Origin: Actinomyces sp. Marseille-P3109 | Lineage (GTDB): Bacteria; Actinomycetota; Actinomycetes; Actinomycetales; Actinomycetaceae | Direction: 5' to 3' | Assembly: GCF_900323545.1 (NCBI RefSeq) | Contig: NZ_OOHN01000008.1 | Coordinates: forward strand, 2,916,019 to 2,980,018 | Length of the DNA stretch: 64,000 bases | Part shown: piece by piece, positions 1-64,000 of the stretch | Layout of the letters: each line of letters starts with the position of its first letter | Position numbering within the stretch: position 1 is the first letter of the stretch | The notes under the pieces: generated by a model | Told to the model about the DNA's origin: nothing | Databases searched by the model: none | Seen by the model: only the letters and a program-made list of their open reading frames with translations | Program-made: the position numbers and the translations under genes

Positions 1-102
1 GCGCGGCCTGGCTTCCTCTGCGGTCAGGTCCTTGCCCATGCCGGCAAAAATGACGTCAGAGAACTGGGCCGAGTCGTACTCAACGTCAGACAGGTCAAGC
101 AT
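1..102 (-). CDS. Hypothetical protein, N-terminal part only (runs off left edge)
   Basis: An ATG at 102-100 on the minus strand opens a frame of 34 codons that leaves the window. The visible start reads MLDLSDVEYDSAQFSDVIF, an acidic stretch with no recognised motif. A good ribosome site (AAGGAG, 8 nt upstream) supports this start. It lies at the end of the element that also holds the Rep gene at 1317-2720, so it may be element cargo. The function is unknown. Confidence 0.5.
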   Translation of the reverse strand, partial: MLDLSDVEYDSAQFSDVIFAGMGKDLTAEEARPR

Positions 103-485
103 GATGAACTCCTTAATGTACAGTAACCGATACGAACAGACGTTCGGTTGGATGTGTGGCGACGCTCGTCGTAATCGACAGTAACCACCATTCTGATGGC
201 CGTCAATGCCGAGATGATGCGGAACATCGGTTGGGGCGCCCAGTCGCCTAACGGACGTGTTCAATCGTGCGTGCGCATAATCTGCAGACCGATTATGTGT
301 ATAACCGGTACGGTACCTATCGCACTGGAGGCCTGAAGGTCTTGCTGTGCCTCAAATCTCGGGCGGCGTCTAGGCGCAGGAAAGTTGCCGACGAAGCGCT
401 ATCGCGACGAATCTGGCTGTGCCGAAGCTGGTGAGTGCCGCGTGATGGGCGGCGAAAGGTAGTCACCCTAGTCAAAATGTGATGT
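103..485. other. Non-coding gap with a palindrome
   Basis: No credible gene is seen here. A perfect 7-bp inverted repeat (CATAATC at 276-282, GATTATG at 291-297, 8-nt spacer) could be an operator for the divergent genes on either side. The motif ACAGTAACC occurs near 119 and again near 179. Nothing else stands out. Confidence 0.4.
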
Positions 486-512
486 TTGACACATCTAGCG
501 GTTCGGTAGCAT
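486..512 (+). promoter_or_regulatory. Candidate promoter for the HTH gene (leaderless)
   Basis: TTGACA at 486-491 and TAGCAT at 507-512 lie 15 nt apart (16 if TTTGAC at 485-490 is used). Transcription would begin at about 519-520, exactly at the ATG, and no Shine-Dalgarno sequence is present. This fits a leaderless transcript. The spacer is slightly short. Confidence 0.45.
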
Positions 513-519
513 CGCGGTC

Positions 520-816
520 ATGGATGACCAGCAGCGCGAGAGATGTCGAGCCAGCTGTGAGGCGATGGCCGCGGGGGCGATCGCCGCCGCCAGGGCGCTA
601 GCTGATGGGGAGACTCGACCTGACCAGCCTGACCGGCAGGTCGTCGAAGCTCTGAAGGCGCTGGCGACTGCTCAGACCACCCTCACGGAAACGCAGCGAG
701 CACTCATCAACGCAGCGCTAGATGCGGGCGTGAGTGTGAGGAGGACGGCGGCGGCGGCTGGGCGACCAGTGGTAACGGTGCAAAAATGGCGGAAAGACGC
801 CAAAGAATTGGATTGA
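520..816 (+). CDS. Small helix-turn-helix-like protein
   Basis: A 98-residue protein. Residues 1-55 form an alanine-rich amphipathic helix region. Residues 56-95 resemble a helix-turn-helix of the 'AGVSVRRTAAAAGRP' type ending in VQKWRKDAKELD, as in small DNA-binding or excisionase-like proteins of actinobacterial elements. The start is the ATG at 520, placed at the predicted transcription start without a ribosome site. Two strong hairpins follow the gene. No exact family is recognised. It may regulate the element that also encodes Rep, but that is inferred from position only. Confidence 0.6.
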   Translation: MDDQQRERCRASCEAMAAGAIAAARALADGETRPDQPDRQVVEALKALATAQTTLTETQRALINAALDAGVSVRRTAAAAGRPVVTVQKWRKDAKELD

Positions 817-842
817 CCGTAACTTCTCTCTACAGGATCAAG

Positions 843-863
843 GGGGCCGCCTTCGGCGGCCCC
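843..863 (+). terminator. GC-rich hairpin after the HTH gene
   Basis: A perfect 9-bp stem (GGGGCCGCC / GGCGGCCCC) with a TTC loop lies 27 nt after the stop codon of the HTH gene. No T-run follows, but U-less hairpins often act as terminators in high-GC actinobacteria. Confidence 0.6.
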
Positions 864-864
864 G

Positions 865-900
865 GTGGGCGGCGCGCTCCTCGCGTCGCGCGCCGCCCAC
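865..900. terminator. Second long hairpin in tandem
   Basis: A perfect 13-bp inverted repeat (GTGGGCGGCGCGC at 865-877, GCGCGCCGCCCAC at 888-900) with a 10-nt loop sits one base after the first hairpin. It is probably a tandem or bidirectional terminator between the HTH gene and the minus-strand genes. A structural role in plasmid-type replication is an alternative. Confidence 0.5.
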
Positions 901-1316
901 CCACTAACGTGCTTGTGCCCTGCGTCGCGAAGTGCGGGACACGGATCGAAAGAACCGCAACATCACACCGAGAAACCCGGCACGCCACGAGATACCGCCC
1001 CTACACCACATCAGCACCAGCGCAGCGATGATGAGGCACCGCCGCGGGCCGGAGGGTAGGCGGGCCTGATGAAGCGAGCCCGAGCGCACGCGCGTGACCA
1101 GGACAGAATCGCGCAGCAGCCAGTGTTAGCGGCGAGACGCTCACCGCCATCCTCAACGACAGCCGACATCGTCGCGCTGCCGGTCATCCATGGCCGGATG
1201 ATCCGACCCCAACAGTGCGGAAATCACCAGCCAGGAAGCCATCAAGGTGCCGCCTGCCGGAGTCACCATTCTCTAAGCAACTCTGGTCGCCACCGAGGCC
1301 GCAACAGTTATCGCAC
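901..1316. other. Eroded region downstream of rep
   Basis: No intact gene can be defended here. On the minus strand, 904-1089 encodes 61 residues from a GTG with a hydrophobic segment (CLIIAALVLMW), resembling the small membrane proteins next to rep in actinomycete integrative elements. A second minus frame starting near 1190 seems to lead into it with a frame change. I read this as the remains of one or two small element genes. Confidence 0.3.
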
Positions 1317-2720
1317 TCACCCGCCGTCGAGCATGATGCGTGACCCGGGGTCCGGAGGAGCCCAAGCCAACGCGGTACCAGGATCGCGCTCGATCTCACC
1401 GCGGATACGTCGCGCGTCCCGCGACCAGGACGTGGCCGATGCGTGCCGCCACATAACACTGTCGCCTAATACGGAGCCTCGAGCCCGTGAGCAGTAGTCC
1501 TGTCTACGCCGACGGCAACGCGTGAGACTCAAACGATCAGGGCTCCAGTCCCGCGACGTACTGAAAACCCTTCCGTGCCAACCGAATGAGCGGTGTCCGC
1601 CGCCACGACACCGATAGGAGCGCTGCAACCGCGAGTTGTGTGCCTCGCAGCATCGGCGATGACGAGCACCATCCGCTCCACCGCCAGGACGACCGCACCG
1701 CCAGGCATGTGCAGCCTGAGTCATCCGTCGAATGTGACTGCGCCGGGCAATCTCATCAGGTGACGGGGTGCATGGCATCTCCTCGTCATCGCCATCAGTG
1801 CCGGCAGCAACTACGTCCTTGAGAACGTAATTGATGACCTTCGACATATAACCTGAGGCTCTATAAGCCTGCTGCTTCGAGCCAATCACGTCGGCGCGGA
1901 GCTGAGTACCCCATCGCAGAGTCCGGCCCGACGGAGAGGAGGTGGACACGTCTGCGCAAATCCTCTCCAGAGTCGACGCGCGCTGAGAGCCAGGCTCGGA
2001 CCAGAGGAACCGCCGGTCCGCCCCGGTAACGCCGAGATCGACCTCAGACACCGACGGCGGCAGCGAGATCAAGACATGGAAATGGATCAAACCGCGACTC
2101 TGCCATTCTGCGACCCGAACATACGACAACCGAGCCGAAGAGGTGCCCGTCACCCGGGCCAGCCAGTCCGACAGTGCGTCCGTGGTGCGCGTGAAAAGAC
2201 GCGGAGCACATCCGTTGAAGTCGACCGCGCCGCTGTAGTCGTATGAGGCGAGGTCAATAGGGACGCCACGTAAAGGCGAGTCATGACGGTGGCGCCGACC
2301 GCACTTGCACCGCGGCGGAGCACCCGGGGTCGGCGACTTCGGCACCCGGTGGACCTCCCCGAACGAAGGCGCGGTCAGAGTCAACAGCACGAACCTCTCA
2401 CCGGCATCAACCCGAGCCCGAAGGCCGCTGTACACGACAGCTCTGACGTCGCCTCTATACAGACGTGCGCAAGACGGACACGACAGCACCGAACGTGACC
2501 CACAACGGATACCAACGACGCCAGACCGTCCCGATGCCTCGTCGTCGTAGCGCATCGGGACGGGGTGCCGACACGGCAGACGCGCAAGCAAGGCCTCGTC
2601 CTGCGCGGCGAGATCAGTATCACCCTCTAGCCTCGCTCTAACCATCTCCTTCAGCACCGGGCCAGTCAGACGATCAGCCTCCGAGAGATCCCTGGCCATC
2701 AGCGCCCGAAGAAGGTTCAT
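1317..2720 (-). CDS. Rolling-circle replication initiator, RepSA-like
   Basis: This 467-residue protein resembles the replication initiators of pSAM2-type actinomycete integrative elements, which nick the element origin through an HUH endonuclease. Visible marks are a cysteine-rich segment (residues ~73-84, CGSRSVLSCPSC), the motif FVLLTLTAPS (110-119), the metal-binding HFH (213-215) and a candidate catalytic tyrosine in YMSKVINYVLKDV. A typical late motif, FGWHGRVFSTSRDWS, is also present. The start is the ATG at 2720, preceded by GGAAG. The upstream in-frame ATG at 2756 abuts a tRNA fragment and lacks a ribosome site. The stretch between YMSKV and FGWHG looks scrambled, so compensating frameshifts are possible and the protein may be inactive. 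No integrase or excisionase is visible beside it. Confidence 0.72.
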   Translation of the reverse strand: MNLLRALMARDLSEADRLTGPVLKEMVRARLEGDTDLAAQDEALLARLPCRHPVPMRYDDEASGRSGVVGIRCGSRSVLSCPSCARLYRGDVRAVVYSGLRARVDAGERFVLLTLTAPSFGEVHRVPKSPTPGAPPRCKCGRRHRHDSPLRGVPIDLASYDYSGAVDFNGCAPRLFTRTTDALSDWLARVTGTSSARLSYVRVAEWQSRGLIHFHVLISLPPSVSEVDLGVTGADRRFLWSEPGSQRASTLERICADVSTSSPSGRTLRWGTQLRADVIGSKQQAYRASGYMSKVINYVLKDVVAAGTDGDDEEMPCTPSPDEIARRSHIRRMTQAAHAWRCGRPGGGADGARHRRCCEAHNSRLQRSYRCRGGGHRSFGWHGRVFSTSRDWSPDRLSLTRCRRRRQDYCSRARGSVLGDSVMWRHASATSWSRDARRIRGEIERDPGTALAWAPPDPGSRIMLDGG

Positions 2721-2771
2721 ATGCGCTTCCGAACCGGTCGCTGACACAGACGTCATGTATACTGCGCCCGA

Positions 2772-2814
2772 ACTCCTAAAGCGGGTGTCGTTGGTTCGAA
2801 TCCAATCGAGGGCG
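2772..2814 (+). other. 3' half of tRNA-Arg(CCU): probable attachment-site remnant
   Basis: The sequence runs from an anticodon loop CTCCTAA (2773-2779) through a paired T arm (GTTGG, TTCGAAT, CCAAT at 2790-2806) to a 3' acceptor strand CGAGGGC and discriminator G (2807-2814). Upstream DNA cannot form a D arm or a 5' acceptor strand, so this is only the 3' half. Such halves are left where integrative elements recombine with a tRNA gene. It lies just outside rep, so the element extends leftwards. Confidence 0.6.
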
Positions 2815-2982
2815 CGGACACGACCAGTTCCTGCCGTCGTCGGATATCTCCGGTGGAATCCGGCCGGCCTCGGTAGACGTTGGTCGACGGTGGGCTCGCT
2901 GTCGGCCGGTGCTGGCCCACGGGCCGGCCACGCCCCGGTGCGTCTCCACACCCAAGGGCCAATGGGCCTATATCTTGAGCGT

Positions 2983-5900
2983 ATGACGCCTTCGTTCTTC
3001 TCCTTCGGCCGCAAGCGGCGCGATGCTGCCCTCCGGGAGGACGAGCGCAAGGGAGCCGGAGCCTCAGGCGGATCGGATCAAACCGCCAGCCGACGGCGTT
3101 TCGCCGCCGACCTGGGGGCCCTGGCCGCGGCGCCGGCCACGCCAGAGCCGGCCCCCGAGCCGCCGGCCCAGTCCGCCCCCGTGCGCCCGCCCTGTCCTCC
3201 TGGCGCAGCCAGCTGGTGGACCTGGGGGGTGTCGCGAGCCTGGACGACATCACCCTGCTCGACGGCGTCGTCGACCTCACCGCCGCGCACCCCTCCGGCT
3301 TGGCTCAGCTCTACGCCGGCCGCCCCACCCACCTGTCCAGCATCGTGCGCGAGCGCAACGCCCTGGGCGAGGCCCGCCAGTCCCTGCGGGAGGTCTCCGT
3401 CCGCACCGACATCCTCGCCCGCCAGTTCGGCGTCGCCCCGGTCTACCTGGCCATCGGGGTGGCCACCTGGAACGAGACGGTCCCTGAGGACGGAGAGGAC
3501 GACGGCGCCGTCCACCTGACCGATGGCACCTCGACGGAGGCCGCGGACCTCACCGCCCAGATCCCGCACGTCGAGCGCATCGCCGCCGAGCACGCCGCCC
3601 GCAACGCCCTGGCCGCCGCCGGCCTGACCGTCCCCGAACTGCCCTCGGGCCCGCGTGTGCGCACCGTCAACGCCCCCGTCCTGCTGCGCCCCGTGCGCCT
3701 GACCAGCGCCACCGCGGACGCCACCCTCACCCTCGACCCCACGATCGAGGTCAACCCGGTCCTCACCCGCGCCCTGCGCCGCTATCAGTGCACCACCGAT
3801 ATCGGTGACATCGCCCGCGCCGCCCTGTCCTCCGCAGGATTCACGCCGCGCTCGGCCCTGGCCCGCATCGGCGCCCTGGGACGCCAGTACCTGCCCGGCT
3901 TCGAGATCCACGAGCGGCTCGTCGTCGGAGCCTTCGTCCACCCCGGACAGGCCCTGGTGGAGGACTTCGACGCCGTCCTGGAGCGCTCGCGCACCTCCGC
4001 CCTGGTCGCGGCCATTGCCGGCGACGAGGACGCCCGCGACGCCCTGCGCATCGAGCTGCCCTCGCCGGTGCCCACCGATCGGGTCCCCGGCGCCGAGCGC
4101 GGTGTGGGAGACATGGAGCCCGCCCAGCTCGATGTCATCGAGGCGGTGGGCTCCGGAGCGAGCTTCCTCATCGACGCACCCCCCGGCTCCGACGTCGCCG
4201 GCACCCTGGCCGCCGTCTTCGCCGACGCCGCCGCCTCCGGTCGCACCGCGCTGCACGTGCCCGCCACCAGTGCCGACGGGCACGCCGTCGCGGCGGCCCT
4301 GCGTGAGGCGGGCCTGGGCTCCATGGTCCTGGACCTCACCGAGGACGCCGCCTGGCGCCAGCACGCCTCCGAGGGCATCCGCGAGAGCCTGGGCGTCCAG
4401 CCGCCCCAGCTCGACGTCGCCGAGATCATCTCCCTGCGAGACCGGCTCACCACTGTCCGCTCGCGTCTGGACCGCTACGTGCGGGCCCTGCACCGATCCC
4501 GCGAGCCCTGGTCGGTCTCCGCCTACGAGGCCCTCCAGAAGCTCGCCGAGCTCACCAGCCGCCGTGACCGCGCCACCACCCGGGCCCGTATCGCCGCCGA
4601 GCACCTGGGTCACCTCGACGAGGACGGCATGGACCGGGCCCTCACCCTCCTGCACCGCGGGCACGCCCTGGGGCTGTTCACCCCGGAGGTCTCCTCCAGC
4701 GCCTGGAACGGAATCCCGGTGGAGGACATGGACGAGGCCACCGACGCGCTCGTCCACCTGCGCGCCCTGGCCAACGACCTGCTGCCCTCCATCCAGGAGC
4801 ACGCGGCCACGGTCGCCCGCACCACGGGCCTCAGCCGGGCCCGCAACCTCGGCCAGTGGATCGAGCAGCTCGACATGTTCGACGGCGTACGCGAGTCCCT
4901 GGACGTCTTCCTGCCCGAGGTCTTCGAGCGCTCCGCCGCCGACATGGTCATCGCCACCGCCTCCAAGCGCTGGCGCGACGAGCGGGGCATCCACATGGAC
5001 GGCTCGAGGCGCCGTCGCTTCACGCGTCAGGCCAACGATCTTGTGCGCCCGGGCCGCGTCGTCGACGACCTGCACGCCGAGCTGGTCAAGGTCCAGCGCC
5101 GCCGCGAGGTGTGGCGCCGCCACGACCCCGACGGCGGCTGGCCCCGTCTGCCCCAGGGCCTGGACGAGATGCGGCGCACCGCCGGCCGGGCCCGAGGCGC
5201 CGTCGCCGAGGTCCAGCCGCTCCTGGGACGCGCCCAGGACTCACCGGTGCTCATGGATATGCCCCTGGAGGACCTCCTGGAGCTCGCCCGCTCCCTGGCC
5301 GCGGACGACCTCACCGCCCAGAAGCTCCCCGAGGTCAACCGCATCCGCACCGACCTCGAGGAGATGGGGCTGAGCGACTTCGTGGCGGACATGGCCGCCC
5401 GGAGCATCGAGGACGAGCAGCTCGAGCCCGAGCTCACCTACTGCTGGTGGTCCTCCCTGCTGGCCCAGACCCTCGCCGCCGACCCCGACCTCGGCGGCCT
5501 CGACGCGCGGGCCCTGTCCCACATGGCCGTCTCGCTGCGCGAGCTCGACGCCGCCCACACCCGCTCCCTGTCCGGCCCCGTGGCCCAGGCCTGTGCTCGC
5601 CGGGTGCGCGCCGCCGTCGAGCAGGACAAGGCCGACGCCCGTGCCCTGTACATCGCGCTGGCCCGCGAGGACGGCGTCCCGCTGCGGGAGATCATCGACG
5701 CCCACCCCATGGCCCTGCTGGCCCGGCCGATCTGGATCGTTCCGCCCACGCTCGTGCCCCAGATCTTCTCGCCCACGGCGGTGGTGGACCTGGCCGTCCT
5801 GGACGCCTCTACACCCATGCCGGTCCCGCAGGTGCTGCCCGCCTTCGTGCGCGCCGAGCAGGTGCTCGTCGTCGGCGACTCCCGGCGTGCGACGACGGGC

Positions 5901-7244
5901 CTGGCCGCCGAGCTCGGCCCGCTCCTGCCCGCCCGCACTCTGCCGACTGCCCGCAACAGCCTGGACGCCGGAATCGCTTCCTTCCTGGCGGCCAACGGCT
6001 ACGAGGGCGTCGTCGAGGCCGTCCCCTCCCCGCCGGGGGAGGCCCACCTGTCCCTGGAGCTCGTGGACGGACGGGGGATGCCGGCGCCCGGGCAGACCGC
6101 GGTCGAGACCGTGGAGGCGGAGGTCTCCCGCGTCGTCGACATGGTCATCGACCGGGCCCTGACCCGGCCCGAGGAGTCCCTGGCCGTCATCGCCCTCAAC
6201 CGCCTGCACGGCGACGCCCTGCGCTCGGCCATTGCCCGGGCGTCGGCCGGCGCGCCGGCCCTGGAGGCGTTCTTCGCCCCAGGCGCGGCTGAGCCCTTTA
6301 CCGTCGTCGAGCTGGCCGAGGCGCGCGCGCTGCGACGCGACCACATCATCATCTCGGTGGGCTACGCCAAGACCCCGCACGGGCGCACCATTCACAACTT
6401 CGGCCCTGTCTCCGACCACAGCGGCATGGTGGGGCTCGTCGAGGCCCTGTGCGCCTCGCGAGGCAGCACCCAGGTGGTCTCCTGCCTGGCCGCCGGCGAC
6501 ATCGACCGCGACCGCCTGCGCGCCCCCGGGGCGCGCCTGCTACGCGAGGTCCTGGCCCGCGCCGAGGACGCTTCCCAGACCGGCAACTCCGCCGGCAAGG
6601 TGCCAGACCGCCTCCTGGTGGACCTGGCCGAACACCTGTGGCGCAAGGGTCTGTCCGTCGTCCCCCGCTACGGGACCGACGGCGGTGTGCGGATCCCGCT
6701 GGCCATCGGCCACCCCGACTACCCCGACGAGCTACTGGTGGCGGTTCTGACCGACGACGTCGACTACATCTCCGAGCCCAGCCTGCGCCGGCGTGACCGG
6801 CACCGCGTTGAGCGCCTCGAGCGGCGCGGCTGGCGCGTCCACATGGCCTTCTCCGCCGGGGTGTTCGTGGATCCGGAGGCCGAGGCCAAGGCTGTCGAGG
6901 AGCTTGTTCTGGCCGTCCTCGTGGAGCGCCAGGGCGACGTTGCTCCGCCGATGGAGGCCGTGCCGGACCGCGTCGACGACTCGGCGCGTGCCGTCCCCGA
7001 GGCGTCTGAACCCGATCCTGGCGAGGTGCATGAGCGCACCGAACGCCCCCGCATTGCCCAGGGGCTGCCGCTGCAGGCCTACTCCGATGACCAGCTCGAC
7101 GACCTCATGGCCTGGATCCGCTCCGACGGCGTGGGCCGCTCCGAGGCCCGGGAGGTCGAGGAGCTGAGGTCGGCCCTGGCCCTGCGCCGCCGCGGTTCGG
7201 GCATCGACGCCGTCCTGGCCAACGCCGTGCGACGCACCCGCTGA
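2983..7244 (+). CDS. Giant helicase/nuclease-like protein with degenerate catalytic motifs (apparent frameshift near 3187)
   Basis: The main frame runs from GTG 3216 to 7244 (1342 codons). Homology continues upstream through a one-base shift to ATG 2983. The layout follows large DUF4011-type helicases with a C-terminal Vsr/PD-(D/E)xK-like domain. Every key motif is altered. The P-loop position reads IDAPPGSDVAGT (near 4170-4205) with no GKS. Motif II reads VLDASTPMP instead of DEAS. GDPKQ is replaced by GDSRRA. The QGDERD and ITRAR positions read ALRRD and LCASRG. The nuclease-like end (near 6640-6880) keeps RRDRHRVERLERRGWRVH but lacks the acidic active-site pattern. The frame is long and strongly GC3-biased, so the protein seems maintained, perhaps as a structural or regulatory pseudo-enzyme. 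A TATATC box at 2969 suggests a leaderless start. The frameshift fits loss of one C in CGCCCGCC; sequencing error cannot be excluded. Confidence 0.75.
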
Positions 7245-7253
7245 GCCGCCCGA

Positions 7254-7616
7254 GTGATCCCGAGCAACACAGTGCATGACGGTGACACTGCCAGTGATGT
7301 GGCCAATGCTGCTCCCCACGGCGCGCCTGCGATAGGCGGTGTGGACGGGGCCTCCACTGCGGATGTAGAACCTGCGCCGCACCATGACGGAGCTCCTGGG
7401 TGCAGAGGCGCCCGTCGTCGTCGTCGGGTCGTCGCCCTGTCCCCCGGGGACCAGGAACGTGTGTCCCGCGGCGAGAACCCCGAGGATCTGGCCCGGGCCG
7501 ACTACGAGCACGATGCCCTCAGCGGTATCGGTGGAGGACTCGATGCCCCCGAGACCGGTGGCGCCGGCTCCAACGACGCTCGCCTCAAACGCGATGTCCC
7601 CCCGCACTGGGGCTGA
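7254..7616 (+). CDS. Hypothetical acidic protein ending in PPHWG
   Basis: A 120-residue frame from GTG 7254, 9 nt after the helicase-like gene and probably in the same transcript. It has low-complexity Ala/Gly/Asp-rich sequence, then an acidic segment (NPEDLARADYEHDAL) and the tail NDARLKRDVPPHWG. As I recall, that tail resembles a conserved ending of small actinobacterial proteins of unknown role. No catalytic motif, signal peptide or membrane segment is seen. The ribosome site is weak. A 15-bp terminator follows. The opposite strand is also open here, but its protein looks like antisense. Confidence 0.5.
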   Translation: MIPSNTVHDGDTASDVANAAPHGAPAIGGVDGASTADVEPAPHHDGAPGCRGARRRRRVVALSPGDQERVSRGENPEDLARADYEHDALSGIGGGLDAPETGGAGSNDARLKRDVPPHWG

Positions 7617-7679
7617 TATCGAGCAGCTGCGCGCGAATGCCGACAATTATTCTTTGGTGCTGCAAGAAGAGAAATGCGG

Positions 7680-7714
7680 AAGGCCCCGCCGATCACGCGG
7701 ATCGGCGGGGCCTT
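7680..7714. terminator. Bidirectional terminator between the 7254 gene and mscL
   Basis: A 15-bp stem (AAGGCCCCGCCGATC at 7680-7694, its complement at 7700-7714) with loop ACGCG. It lies between convergent genes and can serve both. Confidence 0.8.
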
Positions 7715-7745
7715 GAGATATGCGGCTATCGAATCGCTGCGGGAC

Positions 7746-8207
7746 TCACTGCCTGGGGGAGCGGTTGGCGGAGCCGGCGGAGAGCAGGTCGCGGATCTCG
7801 GTGAGCAGCTGGACGTCGGTGACCTCCTTGGCCTCCTCCTCGGCCTTCTGCTTGGCCATACGCTCCTTGACCTTGTTCATCGGCATGACAATGGCGAAGT
7901 AGACGGCGACGGCGATGAGGAAGAAGTTGATCACCGTGGTGACGATCGTTCCGGGCATCACGTAGCCGTCGGGGTTGGCGGCAAGCTCCTGAGCGGTGGC
8001 CAGGTGGAAGGTGTAGCTGCCCTTCTCATACAGGGAGAATGCTCCCAGTGAGTCGAAGTTTGGCTGGCCAATGAGCTGCCCGATGATGGTCATGATGACC
8101 TTCGTGATGGCATCAACGATCGGCTTGAAGGCAGCACCGATGATAACGGCGACGGCGAGTTCGAGGGCGTTGCCCTGCGCGATGAACTCCTTGAATCCCT
8201 TGATCAT
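7746..8207 (-). CDS. mscL: Large-conductance mechanosensitive channel MscL
   Basis: A 153-residue membrane protein that opens under membrane tension to release solutes after osmotic downshock. The N-terminus MIKGFKEFIAQGNALELAVA is the MscL amphipathic helix followed by TM1 (residues ~15-45, with the GAAFKPIVDAIT signature). TM2 lies at ~95-115 (TTVINFFLIAVAVYFAIV). A charged C-terminal helix (KVKERMAKQKAEEEAKE) completes the pattern. The start is the ATG at 8207, with AAAGGA upstream. An in-frame ATG at 8246 adds 13 residues that do not fit the family. It is a single gene with its own terminator. Confidence 0.95.
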   Translation of the reverse strand: MIKGFKEFIAQGNALELAVAVIIGAAFKPIVDAITKVIMTIIGQLIGQPNFDSLGAFSLYEKGSYTFHLATAQELAANPDGYVMPGTIVTTVINFFLIAVAVYFAIVMPMNKVKERMAKQKAEEEAKEVTDVQLLTEIRDLLSAGSANRSPRQ

Positions 8208-8312
8208 GGCGATCCTTTCGTAGCGGCGCGGGCAGGCGTCTGCCATGGGTGCGCCATCGGGGACTAGTAAAAGTGAAGCGCCTTATCATCCGTGTAAGGC
8301 GCCGCAGCGGCA

Positions 8313-9254
8313 TTACGGGCTCAGCACAATGCCGAGCGTGTTATTCGTAGCCGCGCCAACTACCAGAATAGCGCTACCGGCAGGAATGGCTAGTGTGATA
8401 AGTGTTACTTTCTTGTTTCCTGTCCACCGACTACCCTCCCCGACCTCCTGAATCATGATGACTCGCGCTCCGGTGCAGAGCACCGTACTGCGTTGTCCGA
8501 ATGACCCGACAGGCATTCCTTGGGAAAGGCTTTGAGAAGGCTTCTGAATTCCTGGTGACTCCTGGTTCGATGATGACGGTGACGATGAAGGTAAAGCCGT
8601 AGGCGTGGAATGAGCCGACTCATCAATGGTTGAACTGTTTTCCGGGCCGGTTTGCGCGGGTGCTTCCATCTGTCCGTCGGAGCCTGTTCCCGGTGCGCCG
8701 TTCGAGGCTCCGTCCTGCGCCTGCCCGATGACGTCGACCCGGGCGCCGGGGCGAGCGAGCTCGGCTCCGACGTCGACCGGCACCTGGACCAGTCGTTCGT
8801 CAGGTCCTAGCTGTTGGGCCATGTTTCCGCTGGTCATCGAGGTGGTCATAACGGTGCCCGGCTCCAGGGCGATGGCCGCCCGGGTCCCGACGACCTGCTC
8901 CTTGGAGGCCAGGCCGGACCGGGGGAGCGCTGATGGAGGGAGACTGCTCGTCGTGACGTCCTGCTCGGTGATGAGCGCCCCGGCGCTGACCGGTTGAGCC
9001 GCGACAAGCACCTGCCGCCCCTGTGCGGGCCCCGGACGCAGCACGCTGAGCGCCACGAGGACAGCGGTTCCCAGGCATACGGCCACAACCAGGTGGCGAT
9101 GACGCCACAACAGGAGCGAGGGGCGCTGCGTGGCAAGCCTGCTGCCGCGAGACGACGGCCGGACGGTGGACCCGGATGACCGGGGCGATCTGGGAGGCGA
9201 GCCGTGGGACGCCCGGCGGGATTCATGACGGGATGGACGGTGGCGGAGTCTCAT
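8313..9254 (-). CDS. SAF-domain protein, CpaB/RcpC-like
   Basis: A 313-residue protein with an arginine/serine-rich cytoplasmic N-terminus (1-50), one membrane segment (~54-72, LVVAVCLGTAVLVALSVL) and an SAF domain (~82-150, containing AAQPVSAGALITEQDV and IALEPGTVMT). A serine/proline-rich linker (~185-250) precedes a second beta-rich domain to the end. SAF proteins of the CpaB/RcpC type act at the cell envelope in Flp/Tad pilus assembly, but no other tad genes are near, so the role is only inferred. The ATG at 9254 has GGAGG unusually close (1 nt). Confidence 0.7.
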   Translation of the reverse strand: MRLRHRPSRHESRRASHGSPPRSPRSSGSTVRPSSRGSRLATQRPSLLLWRHRHLVVAVCLGTAVLVALSVLRPGPAQGRQVLVAAQPVSAGALITEQDVTTSSLPPSALPRSGLASKEQVVGTRAAIALEPGTVMTTSMTSGNMAQQLGPDERLVQVPVDVGAELARPGARVDVIGQAQDGASNGAPGTGSDGQMEAPAQTGPENSSTIDESAHSTPTALPSSSPSSSNQESPGIQKPSQSLSQGMPVGSFGQRSTVLCTGARVIMIQEVGEGSRWTGNKKVTLITLAIPAGSAILVVGAATNNTLGIVLSP

Positions 9255-9366
9255 GCCTCCAGGATCAGGGCAGTGGTAACGCTCGGCGCGGTCCGGCTGT
9301 CAGGCCTGTGGACGGGCGCTGCACCAGCGGACCTGTGGCCCCCGGGCGCGCGCTTCTGGCTTGCTC

Positions 9367-10029
9367 TCAGGCCTCCGGGGACCGGGCGTGCGCCGGCGAG
9401 CCGGCAGCCAGCAGGAACCACTCCTGAGCCGTGATGACCGCGTCCACGGGCTCATCGTGCTCCTCCACGGGAAGCGGCCCGGCCACCAGCTCCTCGGGGT
9501 GGATGATCGCGAAGGTGTGGGTCCCCGGTGCCCGCAGTGGCAGCATTCGGTCGTACCAGCCGCCTCCCTGGCCCAGCCGCCGGCCGTCGCGGTCCACGGC
9601 GAGCGCCGGAATGAGGAGAGCGTCGACGTGACGCACCGCCTCAGCCGGCAGCGCGGGGCCGCTGGGCTCTGGAGGGCGCCTGGGCGCCCGTTCCGCCAGG
9701 TCCTCACTTCCTTGGAACAGACCCCAGCAGCGCGCCAGGTGCGGTCCGAGCACCGGCAGCAGCACCTTGACGCCGGTCTCGTGAAGTCTCTCCAGCAGCA
9801 GCCGGGTGCAGGGCTCGGCCCCCACCGACACGAAGGTCGCCACACTCGCCGCACCGGCCACCGCCTCCAGGGCGTGCTCGGTCAGCGCCTCGCAGGCCGC
9901 CGTGTGCCCCGAGGAGGGGTGGTGGTGATGGGTTCGCCGGTGGGACCGCAGCACCTTGCGCAGCTCTTCCTTGGCGTCGTCGACCTCGAGTCTGCTCGTG
10001 TCAGGAAGGTCCAGCGCGCCGGTCGTCAT
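9367..10029 (-). CDS. 5-formyltetrahydrofolate cyclo-ligase
   Basis: About 220 residues. The enzyme uses ATP to convert 5-formyl-THF to 5,10-methenyl-THF in the cytoplasm, returning stored folate to one-carbon metabolism. The family signature DRDGRRLGQGGGWYDR (about 60-75 residues before the end) carries the nucleotide-binding glycines. An N-terminal helix with several arginines (KEELRKVLRSHRRTHHHH) also fits. The start is the ATG at 10029 with AAGGA 7 nt upstream. A GTG at 10035 is possible. The gene is divergent from glp, an arrangement often seen in actinobacteria. Confidence 0.9.
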   Translation of the reverse strand: MTTGALDLPDTSRLEVDDAKEELRKVLRSHRRTHHHHPSSGHTAACEALTEHALEAVAGAASVATFVSVGAEPCTRLLLERLHETGVKVLLPVLGPHLARCWGLFQGSEDLAERAPRRPPEPSGPALPAEAVRHVDALLIPALAVDRDGRRLGQGGGWYDRMLPLRAPGTHTFAIIHPEELVAGPLPVEEHDEPVDAVITAQEWFLLAAGSPAHARSPEA

Positions 10030-10124
10030 AGGCACATCCTTGCAGGTGAGGACGCCTCGTATCTGAAACGTTCGTCCCGGCGGGGCACGCCGTGTGTCGC
10101 AAACCTGACGGTAGCCTGAGTGTC

Positions 10125-11336
10125 ATGAGAACAGTGGCCGAACACCTGGCCGCCTGCCTGGAGATCGCCCAGGCGGCCGCGCCCCTCGACGTGGTCCTTC
10201 CTGACGCCGTCGGATGCGTCCTGGCCCAGGACGTCGTCGCCGGAATCGACCTGCCCGCCGTGGATCTGGCCGGCCAGGACGGCTATGCCGTCATCGCCAG
10301 GGACATCGCCGAGGCCGGACAGAGCAACCCGCTCGAGCTCGATGTCGTCGACGCGGTGCGCGCCGGCGACATGCGCCCCTGCCACCTCGTCTCCGGCGCG
10401 GCCGTCCTCATCGACTCCGGTGCTCCCATGCCGTTGGGGGCCGACGCCGTCATCCCCTGGACCGACACCGACCGCGGCGAGTCCCGGGTCAGTATCTACC
10501 GCGCCGTCGCGGCCGGCGACAACGTACGCCGTCGCGCCGAGGACGTGAGGTCCGGAACCACCGTTCTCAAACGGGGCTCGCGCGTCAGCGCCCGGCAGGT
10601 CGCCCTCCTGGCCGGCCTCGGGCTGCACCGGGTGCGCGTGCATCCCGCCCCGCGCGTCGTCGTGGTCTCCATCGGCGACGAGCTGGTCGAGCCCGGCCAG
10701 TCCCGCGAGGCCGGCGACGTCTTCGACGCCAACGGCCACGCCCTGGCCTGCGCGGTCACCGATGCCGGCGGTCAGGCCTTCCGCGTGGCCGCAGTCCCCG
10801 ATGAGCTGCGCGCCCTGGCCGAGACCATCGAGGACCAGCTGGTGCGCGCCGACGTCCTCATCACCACCGGGGGCCTGAGCGTCGGTCAGGGAGACACGGT
10901 CAAGGAGGTCCTCGCCCCCCTGGGCTCGGTGCGGTTCGACGCCGTTGCCATGTCCCCGGGCCGCCAGCTGGGAGTGGGAACGGTCGAGGGCACTCCGATC
11001 TTCTGCCTGCCCGGCGACCCGGTCAGCGCCCAGATCGCCTTCGAGACCTTCGTGCGCCCGGTCCTGCGCCAGATCGCCGGACGCACCTCCCTGCACCGCT
11101 CCAGCCTGCCCGCCACCATGTCCGAGGGCTGGCACTCACCGATCGGCAAGCGTGAGTTCGTCCCCGTGCATGTCAGCGGCTCGCCGACCCGCGGCTACCG
11201 CGCCGAGCCGACGGCACCGCCCGGCACCGTCCGGCTGCACGGCCTGTCCGAGGCCAACGCCATCGCCGTCGTCCCTGAGGACACGAGCACCGTGGTGGCC
11301 GGCGACACCCTCCACTGCCTCCTCCTGGACAGCTGA
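10125..11336 (+). CDS. glp: MoeA/gephyrin-like protein (Glp candidate)
   Basis: A 403-residue MoeA-family protein. Classical MoeA inserts molybdate into molybdopterin. Domain signs are AGQDGYAV (usual MDGYA), GDNVRRRAEDV, TTGGLSVGQGD (usual TSGGVSVGDYD) and SPGRQLGVG...LPGDPVSAQ. These departures, and the neighbours rimJ and a coiled-coil-prone membrane protein, match Glp. In Corynebacterium Glp is a gephyrin-like protein that binds FtsZ and the membrane receptor GlpR to help organise division. No other molybdopterin genes are in the window. The start is the ATG at 10125, placed after a TAGCCT box at 10112, suggesting a leaderless transcript. The stop overlaps the next ATG. The Glp role is inferred from synteny, while the MoeA fold is clear. 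Confidence 0.8.
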   Translation: MRTVAEHLAACLEIAQAAAPLDVVLPDAVGCVLAQDVVAGIDLPAVDLAGQDGYAVIARDIAEAGQSNPLELDVVDAVRAGDMRPCHLVSGAAVLIDSGAPMPLGADAVIPWTDTDRGESRVSIYRAVAAGDNVRRRAEDVRSGTTVLKRGSRVSARQVALLAGLGLHRVRVHPAPRVVVVSIGDELVEPGQSREAGDVFDANGHALACAVTDAGGQAFRVAAVPDELRALAETIEDQLVRADVLITTGGLSVGQGDTVKEVLAPLGSVRFDAVAMSPGRQLGVGTVEGTPIFCLPGDPVSAQIAFETFVRPVLRQIAGRTSLHRSSLPATMSEGWHSPIGKREFVPVHVSGSPTRGYRAEPTAPPGTVRLHGLSEANAIAVVPEDTSTVVAGDTLHCLLLDS

Positions 11337-12130
11337 TGCCGCAAACGGGACGGGAACCGCACGACGACGCCGAGGGTCGACCCCCGGAGTCGAGGACTCT
11401 GGGCGGCGCTCTGAGAGGAGGAGTCCGGCGTGCCGCTGCCGGCCTGCTGCTCGGGGCGGGCTCTGCGTCGCGCTTCACCTGGCCGGTGCGCCTCGAGCCC
11501 GAACCGCCCCGAGGAGGGCCGGGGCCCGGCGCGCCGACCGGTTCTACTCGTCCGGCCCGCCCGTTCGTCGTGGTGCGCGAGCTTCGTGTCGACGATGAGG
11601 AGGCCTGGAGGACGCTGCGACTGACGGAGAACGATCGGCTCGCCCCCTGGGAGGCCACTCTGCCGGCCGGCGGCGGAGAGGCGATGAGCGCCTTCCCGGT
11701 CTTCGTGCGCCGCCAGACGCGGCGGGCGAGGCTGGGGGAGGCGATGCCACTCGTCGTCGAGGTCGACAACGCCTTCGCCGGGCAGGTTGCCGTCGACCCG
11801 ATCACCTGGGGCGCCACCCGCAGCGCCCAGGTGGGCTACTGGATCGGCTCGGCCTGGCAGGGGCGCGGAATCATGCGCCTGTCAGTCGCCCTGGTCCTCG
11901 ACCACCTCCTGGGACCGGTCGGGCTGCACCGCGTGGAGATCAACGTGCGCCCCGAGAACGAGCGGAGTCTGGCGCTGTGCCGCGGGCTCGGGCTGCGTGA
12001 GGAGGGGCTGCGGCGCGGCTACATGCACATCAACGGAGCCTGGGCCGATCACGTCTCCTTCGCCGCCCTTGCCGAGGAGACTCACGGGCCCGATGGTGTC
12101 GCCTTCCAGCGGAGACTCGCCAGCGGCTAA
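11336..12130 (+). CDS. rimJ: GNAT N-acetyltransferase, RimJ-like
   Basis: A 264-residue GNAT-fold acetyltransferase, translationally coupled to glp (stop TGA and start ATG share one base). The first ~75 residues are arginine/glycine/proline-rich and probably disordered. The GNAT domain spans ~77-255, with the acetyl-CoA loop near SAWQGRGIMRLSV and the RimJ/RimL hallmark HRVEINVRPENERSLALCRGLGL. Family members acetylate the N-terminus of ribosomal proteins, but targets vary. Its fixed place between glp and glpR in actinobacteria is known; its link to their function is not. Confidence 0.85.
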   Translation: MPQTGREPHDDAEGRPPESRTLGGALRGGVRRAAAGLLLGAGSASRFTWPVRLEPEPPRGGPGPGAPTGSTRPARPFVVVRELRVDDEEAWRTLRLTENDRLAPWEATLPAGGGEAMSAFPVFVRRQTRRARLGEAMPLVVEVDNAFAGQVAVDPITWGATRSAQVGYWIGSAWQGRGIMRLSVALVLDHLLGPVGLHRVEINVRPENERSLALCRGLGLREEGLRRGYMHINGAWADHVSFAALAEETHGPDGVAFQRRLASG

Positions 12131-12382
12131 GGTTTTTCACGGCCCGACCAAGGGTGGGGGCGAGGGCCTGGAGGTGCGCTCGCGGGGAGCCTTGGAGGGG
12201 GTGCGGGCCGACCGCTGACCGGCGGGCCGAGGCGTGATCGTCGAGGCGGAAGAAACTTGTGTGACTCGTGTGATAACAGAGGTGTAATACTGGCGGTGTG
12301 ACATCTTGAATCCCAGGTATTTCGCAGGAAAACCGGAGTGTTCCTGCGCGGGGGCAAGGGCACTCACGCCTACGGTTGCAGT
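12131..12382. promoter_or_regulatory. Intergenic region with candidate promoters before glpR
   Basis: TAATAC at 12285-12290, with TGACTC 17 nt upstream (12262-12267), is a plausible promoter. A second -10-like TACGGT at 12371-12376 lies just before the GTG at 12383. The hexamer GTGTGA recurs around 12259-12302. No gene is seen in this interval. Confidence 0.35.
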
Positions 12383-13984
12383 GTGGGAATCGAGATCTGG
12401 GCAGTCATCGCCCTCATCACGGTTCTCTCCGTGTACCTCTTTCCGTATTTGGTGGGGCGCCGTGAGATGGCGCGGCGCTCCAACGTCCAGGACCGCTACT
12501 CGGCCGAGCTGCGCGTCCTGGCCACGGGCGCGGCCGCCGTCGAGCGTGACGACACCTGTGCGAGCAGTGGGCATGCGGAGCTCTTTCGACGTCGACCGGA
12601 GGTGAGGGTGATGAACAGGCCCGCCGTGAGGAATGTGCGTGCCCTGCGCACCGAGCGCGAGCTCGACCATGCCCGTCAGGTTCACGCCCAGGGGCGCGAG
12701 CGCCGCCGGGTCGCCGCCTCGCACCGCGGGATCGTCGCCAGCGTCCTGCTCGGGATCTCCCTGGGCGCCTGGGTGCTGGGCCTTGTGACGGCCCTGCCGT
12801 GGTGGCCCGCTCTGCTGCCCACCGCCCTGCTGGGGGTCTCCATGGTGGCCGGGCGCCGTGCCGCCCTGGCCTCCGCGGCGGCGGACCGCCGTGAGCGCCG
12901 TCGGATCGCCGAGCTCGAGCACACCCTGGTGACTCTGACCGGTCGTCGCTCGACCGCCTCGGTCGTGGCCGCACCCCGCTCCGTCGTCGACGGCGTGCGC
13001 AGCGCCACCAGCGGTGCCCCCAGCTCCAGCAGCGCCAGCGCCTCCTCTCCCCTCGCGTCGGCAGATGAGTCCGTCTCCGCGCAGGACCCGTTCTTGGAGC
13101 GACTCGCCCGCGAAGGGGTGCAGAGGACGGCTGCCCGCTCCGCGACGTCGACCCGGGAGACGACCGCTGAGGAAACTGCAGAGGCGGTTGGTGAGACGGC
13201 CACCGGGGCTGCTCCTTCCGCCACTGCGCCGGCCGTTGAGTCCGCCGCCGATGCTCCCCGCGTCGCAGACTCCGAGGCGGAGCGCCTCGCCGAGCTCGAT
13301 GCCGATCTCGACGCGGAGACGGCTGCGGCCGTGGTCGCCGAGCGCGAGGCGACCCGCCGCGCCTCGGTGTACGTGCCCACGCGCCACGCCGGCAAGGTCT
13401 CCCGGGCCATGGGCGTGCGTGACGCGGTCTCACGTGACGGCGACGAGGAGAGCTCGCCGGGCACCAAGGACTTCGTCGCCTCCTTGTCGACCTCGACCTC
13501 TTCACGCCGCCTGACCGGCTGGGGGGAGCTCTTCGCCGAGGCGAGCGCCATCGAGCAGGAGGCGCGGGCGCAGGAGGCTGCGACGTCGGCCCCCGAGGCT
13601 CCCGCGCGTCCCCAGCAGGCTGCTGCCCCGGTCTCCTCCCCGGTCGCCAGCGAGCCGCCGCGTCCGGCCACCCGCCCGCAGACTCCTGCGGCCAGTGCCC
13701 CCGCCGAGGCGGATCACGTGGCCAAGGAAGCGACGACGTCGACTCCGCCCCAGGGCTGGCGGCCGGTCCACGTGCCCGCACCGACCTACACGTTGGCGGC
13801 CCGGGCGCCCCGGCGCTCCTACGCCGACCCGGTGGTCGATCCGGGCACCTATGCCCCGGTGCCCGCGCGCCCGCAGACGGCCCGTGCCTACATCCCCGCT
13901 CCGGTGGAGGATGATGAGGAGGAGCTCTTCCACCCCATCGACCTCGACGCCATCCTCGAGGGGCGGCGCGCGGCCGGAGAGTAG
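12383..13984 (+). CDS. Membrane protein, GlpR-like receptor candidate
   Basis: About 533 residues. An N-terminal membrane helix (IWAVIALITVLSVYLFPYLV) is followed by a charged helical region. A helical hairpin of two membrane segments comes next (GIVASVLLGISLGAWVLGL and a segment near WWPALLPTALLGVSMV). The long C-terminal tail is low-complexity, rich in Ala/Ser/Glu/Pro, and ends in an acidic DDEEELFHPIDLDAILEG. Position two genes after glp, and this topology, match the GlpR receptor described in Corynebacterium, which binds Glp. That identity is inferred. The start is GTG 12383 after a TACGGT box; an ATG at 12338 would add 15 residues. Confidence 0.65.
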   Translation: MGIEIWAVIALITVLSVYLFPYLVGRREMARRSNVQDRYSAELRVLATGAAAVERDDTCASSGHAELFRRRPEVRVMNRPAVRNVRALRTERELDHARQVHAQGRERRRVAASHRGIVASVLLGISLGAWVLGLVTALPWWPALLPTALLGVSMVAGRRAALASAAADRRERRRIAELEHTLVTLTGRRSTASVVAAPRSVVDGVRSATSGAPSSSSASASSPLASADESVSAQDPFLERLAREGVQRTAARSATSTRETTAEETAEAVGETATGAAPSATAPAVESAADAPRVADSEAERLAELDADLDAETAAAVVAEREATRRASVYVPTRHAGKVSRAMGVRDAVSRDGDEESSPGTKDFVASLSTSTSSRRLTGWGELFAEASAIEQEARAQEAATSAPEAPARPQQAAAPVSSPVASEPPRPATRPQTPAASAPAEADHVAKEATTSTPPQGWRPVHVPAPTYTLAARAPRRSYADPVVDPGTYAPVPARPQTARAYIPAPVEDDEEELFHPIDLDAILEGRRAAGE

Positions 13985-14097
13985 GGCGGGCGTGGTCCTC
14001 GTCTCGGTTGTAGCGCGGTTCCGGCGCGGTGGGCGGGCTCACCGCCACCGAACTTGCCAGGACGACCGGCGACGATGCTAGGATCGACCCCGCACCT

Positions 14098-14170
14098 GGG
14101 GCTATGGCGCAGTTGGTAGCGCGTCTCGTTCGCAATGAGAAGGTCGGGGGTTCGAATCCCCCTAGCTCCA
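14098..14170 (+). tRNA. tRNA-Ala(CGC)
   Basis: A 73-nt cloverleaf. The acceptor GGGGCTA pairs with TAGCTCC, with discriminator A. The D arm is GCGCAGTTGGTAGCGC, the anticodon stem TCTCG/TGAGA encloses the loop TTCGCAA (anticodon CGC), and the T arm is GGGGGTTCGAATCCCCC. CCA is not encoded. A promoter candidate is TTGCCA (14054-14059) with TAGGAT (14079-14084). Its 3' end is the join to a serine-recombinase remnant. Confidence 0.97.
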
Positions 14171-14390
14171 CGTAAGATGAGTAAATCGAAACTTGCCCCG
14201 CCTGATGGAGGGGCAGTTTTGTTTCTGCGGTGACTTCGGCCGGTGCATCGATGCTGGTGTGGGCGAGGATGCTGGCGGTGGTCTCGTCGGGTGTGTAGGT
14301 GGCGTTCTCTTCGTCGTCGATGGTGATGCGAGTGAACAGGGCGCGGTTGAGGATGAGTCGCTCAGCTGGTTCGCACTTGTTATAGAGGTC
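14171..14390 (-). pseudogene. 3' remnant of a serine recombinase/integrase
   Basis: The minus strand reads DLYNKCEPAERLILNRALFT, then RITIDDEENATYTPDE. This matches the C-terminal region of large serine recombinases, which usually end in a segment like 'LNQAFFTKIYIDDDE'. The frame is open from the IS3 left end (14390) down into the tRNA-Ala. Everything upstream, including the catalytic resolvase domain, is absent and replaced by the IS. It indicates that an integrated phage or element once used this tRNA locus. Confidence 0.6.
14194..14220 (+). terminator. Terminator after tRNA-Ala
   Basis: Stem TGCCCC (14194-14199) / GGGGCA (14210-14215) with a 10-nt loop, followed by G and a T-rich run (TTTTGTTT). 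Confidence 0.7.
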
Positions 14391-14498
14391 TGGGGTGCGT
14401 GGAGTTTCTCGGACTGGGGGAGTTTTTCTTCCCTTGAGTCGATAGGATAGATCCCAGGCCAGCAGCGAGATACTCGGAGGAGCTGCTAGGCCCAGGTC

Positions 14499-14741
14499 GT
14501 GCGTGAAGTCATCGAGAAGGAACGCACCATCTCCTCGGTTGCCTCTTCGTATGACCTTGTCCCCCAGACGGTAGGTAACTGGATCGCAAGGTACCGGAAA
14601 GAGCATGCCACCGATCAGGATCGTCAGAAAGCCTCCGAGTTGGCTGAGATCGCGAGACTCAGGGCGGAGAACAGCGGGCTGCGTCAGGAGAATGAGTTCC
14701 TGAAAAAAGCAGCTGGCTTCTTCGCCAAGGAACGACCGTGA
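14499..14741 (+). CDS. IS3 OrfA (HTH), copy 1
   Basis: An 80-residue OrfA with the HTH region TISSVASSYDLVPQTVGNW and a leucine-zipper-like end (LRAENSGLRQENEFLKKAA). The AAAAAAG slippage site is kept. The ancestral upstream start (ATG at 19180 in copy 2) is AGG here, so only an internal start remains. The product is probably not functional because the OrfB frame is broken. Confidence 0.6.
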   Translation: MREVIEKERTISSVASSYDLVPQTVGNWIARYRKEHATDQDRQKASELAEIARLRAENSGLRQENEFLKKAAGFFAKERP

Positions 14742-15635
14742 CCGAGCGCTTGCGAGCTCATCAACCGCGAAGAAGGCCCCTACCCCATCTCCTTGATGTG
14801 CCGGTGGACCAGGGTATCAAAATCTGGATACTATTCCTGGCGCGATCGACCCCAGTCGCAGACGGCCATCATGATCAAGGACATCTTTGAGCACTCCGAT
14901 GGTACCTACGGGTATCGAAGAATTCAGGTGATCCTGGAGCGGCGCGGTGTGCGGGCCGACGGGTCGACCATCCGCTCCATCATGAGGGATGTGGGGCTAC
15001 AGGCCGCGCAACCACGGGCGAAGGCCCGCACCACCGTGCTGGCTGAGGACCTGGGTGAGCGCCTTGACCTTCTCGGGCGGGACTTCACCTCTGACGAACC
15101 TGGGCGTAAGTGGTGCGGGGACATTCCCCCGCAGGCGGGAGGTGCCCCCTCCTATGTCAGGACGTGGGCTGGATTCGTTTATCTCGCTACTGTTCTGGAC
15201 TGCTGACACCTTGAAGGTCGTGGGTTATGCGATGGGCGACCGCATGCGTACCTCCCTGGTGTGCCAGGCCATTGACATGGCTGTACGCAGGTGCCCGGTT
15301 GACAGGGGCGTAACGATCTTTCATTCGGACAGGGGAAGTCAGTACACGTCACACGTCTCAAAGATTCCTGGACCATCTCAGGTCCTATGGCATTCGCCCC
15401 TCGGTGGGGCGCACGGGGGGTGTGTTGGGACAATGCGTGGGCGGAGTCATTTAATGCCACGCTGAAGAATGAGAGGGTCCACCGGATGGTGTATCCCACG
15501 AAGGATAAGGCGGTCAAGGATATTGCCTCGTGGATCGAGCTGAGATACAATCATGTCCGTCTTCACTCAGCCCTGGGATATCGCAGCCCGAACGAGGTCG
15601 AACGCGAGTTCCTGGGCTTAACGAAGGCAGCCTGA
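14742..15635 (+). pseudogene. IS3 OrfB transposase, copy 1, frameshifted
   Basis: Comparison with copy 2 shows indels just after the start (CGCTTGCGAG against CGCTACGAG), an insertion before the first catalytic Asp region, a stop after TVLDC caused by extra bases, and further shifts around 15340-15420. The final part is open again (15387-15635, with WDNAWAESFNATLKNERV carrying the catalytic Glu). It cannot produce a full DDE transposase. Confidence 0.85.
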
Positions 15636-15787
15636 AACAAGTAAACAAGCACTGTCTGAAAAACACCCAGCAGTCCAAGGTTCCGTCATCAGCGGCCAGT
15701 TCATGTGCCCTGCGGCTGAGTGCTTGCGCGGTTGCGCTTGTCATTTACGCTGGACGGATGCGTCAGAGTTGCTCCTGCGAAAAGCGG

Positions 15788-18700
15788 CTAGAAACGCCAA
15801 CAGAAGAGTCGACGCCACCATGGCATCGGAAGGTTTTGAGGGTTCGGGCGCGACTGGTTGTTGTCGGCGGCCAGGGAAATCCAGCCGCTCAGACGTTGAT
15901 CTGTGGGGTGAGTAGTTGCCAAATCTCCGTAAATGAGTGTCAAGCCTCCATGAGCGCAAATCTGTTCGACGATTTGGGTCGGAATATTCTCGACGTTTAC
16001 CCAAGGGGTTCCTTCCGCGTCAAATATGTTGATCCTGTCCCCGGTGAGTTGTGCTATCCAGCCAGGGGTAGGCTGCGGCGGTTCGTCATGAGCGACTTCC
16101 AGAAGTCCCGCGCGCTCCATTCCCTGACGGACGGGGTCGATGCGCCCCAAAGAGCTGACGGTGACTATTCCTGGGGCGTGCACCCAAAGCTCGGGTGTCG
16201 CGGATTCGGTGTCTCGCCACCAGACGTTGAGTTGGTCGCCCCCATCGATACTGTGCGTAACGTAGACGGATGGCGGCGGATCGCTGAAAATCTTGCGGTA
16301 GCGCATGGATTCGCGCTGTTCTCGAAGGATCATCGCCAGGTGCGCCCAAACATCCAACTGGCGTGTGCGCTGCTTGGGAGCCGGAAGTCTCCTGATCACG
16401 TCGAAGAGGGGCTCGGGGCCCTCCTCCGTGAAGGCTCTCAGAATCGCATAACGGCTCTGGTGATTAGTCTCCTCTAGCGCAGCGGAGTTTTCATCCAGCC
16501 ACACCACGAGGCGCCTGGCTGAGGCGATGAGGAGCTCGGGGGTCTCCAGTGGACGCTTACTAGCCTCGATCATCAGTTCAAGGCCCACGTCGAGGAGCCC
16601 ATCCACCAAGTGATCGACGAGGGCTCCCTCCTCCAGAGCTTGGTTTGCGGCGCCCAGCGCGGTATCCACCCCAGCCTGCCAGGCACTGCGTTCCACCAGC
16701 AGGAGCGCTGTCACTCTTTCGATATGGAGCCTGTGGAGTAGAGCGTTTCCTGCCCCGCTCACCGCTGGGTCAGGTGCTCCTGGAGGAACCAAGGCGTCCA
16801 GCGCCTGCAACGCGTCACGAGCGCGAGGCGGACTGGAGTCAGGCAGGCACGAATGCAGTACATCCCGGAGCATGCGCAGCGCGTGTTTCGTAGCCGGATC
16901 ACATAGGGCGTCCTCGTTGCCCTTTTGCAGCACAGCCTTGGTGAGGAGCCCGACTTCGACAACCTCCTCAACCTTGTGAAGACGCGCGGCAGTGATGGCG
17001 ATAACGGATAGGGTCTGAAGTTGCATCTGTACCCACGTCGCATGGTCGCGGACCAACTCCAGCTGGTCCTGCCGGACCTGGAAGGCCACGCGCGACCAGA
17101 AGCGGGAGATCGTAGCCTGCGAGGTGATGAAGGCCAACTGAGCGAAGTTGTGCATAGACATGCTGGCCAGGACCAAGACTTCAGGGCTGTCTTTGAACAC
17201 CTCGACCGTCTGCCGGAGGAAATAGTCGATGGGACGAATTAAGGCAGCGCCTTCGCGAAAGCGTCCATCCTCGGTCAGCTGCCGCACCCATTTGTCGCTG
17301 GTGCTCAGGATAGCCCATACCTCAGGCCCATTCAGCGTGATACTCTGTTTCGCCATGACTAGCTGAACGAAACCATGAACTGTTAGGACCTCATCCAAAT
17401 CGTGAGCCTGACCCGGTGTGAGGATCTCCTGCTTAATGAATCCAGAGACAAGGAGGTCGTCCAATGCCTTTTTGGTCATCCCAAGCTGGGCTAGGGCATC
17501 AAGCAGAAGACGGCAGGGAACGCGGCTTCCACCTGTAATCAACAAGAATGACGCCAGTGTTTGCGCTTCTGGGGATAGTTCTTTCCAGTCAGCTAGTACC
17601 ACTTGGGCCGCAGTTCGAGGATATCCATGTGGCAGTAAATCCTCGCTGTCCAAGTCGAGGCGATCCAGTCGGTCAGAGAACGGCAACAAGGCTTTTTCTG
17701 GGCCACCATGTCGAGCAATCCAACCAACCGCTAACTCCAGAGCCAAGGGCCATCCAGCGAGTGCTCTTGATATAGCGTCACAAGCGGATATCTGTTCAGT
17801 TGACCACGACTCGATTGCTTGCCCAAACCGTCGCGCCAAAAAACGGCGCGCTTCGATCTCGTCAAATGCATCTAGGGAAGTTGTTGGCGCGAGAGAGTTC
17901 GGCCAGGTCGCCACCCGTGTGGTTATGAGGACTTGTCCGTAGCCACTACGTGGTATCCAGGGGTAAACCTCGTCGAAAGAGGAAGCCCCATCTAGGACCA
18001 GCAGCCAAGGTACGGGCGATCCCGACAAAACCTCCACGAGATCGCGTGCGGGCACATCGGTGGGAGTAGTCGTTGCCCCCAGTTCTTGAAGTGCCATCGG
18101 AACTTGCGATTCGAGCACTCCTACCGAACTTGCGTCCAGCCAGAGGACGAACGCGACGTGTTCTAGGAGCGATCGAGCATGTAGATAGGCGGCGGCGGAC
18201 TTTCCGGTACCGGACATCCCCTTCAGGACCGCGATCTGGGGGGCGCCCTCATAGAGCGAGCCGATAGGGAGGTTCGTCTCAAGGAATCGAGAGGATTCCT
18301 CTCGCTCGATATAATTCCCGACAGGGACCTGAATGCACTTTCCCCAGGCTCGCGCTCCTAGGGTGCTAGATAGTAGAGGATTTGAGCCCGTTAGAATCTC
18401 GCGAATGTCATCGTAGGACAAGCGTTGGTTGTTTGTGTTGGACCCCGCCTCGTGTACGCGGTCAATTAGTTGACGCAGAAGCAAGTACTGCAGTTCGCGG
18501 CCAGTCCCGCCATCTCCGGTGGCGCGCAAACGTCCGATGGTATGCAACAGCTTCTCAACCAGTTGATGAGGTGATTCCTGATGTGAGACGAAGCGCTCTC
18601 CTTGTCTAAGGAGTGTTGATTTTTCGTGTGCCAACTCTGTTTCGAGTCCGGCTGTTTTTCTTCGGTTGGTGAGGAGTTCGCATCGCCGAGCTCCAGGGTG

Positions 18701-18988
18701 CTCGCGGCGCAGGCCGTCTAATATTCGTCGGGTTTCTTCGATCCCGATCGTGGTCGATGAGCTCGATAGAGACGCCTTTACCTGGAGGACGCGGTCGGGT
18801 GGATCGCCTGCTGACAAGTGAACAATGATGTCGGCTGAGTCCTGGTCGACAGGGTCAACGTCGACTGACCAGTCAGGCGAAGATTTGGAGTACAAGTCCA
18901 GCAACAAGTCAACCGTGATTAGGTACTGGTATCTGAACCCGAATGCGGCTGCCACACCGCCGCCAGATCGTTTCATGGTACCCACCAT
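15788..18988 (-). CDS. Putative anti-phage STAND ATPase with N-terminal Cap4-like nuclease
   Basis: A 1066-residue protein. Residues ~10-150 resemble the Cap4/DUF4297 PD-(D/E)xK nuclease: FGFRYQYLITVD, then DSADIIV and VLQVKAS (Asp...Gln-x-Lys). Residues ~240-430 form an NB-ARC/STAND ATPase: Walker A GMSGTGKS (257-264), Walker B WLLVLDGA (328-335), sensor VLITTR (353-358) and GWPLALELA (412-420). A helical region (~430-930) and a beta-rich C-terminus make a likely sensor. The layout fits Avs-type/NLR-like systems, where target binding drives oligomerisation and DNA cleavage. It is the only gene between two IS3 copies, and its base composition is visibly less GC-rich than its neighbours, which suggests transfer. 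The ATG at 18976, after GGTGGG, is an alternative start. The anti-phage role is inferred. Confidence 0.8.
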   Translation of the reverse strand: MVGTMKRSGGGVAAAFGFRYQYLITVDLLLDLYSKSSPDWSVDVDPVDQDSADIIVHLSAGDPPDRVLQVKASLSSSSTTIGIEETRRILDGLRREHPGARRCELLTNRRKTAGLETELAHEKSTLLRQGERFVSHQESPHQLVEKLLHTIGRLRATGDGGTGRELQYLLLRQLIDRVHEAGSNTNNQRLSYDDIREILTGSNPLLSSTLGARAWGKCIQVPVGNYIEREESSRFLETNLPIGSLYEGAPQIAVLKGMSGTGKSAAAYLHARSLLEHVAFVLWLDASSVGVLESQVPMALQELGATTTPTDVPARDLVEVLSGSPVPWLLVLDGASSFDEVYPWIPRSGYGQVLITTRVATWPNSLAPTTSLDAFDEIEARRFLARRFGQAIESWSTEQISACDAISRALAGWPLALELAVGWIARHGGPEKALLPFSDRLDRLDLDSEDLLPHGYPRTAAQVVLADWKELSPEAQTLASFLLITGGSRVPCRLLLDALAQLGMTKKALDDLLVSGFIKQEILTPGQAHDLDEVLTVHGFVQLVMAKQSITLNGPEVWAILSTSDKWVRQLTEDGRFREGAALIRPIDYFLRQTVEVFKDSPEVLVLASMSMHNFAQLAFITSQATISRFWSRVAFQVRQDQLELVRDHATWVQMQLQTLSVIAITAARLHKVEEVVEVGLLTKAVLQKGNEDALCDPATKHALRMLRDVLHSCLPDSSPPRARDALQALDALVPPGAPDPAVSGAGNALLHRLHIERVTALLLVERSAWQAGVDTALGAANQALEEGALVDHLVDGLLDVGLELMIEASKRPLETPELLIASARRLVVWLDENSAALEETNHQSRYAILRAFTEEGPEPLFDVIRRLPAPKQRTRQLDVWAHLAMILREQRESMRYRKIFSDPPPSVYVTHSIDGGDQLNVWWRDTESATPELWVHAPGIVTVSSLGRIDPVRQGMERAGLLEVAHDEPPQPTPGWIAQLTGDRINIFDAEGTPWVNVENIPTQIVEQICAHGGLTLIYGDLATTHPTDQRLSGWISLAADNNQSRPNPQNLPMPWWRRLFCWRF

Positions 18989-19219
18989 ACATGGAGCGGC
19001 CAGGGTGACGACACCCTTCCGTCGCCCATGGCAGTTTCAGGATTTCGTGCGAGTGGCCTTCGGCTGGCGCACGCGGCGTTCAGAGGGAGGCCTCAGACGT
19101 GATCGTGTTTAGAGCTGGGGTGCGTGGTGTTTCTCGGACTGGGGGAGTTTTCTTCCCGTGAGTCGATAGGATGGATACCATGCCAGCAGCGAGATACTCG
19201 GAGGAGCTGTTAGGAGCAG

Positions 19220-19465
19220 GTGGTGCGTGAAGTCATCGAGACGGAACGCACCATCTCCTCGGTCGCCTCGTCGTATGACCTTGTCCCCCAGACGGTAGGT
19301 AACTGGGTCGCCAGGTACAGGAAAGGGCATGCCACCGACCAGGACCGCGAGAAGGCCTCCGAGTCAGCCGAGATAGCGAAACTGAGAGCGGAGGTCCGTG
19401 AGCTGCGTCAGGAGAATGAGTTCCTGAAAAAAGCAACCGCCTGGCTTGTCAAGGAACGACCGTGA
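19220..19465 (+). CDS. IS3-family OrfA
   Basis: An 81-residue DNA-binding protein of the transposase: HTH (TISSVASSYDLVPQTVGNWV) followed by a heptad-like helix (LRAEVRELRQENEFLKKAT) for dimerisation. It begins at GTG 19220, with AGGAG just upstream. An ATG at 19180 opens MPAARYSEELL in another frame, which in related elements joins this frame, so an ancestral frameshift is likely in both copies. The stop TGA overlaps the GTG of OrfB. Confidence 0.8.
   Translation: MVREVIETERTISSVASSYDLVPQTVGNWVARYRKGHATDQDREKASESAEIAKLRAEVRELRQENEFLKKATAWLVKERP
19427..19433 (+). other. Programmed -1 frameshift heptamer (AAAAAAG)
   Basis: A6G lies in the OrfA frame as CTG-AAA-AAA-G. A -1 slip enters the OrfB frame, which is open through GTG 19462, giving an OrfAB fusion. 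This is the known expression mode of IS3-family transposases. Confidence 0.75.
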
Positions 19466-20346
19466 CCGAGCGCTACGAGCTGATCAACCGCGAAGAAGGC
19501 CATTATCCCATCTCCTCGATGTGCCGGTGGTCCAGGGTATCAAAATCAGGGTACTACTCTTGGCGCGACCGTCCCCAGTCGCAGACGGCCATTCGGAGGG
19601 AGGAGCTGGCTGTGATGAGCAAGGACGTTTTTGAGGACTCCGATGGTACCTACGGGTACCGACGGATTCAGGTGGTCCTGGAGCGGCGTGGTGTGCGGGC
19701 GGACGGGGCCACGATTCGGTCCATCATGCGTGACCTGGGGCTGAAGGCCGCGCAACCACGGGCGAAAGTCCGAACCACGGTGCCGGCCCAGGACCTGGGT
19801 GAGCGGCCGGACCTGCTCAGGCGGGACTTCACCGCAGATGAGCCCGGCAAGAAGCTGTGCGGGGACATCACCTACGTCAGGACGTGGGCCGGATTCATTT
19901 ATCTCGCTACTGTTCTGGACTGCTGCACCAAGAAGGTCGTGGGTTATGCGATGGCCGACCACATGCACACGTCCTTGGTGTGCCAGGCCATTGACATGGC
20001 GGTCAAGAGATGCCCAGTCGAGGAGGGCGTGACGGTCTTTCATTCGGACCGAGGTAGTCAGTACACGTCTCAGAGGTTCCTGGACCACCTCAAGGCTTAC
20101 GGGATTCGCCCCTCGGTGGGGCGCATGGGGGTGTGTTGGGACAATGCGTGGGCGGAGTCATTTAATGCCACGCTGAAGAATGAGAGGGTCCACCGGATGG
20201 TGTATCCCACGAAGGATAAGGCGGTCAGTGATATTGCCTCGTGGATCGAGCTGAGATACAATCATGTTCGCCTTCACTCAGCCCTGGGATATCGCAGCCC
20301 GAACGAGGTCGAACGCGAGTTCCTGGACTTGACTAAGGCAGCCTGA
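19462..20346 (+). CDS. IS3-family OrfB transposase (DDE)
   Basis: A 294-residue rve-type integrase core. Catalytic residues are in GDITYVRTW (Asp), VFHSDRGSQYTS (Asp) and NAWAESFNATLKNE (Glu), with correct spacing for a DDE transposase. The N-terminal HTH_21 part includes DGTYGYRRIQVVLERRG. It is probably made mainly as the OrfAB fusion through the slippage site 30 nt upstream. All parts are present, so the copy may still be active. Confidence 0.93.
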   Translation: MTERYELINREEGHYPISSMCRWSRVSKSGYYSWRDRPQSQTAIRREELAVMSKDVFEDSDGTYGYRRIQVVLERRGVRADGATIRSIMRDLGLKAAQPRAKVRTTVPAQDLGERPDLLRRDFTADEPGKKLCGDITYVRTWAGFIYLATVLDCCTKKVVGYAMADHMHTSLVCQAIDMAVKRCPVEEGVTVFHSDRGSQYTSQRFLDHLKAYGIRPSVGRMGVCWDNAWAESFNATLKNERVHRMVYPTKDKAVSDIASWIELRYNHVRLHSALGYRSPNEVEREFLDLTKAA

Positions 20347-20387
20347 AACACAAAACAAGCACTGTCCGAAAAACACCCAGCAGTCCA

Positions 20388-20544
20388 AACTGCATCTGCG
20401 GACTTCGAACTGGCGCAAACTTCTTTTCTGTCCGGCTTTCATGCGGTTGCCATCGTTGCTGCACTTATCTGTGTCGGGCTCGGCGCCCTGGCAATCCGAT
20501 GGATCCCCAAGACTGCCGTCGCCTCGAGTTCCGCTGAGAACTAG
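20388..20544 (+). pseudogene. 3' stump of an MFS (DHA2/EmrB-like) exporter
   Basis: Directly after the IS end the plus strand reads FLSGFHAVAIVAALICVGLG, then ALAIRWIPK, and stops at TAG 20542. This is the last membrane helix and tail of an EmrB/QacA-type drug exporter. All upstream parts are missing, so the IS or a deletion between elements removed them. Confidence 0.65.
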
Positions 20545-21114
20545 GAGGCTTGCTCACAATGATCCCGTCATCCGCTTGTACGCAGTCGGCGCCCGTATCG
20601 ATTCCATCCATGGAGGCTGAGGATCCGTCGCCCAGGCCGTAGACAGGCTGCCGGGTGAGCGACGTGTGGGGTCCGGCGGGGTTCGGTGACTGTTCCTTGT
20701 CGAATCGTCGTTGGGAGGTGATCGTGAAGGCGTGGGGTGCGGACCTTCACCTGGTCGTCCGGCGTGTCCGACGGCCTCCCATGGGGTCAGGGGGACCATG
20801 TCACCAGGTATAGGCGGCTCAGTGTGGTCCGTTCGTCTGGGAGGCGGCCTCAGGCTGAGCCTCCTTGTGGCAACGGGCGTCGACCCGGTAGATCGTGTCC
20901 TTGCAGACCCGAGTACTGCGGACCTCCTCGAGGTTCGCGAGGGTCCTCTGCTGCGGACAGACCGCGTATGGCCGGCCGGAGAGCACGAGATCTGGTTGAT
21001 GTCCTCCAAGGCAGCCTCGAGCACGTTCCTGGTAAACCGACTACGCAGACCTCCCCGATCCACCGGGCTCACAGCCCCCAGACCGGACCCACACGCCACA
21101 TCCCAGGTACACCC
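20545..21114. other. Decayed region without a defensible gene
   Basis: AGGAGG precedes an ATG at 20559 that codes for only 27 residues, probably a gene remnant. On the minus strand around 20840-21000, a broken frame reads RVCKDTIYRVDARCHKEA, possibly transposase debris. Long open frames on both strands have no coherent protein features. Confidence 0.3.
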
Positions 21115-22836
21115 TCAGGTACCGAGGCGCCAGCCGGCGGCGGCATCCTGCTGTCTCCAGAACTCGGCGAACCGGCCCTCCGCGGCGATCAGATCCGGGA
21201 GAGCGCCGTCCTCGACGACGCGACCGTCGTCGAGGAAGATGATCCGGTCAGCGGCGCGGATGCTGGAGAGCCGGTGTGCGACGATGATCCGGGTGCGGGA
21301 GGTGGGGTCGTCGGTGAGCGCGGTGGTGACAGCGGCTTCGTTCTCGGTGTCTAGGGCGCTGGTGGCCTCGTCCACGAGCAGGACCGGTGCGGGCTTGAGT
21401 AGCGCCCGCGCGATCGAGACGCGTTGCCGTTCTCCGCCGGATATCGAGGCGCCGGACTCCCCGACCTGTCTCGGGCCGAGCCGGTCGATCACTGTGTCCA
21501 CGCGTGCCAGGTGGGCCGCGGTGTCGACGGCGACGTCGGTGGCATCTGGGTCGCCGACCCGGATGTTGTCGTGGATGCTGCCGTCGAACAGGTAGGGGGT
21601 CTGGAAGACCATGCTGACAAGGCCGCGTCGGGTGGCGGAGTCGACAGTCGCGAGGTTGTGCCCGTCGATGAGGACGGCCCCATTGTCAGGGTGCTGCAGG
21701 CCTGCGATGAGCGCCAGGACCGTACTCTTGCCCGATCCGGACGGGCCGATGATCGCCGTCGTCGTGCCGGGCTCGAAGGTCAGGTCGAGCCCGTCGAAGA
21801 CCCGCGGCCCGGTGTCGTAACCGAACCCGACGTCGCGCAGCTCGATTCTCGGGGCGCGATCGATCCGGGGGCGGGTGTCGCCGTTCGGGTCGCGGGGTGC
21901 CTGGAGGACCTTGCGGATGCGGCGGAGGGTCCCGGTGACGGTCTCGATGCCGGGCGAGAGCTCGGCGAGCACGGTGAAGGTTTCCAGGTAGCGGACGATG
22001 ACGACGACGAGCGCGATCGCCTCCGGAACGGTGAGGGACCCGTCCACGGTGAGGGTCACGGTGGTGGCGACGAGGGCGAGGAGGGCGAGCTGGTTGGCCA
22101 GACCGAATAGCAGCTGGCCGGGGACCTGCAGCAGCAGTGTCCGCATGGTTGCACCGTGCAGCACGGTCAGGGCGGCGCCGGCGTGGCTGCGGGCGGGAGC
22201 GACTCGTCGTGCGGCGCGCAGCGCCTGCTGGGTGCGGGCGAACTCCAGCACCCGCTCGGTGAGCCGGTTGTTCGCGGTGGCCGCGGCTCGATCGGCGTTC
22301 CGGCCGAGCCGTCCGGAGGCCCAGAACGCGACCAGCAGCACCACGATCCCGGCCAGGGCGGCCACGCCGAGCTGCCACGCGAGGGCGAGCAGGGCGATCG
22401 AGATCATGGTGGGCAGCAGGATCGCGCTGACCAGTGGGGCGACGAAGTAGATGATGATGCCGACCAGGTCGGGTCCGGTCGCGGCGACGGCCTGGCGGGC
22501 GGTGGCGGTGTGCTCGGCGGTGAACCAGCTCAGCCGGATATCGGTGATGCGGTCGGCGACTGTGCGTTGACCGGAGTCGAGGATCTCGAAACCCAGCCGG
22601 AATCCCTGCCTCGCCGCGGCGGCGTCAATGACCCAGCCTGCGACGGTGGCCGCGGCGAGGGCGCCCAGCCAGGGCCAGGCGGAGGCCGGGTCGCCGCTGA
22701 ACAGCGCCCCGACGAGGGGCACGAGGAGTACGGCACCGGCGGCGCGCAGGATCACGCCGAGCACGGTGAGGGTCAGGTGCACGGCGACGTGGCGGCCGCT
22801 GCGGGCAGGCAGCAGGTCGAGCAGTGCTCGGATCAT
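21115..22836 (-). CDS. irtB: ABC exporter-fold siderophore importer subunit, IrtB-like
   Basis: A 573-residue half-transporter. Six membrane helices lie in residues ~15-300 and an ATPase domain in ~340-570: Walker [11 protein letters not shown]-loop VFQTPYLF, signature [14 protein letters not shown], Walker [10 protein letters not shown] and H-loop AHRLSS. It overlaps irtA by 4 bp (ATGA), so the two are coupled and likely form the IrtAB heterodimer. In mycobacteria IrtAB brings ferric siderophore into the cell, although its fold is that of an exporter. The substrate here is unknown. Confidence 0.88.
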
Positions 22837-25421
22837 GACGGATCGCCCTTCGACTCTGGGGGAGTGGTGAACGGGGTGCGGGCTTCCCACAGCCGCCGGT
22901 AGCGGCCGTTGCGGGCGAGCAGCTCGTCGTGGGTACCGGTTTCGGCGACTCGGCCGTTGTCGAGTACGACGATCCGGTCCACGCCGGTGACGGTGTGCAG
23001 CCGGTGCGCGATCACCAGCACGGTGCGCCGCGCGGTAAGCCGGCTCAGGGCCTGCTGGACGAGGTACTCGGATTCGGGGTCGGCGAACGCGGTGGCCTCG
23101 TCCAGCACGAGCACCGGGGTGTCGGCGAGGATGGCGCGGGCAATGGTGAGACGTTGACGTTCGCCCCCCGACAGCGCCACGCCCGACCCCAGCACGGTGT
23201 CGTACCCGTCTGTCATTCGCAGAATCCGCTCGTGCAGCTGTGCGGCGTGCGCCGCTGCCTCGACCTCGTCTGGGGTGGCGTCGGGGACGGCGAGGGCGAT
23301 GTTGTCCCGCACGGTACCCTGCACCAGCTGGGGCTGCTGGAACACGAACCCGACGCGGGTGTAGAGCTCGTCGGCGTCCAGCTCGCGCAGGTCACGGCCA
23401 CCGATGCGGATTGCTCCGGTACCCACGTCGTGGAATCGGGCCAGCAGCGCGGCGAGGGTGGACTTCCCCGACCCGGACGGCCCGACCAGCGCGGTCACGG
23501 TGCCCGGCCGGAGGGTCAGGTTGATGTCCTCCAGCACGGGCACGCCCGGCCTGTAGGAGAACCCGACCCGGTCGAACTCGACTACACCCGTCTCCGTCAC
23601 GGTGTTGGTGGCGACGGACGCGGTGGTTGTGAGCTCGGTCTCGTCGAGGGCGACCTGGATACGACGGGCGGCGGTCAGGCCGCCGCGCAGTCCCGAGATG
23701 CCATAGCCGATGCCGAGCAGGCGGGCACCGAACAAGGTTCCGAGCAGCAGGAACGGCAGCAGGTTGACTGCTTTCATGCTACCGGTGGTGATCAGCAGGG
23801 TCCCCAGCGTGCAGATCAGCAGCAGGAAGGTGCCCGGCCGGGTGACCAGGTCGATGAAGGTCCGCTGCCCGATCAGCGGCTGTTGCCAGGCGCGCAGGAA
23901 CTCGATGTACTCACCCAGCCGGGCGCGGAACGTTGATGCGGCCGCCCCGCCGAACACCCGGATCACCGGTTGCCCCTCGAGGTAGGCTCCTGCCTCCACG
24001 CTCATCCGCTCGGCCCATTTCGATGCCAGGGACGTCTTTGGTCCGGACTGGGTGATCATCGCCGCCATACCGAACATGTAGGCCAGCACGGGAAGTAGCA
24101 GCAGCAGCCCGAGACGCCAGTCCACGACGCACAGGTACGCCAGCACCGAGATAGGGGCGACGACCGCTGCGACCGCGTCCGGCACCGCGTGGGTGACCAG
24201 GTAGTGCAGTGACAGGGTGTCGTCCTGCACCAGCTGCTTCACCTGTCCCGACCCGCGGGTGTCGAACCAGCCCAGTGGCACCCGGGCGAGCTTGCCCAGG
24301 AGCCGGGAACGCAGCTCGCGGGCGAAACGGGCGTCGCGAATATGCAGCCACACCGTCAGCGCGGATGAGAGGAGCACCCCTGCCGCCAGCAGCGCCAGTG
24401 CCCAGATCCCCAGCGTCCACAACGCTGCCGTGTCCGCCCCGCTCAGCAGCCGGCGGGCCAGCTCCACCACCAGCACGTACGGGGCCAGCTGTACGAGAGT
24501 GGCCAGCGCCTGCAGCACCCCGGCGACGATCAGCGTCGGTCGCAACGGGGCGATCAGCCGGCCCCCCGCTCGCGCCCGCCACGCACCTCGGCCCACCGCA
24601 CCCGCCGTCGATACCTTCGCCGACGTCGCGGCCGCGATCGGCTCGTCGGCGGGGACCTGCTCCGGGGCTGCCTTGGACCGGTTCGATCCGAACGGACGCC
24701 CGTAGTACCAGTAGGCCTGGGCGTGGGTCTCGCTGCGGGGGAACCCGAATTCCTTCCGGAGTCTGACCCTCAGCTGCTTCAACGATCCCGACTCTGGTGC
24801 CATCCACGCGAACCAGTCCGACCAGTCCCGCGCCTCGATGGCCGCCGCGAGCGACGCCGGGCCGCGCCTCGGTACCCAGTGCACCCTCGCCCGTGGATGG
24901 TCGACGAGGGGGATGAGACGGTCCGTGTCCTCGTGCTCCTCCAGGTAGACCTCGATCGGCACCTCGTCTGGCACGATCCCCAGAATTCCGTTGATGGCCG
25001 GAATGGACGCCGCGTCACCGATCAGCAGGTATCCTGCAGGCAGCTCCTCCGGCAGGTCGAACCGGGTGCTGCCGAACGGGGTGACCGAGACCGTCATCCC
25101 CGGCCTCGCCCGCTGTGCCCACGCTGACGCCGGCCCCGCAGGCTCGTGCAACACGAATTCGACGGCGAAGTCCCCGGTGGCCGCGTCACCCTCCGCGATC
25201 GTGTACCCCCGCTGATGCTCCTTGTCAGCACCCTCATGGTCCGGGAACCAGAATCGCAGCGCCGCGGTCGGCGCGACCACGTCCCCCTCCAGCAGTGTTG
25301 CCGAATGCATCCGCACCCGCACGACTCCCGGTGAGATCATCTCCGTCCCGGTGACCGTAGCCTCATGGTCCTGCGCGCCGTAGGCGCGCAGGACCGCCCC
25401 GTTCAGTCCCCGCTTCGCCAT
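22833..25421 (-). CDS. irtA: ABC transporter with N-terminal siderophore-interacting FAD domain, IrtA-like
   Basis: An 862-residue fusion. Residues ~15-270 form a siderophore-interacting/ferric reductase domain (RGYTIAEGD for flavin binding, [17 protein letters not shown] for nucleotide binding, and a C-terminal QAYWYYGR). Then come six membrane helices (~310-570) and an ATPase domain (~620-850: [33 protein letters not shown]). IrtA of mycobacteria has this order and reduces Fe(III)-siderophore during import. The start ATG at 25421 overlaps the tetR stop (TGATG). A longer frame to 25523 lies inside tetR and is rejected. It forms an operon tetR-irtA-irtB. Confidence 0.92.
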
Positions 25422-26122
25422 CACTGCCCCTTCCCGGCGGCCTCCAGGGCCGCTCTGATCTGCGCCGCCGAACGGCCCGGCGGTGCCATCTCCACGAATG
25501 CCCGCACCGCCGCGCCCAGCCACAACCGCACATACTCGTCCGCGCCGACGTCCGGCAGCGCATGGTGCGCCTCGCCCAACCGCGGATCGGTCCGGATGGC
25601 GTTGATCGCATCCCGTTCTCGCGCCGCACGCTCCTCCGCTCGCTGACGCTGCGTGTCCTCCGCGGCCGCGTACCCGATCGAGATTGACGCGACCGCGGAC
25701 ACCAGCGCGATCGCCGCGTCTGCCGAGTACCCGCGTCGACCCAGCGCCGTCACCTCAGACGCCAGCAGCCGGCGGCCGCTCTCCCCGCGTGGGAACAGCG
25801 TCTGTACGTATGCCGTGAGCCCGGGATGCTCGAGGATGAACGACCGTAGCTGCAACCCCATCGACAGCAGGTGCTGCGTCGTGTTCTGGGTGGTGTCGTC
25901 GACCAGCACCAGGTCGGACAGGATGCTCTCGCCGACCAGGCTCTCCAGCCCCCACCTCCCGTCGACGTGCCGGTACAGCGCCGTGGACGATACGCCCAGT
26001 CGGGCCGCCACCCCGCTCAGACTCAGCTGCACCAGACCCAGCTCCCTGCCCGCACGGACGATGTCCGCCGTCTCGATCTGTCGAGGCCGCCCTCCGATCC
26101 GCGTCATTTCAGCCTTTCGCAT
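25421..26122 (-). CDS. TetR-family regulator leading the irtAB operon
   Basis: A 233-residue protein. The N-terminal HTH (residues ~18-60) includes [19 protein letters not shown], typical of TetR. The C-terminal ligand domain is helical and unremarkable. Two starts are possible: ATG 26122 with GAGG 7 nt upstream, and ATG 26107 with AAGG. The gene overlaps irtA by one base, so it is first in the operon and may control it. The upstream iron-box-like element suggests iron control as well. Confidence 0.85.
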
Positions 26123-26151
26123 CCTATTACCTCAAAGTTGATGACCATAAC

Positions 26152-26169
26152 TAAGGGTATGCTAAACAT
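26152..26169. promoter_or_regulatory. Candidate DtxR/IdeR iron box
   Basis: TAAGGGTATGCTAAACAT agrees with the DtxR consensus (TTAGGTTAGGCTAACCTAA) at about 12 of 18 aligned positions. It lies 30 nt upstream of the tetR-irtAB operon and overlaps the likely promoter (TTTAGC...TATGGT on the minus strand). Confidence 0.5.
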
Positions 26170-26282
26170 GCGGTATCAGGCCGGTCAAGCCGTCCTGGCG
26201 GGCGCTGCGTCGTACTGGATTACCCGGTGTCGTTCACGCCGCCGCCGGCATCATCACGCTGCCCTGCGCGCCCGGCTGGGGC

Positions 26283-26600
26283 GTGGCGGGCGCCATCGAC
26301 GTCGCCCTCAGCCTCGCTGCCGGCTCGCGTGAGGCGGCGCTGCTGGCCGTCCGCGGCACCCTCATCGGCCTCGGCGCAGGGGCCGGTGACCTCGAGGCGC
26401 AGGTGGAGCAGGCCGGTGTCCGACTCGCCGTCACGCACGTCCACACCAGGCGCGAGTGGCTTGAGAGCGTCGTCGACCTGGCCGCGCGGGGAGAGCTGAC
26501 GCCGACCGCCTTCGAGACCTTCGTTCTCGTCGGCGCCGTTGAGGCCCACCGGGCCGTCGCTTCCGGCCACGGCACCGGCAAGGTCGTCCTGCTCCCGTGA
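26283..26600 (+). pseudogene. C-terminal fragment of a zinc-type MDR/quinone oxidoreductase
   Basis: 105 residues match the end of medium-chain dehydrogenase/reductases: VRGTLIGLGAGAGDLEA, THVHTRREWLESVVDL and the terminal AHRAVASGHGTGKVVLLP. The catalytic N-terminal domain and most of the nucleotide-binding fold are absent. No ribosome site is seen. I read it as a decayed 5'-truncated gene. Confidence 0.65.
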
Positions 26601-26668
26601 CCCGTGGGGCTCTGGGAAGTCCGGGAAGTGCCCGCAGCTCGGTGGTGACGTTGAGTTGATGAGTCGCG

Positions 26669-26880
26669 TCAGCTGCTGAGAAGCCGGTGGGCGAGCACGC
26701 TCACTACGTCGTCGGGGCGGGCGGTTTCATCCACGGGAACAGTGAGTTGGTCGAGAAGCAGTCCGTCGAGGGCGTAGTGGAAGAGCGTGATGTCCGCAGG
26801 CTGACCGGGTAGACCCATCTTCTTGTTGAACGCGATGTCGGCTTGAAGTCCCGCTCGCCGCCACGCGGTGAGCGCCTCCG
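26669..26880 (-). pseudogene. C-terminal fragment of a TetR-family regulator
   Basis: The minus strand ending at TGA 26669 reads LQADIAFNKKMGLPGQPADI, then FHYALDGLLLDQLTV and a final VLAHRLLSS. This is the ligand-domain tail of a TetR-like regulator. The frame is lost at about 26880, where an unrelated plus-strand gene begins, so the N-terminal HTH is missing. Confidence 0.55.
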
Positions 26881-27356
26881 CGACGTGCTACCTGAGTGAG
26901 TTCGCCGATGCACTCCCCGCCCATGTGCTCGCGGCCCTCGGTATGCGCCCGCCAGGCAATCGCTTCGACACGGTCATTCAAGGGCGAGCGAGCTACGACG
27001 TTGCGCGGGCGGCCGGCATTGAACGGCCCTACGCCCACCTGAGCGAGTTCGTCGCAACACGATCGGAGACGGCCCCGCCGGCCGGCGTGACGTTCACCGC
27101 CGATGCTCTCGCGACGGTGCGCGAGCTGAAACAGCAAGAGGGGCTCGCGATCTACCTCTGCGGCGGCGGGAGTCTTGCCGGCGAGCTGCTGCCCGAGATC
27201 GACCGCCTCATCCTCAAGCGCAATCCCATTGTCCTCGGTGACGGTATCCGGCTGTTCGGTGCCGCCGGCGCCGTCGTGCAGAGCCTTGATCTGGTGGGCT
27301 GTCGAAGCTTCGAGTCCGGGGTCGTCATCGAGGAGTACGTCCGCACGGACCGGTAG
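26868..27356 (+). CDS. DHFR/RibD C-terminal-like reductase, probably 5'-truncated
   Basis: 162 codons. The fold of the RibD C-terminal/dihydrofolate-reductase-like family is indicated by FDTVIQGRASYDVA, IYLCGGGSLAGELLPEIDRL and PIVLGDGIRLFG. Relatives begin with about 20-25 residues of the type 'TLDGYIAGPDG', which are missing here. The frame begins inside the TetR remnant at the junction near 26880. It may be inactive. The substrate in such proteins is usually unknown. Confidence 0.55.
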   Translation: MSASATCYLSEFADALPAHVLAALGMRPPGNRFDTVIQGRASYDVARAAGIERPYAHLSEFVATRSETAPPAGVTFTADALATVRELKQQEGLAIYLCGGGSLAGELLPEIDRLILKRNPIVLGDGIRLFGAAGAVVQSLDLVGCRSFESGVVIEEYVRTDR

Positions 27357-27415
27357 TGAGCGTCCAGGGGCGAGCGGATCGAGCGAGCGCAGGTCTCGCT
27401 TGTCTCTCCTTGCGT

Positions 27416-28936
27416 CTATTGGTCGCGGGGCTCGAGAACCTTCCATGCCGTCCAGATAAGGTCGATGATGTAGATGGTGGTCCAGATGCGCAGCGCGGCG
27501 AAGACCCAGGTGGGCAGACCGATGGTGAAGAGCCTGTGCGCCACCCACGTGGTGGCCGCCGCTGCGGCGAACAGCCCGCTGTGCCAGGCGAAGTCGGTCA
27601 GGAGACCGCGGCGGGACCTGGGCGTCGTCGGCTGATGGGGGTCGGTGTCAGGGGGAGAGGCTGAGCTCTCCGCCTCGGGAATGTCGCCCTCGGGAGCGTC
27701 GGGGGCTGTCGCCGAATCGTCGTCGTGGCGCGATGCGGGTGCAGGGCGGTCGGCCGTGCCGAGGCGTGTCAGCGCCGCCGGGGCCAGCACTGCACCTGAG
27801 GCGATGATGACCGCGCAGACCATGCAGGCCAGGAACCAGCTTCCCGAACCGTAGAGCAGTCCTGCGGCGAGTGAGCCGATGATCGCCCCGGCAAGGCGCG
27901 CCGCCTCGTAGAGGCTCAGTCCGCGCCCGAGGTGCGTGCTTCCCACCGTCTCGGCGATCATGGACTGCTGTACTGGGATTGTGATCGACCAAGCGATCGC
28001 AGAGAGCACCCACAGCACGGCGATCCACGGGGGAGTCGGCGCGAGTGCGAGTCCCGCCGCGAAAAGCGCGCTCGACGCCGCACCCACGACGAGCATTCTG
28101 CGACGACCCCACCGCACGACCAGACGATGCAGGTAGGGCGGCAGAACGCTCATCGCCACGGCGCCGGGGAGGAACACGTACGCGATCTGGACGACCTCGA
28201 GGTGGAACCCTCGCTGGAGGTGCAGCATCAGCAGCAGGCTGATGGCCGCCTCCGCAGTCATGGTAGCCACCACGACTATAAGAATCGGCCGGAGCCCGAC
28301 GCCGACTCCCCGCAGTCCTTGTAACGACAAGCTCGACAGCTCCGCGCCGGCCGGCCCCGCAGTGCTCGCGCGAGAGCGGTGGCGTCGTTCACTGAGCAGA
28401 TCCCAGGCGGCCAGGAGGCAGCACGCGGCGGTGCCTGCGAACACCCAACGGTATCCGGCGACGGACAGCAGAATGATCGCGGGAACCAGAACCAGCCAGC
28501 CGCCGGTCTCCTCGGCGGCTACCAGCTTCGTGAACACGCTCGAGTCCTCCGGAAGCCGTTCGCCGATGATCGCCCGGATCGCCACCCACGAGAACGCCTG
28601 GGCCGCACCGGTGACGGCGGCGGCGATCAGCGCCAGCGGCAACCCGGTCGCCAGGGCGTAGAGCCCACAACCCGCTGCGAGTACGCCGGCACCGGCTCCG
28701 GCAACGATCAGGCGATCCGTGCGATCCACCACCGTTCCGGCAACCGGGCGGACCAGGAAGCCCGATACCTGGTTCACCGCGATGAGGATCCCCGTCTGCC
28801 CCGGGGGCAGTCCGAGTATCGCTCCGGCGAACAGGGGCAGGGCGAAGTCGATGACCTGCTCCACGCCGCTGGTGAGCGTCGCGCTGTTCAGTACTCGGCG
28901 TTCGCGACGCAGTGCGGCGCTGTTGGCGCTGGACAC
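27416..28936 (-). CDS. MFS transporter
   Basis: A 506-residue protein with about 12 membrane helices, the first near VIDFALPLFAGAILGLP. A long acidic, low-complexity linker (~385-440) separates the main body from a C-terminal piece with a further hydrophobic stretch. The start is GTG 28936, with GGAGG 4 nt upstream; the in-frame TTG-type start at 28957 lies before that ribosome site. The substrate is unknown. It is divergent from a TetR gene with a shared operator at 28964-28983, so drug-type efflux under TetR control is likely. Confidence 0.82.
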   Translation of the reverse strand: MSSANSAALRRERRVLNSATLTSGVEQVIDFALPLFAGAILGLPPGQTGILIAVNQVSGFLVRPVAGTVVDRTDRLIVAGAGAGVLAAGCGLYALATGLPLALIAAAVTGAAQAFSWVAIRAIIGERLPEDSSVFTKLVAAEETGGWLVLVPAIILLSVAGYRWVFAGTAACCLLAAWDLLSERRHRSRASTAGPAGAELSSLSLQGLRGVGVGLRPILIVVVATMTAEAAISLLLMLHLQRGFHLEVVQIAYVFLPGAVAMSVLPPYLHRLVVRWGRRRMLVVGAASSALFAAGLALAPTPPWIAVLWVLSAIAWSITIPVQQSMIAETVGSTHLGRGLSLYEAARLAGAIIGSLAAGLLYGSGSWFLACMVCAVIIASGAVLAPAALTRLGTADRPAPASRHDDDSATAPDAPEGDIPEAESSASPPDTDPHQPTTPRSRRGLLTDFAWHSGLFAAAAATTWVAHRLFTIGLPTWVFAALRIWTTIYIIDLIWTAWKVLEPRDQ

Positions 28937-28963
28937 GGAACCTCCATTTGGTAACACGAATGA

Positions 28964-28983
28964 GTTAACAAAATTATGTTAGC
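28964..28983. promoter_or_regulatory. Operator candidate for the MFS/TetR pair
   Basis: Inverted repeat TAACA (28966-28970) / TGTTA (28977-28981) with a 6-nt AT-rich spacer lies between the divergent starts at 28936 and 29013. GTAAC also occurs 15 nt to the left. TetR-type autoregulation is the simplest reading. Confidence 0.55.
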
Positions 28984-29012
28984 ACATCCGTGTCAGCCGT
29001 TAGAATGGCGCC

Positions 29013-29648
29013 GTGCCCAAGCTCATCGATCACGACAGGCGCCGGGAGGAGATCGCCGAGGCGACTTGGCGAGTGATTCATGCCGAGGGCATCAGTGGCG
29101 TCTCCATCCGCACCGTCGCCGCGGAAGCCGGAATCTCCACCGGCTCCATCAGGCACGTCTTCCCCAGCAAGAGTGAGTTGCTGACGCACGCCACGGAGCT
29201 GGTGGGTCGGCGTGCCTGGGTCCGCATCCAACGTCATCTTGATGAGCCCGACCCTCGTGAGCTCGTTCTCCGTGTCCTGGAGGAGCTCCTCCCGCTTGAT
29301 GCCGAACGACAGCTGGAGATGGAGGTCACCGTCGCACTCATCGCCGAGGCCCCGGGCGACCTCCGGGTCCGAGAAGTTCTGGATGAGAGCTATGAGACCG
29401 TTCGGGAGGTGTGCCGACGCCTGATCGCTCGGCTGCACCGGGCCGGGCTCACAGTGCCGGACCTCGACGTCGAGGCGGAGACGACGGCGCTGCACGGGGT
29501 GGTGGACGGGCTCGCCATCCACCTGCTCATCAACCCCGACCCCGGCTTCAGGCGGCAGGCCCTGCGAATGGTCGAGGCCGGCATCGACCGGCTGCGGCCC
29601 CAGGCCCGGTCCACGTCCGGATGCGCGCCGGCCGCCGGGGCGACTTGA
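29013..29648 (+). CDS. TetR-family regulator
   Basis: A 211-residue protein. HTH at ~25-48 (ISIRTVAAEAGISTGSIRHV-like region), then a helical ligand domain with the TetR_C pattern LEMEVTVALIAEAPGDLRVR and LHGVVDGLAIHLLINPD. This resembles the BetI/AcrR-like subgroup. The start is GTG 29013. It is divergent from the MFS transporter and probably represses it through the palindrome between them. Confidence 0.9.
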   Translation: MPKLIDHDRRREEIAEATWRVIHAEGISGVSIRTVAAEAGISTGSIRHVFPSKSELLTHATELVGRRAWVRIQRHLDEPDPRELVLRVLEELLPLDAERQLEMEVTVALIAEAPGDLRVREVLDESYETVREVCRRLIARLHRAGLTVPDLDVEAETTALHGVVDGLAIHLLINPDPGFRRQALRMVEAGIDRLRPQARSTSGCAPAAGAT

Positions 29649-29696
29649 CCTTGACACCGTGACAAGGCCTTTCCTTGGGGGCAGGAGGTGGTCCCG

Positions 29697-30383
29697 ATGA
29701 CCAGAATGACCCCGCAGGACTCCCGCGTCGCTAAGGCCCTGAGCGCTGAGAGCTCCTCGATCCGCCTGCGGGCGGCCCTGGCCATCGGGACCGGAGGCGA
29801 CGCCGACTACACGGAGCTGCTCGTCGAGCGGTGCGCGATCGAGCCGGACTTCTTCGTTCGGGACATGCTCTCCTGGGCGCTCACCCGTCTGCCGCCGGAG
29901 ATCGTTCTGCCGCGGCTTCACCGGGAGCTCTGCTCCGGGTGCAACCAGGCCCGCAGTCAGGCGCTGCACACGCTCTCCAAGGTCGGCGACAAGAGCGCCT
30001 GGCCCTGGATCACCCGTGAGATGCTCGGCGATCCCGACGACGGGATCGCGCGGACCGCCTGGCGCACCGCCGTCGTCCTCGTTCCGGAGGGTGAGAAGGC
30101 CTCTCTGGCCGAGGATCTGACGCGCCAGCTCGGCCGCGGAGACCGCAGCGTTCAGCTGAGCCTGAGCCGGGCGCTGATCGACCTCGGCGAGTTCGCCGAC
30201 CCCGTCCTGGAGAAGGCCGCGCAGAGTCTCGATCCGAGGGTGGCTGCGCACGCTCGTGCCACCGAACTGCTCCGGCAGGACCCCGAGACCGGTTTTGAGG
30301 AGGCCATCTCCGAGGCGAGGCGTGATGCTCACGCCGGGGGTGCCAAGCGTGAAGGAGCCGGATACGGGTGTGGTAAGAACTGA
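29697..30383 (+). CDS. HEAT-repeat protein
   Basis: 228 residues of repeated helical pairs: SSSIRLRAALAIG, EPDFFVRDMLSWALTRL, ARSQALHTLSKVG, DDGIARTAWRTAV and RSVQLSLSRALIDLG, each followed by a second helix. HEAT repeats bind proteins or nucleic acids, and no catalytic site is seen. The start is the ATG at 29697, with AGGAGG 8 nt upstream. A MerR gene, itself carrying HEAT-like repeats, follows 42 nt later. The pair is probably one operon. Confidence 0.8.
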   Translation: MTRMTPQDSRVAKALSAESSSIRLRAALAIGTGGDADYTELLVERCAIEPDFFVRDMLSWALTRLPPEIVLPRLHRELCSGCNQARSQALHTLSKVGDKSAWPWITREMLGDPDDGIARTAWRTAVVLVPEGEKASLAEDLTRQLGRGDRSVQLSLSRALIDLGEFADPVLEKAAQSLDPRVAAHARATELLRQDPETGFEEAISEARRDAHAGGAKREGAGYGCGKN

Positions 30384-30425
30384 GACTGAGGGGGGTGAGC
30401 CCATGGGGGTGCAGGAGGCGTTGGA

Positions 30426-31415
30426 TTGCTGATCGGTGATGCGGCCCGGTTCTCAGGAGTGAGTGCCCGGATGCTCCGGCACTATGAGGCTCTGGGGCTG
30501 GTGCGGCCGACGGGTCGCACCAGCGCCGGCTACCGCGACTACTCCGCCGAGGACGTCCGCAGAATCTTCCAGGTGGAGAGCCTTCGATCCATGGGGCTGT
30601 CGCTCAAGCAGGTGGGGCGCGCTCTGGAAGACCCGGACCTGACGCCCGCCGCGCTCGTCGGTGATCTCATCCGGTGCACCGAGGAGCGTCTGGCCCAGGA
30701 GCGCGAGCTGCTCGACCGGCTCCGAGCCATTGACGCCTCCGCGCCCGCCGACTGGCGCGACGTCCTGCGCGTCATTGACCTGATGCGAGACCTCGACTCG
30801 GAAAGTGCCGCACGCAGACAGCAGGCCGTTCTGATCCGATCTGAGGGAGCACCGGTCCCCGTCGAGCTACTGGCGGAAGCGCTTCTGAGCGAGTCCGAGC
30901 CGGATGTCGCGGGTGCGTTGCGCTGGGCCCTCGCCCGATCCGGCGGCGATGCGGTGGCGGCGCTGCGCGCCGGTGCTCACGCAGAGGATGTGGATGTTCG
31001 ACGGCGCGCGGTTCGGGCGATCTCTGAGGTGCCCGAGGCGCCGGGCGCCGCCGCTGTGCTCGCACAGGCTCTCGACGACCCCGATGCGGCCGTGCGCGAC
31101 TGCGCCGCTCTGGCGCTCGGGCGATGCGGTGCGACCGAGACCGTCCCCGTCCTTGTCGCGATGGTGGTCGAAGGTGCCCACGATGTGGAGGCAGCGGAGG
31201 TGCTGGGAGCGCTGTGCCGCGACGGCGAGCGTGCGGCTTGGATTGTCAATGCTCTGACCGACGAGCTCGCCGCGCCCACCGCTGAGACCGCCGTGCGACT
31301 GCGTCTGACTCAGGCTCTCGTCGAGCTCCCGGTCGCTGCCGCCGGAGAGGTGCTTCTCCGGTTGACCCGCGACTCCGACCCCGCCGTCGCCCGCCTCGCC
31401 TCGGTCTTCGCCTGA
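30426..31415 (+). CDS. MerR-family regulator fused to HEAT-like repeats
   Basis: 329 residues. Residues 1-70 are a MerR winged helix (LIGDAARFSGVSARMLRHYE, LGLVRPTGR, GYRDYSAEDVRRIF). A coiled coil at ~75-110 gives the dimer. Residues ~125-329 are HEAT-like repeats (EPDVAGALRWALARSG, DVDVRRRAVRAISEVP, DAAVRDCAALALGRCG) in place of a small-molecule domain. The start is TTG 30426, with AGGAGG 8 nt upstream. It sits after a free HEAT protein, so sensing through a protein partner is conceivable. Confidence 0.85.
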   Translation: MLIGDAARFSGVSARMLRHYEALGLVRPTGRTSAGYRDYSAEDVRRIFQVESLRSMGLSLKQVGRALEDPDLTPAALVGDLIRCTEERLAQERELLDRLRAIDASAPADWRDVLRVIDLMRDLDSESAARRQQAVLIRSEGAPVPVELLAEALLSESEPDVAGALRWALARSGGDAVAALRAGAHAEDVDVRRRAVRAISEVPEAPGAAAVLAQALDDPDAAVRDCAALALGRCGATETVPVLVAMVVEGAHDVEAAEVLGALCRDGERAAWIVNALTDELAAPTAETAVRLRLTQALVELPVAAAGEVLLRLTRDSDPAVARLASVFA

Positions 31416-31532
31416 GTCCTGAACGAGCAGTGTCACCGAGGACGTATCGATGGTGTGTGACCGGGCTTCTTCGTGGTTCAGGTTCAGTGGTGGGTGGTCG
31501 ATGGCGGAGTCGCAGTTTCCTCCGACAGCGCA

Positions 31533-31741
31533 GTGATCTCACTCACGTATGACCGGTGGTGGTGGGTGGAAGTGCGCGGATTTGCGCGGATCTCCGGGAT
31601 GTCTGACATGTTGTGGCAGTCGGCTGGGGTGGAGCTTGTGCGACTTTTGTCTGCGGTGACGGCGATTCGGTGCGTATCCTGGAACAGAAACCAACCAAAT
31701 GGACTGTTAACTGGAGAAGCACCTTGCCGCAGCATGCTCAG
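31533..31741 (+). repeat. 209-bp direct repeat, left copy
   Basis: It matches 38308-38516 base for base except for three substitutions seen by eye (31541, near 31567, near 31699). It contains the promoter, ribosome site and first six codons (from TTG) of the deacetylase-like gene, but here runs into an IS110 fragment. Confidence 0.95.
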
Positions 31742-32139
31742 TGCCGCGGCGCCCTCGTCCGAGGTAGTGATGGCTTTCAGGGTGTGGGGCATGGTCTTGG
31801 TCGCGCCTGCGATGACGGCAGCGTCCTTCGCGTCGGTCTTGGCGCTGCCCGGTGTCAGGTCGGCGGTGCGTCTCATGGACAGTCCGGGCAGGTAGCCCAC
31901 GGTGATGCCCATGTCCTGGGTCACCGCCATGGCCAGGGCCCCGATGGTGGCGGGCTGGTCCACCACCAGCACCTGCCCTTTTTCTTGTAGGCGCTGGTAG
32001 ACCTCTCGCAGCCGGTCCTCGTCGTTGGGCAGGGCCCTGTCGAGGACCTTCCGGCCCTCTCGGCTCAGGGCCGTGGCTCAGTGCCCGCTCCTTGCCGACG
32101 CCCGGTACCGATGAAGGCCTCGATGTCCTCGATATCCAT
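31742..32139 (-). pseudogene. IS110-family transposase, N-terminal fragment
   Basis: From ATG 32139 the minus strand reads MDIEDIEAFIG, then, after frame breaks, VVDQPATIGALAMAV, YLPGLSMRRTADL and KTDAKDAAVIAGATKTMPHT. This is the RuvC-like DEDD domain of IS110 transposases. The sequence ends at SML where it meets the 209-bp repeat. The C-terminal Tnp_20 domain is gone. Confidence 0.8.
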
Positions 32140-32339
32140 CTCTCCTGCTGCCTCTCGCTGCGTGGGTGCGGGGGCCAGCCGGTGGACGGGCCGGCCTCCG
32201 CACCCACGCCTGCGTTAGACCTCTGCCGTTTTGCGGTGGGTCGTTCCCCTTATCAGCGGTCACCAGCGCCCGGCTGCCGCAGGTGACTTTGGCCCCCCCC
32301 GGGATCATCTACGGACAGGGGCAAAACACCCGTGCCCAC
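32140..32339. other. Junction DNA between IS110 and IS481 remnants
   Basis: No gene is seen. It has a run of eight C at about 32293-32300 and GC-rich filler, probably non-coding ends of the two IS elements. Confidence 0.35.
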
Positions 32340-33065
32340 AGCAGCTGGCCCAGCCCCGGACCACCCGGGACCACCAACAAGGTAACGGGTCGGTTGTGGC
32401 AGGCGGTGCGGGGGTGATGGTAGTTGTGGTGGTTCCACAAGCGACGACGTCGCGGCGCTGCTGCTATGAGGCATAGGTGTGCACGTAGAGGCACTCTTCG
32501 GCCAGGATGCGGTTGTAGCGCTCGACCTTGCCGTTGTGACATGGATGTAGGGGCGGGTCCTCTGGCGGCGTGAGCCAGGGAGGTGACGGTCGTGGTGGAG
32601 ACCGGGCGCGGCGGAGAAAGCCGATTGTGGTGGAGGTCGTCTCGTCATCGAGGGCCTCGGTACAGGCCAGGTGGGAGAAGGCCTCGATGGCGCTGTGCAG
32701 GTAGGTGTAGCCGGTCCAGGCGCTCTTGCCCCGCTTGGGGAGGCCTTCGCCTCGGGATGGGTGCGTCTGTGGGTCCTCCAGCCGTCCCCCGGGTCGGATG
32801 TGTCCGACCTTCTTGACGTCCAGGTGGATCATTCGGCCCGGGAAACGGGCCGGGATCGTTTTGCTGATCCGGTTGGTCTGCTAGGTGGGGTCGGGTGTCG
32901 CGTCGTCGGTTCAGGCCAGCTCCGGCCAGCCAATGGGCCACGGTACGCACCGACACCACTGCCCTGCGTACGGTGAGGTCGTGGCTGATGTGGCGGGCGG
33001 ACCACGTGTGGGTGCGGCGTCAGTGCTCGATGAGGTCCGAGGACTTCACGGGCAGTTTCTCAGTG
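32340..33065 (-). pseudogene. IS481-family transposase remnant
   Basis: In order on the minus strand: SVRTVAHWLAGAGLNRRRD (HTH region), a shift, MIHLDVKKVGHIRPGG (first catalytic Asp), AWTGYTYLHSAIEAFSHLA, then a deletion, HNGKVERYNRILAEECL (catalytic Glu) and a tail WNHHNYHHPRTACHNRPV. The middle with the second Asp is missing and at least two frameshifts occur. Confidence 0.82.
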
Positions 33066-33091
33066 AGGCATCGAACCCACTACGTGGACTT

Positions 33092-34476
33092 CCGGTAGTG
33101 CCCCGTAGTGTGGTGTAGCGCGGTGGTTGGGCTGCTGTTGGTGGCAGCGCGGTCACCGTGTGATCCTTCGAGGAATCTCCTACAACCCACTCGAACGGAG
33201 TCATCACGATGACCGCTCCTTATATTGTCAACCCTGAGCGTCTTCTTGGCGAGGCTCTTTCTCAGGCCTCGCCAGACCTGATGCGTAGCCTGCTGCAGAC
33301 GGTGATCAACTCCCTGCTGAGCGCTGAGGCTGATGCGGTGTGCGGTGCCGAGTACGGTCAGGCCAGCCCCGAGCGCCGGGTTCAGCGCAATGGCTATCGG
33401 CATCGGGACCTGGACACCCGGGTCGGCACGATTGACGTGGCTGTCCCCAAGCTGCGCACTGGCTCGTACTTCCCCGACTGGCTGCTTGAACGCCGTAAAC
33501 GGGCCGAGTCCGCGCTGATCACAGTGGTTGCTGACGCCTACCTGGCCGGGGTGTCCACGCGGCGCATGGACAAGTTGATAGGTATTTTGGGCATCGACTC
33601 GCTGCCCGGAGTCACAGGTCTCACGTATGGCGGCTGAGCTCGACGAGCAGGTCGCCTCCTTCCGCAACCGGCCCCTGGGCGATGCAGGCCCATTCACCTT
33701 CGTGGCGGCCGACGCCCTGACATTGACAGGTCCGCGAAGGTGGGCGTGTGGTCAGCGCGGTGGTCCTGACCGCTACCGGGGTCAACGCTGATGGACATCG
33801 CGAGGTCTTAGGACTGCGGGTAGCCACCACCGAGAGCTCGGCGGCCTGGAACGGGCTGCTCGCCGACCTGGTGGCCCGGGGACTTACGGGGGTACGGCTT
33901 GTCACCTCTGACGCCCACACGGGCCTGGTTGAGGCTATCGCCGCGAACCTGCCCCGAGCGACCTGGCAGCGCTGTCGCACCCACTATGCCGCTAATCTGA
34001 TGACAGTGGTTCCCAAGAGTCTGTGGCCCGCTGTCAAGGCCATGCTCCACTGGCGTCTACGACCAGCCCGACGCAGTAGCCGTCGAGGCTCAGTTCGACC
34101 GCCTCCTGGACTACGTCCACACGATTCTGCCCGAGGCCGCCGACCACCTCGAGGCCGCACGAGCCGACCTGCTGGCCTACCGCCGCCTTCCCTGTCGAGG
34201 TATGGAGACAGATCTGGTCCAACAACCCCCAAGAACGCCTCAACAGAGAGATCCGTCGCCGCACCGACTCAGTAGGGATCTTCCCCAACAGGGACGCCAT
34301 TATCCGCCTGGTTGGCGCCGTCCTGGCAGAGCAGACCGATGGAGTGGACCGAAGGACGCCGCTACCTCAGCCTCGACGTTCTCAACCACAGCCGGAACCT
34401 ACCCAACACCCTCTCTCTCACCAGCTAACGACCACACTCCACGAAGACCTCTACACCACATCAAGAGACTTGACCT
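33092..34476 (+). mobile_element. IS256-family element remnant
   Basis: Bounded roughly by inverted repeats sharing GTGGTGTAG (near 33110 at the left, and its complement near 34452 at the right). It contains one frameshifted transposase gene. The ends are approximate. Confidence 0.6.
33209..34428 (+). pseudogene. IS256-family transposase, frameshifted
   Basis: The first 140 residues are intact (AEADAVCGAEYGQASPERR, RNGYRHRDLDTRVGTIDVAV, LRTGSYFPDWLLERRKRAE), matching mutator/IS256 transposases. The rest is spread over other frames: [60 protein letters not shown]. At least three shifts break the DDE domain. Confidence 0.88.
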
Positions 34477-34534
34477 TGAGTGCGTGATCGACGATCAACC
34501 CACGTGCGGCGCACCCGATCAAGGTGACCAAATC

Positions 34535-34565
34535 TAGACATCTAGTATATGGATAGTTAGTATCC
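34535..34565 (+). promoter_or_regulatory. Promoter and overlapping operator of the rrf2 operon
   Basis: TAGACA (34535-34540) and TAGTAT (34558-34563) with a 17-nt spacer. The inverted repeat GGATA (34551-34555) / TATCC (34561-34565) covers the -10 box. Transcription would start at about 34570, the ATG itself. Autorepression is suggested. Confidence 0.6.
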
Positions 34566-34569
34566 TGAT

Positions 34570-35067
34570 ATGCAGTTGCCGAAGGGAGTGGAGTGGGCTG
34601 CGCACGCGCTGGTCGTGCTGGATGTGGCTGGAGGTCGAGTTGTTTCGAGTGCGGGCTTGGCGGGAGTGTTCGATCTGTCGCCGACCTATCTGAACAAGCA
34701 CCTGCAGAAACTTGCGGCGGCGGGCATCGTTGCCTCGGTGGCCGGAGCCTCGGGCGGGTTCCGCTTGTCCCAGCCAGCCGCAAGGGTGAGCCTGGATGAC
34801 GTGGTTTCTGCATTAGGTAGCGCGGCACCTTTGTTCCAGTGCAACGAGATCCGATGCCAGGGTGCATTCGTCGACCAGAAATCGCAGATCCTCGCGTCAG
34901 GTCTGTGCTCGATCAACCGAGCTATGTCCCGTGCCGAGGATGCTTGGCGTGCCTCGTTGGCTGGCACCTCTATCGCCGACCTAGCAGCCGGCCTCGACAA
35001 CGCCACCCGAACCCGCATGCTCCAGGCCACCGGTCTGGATCCCGACCCCGTTAAGGACCCCTTGTGA
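34570..35067 (+). CDS. Rrf2-family regulator
   Basis: 165 residues. The winged HTH of Rrf2 spans ~5-75: VVSSAGLAGVFDLSPTYLNK, then ASGGFRLSQPA (the wing). Three cysteines follow, in FQCNEIRCQG and GLCSIN, a set that could bind an Fe-S cluster or act in thiol sensing. Leaderless start at ATG 34570. The stop overlaps the GTG of the next gene (GTGA), so both are co-expressed. A redox- or quinone-responsive switch for the downstream reductase is a reasonable guess. Confidence 0.88.
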   Translation: MQLPKGVEWAAHALVVLDVAGGRVVSSAGLAGVFDLSPTYLNKHLQKLAAAGIVASVAGASGGFRLSQPAARVSLDDVVSALGSAAPLFQCNEIRCQGAFVDQKSQILASGLCSINRAMSRAEDAWRASLAGTSIADLAAGLDNATRTRMLQATGLDPDPVKDPL

Positions 35068-35813
35068 AGATCGCCATCATCGGCGCCACCGGTACCGCTG
35101 GCCGCGCCACCACCCGGACCGCTCGCCAGGCTGGATATGACGTCATTACTCTGTCTCGTGCTACCGGTATAGATCTGCATACCGGTGAAGGCCTCACCAG
35201 CGCCCTAGACGGTGCCGACGTAGCCATCGATACCTCCAACCCCTTCCCGGTCAGCGCCGACGCCGACCTCGTCGCTACTTTTCGCGACGCCACGGCTCGC
35301 GTTGTTCGGGCCTGCCAGCATGCCGGCGTTGACCGACTAGTGCACTTATCGATCTGCAACATCGACGACCCCGCCTTCGACGAATTCGACTACTACCTCG
35401 CCAAGCGCGCCCAGGAGCAGGTACTGGCCGATTGCGCACTCGAGCACGTGGTGGTGCGCTCGACGCAGTGGATGGAGTTTGCCCTCAACCCGGGCGCAGT
35501 CACCCAATCTGACGATCAGGTGCGCGTCGAGGACTGGCTTGTCCAGCCTATCGCCGTCGACGAAGTTGCCCGGGTTTTGGTCGAAGCGTCCAGCGGCTCC
35601 GTCCGTGACCGACAGATCGCCGGCCCTGAACGGGTACATTTGCCTGACCTGACCCGACAGTTACTGCAGGCTAAGGGGGATTTGCGTCCTGTCGTTGTCA
35701 CGGCCCCAGGTCTGCCAGCGCTCGCTCAGGGGGTGCTGCTCGCGCCGCGCGGTGCAGAGCTTCTAGGACCTGACGTTGCCAAATGGGTGAGTACCCAAGG
35801 GTCAGCAGCCTGA
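35064..35813 (+). CDS. NAD(P)-binding NmrA/SDR-like protein
   Basis: A 249-residue atypical short-chain dehydrogenase. The nucleotide-binding start is MKIAIIGATGTAGRATTR (GxxGxxG). It then has DVAIDTSNPF, VDRLVHLSICNID and the Tyr-x3-Lys-like YYLAKRAQEQVL, which keeps Tyr and Lys. It resembles NmrA/azoreductase-like quinone reductases. Translationally coupled to the Rrf2 regulator. The substrate is unknown. Confidence 0.85.
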   Translation: MKIAIIGATGTAGRATTRTARQAGYDVITLSRATGIDLHTGEGLTSALDGADVAIDTSNPFPVSADADLVATFRDATARVVRACQHAGVDRLVHLSICNIDDPAFDEFDYYLAKRAQEQVLADCALEHVVVRSTQWMEFALNPGAVTQSDDQVRVEDWLVQPIAVDEVARVLVEASSGSVRDRQIAGPERVHLPDLTRQLLQAKGDLRPVVVTAPGLPALAQGVLLAPRGAELLGPDVAKWVSTQGSAA

Positions 35814-36012
35814 CTGTCAATACGTCACCCGGGGCTGGCGTGAGCCAGCCCTTCTTCGCGTAGCCCAGTAGAGTTCCATGTCTTACCCCAACGCGGTGCT
35901 TACGTTGCGCCACCGCCTCAATGTCACCCAGCTCGTCGTCGAGGAGGATTTGCTGATCGGCGATGTCACCGCCCGTTTTCAAGTGGTTTGCCTCTCCCGT
36001 TAGCTCCACCAC
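35698..36012 (-). CDS. Possible small HTH protein (doubtful)
   Basis: The minus frame from GTG 36012 reads DIEAVAQRKHRVGVRHGTLL, then GYAKKGWLTPAPGD. This resembles short DNA-binding proteins with a 'GVRHSTLLGYRKKGWLPEPD' motif. Its last third lies antisense to the NmrA-like gene, so the natural C-terminus is probably lost. It may be a truncated regulator or phage-derived remnant. Confidence 0.35.
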   Translation of the reverse strand: MVELTGEANHLKTGGDIADQQILLDDELGDIEAVAQRKHRVGVRHGTLLGYAKKGWLTPAPGDVLTVRLLTLGYSPIWQRQVLEALHRAARAAPPERALADLGP

Positions 36013-36018
36013 CTCAGG

Positions 36019-36056
36019 GGTCTGCCCCGCCAGGAAGCTGGCGGGGCAGACCTTTT
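36019..36056 (+). terminator. Strong terminator
   Basis: A perfect 14-bp stem (GGTCTGCCCCGCCA / TGGCGGGGCAGACC) with loop GGAAGC and TTTT after it. It ends the rrf2-SDR transcript about 200 nt after its last stop codon. It faces the convergent MFS gene. Confidence 0.85.
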
Positions 36057-36149
36057 CGTGCCTTGTGTGACTTCTGGGTGCCGAGTCGGCTTTCGTGGAT
36101 CTGAAGCCCTGTGCTTGGGTGTTTCTGTCGCGGTTTCGGAAGAGCCTCG

Positions 36150-37379
36150 CTACGCGGCAGTAGGGCTCGGGCGGATTTGGAATCGTCCCTCCGAAATAAG
36201 CCAGGTGAGCACAGTGGATGCAATGAGCACAGCGGCTCCACTGGCGAAGGATGCGCTGTAGCTGCCGGTAGCGTCACGCAGAAGCCCGCCCAGCAAGACG
36301 CCCAGGGCGGCGAATATCTGGTGGATGAGCCAGGATGATCCCAAGATCCCTCCCATCGCTGTGCCGCCGAAGCGGTCGGCCACCAGTCCGGTGGTCAAAG
36401 GAATCACCGGGAAGGATGAGAGGCCGAACATCACCACGCCGAGGATGAAGGCGGGGAGGCTTGGTGCAAGTGCGAGAACCGTGAAAGACACTGCCCTGGC
36501 GGTGTGAAGCACGATGAGCGTAACTCGCTTGCCCCATCGCTTGGCCGCCCACTGTCCAGTCAACCACATAGAGGCCGCACTGCACAGGGCGACCAGTGCC
36601 ATGAGCCACCCGCCCGTACTGGGACTACCGCTGAGCTCCAGGGCAAGCTTCGGCATGTGCGTGGTGAACAGGTAGAGCGAGTACCCGCAGCCGGCGAAAC
36701 TGAGGCTGATCGTCCAGAACTGACGGTCACTCAGTGCGTCGCGCAATGTGGTGGGCACTCCTGCCTGCTCGAGCGTGCCGTCGGATCGGATACCGACGTC
36801 GCTGGGGCTGTTGCGCGCCCCGAACCACAGCACCGGCACAACAAGGGCGAGCATGATCGTCCCAAGAGCAAGGAACGCGGCCCGCCAGCCGAGCATGGTG
36901 ACAAGTACTCCGGCCAGTGGGAGAAGTAGCAGCTGGCCGGCATTGATACCCATCGAACTCACAGCGAGCGCTCGAGGACGGCTCTTGGTGTGCCATCGAG
37001 CTACCAGGACTGAGGAAGGCATTGAACTGCATCCGGCGAATCCTGCAGCAACTACAACCCCGAACAGGATTAAGAACTGCCAGTACTCGGTCACGGTCGC
37101 AAGCGTGACGTAGGACAGTCCCATCAGAGATGCACTCCCCGCCATCACCTGACGAGGGCCGATCCGGTCAATCAGTCGACCGGCAAGTGGCTGAAACAGT
37201 CCCCAAGCCAGCGTGTTCACTGCAACCACAGTGCTCGTTGCCGCTAAGGACCAGGCAAGGCTGTCCATGAGCGGCGCAATGAACTGCCCGATCGCCAGAT
37301 TCAATCCGAACGCTCCGGTCAGGGAGGTGAAGGCTACGGCCGTGATTCGACCCTGCCAGTGTTGCAAGGTGGTGGTCAT
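36150..37379 (-). CDS. MFS transporter
   Basis: A 409-residue protein with 12 predicted helices. The inter-helix motif GRLIDRIGPRQVM after TM2 is the MFS signature A. The style (WSLAATSTVVAVNTLAWGLF) recalls monocarboxylate/oxalate-type MFS carriers, but the substrate is not decidable. It is divergent from a CGNR regulator with nested palindromes between them, so the two form a regulated pair. Confidence 0.88.
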   Translation of the reverse strand: MTTTLQHWQGRITAVAFTSLTGAFGLNLAIGQFIAPLMDSLAWSLAATSTVVAVNTLAWGLFQPLAGRLIDRIGPRQVMAGSASLMGLSYVTLATVTEYWQFLILFGVVVAAGFAGCSSMPSSVLVARWHTKSRPRALAVSSMGINAGQLLLLPLAGVLVTMLGWRAAFLALGTIMLALVVPVLWFGARNSPSDVGIRSDGTLEQAGVPTTLRDALSDRQFWTISLSFAGCGYSLYLFTTHMPKLALELSGSPSTGGWLMALVALCSAASMWLTGQWAAKRWGKRVTLIVLHTARAVSFTVLALAPSLPAFILGVVMFGLSSFPVIPLTTGLVADRFGGTAMGGILGSSWLIHQIFAALGVLLGGLLRDATGSYSASFASGAAVLIASTVLTWLISEGRFQIRPSPTAA

Positions 37380-37388
37380 CCCACGCTC

Positions 37389-37467
37389 CTAACGGATTTG
37401 GTGAACCTTAAGCATTAGTGGGATGGAAGCACCCTTTCTAATGGTTGTCAAGACCTGTTACCGTTAG
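37389..37467. promoter_or_regulatory. Nested inverted repeats between MFS and CGNR genes
   Basis: The outer pair CTAACGG (37389-37395) / CCGTTAG (37461-37467) and the inner pair CATTAG (37413-37418) / CTAATG (37438-37443) are both perfect. They cover the whole divergent promoter region and suggest two operator sites or DNA looping by the CGNR regulator. Confidence 0.6.
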
Positions 37468-37470
37468 TCC

Positions 37471-38067
37471 ATGGTCCGAGATGCACCCCTGGTTCCCCCG
37501 TTGGATGGCGAACCCTTACCGATCGAGCTGGTGAACACAACCTTCGTGGATGGGGGGTTGCGCGGGCGTGTTGTGGACACTCTCACCACACCGTCGGAGC
37601 TGGATGCTTGGCTGGCTCGTAATCGGGAGCAGTTCAGTGCCGACCTGCGCCCGCTCCTTGTCGGCGTCTCCAGTGACGTTTGGGATTTGGAGAATTGGCT
37701 GGATCTAAGGGGGGCGATCCGTGGCTACCTGACAGCGCTCGCTGGTGGCGCTAATCCAGCTCAGCAGGATCTCGTGCGCATGAACGATGCGGCGGTCGGG
37801 GCTGCTCACTACATAGAGCTGCAGCAGGCTGACAGCCTCGTCGCTCGTCGTCGATGGCATGTCGCCGACCCGCTTGCGATTGCGCTGGGTGAGGTCGCCT
37901 CTGCTGCGGCAGAGTATGCACGTCCGGAACGACGCTCTCGATTACGAGCCTGCCAGGCTCCGGGGTGCATTCTGTTCTTTGAGAAAACTCATCCTCGGCG
38001 CGAGTGGTGCTCGCCGGCTTGTGGGAATCGTGTCCGAGTGGCTAGGCATGCTCGGTCTGCAAGGTGA
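37471..38067 (+). CDS. CGNR zinc-finger regulator (ABATE domain)
   Basis: 198 residues. The N-terminal ABATE-like stress domain (~15-150; LPIELVNTTFVDG, GAIRGYLTAL) is followed by the CGNR zinc finger CQAPGCILFF...WCSPACGNRVR, with four cysteines. Such proteins are putative transcription regulators. The start is the ATG at 37471; it divides a short intergenic region with the MFS gene and probably controls it. Confidence 0.88.
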   Translation: MVRDAPLVPPLDGEPLPIELVNTTFVDGGLRGRVVDTLTTPSELDAWLARNREQFSADLRPLLVGVSSDVWDLENWLDLRGAIRGYLTALAGGANPAQQDLVRMNDAAVGAAHYIELQQADSLVARRRWHVADPLAIALGEVASAAAEYARPERRSRLRACQAPGCILFFEKTHPRREWCSPACGNRVRVARHARSAR

Positions 38068-38307
38068 CTCCTGTAGGCGGGGTCGGGTGGTGTTTGCGCC
38101 GGTGACGATGTAGGCGGAGGGGCTGCGGAGCCTGACTGGTCTCAGCTCGCTGCCCCTAGGTGCTTGCTCCATGGGGTCTGGGTGGGGTGTTGGTGTGCTC
38201 CACGAGGGTCTGAGTCTTGTGCGGCATGGATGAACTCTGGCTAATGCGACCCGACCTTGTACGGTCCAGGTGGCCGCCATGGGGGCGCATTCCCTGACGG
38301 CAGTGTG
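38068..38307. other. Gap between the CGNR gene and the right repeat
   Basis: No gene is seen. The DNA has no clear motif and may be IS debris or the original flank of the polysaccharide operon. Confidence 0.35.
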
Positions 38308-38516
38308 GTGATCTCGCTCACGTATGACCGGTGGTGGTGGGCGGAAGTGCGCGGATTTGCGCGGATCTCCGGGATGTCTGACATGTTGTGGCAGTCGGCT
38401 GGGGTGGAGCTTGTGCGACTTTTGTCTGCGGTGACGGCGATTCGGTGCGTATCCTGGAACAGAAACCAACCAAGTGGACTGTTAACTGGAGAAGCACCTT
38501 GCCGCAGCATGCTCAG
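38308..38516 (+). repeat. 209-bp direct repeat, right copy (promoter of the polysaccharide operon)
   Basis: Same sequence as 31533-31741 apart from three substitutions. A TATCCT box after TGCG, the ribosome site GGAGAAG (38488-38494) and the TTG start at 38499 are inside it, so this is probably the original copy. Confidence 0.95.
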
Positions 38517-39788
38517 ATGAGGCGCCGGAACTTTCTGATGGGCGGTCTCGCCTTGACTGCCTCGAGCACTCTTCTACCTGGGCTACGGCCGACGGCTCAC
38601 GCCTCCTCGGCGCCGGCCGCCGGTCCTCCCGCGGCGCCGTCAGAGGTGCTGTCGGATATGCAGGACCCTCGTGCCTGGGTCCTCTCCTCCGACGACGGCT
38701 CCGTGCGGCCCGACACCTCCACCCACTCCCACGGGACCCAGTCGCTGCAGCTCACCACCACCGGTGACCCCGATCGCCCCACCAGCGCCGACCTGGCCCT
38801 ACAGGGCGTCAACATGACCGACTGCCAGTGGGATCTGTGGCTCCGAGCCGAGGACTACCGGCAGATCGGAAGCATCCTGCTCGAGCTCGGTGGTGATGAC
38901 GAGAACTGCCTGCGTCTGGACGTCGCCCCCGATATGCGCACGCTGCGCACCGGCTCCTGGTGCCGGGTGACCGTCAACCGAGCCGCCGAGCGCGCCGTCG
39001 TCGGCCGCCCTCACCTGGAGCGGGTGACGCGGGTGCGCCTGACAGTGAAGCCCGCCTCTGACTCGGCTCCGAGCCGGTTATGGCTCGGGTACCTGGGCAC
39101 CCTGCCCACGGCCGGCAGCGGCATCGTCTCCATCTCCTTCGACGACGGCTACGACAGCGACTACAAGACGGCACGGGAGATCATGCAGGGGTACGGCATC
39201 CCTGCGGCAACCTCCTACGTCATCGCCGACAAGGTCGGACTGCCGGGCCGCATGAGCGCCGACCAGCTCGCTGAGATGCGAGAGGTTCACGGCTGGGACA
39301 TCGCCGCCCACGCCTCCACCGATCTCACCACGCTGGACGAGGCGGGGATGCGCAAGGAGTTCGAGACGATCAGGTCCTTCCTCCTCGAGCACGGCTACCC
39401 CGAGGGGGCCGCCCACTTCGCCCTGCCCATGGGGCGGTACAACGACCTCGTGCTGCGCACCTCCCAGAGCTACTTCGACTCACTGCGCACCATCGACGTC
39501 GCCCCGGAGACCCTCGCGCCGGGGGACCCGTACCGGCTCCGCGTCTTCTACTGCGGCTCCTACACCACCGAGTCTCAGGTCGAGAAGGCCCTGGCTCGGT
39601 GCCAGGAGCACCGCTGCTGGACCCACATGGTCTTCCATCGGGTCGACGAGGATCCCGACGACGCTCCCGAGTCGGTCGCAGCGGCCACCTTCAAGCGCTT
39701 CATGAAGCGCGTGGCCGACTCCGGCCTGCCCGTCAGGACGGTTCCGGAGATCATGCGCAGTCAGGTGCCCGCCCCGGCCCCTGACTGA
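38499..39788 (+). CDS. Tat-exported polysaccharide-deacetylase-like protein
   Basis: About 429 residues from TTG 38499 (GGAGAAG 4 nt upstream); ATG 38517 is an alternative. A Tat signal (RRRNFLMGG) is followed by a hydrophobic stretch and AHA cleavage region. Residues ~55-205 are beta-rich and carbohydrate-binding-like. A NodB-type domain follows, with SISFDDGYDSD giving the catalytic and metal Asp. The usual H-x3-H-P motif is HASTDL, so the second metal-binding His is absent. It may be a weakly active or non-catalytic relative. First gene of the operon with ugd and an HAS-like synthase, so it probably edits or binds the polymer outside the cell. Confidence 0.8.
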   Translation: MPQHAQMRRRNFLMGGLALTASSTLLPGLRPTAHASSAPAAGPPAAPSEVLSDMQDPRAWVLSSDDGSVRPDTSTHSHGTQSLQLTTTGDPDRPTSADLALQGVNMTDCQWDLWLRAEDYRQIGSILLELGGDDENCLRLDVAPDMRTLRTGSWCRVTVNRAAERAVVGRPHLERVTRVRLTVKPASDSAPSRLWLGYLGTLPTAGSGIVSISFDDGYDSDYKTAREIMQGYGIPAATSYVIADKVGLPGRMSADQLAEMREVHGWDIAAHASTDLTTLDEAGMRKEFETIRSFLLEHGYPEGAAHFALPMGRYNDLVLRTSQSYFDSLRTIDVAPETLAPGDPYRLRVFYCGSYTTESQVEKALARCQEHRCWTHMVFHRVDEDPDDAPESVAAATFKRFMKRVADSGLPVRTVPEIMRSQVPAPAPD

Positions 39789-39874
39789 GACGCCGCCGCA
39801 TTCCGTCCCGAGCACCCGTTCCCAGTCCTCCCCCTCACCATTCCTGATTCCCTTGATACGGATGGATTGACTGC

Positions 39875-41197
39875 ATGAATATCACTGTCATCGGTTGCGG
39901 TTACCTTGGAGCCGTCCACGCCTGTGCCATGGCCGAGCTGGGCCACCGCGTTGTCGGTGTCGACGTCGACCGGGACAAGGTCGAGTCCCTCGCCGAAGGA
40001 CGGGCCCCCTTCCATGAACCGGGATTCACCGAGATCCTGCGACGACGAATCGAGGCCGGCGGGCTGACGTTCACGACCGACTTCTCGGCGATCTGCGGGG
40101 CGCAGGCCCACTTCGTCGCTGTCGGTACGCCGCAGGGCCCCGGTGGTGCGGCCGACCTGACGCACGTCGAGGCCGCCGTCGAGGCGATGAAGCCGTACCT
40201 GGGCAGGTGCCTCGACGGAGCCGAGATCGTCGTGGGCAAGTCGACCGTCCCCGTGGGCACGGCTGCGCGTCTGGCTCCGACCATCGCCGCTGCAGGAGCC
40301 GTCCTGGCCTGGAACCCGGAGTTTCTACGCGAGGGATTCGCCGTCGAGGACACCTTGAACCCCGACCGCATGGTGTACGGCCTCCCGGACGAGCCGGCCG
40401 ACGCCGAGCGCGCCACGGCTGTGCTGGACGAGCTCTACGCTCCCATCATCGAGTCCGGAACGCCCCGCCTCGTCATGGACTATGCCACCGCCGAGCTGGT
40501 CAAGATCAGCGCCAACGCCTTCCTGGCCACGAAGATCTCCTTCATCAACGCCATGGCCAGCGTGTGCGATGCCGCCGGCGGGGACGTCACCGCACTGGCC
40601 CGGAGCATCGGGATGGACGCCCGCATCGGCAGTCGTTTCCTGCGGGCGGGGATCGGATTCGGTGGTGGCTGCCTGCCTAAGGACATCCGCGCCTTTCGGG
40701 CTCGGGCCGACGAGCTCGGCGTCGGCGAGGCGCTGAACTTCCTCGCCGAGGTGGACCAGATCAACGAGGACGCCCGCCACCAGACCCTGGACAAGGCCAG
40801 GAGCATGCTCGGCGGCTCAGTGGACCAAGCGCGTGTGGCAGTGCTCGGAACGACCTTCAAGCCCGACAGCGACGACATGCGGTGCTCGCCCGGTCTGGCC
40901 ATCGCCGCGGAGCTGGCCGATGAGGGCGCTCGGGTGGTCGTCACCGACCCCGCTGCTGCACAGATCCTCGCCGATGACGACGACCTGCCCTACGACGTCG
41001 CCGCCGACCTTGAGGAGGCGCTGACCGCGGCCGACCTCGTCCTCCTGGCCACCGAGTGGGACCAGTACACCCGTTGCGACCCCGCCTGGGCGGCCGACCT
41101 CGTCGACAGGCGCAACGTCGTCGACGGGCGTAACGCGCTGGATCCCGAGGCCTGGCGGGACGCGGGCTTCGCCTACGCGGCTGTCGGCTCTCGGTAG
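39875..41197 (+). CDS. ugd: UDP-glucose 6-dehydrogenase
   Basis: 440 residues. It oxidises UDP-glucose twice with NAD+ to give UDP-glucuronate for polymer synthesis. The Rossmann start is VIGCGYLGAVHA. Then come KSTVPVGTA, EFLREG, the central-domain catalytic segment FGGGCLPKDIRAF (Cys nucleophile) and the C-terminal LGTTFKPDSDDMR. Full length for the family. Placement directly before a hyaluronan-synthase-like gene matches hasB-type pairing. Confidence 0.95.
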   Translation: MNITVIGCGYLGAVHACAMAELGHRVVGVDVDRDKVESLAEGRAPFHEPGFTEILRRRIEAGGLTFTTDFSAICGAQAHFVAVGTPQGPGGAADLTHVEAAVEAMKPYLGRCLDGAEIVVGKSTVPVGTAARLAPTIAAAGAVLAWNPEFLREGFAVEDTLNPDRMVYGLPDEPADAERATAVLDELYAPIIESGTPRLVMDYATAELVKISANAFLATKISFINAMASVCDAAGGDVTALARSIGMDARIGSRFLRAGIGFGGGCLPKDIRAFRARADELGVGEALNFLAEVDQINEDARHQTLDKARSMLGGSVDQARVAVLGTTFKPDSDDMRCSPGLAIAAELADEGARVVVTDPAAAQILADDDDLPYDVAADLEEALTAADLVLLATEWDQYTRCDPAWAADLVDRRNVVDGRNALDPEAWRDAGFAYAAVGSR

Positions 41198-41241
41198 GCA
41201 CTGCTGCCTTCATGCCCTTCGACACGGAAAGACTGACGCAC

Positions 41242-42753
41242 ATGTCTTGGTCATTCGGAATGTTCGTCGTGCTCATCTGCCTTCTCATCCTCCTGGCCTG
41301 CCTCGCGGTCAAGCTGTTGTTCAAGCGCAGGCTGGGGCTCAGAGTGGTGCGGGACCGCAGTGCGGGCGGCAGCCGGACGCTCATCGTGCGCACTCCCGTG
41401 ACGACGACGGACGAGGCGCAGCGCTCGGCCGATGCCACCGGACTGCCTCGGGCACTCATGGGGATCAGTGGGCCACCTCCCGTCATCCTCGTGGCACTCG
41501 GTCTGGTGGGGTGGTTGTTCTGGCGCGTGCTGGTCAGCTGGCACCATGTCCTGGATGAGTGGGCCGTGTGGACCTTCGACGTCCTCTTCCTGCTCGTTGC
41601 CGCCCAGCTGGTGCTGGCATGCTTCGAGGGACGCGTGGCCGGCGACGAGGACTTCCGGGTCGCCGTGCTCGTCCCGCTCTACAACGAGGATCCCGACGTG
41701 GTGGTTCGGATGCTCTCCGCCCTGCTGCACCAGAGCTCCCCGCCGGCCGAGATCCACGTCGTCGACGACGGCTCCACCCAGAGCACCTATCTGGAGCAGC
41801 GGGACTGGTTCATCCGCCAGGCCGCGGTCGCCGGCATCTACGCCACCTGGCAGCGGACTGCCAACGAGGGCAAGCGCCATGCCCAGGTCCACGGGTTCAG
41901 GAAGATCCGCAACGCCGAGCTGTTCGTGACCGTCGACTCCGACTCCATGCTCGACGCCGAGGCTCTTCGTGAGATCGTCCAGCCCTTCAGCGACCCGCGG
42001 GTCATGTCGGTCGCCGGTGTCATCCTGGCGATCAACAACCGGGAGAATCTCCTGGCGCGCGTGACTGACGTGATCTTCGTGGGTCAGCAGCTCGTCGACC
42101 GCTCCTCCATGTCGCAGCTCGGATCGGTGATGGTCGACTCCGGTGGGCTGGCCGCCTACCGGTGCCGCATCCTGGCTGAGAACATAGACATCTATATGAA
42201 TGAAAGCTACCTGGGACGGCACGTGGAGTTCTCCGACGACTCCATGCTGACTCTCTTCGCCCTGCTCAACGGCAGGACCGTCCAGCAGCCCTCGGCCTTC
42301 GCCTTCGCGTGGATGCCCGACCGGTGGAGCCACCACTATCGGCAGCAGGTGCGCTGGTTCCGTGGCTCCTTCATCCGTGGGCTCTGGCGCATCCGTTTCC
42401 TCCCAGTCCTCTCGTGGGGGTGGTGGCGGCAGGCCACCGGGTGGATGCAGATCTGGGCGGTGACCTCGGGCTTCGTCTACCTGGCGCTCTGGCGTCCGCT
42501 TGCCACGGGTGACAGCGTCCCTCTCGCGGTGGTGCTCGTGCCCCTCACGATCGGGCTGGCGCAGAACTCGAGGTATCTCAACGTGTGGCGATCGGACACC
42601 ACCGACTCCGCGCGGCGCGCCAGCCTGCTCCTGTCGCCGGTGGCGACGCTCTGGTCGGCCGTCATCTTGCGCCCCTTGCGGTTCTGGGGGGTGGTCACCA
42701 GCGGCAAGATGGGGTGGAACACCCGCCAGCAGGTCGAGGTCACCTCGCAGTGA
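41242..42753 (+). CDS. Hyaluronan-synthase-like processive glycosyltransferase (GT2)
   Basis: About 503 residues. It has N-terminal membrane helices (MFVVLICLLILLACLAVKLLF; second cluster ~85-135). The GT2 catalytic domain includes VLVPLYNEDPD, VDDGSTQS, VDSDSML (substrate/metal DxD) and the processivity motif QQVRWFRGSF. Further membrane helices lie in the last ~110 residues. This is the layout of class I hyaluronan/chitin synthases, which polymerise and export the chain. With UDP-glucuronate from ugd, a uronate-hexosamine polymer is likely; its chemistry is not provable here. ATG 41242 has GGAAAG upstream; ATG 41212 is possible. Confidence 0.85.
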   Translation: MSWSFGMFVVLICLLILLACLAVKLLFKRRLGLRVVRDRSAGGSRTLIVRTPVTTTDEAQRSADATGLPRALMGISGPPPVILVALGLVGWLFWRVLVSWHHVLDEWAVWTFDVLFLLVAAQLVLACFEGRVAGDEDFRVAVLVPLYNEDPDVVVRMLSALLHQSSPPAEIHVVDDGSTQSTYLEQRDWFIRQAAVAGIYATWQRTANEGKRHAQVHGFRKIRNAELFVTVDSDSMLDAEALREIVQPFSDPRVMSVAGVILAINNRENLLARVTDVIFVGQQLVDRSSMSQLGSVMVDSGGLAAYRCRILAENIDIYMNESYLGRHVEFSDDSMLTLFALLNGRTVQQPSAFAFAWMPDRWSHHYRQQVRWFRGSFIRGLWRIRFLPVLSWGWWRQATGWMQIWAVTSGFVYLALWRPLATGDSVPLAVVLVPLTIGLAQNSRYLNVWRSDTTDSARRASLLLSPVATLWSAVILRPLRFWGVVTSGKMGWNTRQQVEVTSQ

Positions 42754-42882
42754 GCCGTTCGCCGACCCCGTGGAGGGACCGAGGTTCCTGCCTGAGGGGC
42801 CGGTATCGGATGCCTCGCTGTCAGCTGCGACAGGCGGCGGGCGCGCTGGGGGCTTCGCGACGAGCTACCCGTCCGGTTGGCA

Positions 42883-43740
42883 TCAGCGCGCGTGATCGGC
42901 GTAGAAGTCCGCGAGGTGGTGAGTGCCCGTTGCGGGGGCCACGCAGTCGCGCAGCATGTTCCAAGTCGTGAACCGGGCGGTGTCGGCCAGGCGCGGGTTG
43001 AACAGTCCCGTGAGTCCCAGCGTCGGCGGCAGCACCCACGCTGGGACGGCGAGAACACGCGGTCGTTTCCCGACGGCGTCGAAGGCCAGGTGCGCCAGCT
43101 CTTCCCAGGTGAGTGTATCCGGCCCTCCGACATCCCAGGCGCCAGTGCTCCCCTCCTCCATCCGGTTGACGACGTAGGCCGCCAGATCCGCTCCGTGAAT
43201 CGGGTTGATTCGCACCTCTGGGCGGAATACGGTCACTAGACCCCGTCTGGCCATCGCCAGTACCTCCATCATGTCGGAGAAGTAGGCCGGCGGATTGATG
43301 ATTTGGGAGTTGATCTCGGCGGCTTCCAGACTCTGTGCGAAGGCTGACTTGGCTCGCGTCAGTTGGGCGGGGCAGCGATCTCCGTTCAGGACGTTGATGT
43401 AGGTGAAGGAGTCGGTGTGCTTCAGCGCCGAGTCCAGGATCGCCCGGTTGGCAAGATTGTCGATCTGCCACGGGTCGGCCTTCTGACGTGTCACCCCCAG
43501 GGCTGAGATGACGTGCTCGATGTCGGCCGCGAGGTCCCGAGTGAAGTCGGGGTCGGTGACGTCGCCGACGGCCCACTCATCGACCAGGCCGTCCAGGGAC
43601 GGCGAGTCCCATGGTCCGTTCCGGCAGGCGCGTGCCCGGTCTCGCACGATGGCCCGCACGCGGTGTCCCCGAGCGTGAAGCTCCGCGATAACGTGTCGAC
43701 CGAGGTATCCGGTCGCTCCAGCGATAAGAGCACTTGCCAT
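42883..43740 (-). CDS. NAD(P)-dependent SDR/NmrA-like oxidoreductase
   Basis: 285 residues with the N-terminal nucleotide-binding motif ALIAGATGYLGRHV, then DVTDPDF, HVISALGV and a proline-rich middle. It is similar to atypical SDRs of the NAD-dependent epimerase/NmrA type that are related to complex I assembly-like proteins. The ATG at 43740 has GGAGGG upstream. The longer frame to 43803 crosses the palindromic operator and is rejected. It is probably controlled by the TetR at 43879-44475. Confidence 0.82.
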   Translation of the reverse strand: MASALIAGATGYLGRHVIAELHARGHRVRAIVRDRARACRNGPWDSPSLDGLVDEWAVGDVTDPDFTRDLAADIEHVISALGVTRQKADPWQIDNLANRAILDSALKHTDSFTYINVLNGDRCPAQLTRAKSAFAQSLEAAEINSQIINPPAYFSDMMEVLAMARRGLVTVFRPEVRINPIHGADLAAYVVNRMEEGSTGAWDVGGPDTLTWEELAHLAFDAVGKRPRVLAVPAWVLPPTLGLTGLFNPRLADTARFTTWNMLRDCVAPATGTHHLADFYADHAR

Positions 43741-43800
43741 GTCACATCCCTCCTGGACCGCACTGTCACCACGAATGGCTTGGGACAGGAGCATGGTAAG

Positions 43801-43828
43801 CATTTATGGACACCGTTGTCCACAAATG
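43801..43828. promoter_or_regulatory. 12-bp palindromic operator upstream of the SDR gene
   Basis: CATTTATGGACA (43801-43812) and TGTCCACAAATG (43817-43828) match as inverted repeats at 11 of 12 positions, with core TGGACA-N4-TGTCCA. The site lies 60 nt before the SDR start and 50 nt after the TetR stop codon. Confidence 0.7.
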
Positions 43829-43878
43829 GGTGAGAGGTTCAGGGCTTGCGGCGGTCTCTTGAGTCTGGTTGGGAAGCG

Positions 43879-44475
43879 CTACGGCGCCCCGAATAGGCGT
43901 GTCAGAAGGATGCTCGTCAATTGACGGGCGTCCGCCCCCTCACCGCTCGGTGAGGCCAGCCACCGATCGAGTGTGACGGCCACGCTCCACACCAGATCAA
44001 CGTGCAGGTCCTCGGGAATCTCCTGGTCCAGTACTCCCAGTTCGCGGCCCGTGCGGACGGTCTGTGTGCACCATTCTCGGGCGGACCTCTCGAAGCCGGT
44101 GCGCGAGGCGCTCGGTGGAGCGTCCCGCATGTGGAAGAGCGTCGCGATTGTTGCCACATCCTCATCGCCACTGGCTGCCGCCAGCTCGTCGAGGAAGGAG
44201 AAGATCTCGGGCCAGAAGGACTCAGTGGTCAGCGCCGCAGGATCGGGTGGGCTCACCCGCTCGGCGAGCAGGGTCAATCCGTCGGAGAAAGCCGCGTCGA
44301 AGAGCGCCGCCTTGTCGGAGAAGAAGTAGTAAAAAGAGCTGCGAGGGAACTCCGCGGCGGAGAGGATGTCGCTCAGCGCGGCGCCGTTGTACCCGTGGAG
44401 TGCAAAGATCGCGCGTGCCGTCCGCATCAAACGGCGACGTCGAGTCGGGTCGATCGGCTTGCGCGGCCTGGTCAT
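43879..44475 (-). CDS. TetR-family regulator
   Basis: 198 residues. HTH at ~25-55 (GAALSDILSAAEFPRSSFYY, FFSDKAALFDAAF) is the AcrR/TetR pattern. The C-terminal domain includes GRELGVLDQEIPEDLHVDLV and fits TetR_C_33-type ligand domains. It precedes the SDR gene on the same strand, with a strong palindrome between them, and probably represses it. Inducer unknown. Confidence 0.9.
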   Translation of the reverse strand: MTRPRKPIDPTRRRRLMRTARAIFALHGYNGAALSDILSAAEFPRSSFYYFFSDKAALFDAAFSDGLTLLAERVSPPDPAALTTESFWPEIFSFLDELAAASGDEDVATIATLFHMRDAPPSASRTGFERSAREWCTQTVRTGRELGVLDQEIPEDLHVDLVWSVAVTLDRWLASPSGEGADARQLTSILLTRLFGAP

Positions 44476-44539
44476 CTCTCACCTCGCAGGTTGCCGGCGG
44501 CTCATCCTTGTGCCGACAGAGTACTCGCCCGGGTGGTCG

Positions 44540-44866
44540 TCAGTCCGGCCACTGCCCCTTGCCGGCGGGCAGGCCGACGGCGGCCAGGAGTCCCGGAAAG
44601 CGCTGTTCGATGACGTCGTCGCGCCGGGTGATGCGCCGATGCTTGCCCTCGCGCTCGGTGTGCATGAGTCCCGACTCGCGCAGCACCCGGAAGTGGTGCG
44701 ACATCGTGGACTTGACGACGTCGTAGCTCAGGTCCCCGCAGTACAGGGCACCTTCACTGGCGATCCGGCGCAGGACGTCGCGGCGGATGGGATCTGATAG
44801 GGCGCCCAGGATCGCGTCCAGGGAGATGTCGCCCGCCTCGGGGTGGAAGAGCTCCCTGTCCTTCAC
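44540..44866 (-). CDS. ArsR-family repressor
   Basis: 108 residues from GTG 44866 (AGGGG 6 nt upstream). The winged HTH includes ILGALSDPIRRDVLRRI, STMSHHFRVLRESGLMHTER and EGKHRRITRRDD. No CxC metal motif is seen, so it is probably not an arsenite sensor; it looks like the PadR/ArsR type regulating efflux. The frame to 45103 overlaps the MFS gene and is rejected. It is divergent from the MFS gene, with a palindrome in between. Confidence 0.88.
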   Translation of the reverse strand: MKDRELFHPEAGDISLDAILGALSDPIRRDVLRRIASEGALYCGDLSYDVVKSTMSHHFRVLRESGLMHTEREGKHRRITRRDDVIEQRFPGLLAAVGLPAGKGQWPD

Positions 44867-44951
44867 GGTTCGCCCCTGTCTCTCTGTCTCGACCTTCGTC
44901 CCCGGCACGCACCGGACGGGGGGTTGACAGAGGGAATCGTCTCCTACAATT

Positions 44952-44977
44952 CTTAGTACGTCAAACATCGAACTAAG
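44952..44977. promoter_or_regulatory. Operator candidate of the ArsR/MFS pair
   Basis: Perfect arms CTTAGT (44952-44957) and ACTAAG (44972-44977), 14 nt apart. The right arm touches the AAGGAGG ribosome site of the MFS gene, so a bound repressor would block transcription and mask the site. Confidence 0.6.
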
Positions 44978-44987
44978 GAGGTTTGAG

Positions 44988-46217
44988 ATGACTGAAGAAA
45001 CGAGTGGCTCATCGCGCGTGTCTGTCGATGACGAGAGGACGCCGCCGAAAGGTGCCCATGTCTCGACCATGGGCTGGCTGTCCTTCTTCACCATGTTCGT
45101 CATCGGGACCGATACCTTCCTCGTCGCACCCCTGCTGCCCCTGCTCCAGCGCGAGCTCGACGTCCCCCTGGCCCGGGCCGGCTGGCTGGTTTCCGCCTAC
45201 GCCCTGGGGTACGCGCTGTTCGCCCTCGTGGCGGGTCCTGTCTCGGACCGCCACGACCGACGCCGGGTCATCCTCTCCGGCCTGGCGGCCTTCGCCGTCT
45301 TCACCTGCGCGTGCGGCCTGGCCTGGAGCTTCTGGAGCATGGTCGCCGCCCGGTTCCTGGCCGGCGTGAGCGCAGCCTTCGTCAGCTCCCAGATCTGGGC
45401 CTCCATCCCGGTGACGGTGCCCCGCACCTCCATCATCAAGGTCATGGGCTACGCGACCGCGGGACTGGCGGTTGCACAGGTGGCCGGCGTGCCGGTCGGC
45501 TCATACCTGTCGGTCAGAGGGTGGCAGCTGCCGTTCTTCGTGGTCGCGGCGGTCAGCGTCATCCTGTGGGGACTCCTCTTCCTCTCATTCCCCCATGTGC
45601 GGCCGGTGGGGGAGCCTGCTGACGTCGTCGGCTCCTACCGGAGGGTCCTCGGCTCTCGGGTGCTGCGGTGGTCGCTCCTCGCCTACCTCGCCTTCCAGAC
45701 CGGCAACTACGCCTCGTTCTCCTTCATCGGCTCCTGGCTGGCCGAGGACTTCGGCGCCTCGCAGACCACCATTGGGAAGGCCATGATGATGATCGGTCTG
45801 GGGACCGCGCTGGGGTCGCTCCTCGGTCCGAGGCTCGTTGCAAGGATCGGTGAGCGGCGGTCGCTGTGGGCCGGCATCCTCGTCCAGGGCGCCTTCTACC
45901 TCCTGGCCGCTGCGATGCCGCTCATGGCGCACACCATGTGGGGTGCGGTTGTCGCCTTCACCGCGGCCCTGGTGGTCGCCGGCTTCCTTCTGCCCGTCCT
46001 GATGGGGCAGCTGCAGGCCCACGCCGGCCAGGCGCGAGGAACCGTCTCCTCGCTGTCCAACACGGCGATGTACCTGGGTGCCACCATCGCGGGCGCCGTC
46101 GGTGGAGACCTTCTCACTCGGCTCCCCGGTTTCTGGGGTCCCGGTCTCATGACTGCTCTCGCATTCCTCCTGGCCGTTGCCTTGTACGCGATCGCCGGCG
46201 CTCTGGCCTCCGAGTGA
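44988..46217 (+). CDS. MFS efflux transporter (DHA1-like)
   Basis: 409 residues, 12 membrane helices. MFS signature A is GPVSDRHDRRRVIL. DTFLVAPLLPLLQRELDVPL and the GYALFAL helix fit drug/arabinose-type DHA1 exporters. The ATG at 44988 has AAGGAGG 6 nt upstream. It is divergent from an ArsR-family repressor. The exported compound is unknown. Confidence 0.9.
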   Translation: MTEETSGSSRVSVDDERTPPKGAHVSTMGWLSFFTMFVIGTDTFLVAPLLPLLQRELDVPLARAGWLVSAYALGYALFALVAGPVSDRHDRRRVILSGLAAFAVFTCACGLAWSFWSMVAARFLAGVSAAFVSSQIWASIPVTVPRTSIIKVMGYATAGLAVAQVAGVPVGSYLSVRGWQLPFFVVAAVSVILWGLLFLSFPHVRPVGEPADVVGSYRRVLGSRVLRWSLLAYLAFQTGNYASFSFIGSWLAEDFGASQTTIGKAMMMIGLGTALGSLLGPRLVARIGERRSLWAGILVQGAFYLLAAAMPLMAHTMWGAVVAFTAALVVAGFLLPVLMGQLQAHAGQARGTVSSLSNTAMYLGATIAGAVGGDLLTRLPGFWGPGLMTALAFLLAVALYAIAGALASE

Positions 46218-46345
46218 CTCGGGCGCCTATGGTCGTGTGCGAAGGGCGGCAACAAGTCCGATCCCGGGCGCCGGAGGGTGCCCAGGCGGGTGGCCGACCA
46301 AGAACGGGTCGACAACAGCTCGATCAGAGACGAACAGGGAGAAGC

Positions 46346-47236
46346 ATGTCTCAGCTGACCGTAGCCGTACTCGGCACCGGAATCATGGGCTCGGCTATGG
46401 CTCGCAACATCGCCGGCGCCGGCCACGCCGTGCGCGCCTGGAACCGCACGATCTCGCGTGCCCAGCCCCTGGCCGACGACGGCATCGAGATCGCCCCCAC
46501 CGCCACCGCCGCCGTCGAGGGGGCCGACGTCGTCATCACCATGCTCTTCGACGGCTCCGCCGTCGCCGAGGTCATGCGCGAGACCGCTCCCGCCATGCGT
46601 CCCGGCGCCGCCTGGCTGCAGATGACCACCGTCGGCCCTGATGATGTGGCCGTCCTGGCCGCCATCGCGGAGTCCGCCGGGGTCCTCTTCTACGACTCGC
46701 CCGTCTCCGGGACCCGCCAGCCCGCCGAGTCCGGCACCCTTGTCATCATGACCGCCGGCCCTGCCTCCGGCCGCGAGCTGGTCACCCCGGTCCTGGACGC
46801 CGTCGGGTCGCGCACCGTGTGGACCGGCGAGGACGGTGCCTCCGCAGCCTCGACCCGCCTCAAGTTGGTCGTCAACTCCTGGGTCATCGCCGTGTCCAAC
46901 GCCGCCGGCGAGATCGTCACCCTGGCGAAGGCGATCGGTGTGCCCCCGGCCCAGTTCTTCGAGGTGCTCGACGGCGGTGGCCTGGACCTGCCCTTCCTGC
47001 GCATCAAGGCCGACCTCGTTGAACGGGGCGCCCTGAGCCCGGCCAACTTCGCCGTCGACACCTCTGGCAAGGACGCCCACCTCATCCTCGAGCTCGCCCG
47101 CGAAGCCGGCTTAAGGCTCGATGGCATGGAGGCCTTCTCCGCCCGGCTCGACCGTGTCGCCGACGCCGGCCACGCCCACGAGGACATGGCCGCCTCCTAC
47201 CTGGCCGGGTTCTCGACCTCGACCAAAACCTCGTAA
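46346..47236 (+). CDS. NAD-dependent beta-hydroxyacid dehydrogenase (HIBADH family)
   Basis: 296 residues. N-terminal Rossmann motif VAVLGTGIMGSAMARNIAGA, then TMLFDGSAV, the substrate-binding DSPVSGTRQPAESGTL and the catalytic lysine in KLVVNSW. This matches 3-hydroxyisobutyrate/6-phosphogluconate-like dehydrogenases. Substrates may be 3-hydroxyisobutyrate, tartronate semialdehyde or similar. The ATG at 46346 has AGGGAGAAG upstream; the longer frame back to 45866 is antisense-like overlap with the MFS gene and is rejected. Confidence 0.92.
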   Translation: MSQLTVAVLGTGIMGSAMARNIAGAGHAVRAWNRTISRAQPLADDGIEIAPTATAAVEGADVVITMLFDGSAVAEVMRETAPAMRPGAAWLQMTTVGPDDVAVLAAIAESAGVLFYDSPVSGTRQPAESGTLVIMTAGPASGRELVTPVLDAVGSRTVWTGEDGASAASTRLKLVVNSWVIAVSNAAGEIVTLAKAIGVPPAQFFEVLDGGGLDLPFLRIKADLVERGALSPANFAVDTSGKDAHLILELAREAGLRLDGMEAFSARLDRVADAGHAHEDMAASYLAGFSTSTKTS

Positions 47237-47330
47237 GGGACGCGGCCCCGGGTCAGGGGGGCCAATGTTGGTGGGCGTGGGGACGGTGAGTGGTGCTTAA
47301 TCAATCCCTTTGTTCTGGGAGGCCGCGCTG

Positions 47331-47638
47331 ATGTCAGCTTCCACCACGAACGCCTTGTCGCACCAGCCCTTGATCCAGGTTCTCAGGAGCATCACCGACC
47401 CACGCGACAGACGCGGTGTGCGCCTTGACCTGCCCACGGTGTTGTTCCTGGCCGTGACCGGGGTACTGGCCGGATGTCGCAGCCTGACGGCGACATGGGA
47501 GCACGCCATCGACCTGACCGCCTCTGACCTGCGGTGCCTGGGGGTGGAGTCGGGGCCGGGTCCTGCCCTCGGTAGTCATCCATCCGCCGGGTCCTGCAGG
47601 ACCTGGACTCCGCACATGAAGTTTTGGTCGTTGTGGAG
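47331..47638 (+). pseudogene. ISAs1-family transposase fragment
   Basis: From ATG 47331 the plus strand reads LIQVLRSITDPRDRRGVRLD, then TVLFLAVTGVLAGCRSLTA, the N-terminal DUF4277-like domain of ISAs1 transposases. After a shift it reads IRRVLQDLDSAHE. It breaks off where the HxlR gene ends, so the DDE domain is missing. Confidence 0.8.
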
Positions 47639-48070
47639 TCAAAGAGAGTGGGTGGGTGTGTCCGCGCCCCGGTCCCAGCGTCGGCGAGCAGCCGCAATGC
47701 TCTCGCGATTGTCCGTTGCCCAGTCGACGAGCTGACGAAGAACGACCGTGAGGGACTCTCCGGTTCCAGTCAACGCGTACTCGACCTGCGGTGGGGAGGT
47801 GTCCAGGACCGTCCGGCTGATGAGTCCGTCCCGCTGGAGTCGACGCAGGGTGACTGTGAGCATGCGTTGGGAGATTCCCTCGACTGAGCGCAGCAGCTGC
47901 CCGAACCTGCGACGGCCGTGCAGGCGCAGCTGAATGATGACGAGGACCGACCAGGTGTCCCCGATCCGGTCGAGGACATCGCGCAGGCCGCAGACGGTGC
48001 TGTCGGGCTCGCAGTCGCCTTCCTGTGAGGAGGTCTCATTGACGGTTACTCTCGTGTGCCTATCGGCCAT
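47639..48070 (-). CDS. HxlR-family regulator
   Basis: 143 residues. The typical core GLRDVLDRIGDTWSVLVI, RRRFGQLLRSVEGISQRMLT, LRRLQRDGLISR and a cysteine near the N-terminus (GDCEPDSTVCG). HxlR proteins often sense aldehydes or oxidants through such a cysteine. The gene is divergent from the NADP-binding fusion gene, with a perfect palindrome between. An ISAs1 fragment abuts its 3' end without damaging it. Confidence 0.92.
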   Translation of the reverse strand: MADRHTRVTVNETSSQEGDCEPDSTVCGLRDVLDRIGDTWSVLVIIQLRLHGRRRFGQLLRSVEGISQRMLTVTLRRLQRDGLISRTVLDTSPPQVEYALTGTGESLTVVLRQLVDWATDNRESIAAARRRWDRGADTPTHSL

Positions 48071-48122
48071 GAAGATGCCTTCTTGTCGCGTTCATCGGTT
48101 CGCCATACTGTCGACCCGGGTA

Positions 48123-48137
48123 GTTACTAATAGTAAC
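48123..48137. promoter_or_regulatory. Perfect palindromic operator for HxlR
   Basis: GTTACTA-A-TAGTAAC, two 7-bp arms around a single base, between divergent starts at 48070 and 48157 and 20 nt before the latter. AAGGAGG (48139-48144 region) follows directly. Confidence 0.75.
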
Positions 48138-48156
48138 CAAGGAGGAGTGGAGCAAC

Positions 48157-49137
48157 ATGCCCGACAAGGCGAGTGAAGTGATTGGCATCATCGGGTCCGG
48201 TCCTATTGGACAGGGGCTGGCGACATTGTGGGCGCAGGCCGGCTACATGGTTCAGCTCGGTGCGAGGTCTCCGGAGTCGGCGAGGCGCGTGAGTGTTCCC
48301 CCGAGTGTTCGCGTTGTCAGCTTTGAGGAGGCTGCTCGTCACAAGGTGGCGGTCCTGGCGGTCAAGCACAGTGTTGCGGAGGACGTGGTAGGTCCTCTCG
48401 CGCCGCTCCTCAAGGGGGCGATGGTCGTCGACGTGATGAACGCGGCTGGTATACGGGAGGGGCAGATCGTCTCCACGCTGCCGGAGGGGCGCACTGAAGG
48501 GCAGTGGATGGCCGATATGCTGCCGGACTCATTGGTTGTCCGCGCCTTCTCCCATATTCAGGAGGAGCTGCTCGTGTCGCGAGCAGGCAAGAATCCCGGA
48601 GTCTGGGCGGTCGGATATGCCACCGATGCGCTTGAGGAACGACCGCGAATTGAAGGCCTCCTTGAGGTTACCGGATATGTGCCCGTATTTGTTGGGACGC
48701 TCGCAGAATCATCATTGCTCGATCCTGGCGGGTCAGTATTCCCCCACCTGTTCACGGCTGGTGATCTCCAACGTCTTGCCGCCGTGCATCGACTGCCTCG
48801 GATGTTGGAGCGATTCAACGCGGGTGACATGAGTGAGGTGCTCCATGACAAGGTTCAGTGGAGCTTCCCCTACGGTCCCACGCTCGGGGTGCAGGAGACC
48901 TTCATCGGGAAGGAGGCGGTTGTGGATCATCTGAGGAGAGTGCGCGACTCCGGTGTACGCATCTCCGATATACGCACCGAGCTCGAGACCCCGCACGGTG
49001 CCGTGGTGCACGCCGAGGGAGTGTTCCCGACCGCTCAAGGGCCCATCGCCAGCGAGATCGTCAGCGTCGTCACCATGAAGGACGGGCTCATCGGCAATGT
49101 TCACGAGTACTGGGACACCGCGGCGATCAAGGGGTGA
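48157..49137 (+). CDS. NADP-binding oxidoreductase fused to an NTF2/SnoaL-like domain
   Basis: 326 residues. Residues 1-210 resemble F420-dependent NADP reductase/coenzyme-binding proteins (VIGIIGSGPIGQGLATLW, LGARSPESAR, VVDVMNAAG). Residues ~215-326 are an NTF2/SnoaL-like fold (MLERFNAGDMSEVLHDKVQW, FIGKEAVVDHLRRVRD, VTMKDGLIGNVHEYWDTAA). The two domains usually occur as separate proteins. The ATG at 48157 has AGGAGG upstream. The HxlR pair suggests induction by a reactive substrate. Confidence 0.78.
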   Translation: MPDKASEVIGIIGSGPIGQGLATLWAQAGYMVQLGARSPESARRVSVPPSVRVVSFEEAARHKVAVLAVKHSVAEDVVGPLAPLLKGAMVVDVMNAAGIREGQIVSTLPEGRTEGQWMADMLPDSLVVRAFSHIQEELLVSRAGKNPGVWAVGYATDALEERPRIEGLLEVTGYVPVFVGTLAESSLLDPGGSVFPHLFTAGDLQRLAAVHRLPRMLERFNAGDMSEVLHDKVQWSFPYGPTLGVQETFIGKEAVVDHLRRVRDSGVRISDIRTELETPHGAVVHAEGVFPTAQGPIASEIVSVVTMKDGLIGNVHEYWDTAAIKG

Positions 49138-49291
49138 GTCCCAGGATCGGGGCAGGTGCGGCTGAACGGATCAGTGCCTGCCCCGAGCTGCGAAGCCTGC
49201 TCTGTACTGACGAGAATAGACGATTAACAATCGTTTTCGGACACAGTGCTAGTCTCGCCCCGGAATCATCCCGACATCGAGAGATCTCACC

Positions 49292-51286
49292 ATGTCCACA
49301 ACAACCTCAAGCGGCTCCGCTGCGGCGAAACCACCCAGTGCCGGCTCCAGCCCGGTCAAGGAGCTGACGATCCGCGGCGTCGTCATCGGCGGCATCATCA
49401 CGCTCGTCTTCACCGCGGCGAACGTCTACCTCGGCCTCAAGGTGGGACTCACCTTCGCCACCTCCATCCCGGCCGCTGTCATCTCCATGGCGATCCTGCG
49501 CCGCTTCTCCGATCACACGATCCAGGAGAACAACATCGTCCAGACGATCGCCTCGGCGGCCGGGACGCTGTCCGCCATCATCTTCGTCCTGCCCGGACTC
49601 ATCATCGTGGGCTGGTGGACCGGCTTCCCCTACCTCCAGACGGTTCTCGTCATCATCCTGGGCGGCATCCTCGGCGTCACCTACTCGATCCCGCTGCGGC
49701 GTGCGCTCGTGACCAACTCCGATCTGCCCTACCCCGAGGGCGTGGCCGGTGCCGAGGTCCTCCGCGTGGGCGACACCAGCGAGGGCGCCGAGGAGTCCAG
49801 CCGTGGACTGGGCGTCATCGTCCGCGGTTCCATCGCCTCTGCGGCCCTGTACTTCCTCAACACGCTCAAGGCCATCAGCGTCGACATCTCCGGGGTCTTC
49901 CGGGTCGGCGCCGGCGCCACCATGATGAGCACCTCCCTGTCCCTGGCCCTGGTCGGCGTGGGCCACCTGGTCGGCATCGGTGTCGGTATCGCCATGATCG
50001 TCGGCCTGCTCATCTCCTACGGCGTGCTGCTGCCCGTGCGCACCTGGGGCGGCGCTGCGGCCGCCCCGGACCTCGCGGACTTCGTGAGCACCACCTTCGC
50101 CAGCGAGGTGCGCATTGTCGGTGCCGGCGCTATCGCGGTCGCCGCCATCTGGACCTTCCTGAAGATCCTGGGCCCCATCGTCTCCGGCATCCGCGAGTCC
50201 CTGGCCTCCAGCGCCAAGCGCGACGCCGGCTACGAGATTCCCGTGACCGAGCGCGACCTGTCGATGAAGATGGTCATCGGCGTCACCGTCGGCTCCATGC
50301 TGCCCATCGGAGTGCTCCTGTGGCTGTTCCTGCACGGGACCTCCATGGCTCACCACACGGCGGGGCTCATCATCGCCTCCATCCTGTTCATCCTGCTGAC
50401 CGGCCTGGTCGTGGCCTCCGTCTGCGGCTACATGGCCGGCCTCATCGGCTCCTCCAACTCGCCGATCTCCGGCGTCGGCATCCTCGTCGCAGTCGCCGCG
50501 GCCGCACTTGTGCGCACCATCGCCAGCAGCTCCTCACCCGACGACGTCCGCACCCTGGTGGCCTACACCCTGTTCGTCACCGCCGTCGTCTTCGGCGTGG
50601 CCACCATCTCCAACGACAACCTCCAGGACCTCAAGACCGGCCAGCTCGTCGACTCCACTCCGTGGAAGCAGCAGGTGGCCCTCGTCATTGGCGTCGTCTT
50701 CGGCGCCATCATCATCCCGCCGGTCCTCGGCCTCATGCAGGGCGCCTTCGGCTTCGCAGGCGCTCCCGGCGCCGGTGCCAACGCGCTGGCGGCTCCCCAG
50801 GCCAACCTCATCAAGCACCTCGTTCAGGGCGTGCTCGGCGGCGACCTCAACTGGAGCCTGCTGGGGCTGGGCACCCTCATCGGCGCCGTCGTCATCGCCA
50901 TCGACGAGATCCTGCGCCGCAACAGCAAGTACTCGCTGCCGCCGCTCGCCGTCGGCATGGGTATGTACCTGCCCGCCAGCGTCACCGTCATGATCCCGAT
51001 CGGTGCGGCCCTCGGCCACCTCTACGACCGCTGGGCCCAGCGCACCGCCAACCCCGAGCGGGCCAAGCGCATGGGCACGCTCATGGCCACCGGTCTCATC
51101 GTCGGTGAGAGTCTCGCCGGAGTCATCTACGCCGGCATCGTCGTCGCCTTCGGTGGCAAGGAGGACCCGCTGGCCATCATGCCCGAGGGCTTCGCCGGCG
51201 TCGCCCCCTGGGTGGGCGTGGTGCTGTTCGTGGGCACTCTGTGGTACCTCTACCGGGGTGCCCGACAGGAGAGCACCCGCGACTGA
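49292..51286 (+). CDS. OPT-family oligopeptide transporter
   Basis: 664 residues with about 14-16 membrane helices. The family's conserved motifs include TAANVYLGLKVGLTFATSIP and PYPEGVAGAEVLRVG. The extended SSNSPISGVG segment is typical of bacterial OPT proteins. These carry peptides or metal chelates with protons into the cytoplasm. It is a single gene with its own upstream space; a TAGTCT box near 49250 could be its -10. Confidence 0.93.
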   Translation: MSTTTSSGSAAAKPPSAGSSPVKELTIRGVVIGGIITLVFTAANVYLGLKVGLTFATSIPAAVISMAILRRFSDHTIQENNIVQTIASAAGTLSAIIFVLPGLIIVGWWTGFPYLQTVLVIILGGILGVTYSIPLRRALVTNSDLPYPEGVAGAEVLRVGDTSEGAEESSRGLGVIVRGSIASAALYFLNTLKAISVDISGVFRVGAGATMMSTSLSLALVGVGHLVGIGVGIAMIVGLLISYGVLLPVRTWGGAAAAPDLADFVSTTFASEVRIVGAGAIAVAAIWTFLKILGPIVSGIRESLASSAKRDAGYEIPVTERDLSMKMVIGVTVGSMLPIGVLLWLFLHGTSMAHHTAGLIIASILFILLTGLVVASVCGYMAGLIGSSNSPISGVGILVAVAAAALVRTIASSSSPDDVRTLVAYTLFVTAVVFGVATISNDNLQDLKTGQLVDSTPWKQQVALVIGVVFGAIIIPPVLGLMQGAFGFAGAPGAGANALAAPQANLIKHLVQGVLGGDLNWSLLGLGTLIGAVVIAIDEILRRNSKYSLPPLAVGMGMYLPASVTVMIPIGAALGHLYDRWAQRTANPERAKRMGTLMATGLIVGESLAGVIYAGIVVAFGGKEDPLAIMPEGFAGVAPWVGVVLFVGTLWYLYRGARQESTRD

Positions 51287-51421
51287 TCGCCACTGGTCAC
51301 GGCTGACCGACGTCGAATCACCCTCGAATCGCCGTCGATCCTCACCGACTGTCCTCGCGGCCGCCGTCCCTGCACTAGGCTGGGTAGTGGCCGCGAGGAC
51401 GCGTAGTACCAGGAGGACGTC

Positions 51422-52201
51422 ATGACTTCGGCAGCATCGACATCGGCAGTATCAGTGGCGTGCGGGATCGACATCGGTGGATCGGGGGTCAAGAGCGCTC
51501 TGGTCGACCTGACCACGGGCACGTTCATCGGCGAGCGCGTCCGCATCGACACCCCCGAGGAGTCCACGCCTGAGGCGGTCGCCCGGGTGTGCCGCGACCT
51601 CCTCGAGCAGCTTCAGGTCGACGACGACGTCCCGGTCGGCGTCGCCCTGCCGGCCCCGATCGTCCACGGGATCGTTCCTTTCATCGCCAACCTCGACAAG
51701 TCATGGGAGGGTGTCAACCTCACCCAGCTCATGCGCGAGCAGCTGGGCCGGCCGGTGACCGGCCTCAACGACGCCGACGCCGCGGGCCTGGCCGAGGTCG
51801 CCTTCGGTGCCGCCAAGGACGTGCCCGGGACTATCATCGTCACCACGCTGGGCACCGGGATCGGATCGGCCGTCGTCGTCGATGGAACACTGGTCCCCAA
51901 CACCGAGCTCGGGCACCTGGAGATCGACGGGCGCGACGCCGAGAGCCACGCCTCCGCCGGTCAGCGCACCGCCCAGGACCTGTCCTGGAAGAAGTGGGCC
52001 AAGCGCCTTCAGCGCTACTACTCCCACGTGGAGATGCTCTTCTCCCCGGACCTGTTCGTCGTCGGCGGGGGAGTGTCCCGCAAGCACGAGAAGTACCTTC
52101 CGCTGCTCGACCTCAAGACCCCGATCGTCCCGGCCCAGTTGCTTAATACCGCCGGCATTGTCGGGGCCGCTTACCAGGCCTCCCGGGCCGCCGCCGTCTG
52201 A
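51422..52201 (+). CDS. ppgK: Polyphosphate glucokinase
   Basis: 259 residues, ROK family. It phosphorylates glucose with polyphosphate (and often ATP), a trait of actinobacteria. Motifs: GIDIGGSGVKSALVDLTTG (phosphate binding), LPAPIVHG, NDADAAGLAE (catalytic Asp), TTLGTGIGSA and ELGHLEIDGRDAE. ATG 51422 has AGGAGG 5 nt upstream. It lacks the DNA-binding domain of ROK repressors, as expected. Confidence 0.95.
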   Translation: MTSAASTSAVSVACGIDIGGSGVKSALVDLTTGTFIGERVRIDTPEESTPEAVARVCRDLLEQLQVDDDVPVGVALPAPIVHGIVPFIANLDKSWEGVNLTQLMREQLGRPVTGLNDADAAGLAEVAFGAAKDVPGTIIVTTLGTGIGSAVVVDGTLVPNTELGHLEIDGRDAESHASAGQRTAQDLSWKKWAKRLQRYYSHVEMLFSPDLFVVGGGVSRKHEKYLPLLDLKTPIVPAQLLNTAGIVGAAYQASRAAAV

Positions 52202-52242
52202 ACCGGGGACTCGCGATCGGCTGAGGGGAACGGCCGACGCCT

Positions 52243-52251
52243 CCCCCCCCC
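52243..52251. repeat. Run of nine C
   Basis: A homopolymer between ppgK and the serine hydrolase gene, 130 nt before its start. Such runs can vary by slippage; any effect on expression is speculative. Confidence 0.4.
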
Positions 52252-52382
52252 GCTGGTGACGCCGGCTGCTGACGCTACGGTGTCGTCAAGCCTGTGAGAG
52301 TGCTCCGGGACTGTCCCTATGGACAGGCGGTGCTGTGCCCCAGGCGGGGGCGGTCGGCCTGCGGACTCATGACACTGGAGGC

Positions 52383-53660
52383 ATGGGTAAAGCAGAGAAG
52401 ACGAATCCTGTCCGTTCCAAAGCTGTCATCACCGAAACCCCTGAAGCAGCGGCGGCCGCAGGCGCCCGTCCAGGTCGTCGTCGGTCGGTGGCTTGGCGGG
52501 TGCTGGCGGTGCCCCTGGCGGCGGCGATCGCGCTGGGGGCTGCCGGGGGTGCGGCCTCGGCAGCGCCGTCGAAGGGGGAGGCTGAGAGCCTGAAGTCCCG
52601 GGCCCAGGGGCTGGTGGATGCCGGCTACCCGGCGGCTCTGGCCGCGGTGAGTGATGCCAAGGGCGAGTCGGCGGGGGTGGCCGTGGGCAAGGGCAACCTG
52701 GAGACGGGACAGGCCCCGCCGCTGGACGGGGAGGTGCGAGTTGGCTCCGCTTCGAAGACCTTCGTGGCCGTCGTCGTCATGCAGATGGTCCAGGAGGGCA
52801 AGGTGGGGCTCGATGAGCCGATCGAGACCTACCTGCCCGGTCTGATCAAGGGCGAGGGTATTGACGGATCAAAGATCACAGTGCGCCAGCTCCTGCAGCA
52901 CACCAGCGGACTACCCGAGTACACCGACACCTACCTCTCCAGCAAAGCCGCGGAGACCGAGAACATGCAGCACTATGTTCCTCCACGTGACCTGCTGGAC
53001 ACCGCGCTGGGCAAGCCGGCGCAGTTCGAGCCCGGCACTCAGTGGAAGTACACCAACACGAACTACATCGTGCTGGGGATGCTGGTCGAGCGGGTGTCTC
53101 AGCGGCCGGTGGGCGAGCAGATCGACCAGCGCATCATCAAGAAGCTGGGACTGTCCCACACCTACCTCCCGGGAAACGGCGAGAAGAAGCTCCACGGCCC
53201 TCACCCTCAGGGCTACCACCTCAACGGTGAGGGCAAGCTGGAGGACGTGACCGATCTGGATACCTCACTCGCCTGGGCCGCTGGTGGCATGGTGTCGACC
53301 CCCAGCGAGCTCAACACCTTCTTCCAGGCCGTCCTTGACGGCAGGCTGCTGACCCAGTCCAGCATCGACGAGATGAGGAACGGGGCGGTTGACGCGAGTT
53401 CGCATCTTGGACCGGGGACGGTGTACGGATTGGGACTCATTGGCACGTCGTTGACCTGCGGAGGTACTGCTTGGGGACACCATGGCGGTATCGCTGGATA
53501 TGAGACTCATGATGGGGTCGGCCCTGACGGTACCGCTGTGACCGTCGCTGTCACCGCCGCATCCGCAGATATCGCCGATCAGAGCAACCTGGAGAGCTCC
53601 ACCAAGGAGAAGGCCGGAAAGGTCGATGAGGCAGTGGACGCTGCCCTGTGCCACAAGTGA
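52383..53660 (+). CDS. Exported serine hydrolase, beta-lactamase/DD-peptidase fold (copy 1)
   Basis: 425 residues from ATG 52383. A signal sequence (WRVLAVPLAAAIALGAAGG, cleaved near ASA-AP) precedes the penicillin-binding-like domain. SxxK is in GSASKTFVAV, YxN in YTNTNY and the third motif in HHGG. These enzymes include D-alanyl-D-alanine carboxypeptidases and esterases, so the true substrate is uncertain. Its stop overlaps the histidine-kinase start (TGATG), which links it to the two-component system. A close paralogue lies at 62075-63343. Confidence 0.9.
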   Translation: MGKAEKTNPVRSKAVITETPEAAAAAGARPGRRRSVAWRVLAVPLAAAIALGAAGGAASAAPSKGEAESLKSRAQGLVDAGYPAALAAVSDAKGESAGVAVGKGNLETGQAPPLDGEVRVGSASKTFVAVVVMQMVQEGKVGLDEPIETYLPGLIKGEGIDGSKITVRQLLQHTSGLPEYTDTYLSSKAAETENMQHYVPPRDLLDTALGKPAQFEPGTQWKYTNTNYIVLGMLVERVSQRPVGEQIDQRIIKKLGLSHTYLPGNGEKKLHGPHPQGYHLNGEGKLEDVTDLDTSLAWAAGGMVSTPSELNTFFQAVLDGRLLTQSSIDEMRNGAVDASSHLGPGTVYGLGLIGTSLTCGGTAWGHHGGIAGYETHDGVGPDGTAVTVAVTAASADIADQSNLESSTKEKAGKVDEAVDAALCHK

Positions 53661-55138
53661 TGAGTTCTGAGGCGGAGTCGGGTACCTCATCGCCGCGTAT
53701 GTGTTTGACTCGGGATATGCCCGATTCCGCCGTTCAGGTGCAGAGACCATCGCGTCTTCCCCGGGCCGCGGTGGGTCTCTGTCTGCTCAGCGTGCTGCCC
53801 TACATCGGTATGGTGCTGGCCGATCCCGAGCACATCAGCAACTACGGAGTCAGCTCGGTTCCCTGGGCGATTCTCGTCATCGTCCTGGTCATCACCCAGG
53901 TGGTGGCCGTGATGATGACGGCGCGCTTCCCGTGCTGGGTGCTCGGGATCGTGGCCACCGCCGATCTCATCGTTCTCATCACCAGCGACCGATCGGGACT
54001 CGGATCCGCCGCGGTCATGGTCGTCATCTGGTACCTCGTGCGTCACCGCATCCCGGGCTGGCAGATCGCGCTGTTCGCCAACGTCATCGTCTTGAACGTG
54101 GTCTTCCTCATTGGCGAGGTGTACTCCGGTCAGCGTGGGATAGTCGCCATGATCATCCTGCTCTCGGCGCACCTGCTGCAGCGTTACCTCCTACCGGTGG
54201 CGGTGGCGGAGTACATGCTGGGGCGCGAGCAACTGCACCAGGCGCTGCGAGACAAGGCCGAACTCCTCGAGCGGGAGAAGCGGCTGCTCGAGCGCCAGGA
54301 GCGCGAGCGGGTCGAGCGCGAGCTGCGGGCCAGCCGCAATGCCCTGGCCCGCGACCTGCATGACATCGCCGGCCACCACCTCTCCGGCGTCATCGTCAGC
54401 GCCCAGGCGGCCGCGGCTCTGCGGCACAAGGATCCGGAGCGTTCCTACCAGATGCTCCAGACGGTGCAGGCCAGTGCGCGGACCGCACTGGCCGACCTGC
54501 GTCAGGTCGTCGGCCTCCTGCGCAGCGAGGACAGCAGTGGTTCCCCACGTGAAGGTCGAGGTGGGGACGACGGACAGGACGGGGCGACGTCGTCGAGCAC
54601 CGGGTCAGCACCCGAGGCGATGGCTGAGACGATGGCCGGGGCGGCGGCTGACATGACGAGGGAACCGGCGCCCCTGCCATCGCTGGCGGCCGTGCCTCGC
54701 GTTGTTGAGGAAGCACGTCGTCGTCGGCAGAGAGTCGGCTATGGTGTCAACGGTTGCCCCCGCCCTCTCAGCCCGCTGGCTGATACCGCCGCCTACCGCA
54801 TGGTTCAGGAGTCGCTGGCCAACAGTGCGCGGCACGCGCCGGGCGCCACCTGCCAGGTGTACGTCACCTACCAGGATGAATGCGTCGAGATTGTCGTGAG
54901 CAACCGACGTCCGCCCACCCTGGAGGTCGGTCCGGCTGGGCCGGCTGGGCGAGCCGGAGAAGGCCCCACGGGTGGTGGGTACGGACTGTCCGGCATGGCG
55001 GAGCGGGCGGCCCTGGTGGGCGCTGAGCTGAGTACCGGCCCCGATCCCGACGGCGGCTGGTGCAACCGGCTCGTCATCCCCGTTCCGCCGGACAGTGCCG
55101 ACGGGCCCAGTACCGAGGAGGAAGCAGCTCTCCCATGA
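53660..55138 (+). CDS. Sensor histidine kinase (NarL-type, HisKA_3)
   Basis: About 492 residues. Four or more membrane helices (~35-165) serve as a small sensor. A coiled coil follows (REQLHQALRDKAELLEREKR), then the HisKA_3 box ALARDLHDIAGHHLSGVIV with the phosphorylated His. The ATPase part has MVQESLANSARHAPGA (N box) and GYGLSGMAERAALVGA (G box). An inserted Ser/Gly/Asp-rich loop lies at ~298-335. ATG 53660 overlaps the hydrolase stop; the 3' end overlaps the regulator (ATGA). The membrane-bound sensor has no large external domain. Confidence 0.92.
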   Translation: MSSEAESGTSSPRMCLTRDMPDSAVQVQRPSRLPRAAVGLCLLSVLPYIGMVLADPEHISNYGVSSVPWAILVIVLVITQVVAVMMTARFPCWVLGIVATADLIVLITSDRSGLGSAAVMVVIWYLVRHRIPGWQIALFANVIVLNVVFLIGEVYSGQRGIVAMIILLSAHLLQRYLLPVAVAEYMLGREQLHQALRDKAELLEREKRLLERQERERVERELRASRNALARDLHDIAGHHLSGVIVSAQAAAALRHKDPERSYQMLQTVQASARTALADLRQVVGLLRSEDSSGSPREGRGGDDGQDGATSSSTGSAPEAMAETMAGAAADMTREPAPLPSLAAVPRVVEEARRRRQRVGYGVNGCPRPLSPLADTAAYRMVQESLANSARHAPGATCQVYVTYQDECVEIVVSNRRPPTLEVGPAGPAGRAGEGPTGGGYGLSGMAERAALVGAELSTGPDPDGGWCNRLVIPVPPDSADGPSTEEEAALP

Positions 55139-55875
55139 TTCGACTTGTCATCGCTGACGATCAGGCCGTGGTCCGCGCCGGTTTGAGCGTCATCCTCGGA
55201 GCGGAGGAGGACATCGAGGTCGTGGGTGAGGCGGCCGACGGTGCTGAGGCCATCGCGCTGGCTCGTGAGCTGCGCCCCGACGTTGTGTGCATGGACATCC
55301 GCATGCCCGGGACCGACGGTATCGCGGCGACGCGGGCGATCGTCTCCGACCCTGATCTGGACGTGGACGTGCTCATCCTGACCACCTTCGACGTCGACGA
55401 CGACGTCCTGGCCTCGCTCGAGGCCGGGGCCGCCGGGTTCCTCCTCAAAGGTGCAGATGAGGGCATCCTGCTGGGGGCGGTCCGATCCGTGGCTGCGGGG
55501 GAGGGAACCCTGGACCAGCGCGTTACCCGACGTATCCTGCATGAGCTGTCCAGACGGGGCTCCCGAGGCGCGCTCGCCGGAAGCGACACCGGGTCTCAGC
55601 AACGGTACGTGAGCAGAGCGGAAGATGCTGGTGGCGCATCCGAGCCGGCGTCGTTCGCGGGAGCTGCTTCCGTGGACGTCACCTTGACCTCTCGGGAGCT
55701 GGAAGTGCTCAGACTGCTGGCTCGGGGTATGTCCAACGGTGAGATGGCGGCGCACCTGTACGTCGAGCCGACGACGATCAAGTACCACTTGACGGGGCTC
55801 ATGCAGAAGACCGGATCCCGGGATCGCCTCCAGGCAGTGCTGTGGGGGATCCGCGCCGGCCTGGTGCATCCGTAG
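55135..55875 (+). CDS. NarL/LuxR-type response regulator
   Basis: 246 residues. The receiver domain has IADDQAVVRAGLSVIL (acidic pair), CMDIRMPGTDG (phosphorylated Asp) and a conserved Lys in FLLKGADEG. A linker follows, then the LuxR HTH LTSRELEVLRLLARGMSNGE and PTTIKYHLTGLMQKT. Starts at ATG 55135, overlapping the kinase gene by 4 bp. Its targets may include the hydrolase operon itself, but no matching operator is evident. Confidence 0.94.
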   Translation: MIRLVIADDQAVVRAGLSVILGAEEDIEVVGEAADGAEAIALARELRPDVVCMDIRMPGTDGIAATRAIVSDPDLDVDVLILTTFDVDDDVLASLEAGAAGFLLKGADEGILLGAVRSVAAGEGTLDQRVTRRILHELSRRGSRGALAGSDTGSQQRYVSRAEDAGGASEPASFAGAASVDVTLTSRELEVLRLLARGMSNGEMAAHLYVEPTTIKYHLTGLMQKTGSRDRLQAVLWGIRAGLVHP

Positions 55876-55997
55876 GTGCGGATGAGGCGAGAAGAGTTCC
55901 AGGAGAGACCGAGTCGGTGGAACATGGCGCCATGGCGCGGGGAATGGACCATGAACAGACGGATGAAAAAATATGGTGCAGGTCACGCAAAAACAGT

Positions 55998-56028
55998 TTG
56001 ACAGGATGGGTTCGCGTCCGACTAAAGT
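55998..56028 (+). promoter_or_regulatory. rRNA promoter candidate
   Basis: TTGACA (55998-56003) and TAAAGT (56023-56028), 19 nt apart. The -35 box is perfect; the spacer is long for a sigma-A promoter. Confidence 0.55.
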
Positions 56029-56250
56029 ACTCCTCGCTGCCAACGAGACCTAACGGGTCGCCGGCAGTACCGAACAGCGGAATCGTCGGATCGGCTGGTG
56101 AAAAACTTGCTGATCCGGTGAGGTCGAAAATTCAGAGATCAGGGTCACGTGATTCTGATTTGATTTCAGAACTTCGGCCTGCTTATCCTAGTCCGGTCGC
56201 CTTCGAGAGGCAAGCGAATCATTCGGTTCGCAGAAATCTCGCTGGGTGTG

Positions 56251-56273
56251 TTGTTTGAGAACTCGATAGTGTG
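56251..56273 (+). promoter_or_regulatory. boxA-like antitermination element
   Basis: TTGTTTGAGAACTCGATAGT matches the actinobacterial rRNA leader element that recruits Nus factors, in the expected place upstream of 16S. Confidence 0.7.
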
Positions 56274-56439
56274 TCATGTTTTTTATGCCATGGGTCCTGG
56301 GGGGCTGCGCGTTTTGTGTGGTTTTTTGGGGCTTGTTTTGTTTTGGTTTGCCTGGCTTCTGTTGTGGGGGTTGGGTGGGGCCATGTGGTCTGGTTTTCTG
56401 GGCTTTTTCTGATTGGAACCTTTGTGGTTTTGTTGGTTT

Positions 56440-61628
<5,189 letters not shown>

Positions 61629-61683
61629 CCCCCACCCGCCACAACACGGTGCGTGGGACGAGGGGAACAACGGTAAGCACGAA

Positions 61684-61733
61684 AGCGTCCACTATACGGT
61701 CCACACCCAACCCACCACCAACCACACACACAC
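61684..61733 (+). repeat. Right arm of pre-23S processing stalk
   Basis: Complementary to 58348-58396. The core is GCGTCCACTATACGG. It lies in the spacer between 23S and 5S, which holds no gene. Confidence 0.75.
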
Positions 61734-61815
61734 GCACGCGCGTGAGCGTGAGCGTGTGGGGTGCGGGGGCAACCACCACACAAGTGAATCAACGCACCGC
61801 ACTACCCACCCAGAC

Positions 61816-61934
61816 GTCTCGGTGGTCACAGCGACAGGGACACGCCCGGACCCATCCCGAACCCGGAAGCTAAGCCTGACAGCGCCGATGGTACTGCACC
61901 CGCCAGGGTGCGGGAGAGTAGGACACCACCGAGC
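61816..61934 (+). rRNA. rrf: 5S ribosomal RNA
   Basis: 119 nt. It starts GTCTCGGTGGTCACAGCG and ends with the pairing CACCACCGAGCA. Conserved segments CCCGAACCCGGAAGCTAAGC and GCGCCGATGGTACTGC are present. Confidence 0.95.
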
Positions 61935-61946
61935 ACACACTTGATC

Positions 61947-61986
61947 AACCGGCTCGGAACCGCCTCACAACGGTTCCGAGCCGGTT
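61947..61986 (+). terminator. rRNA operon terminator
   Basis: A perfect 16-bp stem (AACCGGCTCGGAACCG / CGGTTCCGAGCCGGTT) with loop CCTCACAA, 12 nt after 5S. Confidence 0.9.
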
Positions 61987-62074
61987 GCTTGTCACGCGCG
62001 AACTGCCCTGATGGACAGTGGGCGCTGTTCTCCTGGCGAGGGATTCTGGCCGGTGAATTGCCAACACTGAGGTC

Positions 62075-63343
62075 ATGAGCAACACACGCGACAACAGAAC
62101 AGTTCATGACCGTCCCCAATCCGCATACCTTGCCACCGACTCATCAACGTCCCGGGTGGGTCGTCGTCGGTCGGTGGCGTGGCGGGTGCTGGCGGTGCCC
62201 CTGGCGGCGGCGATTGCGCTGGGGGCTGCCGGGGGTACGGCCTCGGCAGCACCGTCGAAGGATGAGACCACGCATCTGAAGTCCCGGGCCCAGGGGCTGG
62301 TGGATGCCGGCTACCCGGCGGCACTGGCCGCGGTGAGTGATGCCAAGGGCGAGTCGGCGGGGGTGGCCGTGGGCAAGGGCAACCTGGAGACGGGACAGGC
62401 CCCGCCGCTGGACGGTGAGGTGAGGATCGGGTCGAACACGAAGACCTTCGTGGCCGTGGTGGTCATGCAGATGGTCCAGGAGGGCAAGGTCGGGCTCGAT
62501 GAGCCGATCGAGACCTACCTGCCCGGTCTGATCAAGGGCGAGGGTATTGACGGATCAAAGATCACGGTGCGCCAGCTCCTCCAGCACACCAGTGGCCTGC
62601 CCGAGTACACCGACACCACCCCCGGAAGGAGCGATATCTTCCAGATCAAGGACCACTACATCCCGCCCAGGGACCTGCTGGACACGGCTCTGGGCAAGCC
62701 GGCGGCCTTTGAGCCGGGGACGCAGTGGGCCTACACGAATACGAACTATGTGGTGTTGGGGATGCTTGTTGAGCGGGTGTCTCAGCGTCCGGTGGGCGAG
62801 CAGATCGACCAGCGCATCATCAAGAAGCTGGGACTGTCCCACACCTACTTCCCTGCCCCGGGAGACAGGAGCATCAAGGGCACCCACCCTCAGGGCTACC
62901 ACCTCAGTGCTGAGGGCAAGCTGGAGGATATTACCGAGATGGATCCGGCTTGGGCGTGGGCGGCTGGTGCGATGGTCTCGACCCCCAGCGAGCTCAACAC
63001 GTTCTTCCAGGCCGTCTTCGACGGCAGGCTGCTGACCCAGTCCAGCATCGACGAGATGAAGAACGGAGCGGTTGACGCCAGCTCGCGCCTTGGACCGGGG
63101 ACGGTGTACGGGCTGGGCCTCATTGGCAGGTCGTTGACCTGTGGAGGCACCTCCTGGGGTCACGGCGGGACGATCCACGGGTACCAGACCAACAACGCCG
63201 TGGGACCGGACGGCACCGCAGCCATATTCGCCGTGACCGCCCTGCCCTCGGCCATCGCCGACCAGAACAACCCGGAGAGCTCTGCCGAGGAGAAGTACCA
63301 GCGAGTCGAGGATGCCGTCGACGCCACTCTGTGCCACAAGTAG
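62075..63343 (+). CDS. Exported serine hydrolase, beta-lactamase/DD-peptidase fold (copy 2)
   Basis: 422 residues. It is nearly identical to the protein at 52383-53660 over most of its length, including the signal segment WRVLAVPLAAAIALGAAGG. The differences cluster in the first ~30 residues, around ~190-200 (TPGRSDIFQIKDHYIPP instead of YLSSKAAETENMQ), and near the C-terminus. SxxK is in GSNTKTFVAV, YxN in YTNTNY and the third motif in WGHGG. No two-component genes follow it; a long hairpin and a convergent LysR gene do. A duplication, probably followed by specialisation. Confidence 0.9.
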   Translation: MSNTRDNRTVHDRPQSAYLATDSSTSRVGRRRSVAWRVLAVPLAAAIALGAAGGTASAAPSKDETTHLKSRAQGLVDAGYPAALAAVSDAKGESAGVAVGKGNLETGQAPPLDGEVRIGSNTKTFVAVVVMQMVQEGKVGLDEPIETYLPGLIKGEGIDGSKITVRQLLQHTSGLPEYTDTTPGRSDIFQIKDHYIPPRDLLDTALGKPAAFEPGTQWAYTNTNYVVLGMLVERVSQRPVGEQIDQRIIKKLGLSHTYFPAPGDRSIKGTHPQGYHLSAEGKLEDITEMDPAWAWAAGAMVSTPSELNTFFQAVFDGRLLTQSSIDEMKNGAVDASSRLGPGTVYGLGLIGRSLTCGGTSWGHGGTIHGYQTNNAVGPDGTAAIFAVTALPSAIADQNNPESSAEEKYQRVEDAVDATLCHK

Positions 63344-63403
63344 CGGTGCGGCCCTGGCCTGTCCGGACCTGTCTGCCTCTCAGCGGTCCGGACCGGCTTT
63401 CAC

Positions 63404-63463
63404 CACCGACATCTTCTTCGTAGGCGACGCGGATACGTGCTGTCTGTGAAGAAGACGTCGGTG
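63404..63463. terminator. Long inverted repeat between convergent genes
   Basis: CACCGACATCTTCTTC (63404-63419) and GAAGAAGACGTCGGTG (63448-63463) pair at 15 of 16 positions around a 28-nt loop. Its position between convergent genes suggests a bidirectional terminator, though the loop is large. Confidence 0.5.
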
Positions 63464-63478
63464 AGTAGGGAGACTGCC

Positions 63479-64000
63479 TCAAGGCACTGGGACTGAGTTG
63501 ATGAAGGCCTGAGCCGCCGGACTGGGGTTGAACGAGTCCCAGGCGAGGTACTCCACCCGGACGGGGCCATCACTGATGGCGACGCATGCGCAACCGTGCG
63601 CCTCACGGGCCACGCTGGGAGCGATCAGCGCCACCCCCAGCCCCTGGCGCACCAGGTCCGTCAACAGCTCGGCAGTGGTCACCTCGAAGCTCACCTCGCG
63701 GCGGAGTCCCGCCTCCTGAAAGGCCAGGTCCGACTGCTCGCGTCCTGATGATCCTGCTGGAAAGTCCACGAAGGGCTCGTCGGCAAGATCCTCAAGGTGG
63801 AGTCGACGTCGCTTCGCCAGTTGATGCCCGGACGGCAGTACCGCCACCAGTCGTTCCCTGGTGAGCTCCCGCGTGCGAACGCCCTGAGGTATGACAGCCT
63901 CAGCCAACCCGAGGAAGGCCGCATCGAGACGTCCATCTGCGATCCGGTGCAGGAACGCATCACTTCCACCGCTGCGCACATGCACCCGAACATCGGGGTG
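63479..64000 (-). CDS. LysR-family regulator, C-terminal part (runs off right edge)
   Basis: 174 residues of the LysR substrate-binding domain are visible. They include HPDVRVHVRSGGSDAFL at the edge, GRLDAAFLGL, RLVAVLPSGHQLAKR, EPFVDFPAGSSG and the late LVRQGLGVALIAPSVA. The N-terminal HTH lies beyond 64000. The target is unknown. It is convergent with the serine hydrolase copy 2. Confidence 0.88.
   Translation of the reverse strand, partial: HPDVRVHVRSGGSDAFLHRIADGRLDAAFLGLAEAVIPQGVRTRELTRERLVAVLPSGHQLAKRRRLHLEDLADEPFVDFPAGSSGREQSDLAFQEAGLRREVSFEVTTAELLTDLVRQGLGVALIAPSVAREAHGCACVAISDGPVRVEYLAWDSFNPSPAAQAFINSVPVP

Follow-up and report, generated by a model that had tools for sequence, protein, structure and literature searches.

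The reverse-strand gene at 15788..18988 of the window (the whole stretch of 64,000 nt from Actinomyces sp. Marseille-P3109 that was analysed) probably encodes a single-protein, NLR-like receptor for abortive defence. It would have arrived as cargo of a conjugative element and been left behind when this element decayed at a tRNA-Ala gene.

The ORF listing of the window contained an open frame of 1066 codons with an ATG start, running from 18988 to 15788 (-). The same protein is listed with 1062 aa in the database, and several relatives start at the codon equivalent to MKRS, four codons downstream of the window ATG. A first-pass annotation had described this gene as the only one between two IS3 copies of the same orientation, with the motifs DSADIIV...LQVK, GMSGTGKS, WLLVLDGA, VLITTR, and GWPLAL and with a lower GC content. 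The frame was indeed open, no other gene was present between the two copies, and all quoted motifs were found in the protein. The GC content of the gene was 57.6%, compared to 65.7% for the window and 67.5% for positions 1-14097 plus 36058-56000. Comparison to the copy from Acidipropionibacterium thoenii (L001) resulted in a dN of 0.087, a dS of 0.429, and a dN/dS ratio of 0.203, and the ratio was 0.208 for the copy from [Zimmermannella] alba (L002). The gene is under purifying selection, with a dN/dS of about 0.20 that averages over both lineages and is blind to recent loss.

Structure prediction revealed four parts of the receptor. Residues 16-206 (18371..18943 (-)) form a Cap4/LmuA-type PD-(D/E)xK domain with D53, Q69, and K71, and structure comparison showed the nuclease fold that is common to LmuA, Cap4, and HamA. 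Residues 217-550 (17339..18340 (-)) form an NB-ARC-like STAND NTPase with winged helix, for which Apaf-1 and plant NB-ARC proteins were the best structural matches; the key residues are K263 in Walker A, D333 in Walker B, and the MHD-like H538. A helical TPR-like solenoid follows at residues 551-900 (16289..17338 (-)), and a C-terminal beta domain, proposed to be part of the sensor, at residues 905-1042 (15863..16276 (-)). The first-pass assignment of a Cap4-like nuclease, a STAND/NB-ARC core, and a large sensor region with a beta-rich end was thus borne out by the predicted folds. The structure search did not result in a convincing PDB match for the beta domain. This domain resembles two small viral predicted structures, V5UPT1 and A0A4D6E0C5. 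The Foldseek matches of the receptor included Avs4 (8dgf_B, E 9.6e-7). No Pfam family matched the window protein above cut-off (NB-ARC reached an E of 0.18, under the cut-off), and PADLOC did not assign a whole system to the protein or its family.

Two protein searches with the receptor returned 24 and 29 rows, of which 1 and 2, respectively, were weak matches to other STAND/regulator proteins. We aligned the window protein with 35 relatives (36 rows) and omitted ten more for size. Residues D53, Q69, K71, A72, and S73 were invariant in all 33 rows having these columns (3 gaps), K263 was invariant in 35 of the 36 members (1 gap), and D333 and H538 were invariant in all 36. A glycine follows the Walker B residue D333 in 32 of the 36 members, and NTP hydrolysis by the receptor may therefore differ from that of classical AP-ATPases. 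Mean pairwise identity in the nuclease and the NTPase was 0.49 and 0.45, respectively, compared to 0.31 in each of the two sensor parts. At E <= 1 the LmuA model PDLC03848 matched 29/36 members (best 2.3e-7) and the HamA model PDLC00173 10/36 (best 4.7e-6). At E <= 0.1 we found Cap4_nuclease of Pfam in 5 members (best 0.021), Mrr_cat in 5 (best 1.8e-4), AAA_16 in 26, NB-ARC in 4, and NACHT in 8 of the 36 (best 1.9e-4), the window protein not being among the latter. Members with a named source came from Labedaea, Amycolatopsis, Pseudonocardia, Nocardiopsis, Isoptericola, and Arthrobacter and are annotated as hypothetical or NB-ARC proteins.

The receptor family is rare, actinobacterial, and without a name. 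Within the genus, only the own genome (1 of 49) had a match over most of the query. Such matches were found in 3 of 396 genomes of the order sample (the own genome, G650, and G573, the copy of G650 being split over two contigs) and in 1 of 396 genomes of the phylum sample (again the own genome). Partial matches only were seen in 17/49, 12/396, and 16/396 genomes, respectively; these are confined to about residues 138-544 and mostly cover the NTPase. Five receptor loci were found on the named genome contigs. The own genome harbors a second STAND-type protein (805-aa frame, G000:C8:1792969-1793604) that matches the NTPase part only. Partial matches of this type were also seen in several other genomes of the genus, with one to five per genome. 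The family member of Arachnia (L004:10001-14782) is interrupted by an IS110-type transposase gene. In Labedaea a TIR-STAND-TPR gene lies about 1.5 kb away from the receptor gene (L005:14812-18084 (-)), and a distant relative on a Mycolicibacterium plasmid (24% identity over 497 aa, L007:5989-12527) is located near two Pycsar cyclase (PycC) genes and one gene for a PycTM effector. The neighbor genes of these last two relatives mildly support a role in defence.

The action that we propose for the receptor is based on analogy with bNACHT25/32 and Avs1-4. In the resting state the solenoid and the beta domain would hold the NTPase inactive. Binding of an invader cue by these two parts would cause the NB-ARC-like module to swap its nucleotide and to oligomerize, and the nuclease domains gathered in the oligomer would cut DNA. 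The infected cell would die or halt, which would block the spread of the invader. Nuclease activity, oligomerization, defence, and cell death are thus inferred from the systems named, and by the same analogy the receptor probably prevents infected cells from passing on the invader.

In other genera the receptor gene is part of conjugative elements. The copies from A. thoenii (Propionibacteriales), [Zimmermannella] alba, and Helcobacillus massiliensis (Micrococcales, L003) share about 84% protein identity with the window protein. A unit of about 3.4 kb (15682..19118 (-)) is homologous to the A. thoenii and [Zimmermannella] alba loci with 84-85% DNA identity and spans edge to edge between the two IS3 copies of the window; the DNA homology to the Helcobacillus locus ends at the locus end, inside the receptor gene. 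In A. thoenii and [Zimmermannella] alba the receptor is flanked by genes for ArdC/M78, ParB-like, and M23 peptidase proteins on one side and by DUF6112 and conjugation-type genes on the other side, while the Helcobacillus sequence covers the ArdC/M78, ParB-like, and M23 side only. ArdC, M78, ParB_N, M23, DUF6112, and VirD4/TraG were above the Pfam cut-offs in the receptor neighborhoods; the VirB6-like and VirB4-like genes are our reading, with Pfam hits absent or below threshold. A related Microbacterium element (L041) has no receptor, and two DUF6112 genes follow the peptidase gene at a distance of 125 bp from each other. In A. thoenii the receptor is located between two DUF6112 genes, and the homology to the Microbacterium element ends with the first one, at its stop codon. 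From the empty arrangement and this break in homology, the receptor looks like cargo that was inserted between two pilin-like genes of the conjugative element.

The window itself retains traces of such an element next to tRNA-Ala (CGC) (14098..14171 (+)), the insertion site. Behind it, at 14190..14390 (-), lie 67 codons for the C-terminal end of a large serine integrase, whose frame is cut off by the left IS3 copy. The frame runs open into the tRNA gene, and this is also the case in locus L080. The [Zimmermannella] alba contig with the receptor has a 615-aa PF07508 frame that runs into tRNA-Ala; it is located about 11 kb away from the receptor gene, in the direction of the conjugation genes. 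The 67 residues from the window are 91% identical to the end of this frame, and the junction of integrase end and tRNA is 88.8% identical to that contig over 295 alignment columns. Because the integrase end and the receptor are adjacent in the window and occur together on the [Zimmermannella] alba contig, it appears that they arrived together. Some observations speak against a joint arrival. The A. thoenii receptor contig has a different recombinase (52% to the window remnant over 47 residues), with no tRNA beside it in the stretch examined. Both A. thoenii and Helcobacillus have integrase ends similar to that of the window beside a tRNA-Ala gene (89% and 90%, respectively), but on contigs other than that of the receptor. 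Moreover, such integrase ends occur in same-genus genomes that lack the receptor (see below).

The other end of the insertion was recognized by same-genus comparison. The native flank of tRNA-Ala, which consists of the tRNA 3' end and a terminator-like hairpin, directly follows the tRNA in 10 of 19 same-genus loci and is displaced to 35995..36057 (+) in the window. The stretch from 14172 to about 36009 is therefore an island of about 21.8 kb at tRNA-Ala. Pieces of 10192-14360, a stretch that includes the tRNA, were 79-92% identical to a record of Actinomyces oris, where they are arranged in the same order (glp, GNAT, a hypothetical gene, tRNA-Ala). Within the island, two ABC-transporter genes are located at 21115-25523 (-); the first encodes a protein of 896 aa in which a siderophore-interacting FAD/SIP part at the N-terminus is joined to an ABC exporter-type half, and we take it to be IrtA-like. 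Twelve other proteins of the conjugative element were absent from the whole window (tblastn, E <= 1e-3), and the receptor, as the thirteenth query, was the only one that matched. Positions 20395-22400, which adjoin the right IS3 copy on its outer side, had matches in 48 of the 49 same-genus genomes, the own genome counted; among the matches listed outside the own locus, all were short (best 68% over 486 bp), and this search of same-genus genomes revealed no tie to the conjugative element. A short open stretch at 20390-20545 (+) resembles the terminal part of a membrane transporter, with no Pfam hit. Our best reading of the locus is a decayed conjugative element that kept the receptor gene. In the simplest history an element would have integrated at tRNA-Ala, IS3 insertions and deletions would have stripped nearly all of it, and the receptor would have remained.

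The same receptor machinery could be directed mainly against incoming plasmids or rival conjugative elements instead of phages, a possibility that we consider clearly less probable than our main reading but the strongest of the alternatives. The position of the receptor as cargo between pilin-like genes would fit such a target, as does the competition for tRNA-Ala. Serine-integrase ends are present at this tRNA in 6 of the 19 same-genus loci (L043-L047 and L049; 78-90% identity, one 49%), which makes this tRNA a frequently used site of insertion within the genus; none of these six genomes has the receptor. However, the family members of Arachnia and Labedaea lie outside recognizable conjugation genes.

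It is unlikely that the gene is a silent leftover with an intact frame, unexpressed since the decay of the element. The right IS3 copy is located about 127 bp upstream of the receptor start, and no sigma-70-like site was seen upstream in a simple scan, which finds no more sites than in shuffled sequence. The fully open frame and the dN/dS of 0.20 argue against silence, the latter with the reservation already given for recent loss.

It is very unlikely that the protein is an FxSxx-associated or transcriptional STAND regulator that serves host signalling instead of defence. Residues 249-520 match FxSxx_TPR of NCBIfam (NF040586) with an E of 1e-28, but the score of 100 bits is far from the cut-off of 300. 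Moreover, in place of a DNA-binding output domain the protein carries a nuclease-type domain whose active-site residues are conserved, and its spread is rare and patchy.

The left IS3-family copy (~14391..15676 (+)) has a broken transposase, with ORFs of only 80, 137, and 82 aa in the transposase frames. In the right copy (~19116..20386 (+)) OrfA (81 aa, HTH_Tnp_1) and OrfB (294 aa, rve) are both open. Of the 13 matches to the IS3 element in the own genome, 3 are near full length. No duplication was visible by eye at the right copy or at a third copy of the genome (L078). If the left copy is taken one base longer per end, GGT is present on both sides; a match of three bases is expected by chance in about 1 of 64 cases and was not relied on. 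That the two copies form a composite transposon carrying the receptor gene is highly improbable: they sit in the same orientation exactly at both edges of the unit, but they are only 84.9% identical and one is broken, their outer flanks differ with no target duplication in common, the integrase end adjoins the left copy, and the same unit in A. thoenii and [Zimmermannella] alba has no IS3 there. Of the mobile cargo unit bracketed by insertion sequences that the first-pass annotation had suggested, the two brackets and the cargo nature (of conjugative elements elsewhere) hold, while mobility as an IS3 composite does not, as the duplication is missing. In our reading the locus shows a defence gene left between IS copies after decay of its carrier, an arrangement easily mistaken for a composite transposon.

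Nuclease-armed NLR-like receptors as a kind are already known. According to PMC12169576, bNACHT25 and bNACHT32 combine a PD-(D/E)XK DNase with a STAND NTPase; DNA is degraded upon infection, and the D48A exchange abolishes defence. They resemble the receptor as single proteins with an N-terminal PD-(D/E)XK DNase, a central STAND NTPase, and a C-terminal sensing part, but have NACHT modules and NCH1 domains, whereas the receptor best matches Apaf-1 and plant NB-ARC proteins and continues into a TPR-like solenoid and a beta domain. The Avs1-Avs4 (AVAST) proteins, whose nuclease action cuts phage and host DNA according to PMC12931631, also combine a nuclease effector, a STAND NTPase, and a large C-terminal sensor. 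The repeat region and the end domain are different, in agreement with the earlier remark on a similar order with a distinct sensor, and no Avs profile was among the PADLOC matches of the receptor protein or family.

The N-terminal nuclease fold is shared with LmuA (Lamassu), Cap4 (CBASS), and HamA (Hachiman). HamA is activated by a helicase partner. LmuA is activated by an SMC-like partner and Cap4 by a cyclic nucleotide, as stated in PMC10586767. While these nucleases need separate activators, the nuclease of the receptor is fused to an NLR-like switch, and no SMC-like LmuB was recognized among the neighboring ORFs, read by eye, in the window and in the A. thoenii and [Zimmermannella] alba loci. 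The TPR protein of the FxSxx-COOH system has an NTPase core like that of the receptor, but the NF040586 match covers neither the nuclease part at the N-terminus nor the C-terminal half. No whole PADLOC system fits the combination of a Cap4/LmuA-type nuclease, an NB-ARC-like NTPase, a TPR-like solenoid, and a beta domain, and among the papers listed by searches of an open-access library we recognized no description of the receptor family or its conjugative element. A new NLR-like class, in which the modelled beta domain would be an undescribed sensor fold, maybe akin to the small viral proteins, and the receptor an immune cargo of conjugative elements across actinobacterial orders that is directed against phages or rival elements, is conceivable but rather unlikely. 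The end domain, which has no convincing solved relative, offers a well-defined starting point in the search for a new invader cue. A precedent for defence genes on integrative conjugative elements is provided by an ICE of B. subtilis, which carries an anti-phage gene according to PMC8880864; both gene and element are different from those described here. To the known systems our analysis adds a rare actinobacterial family of nuclease-armed NLR-like receptors that is tied to conjugative elements across orders.
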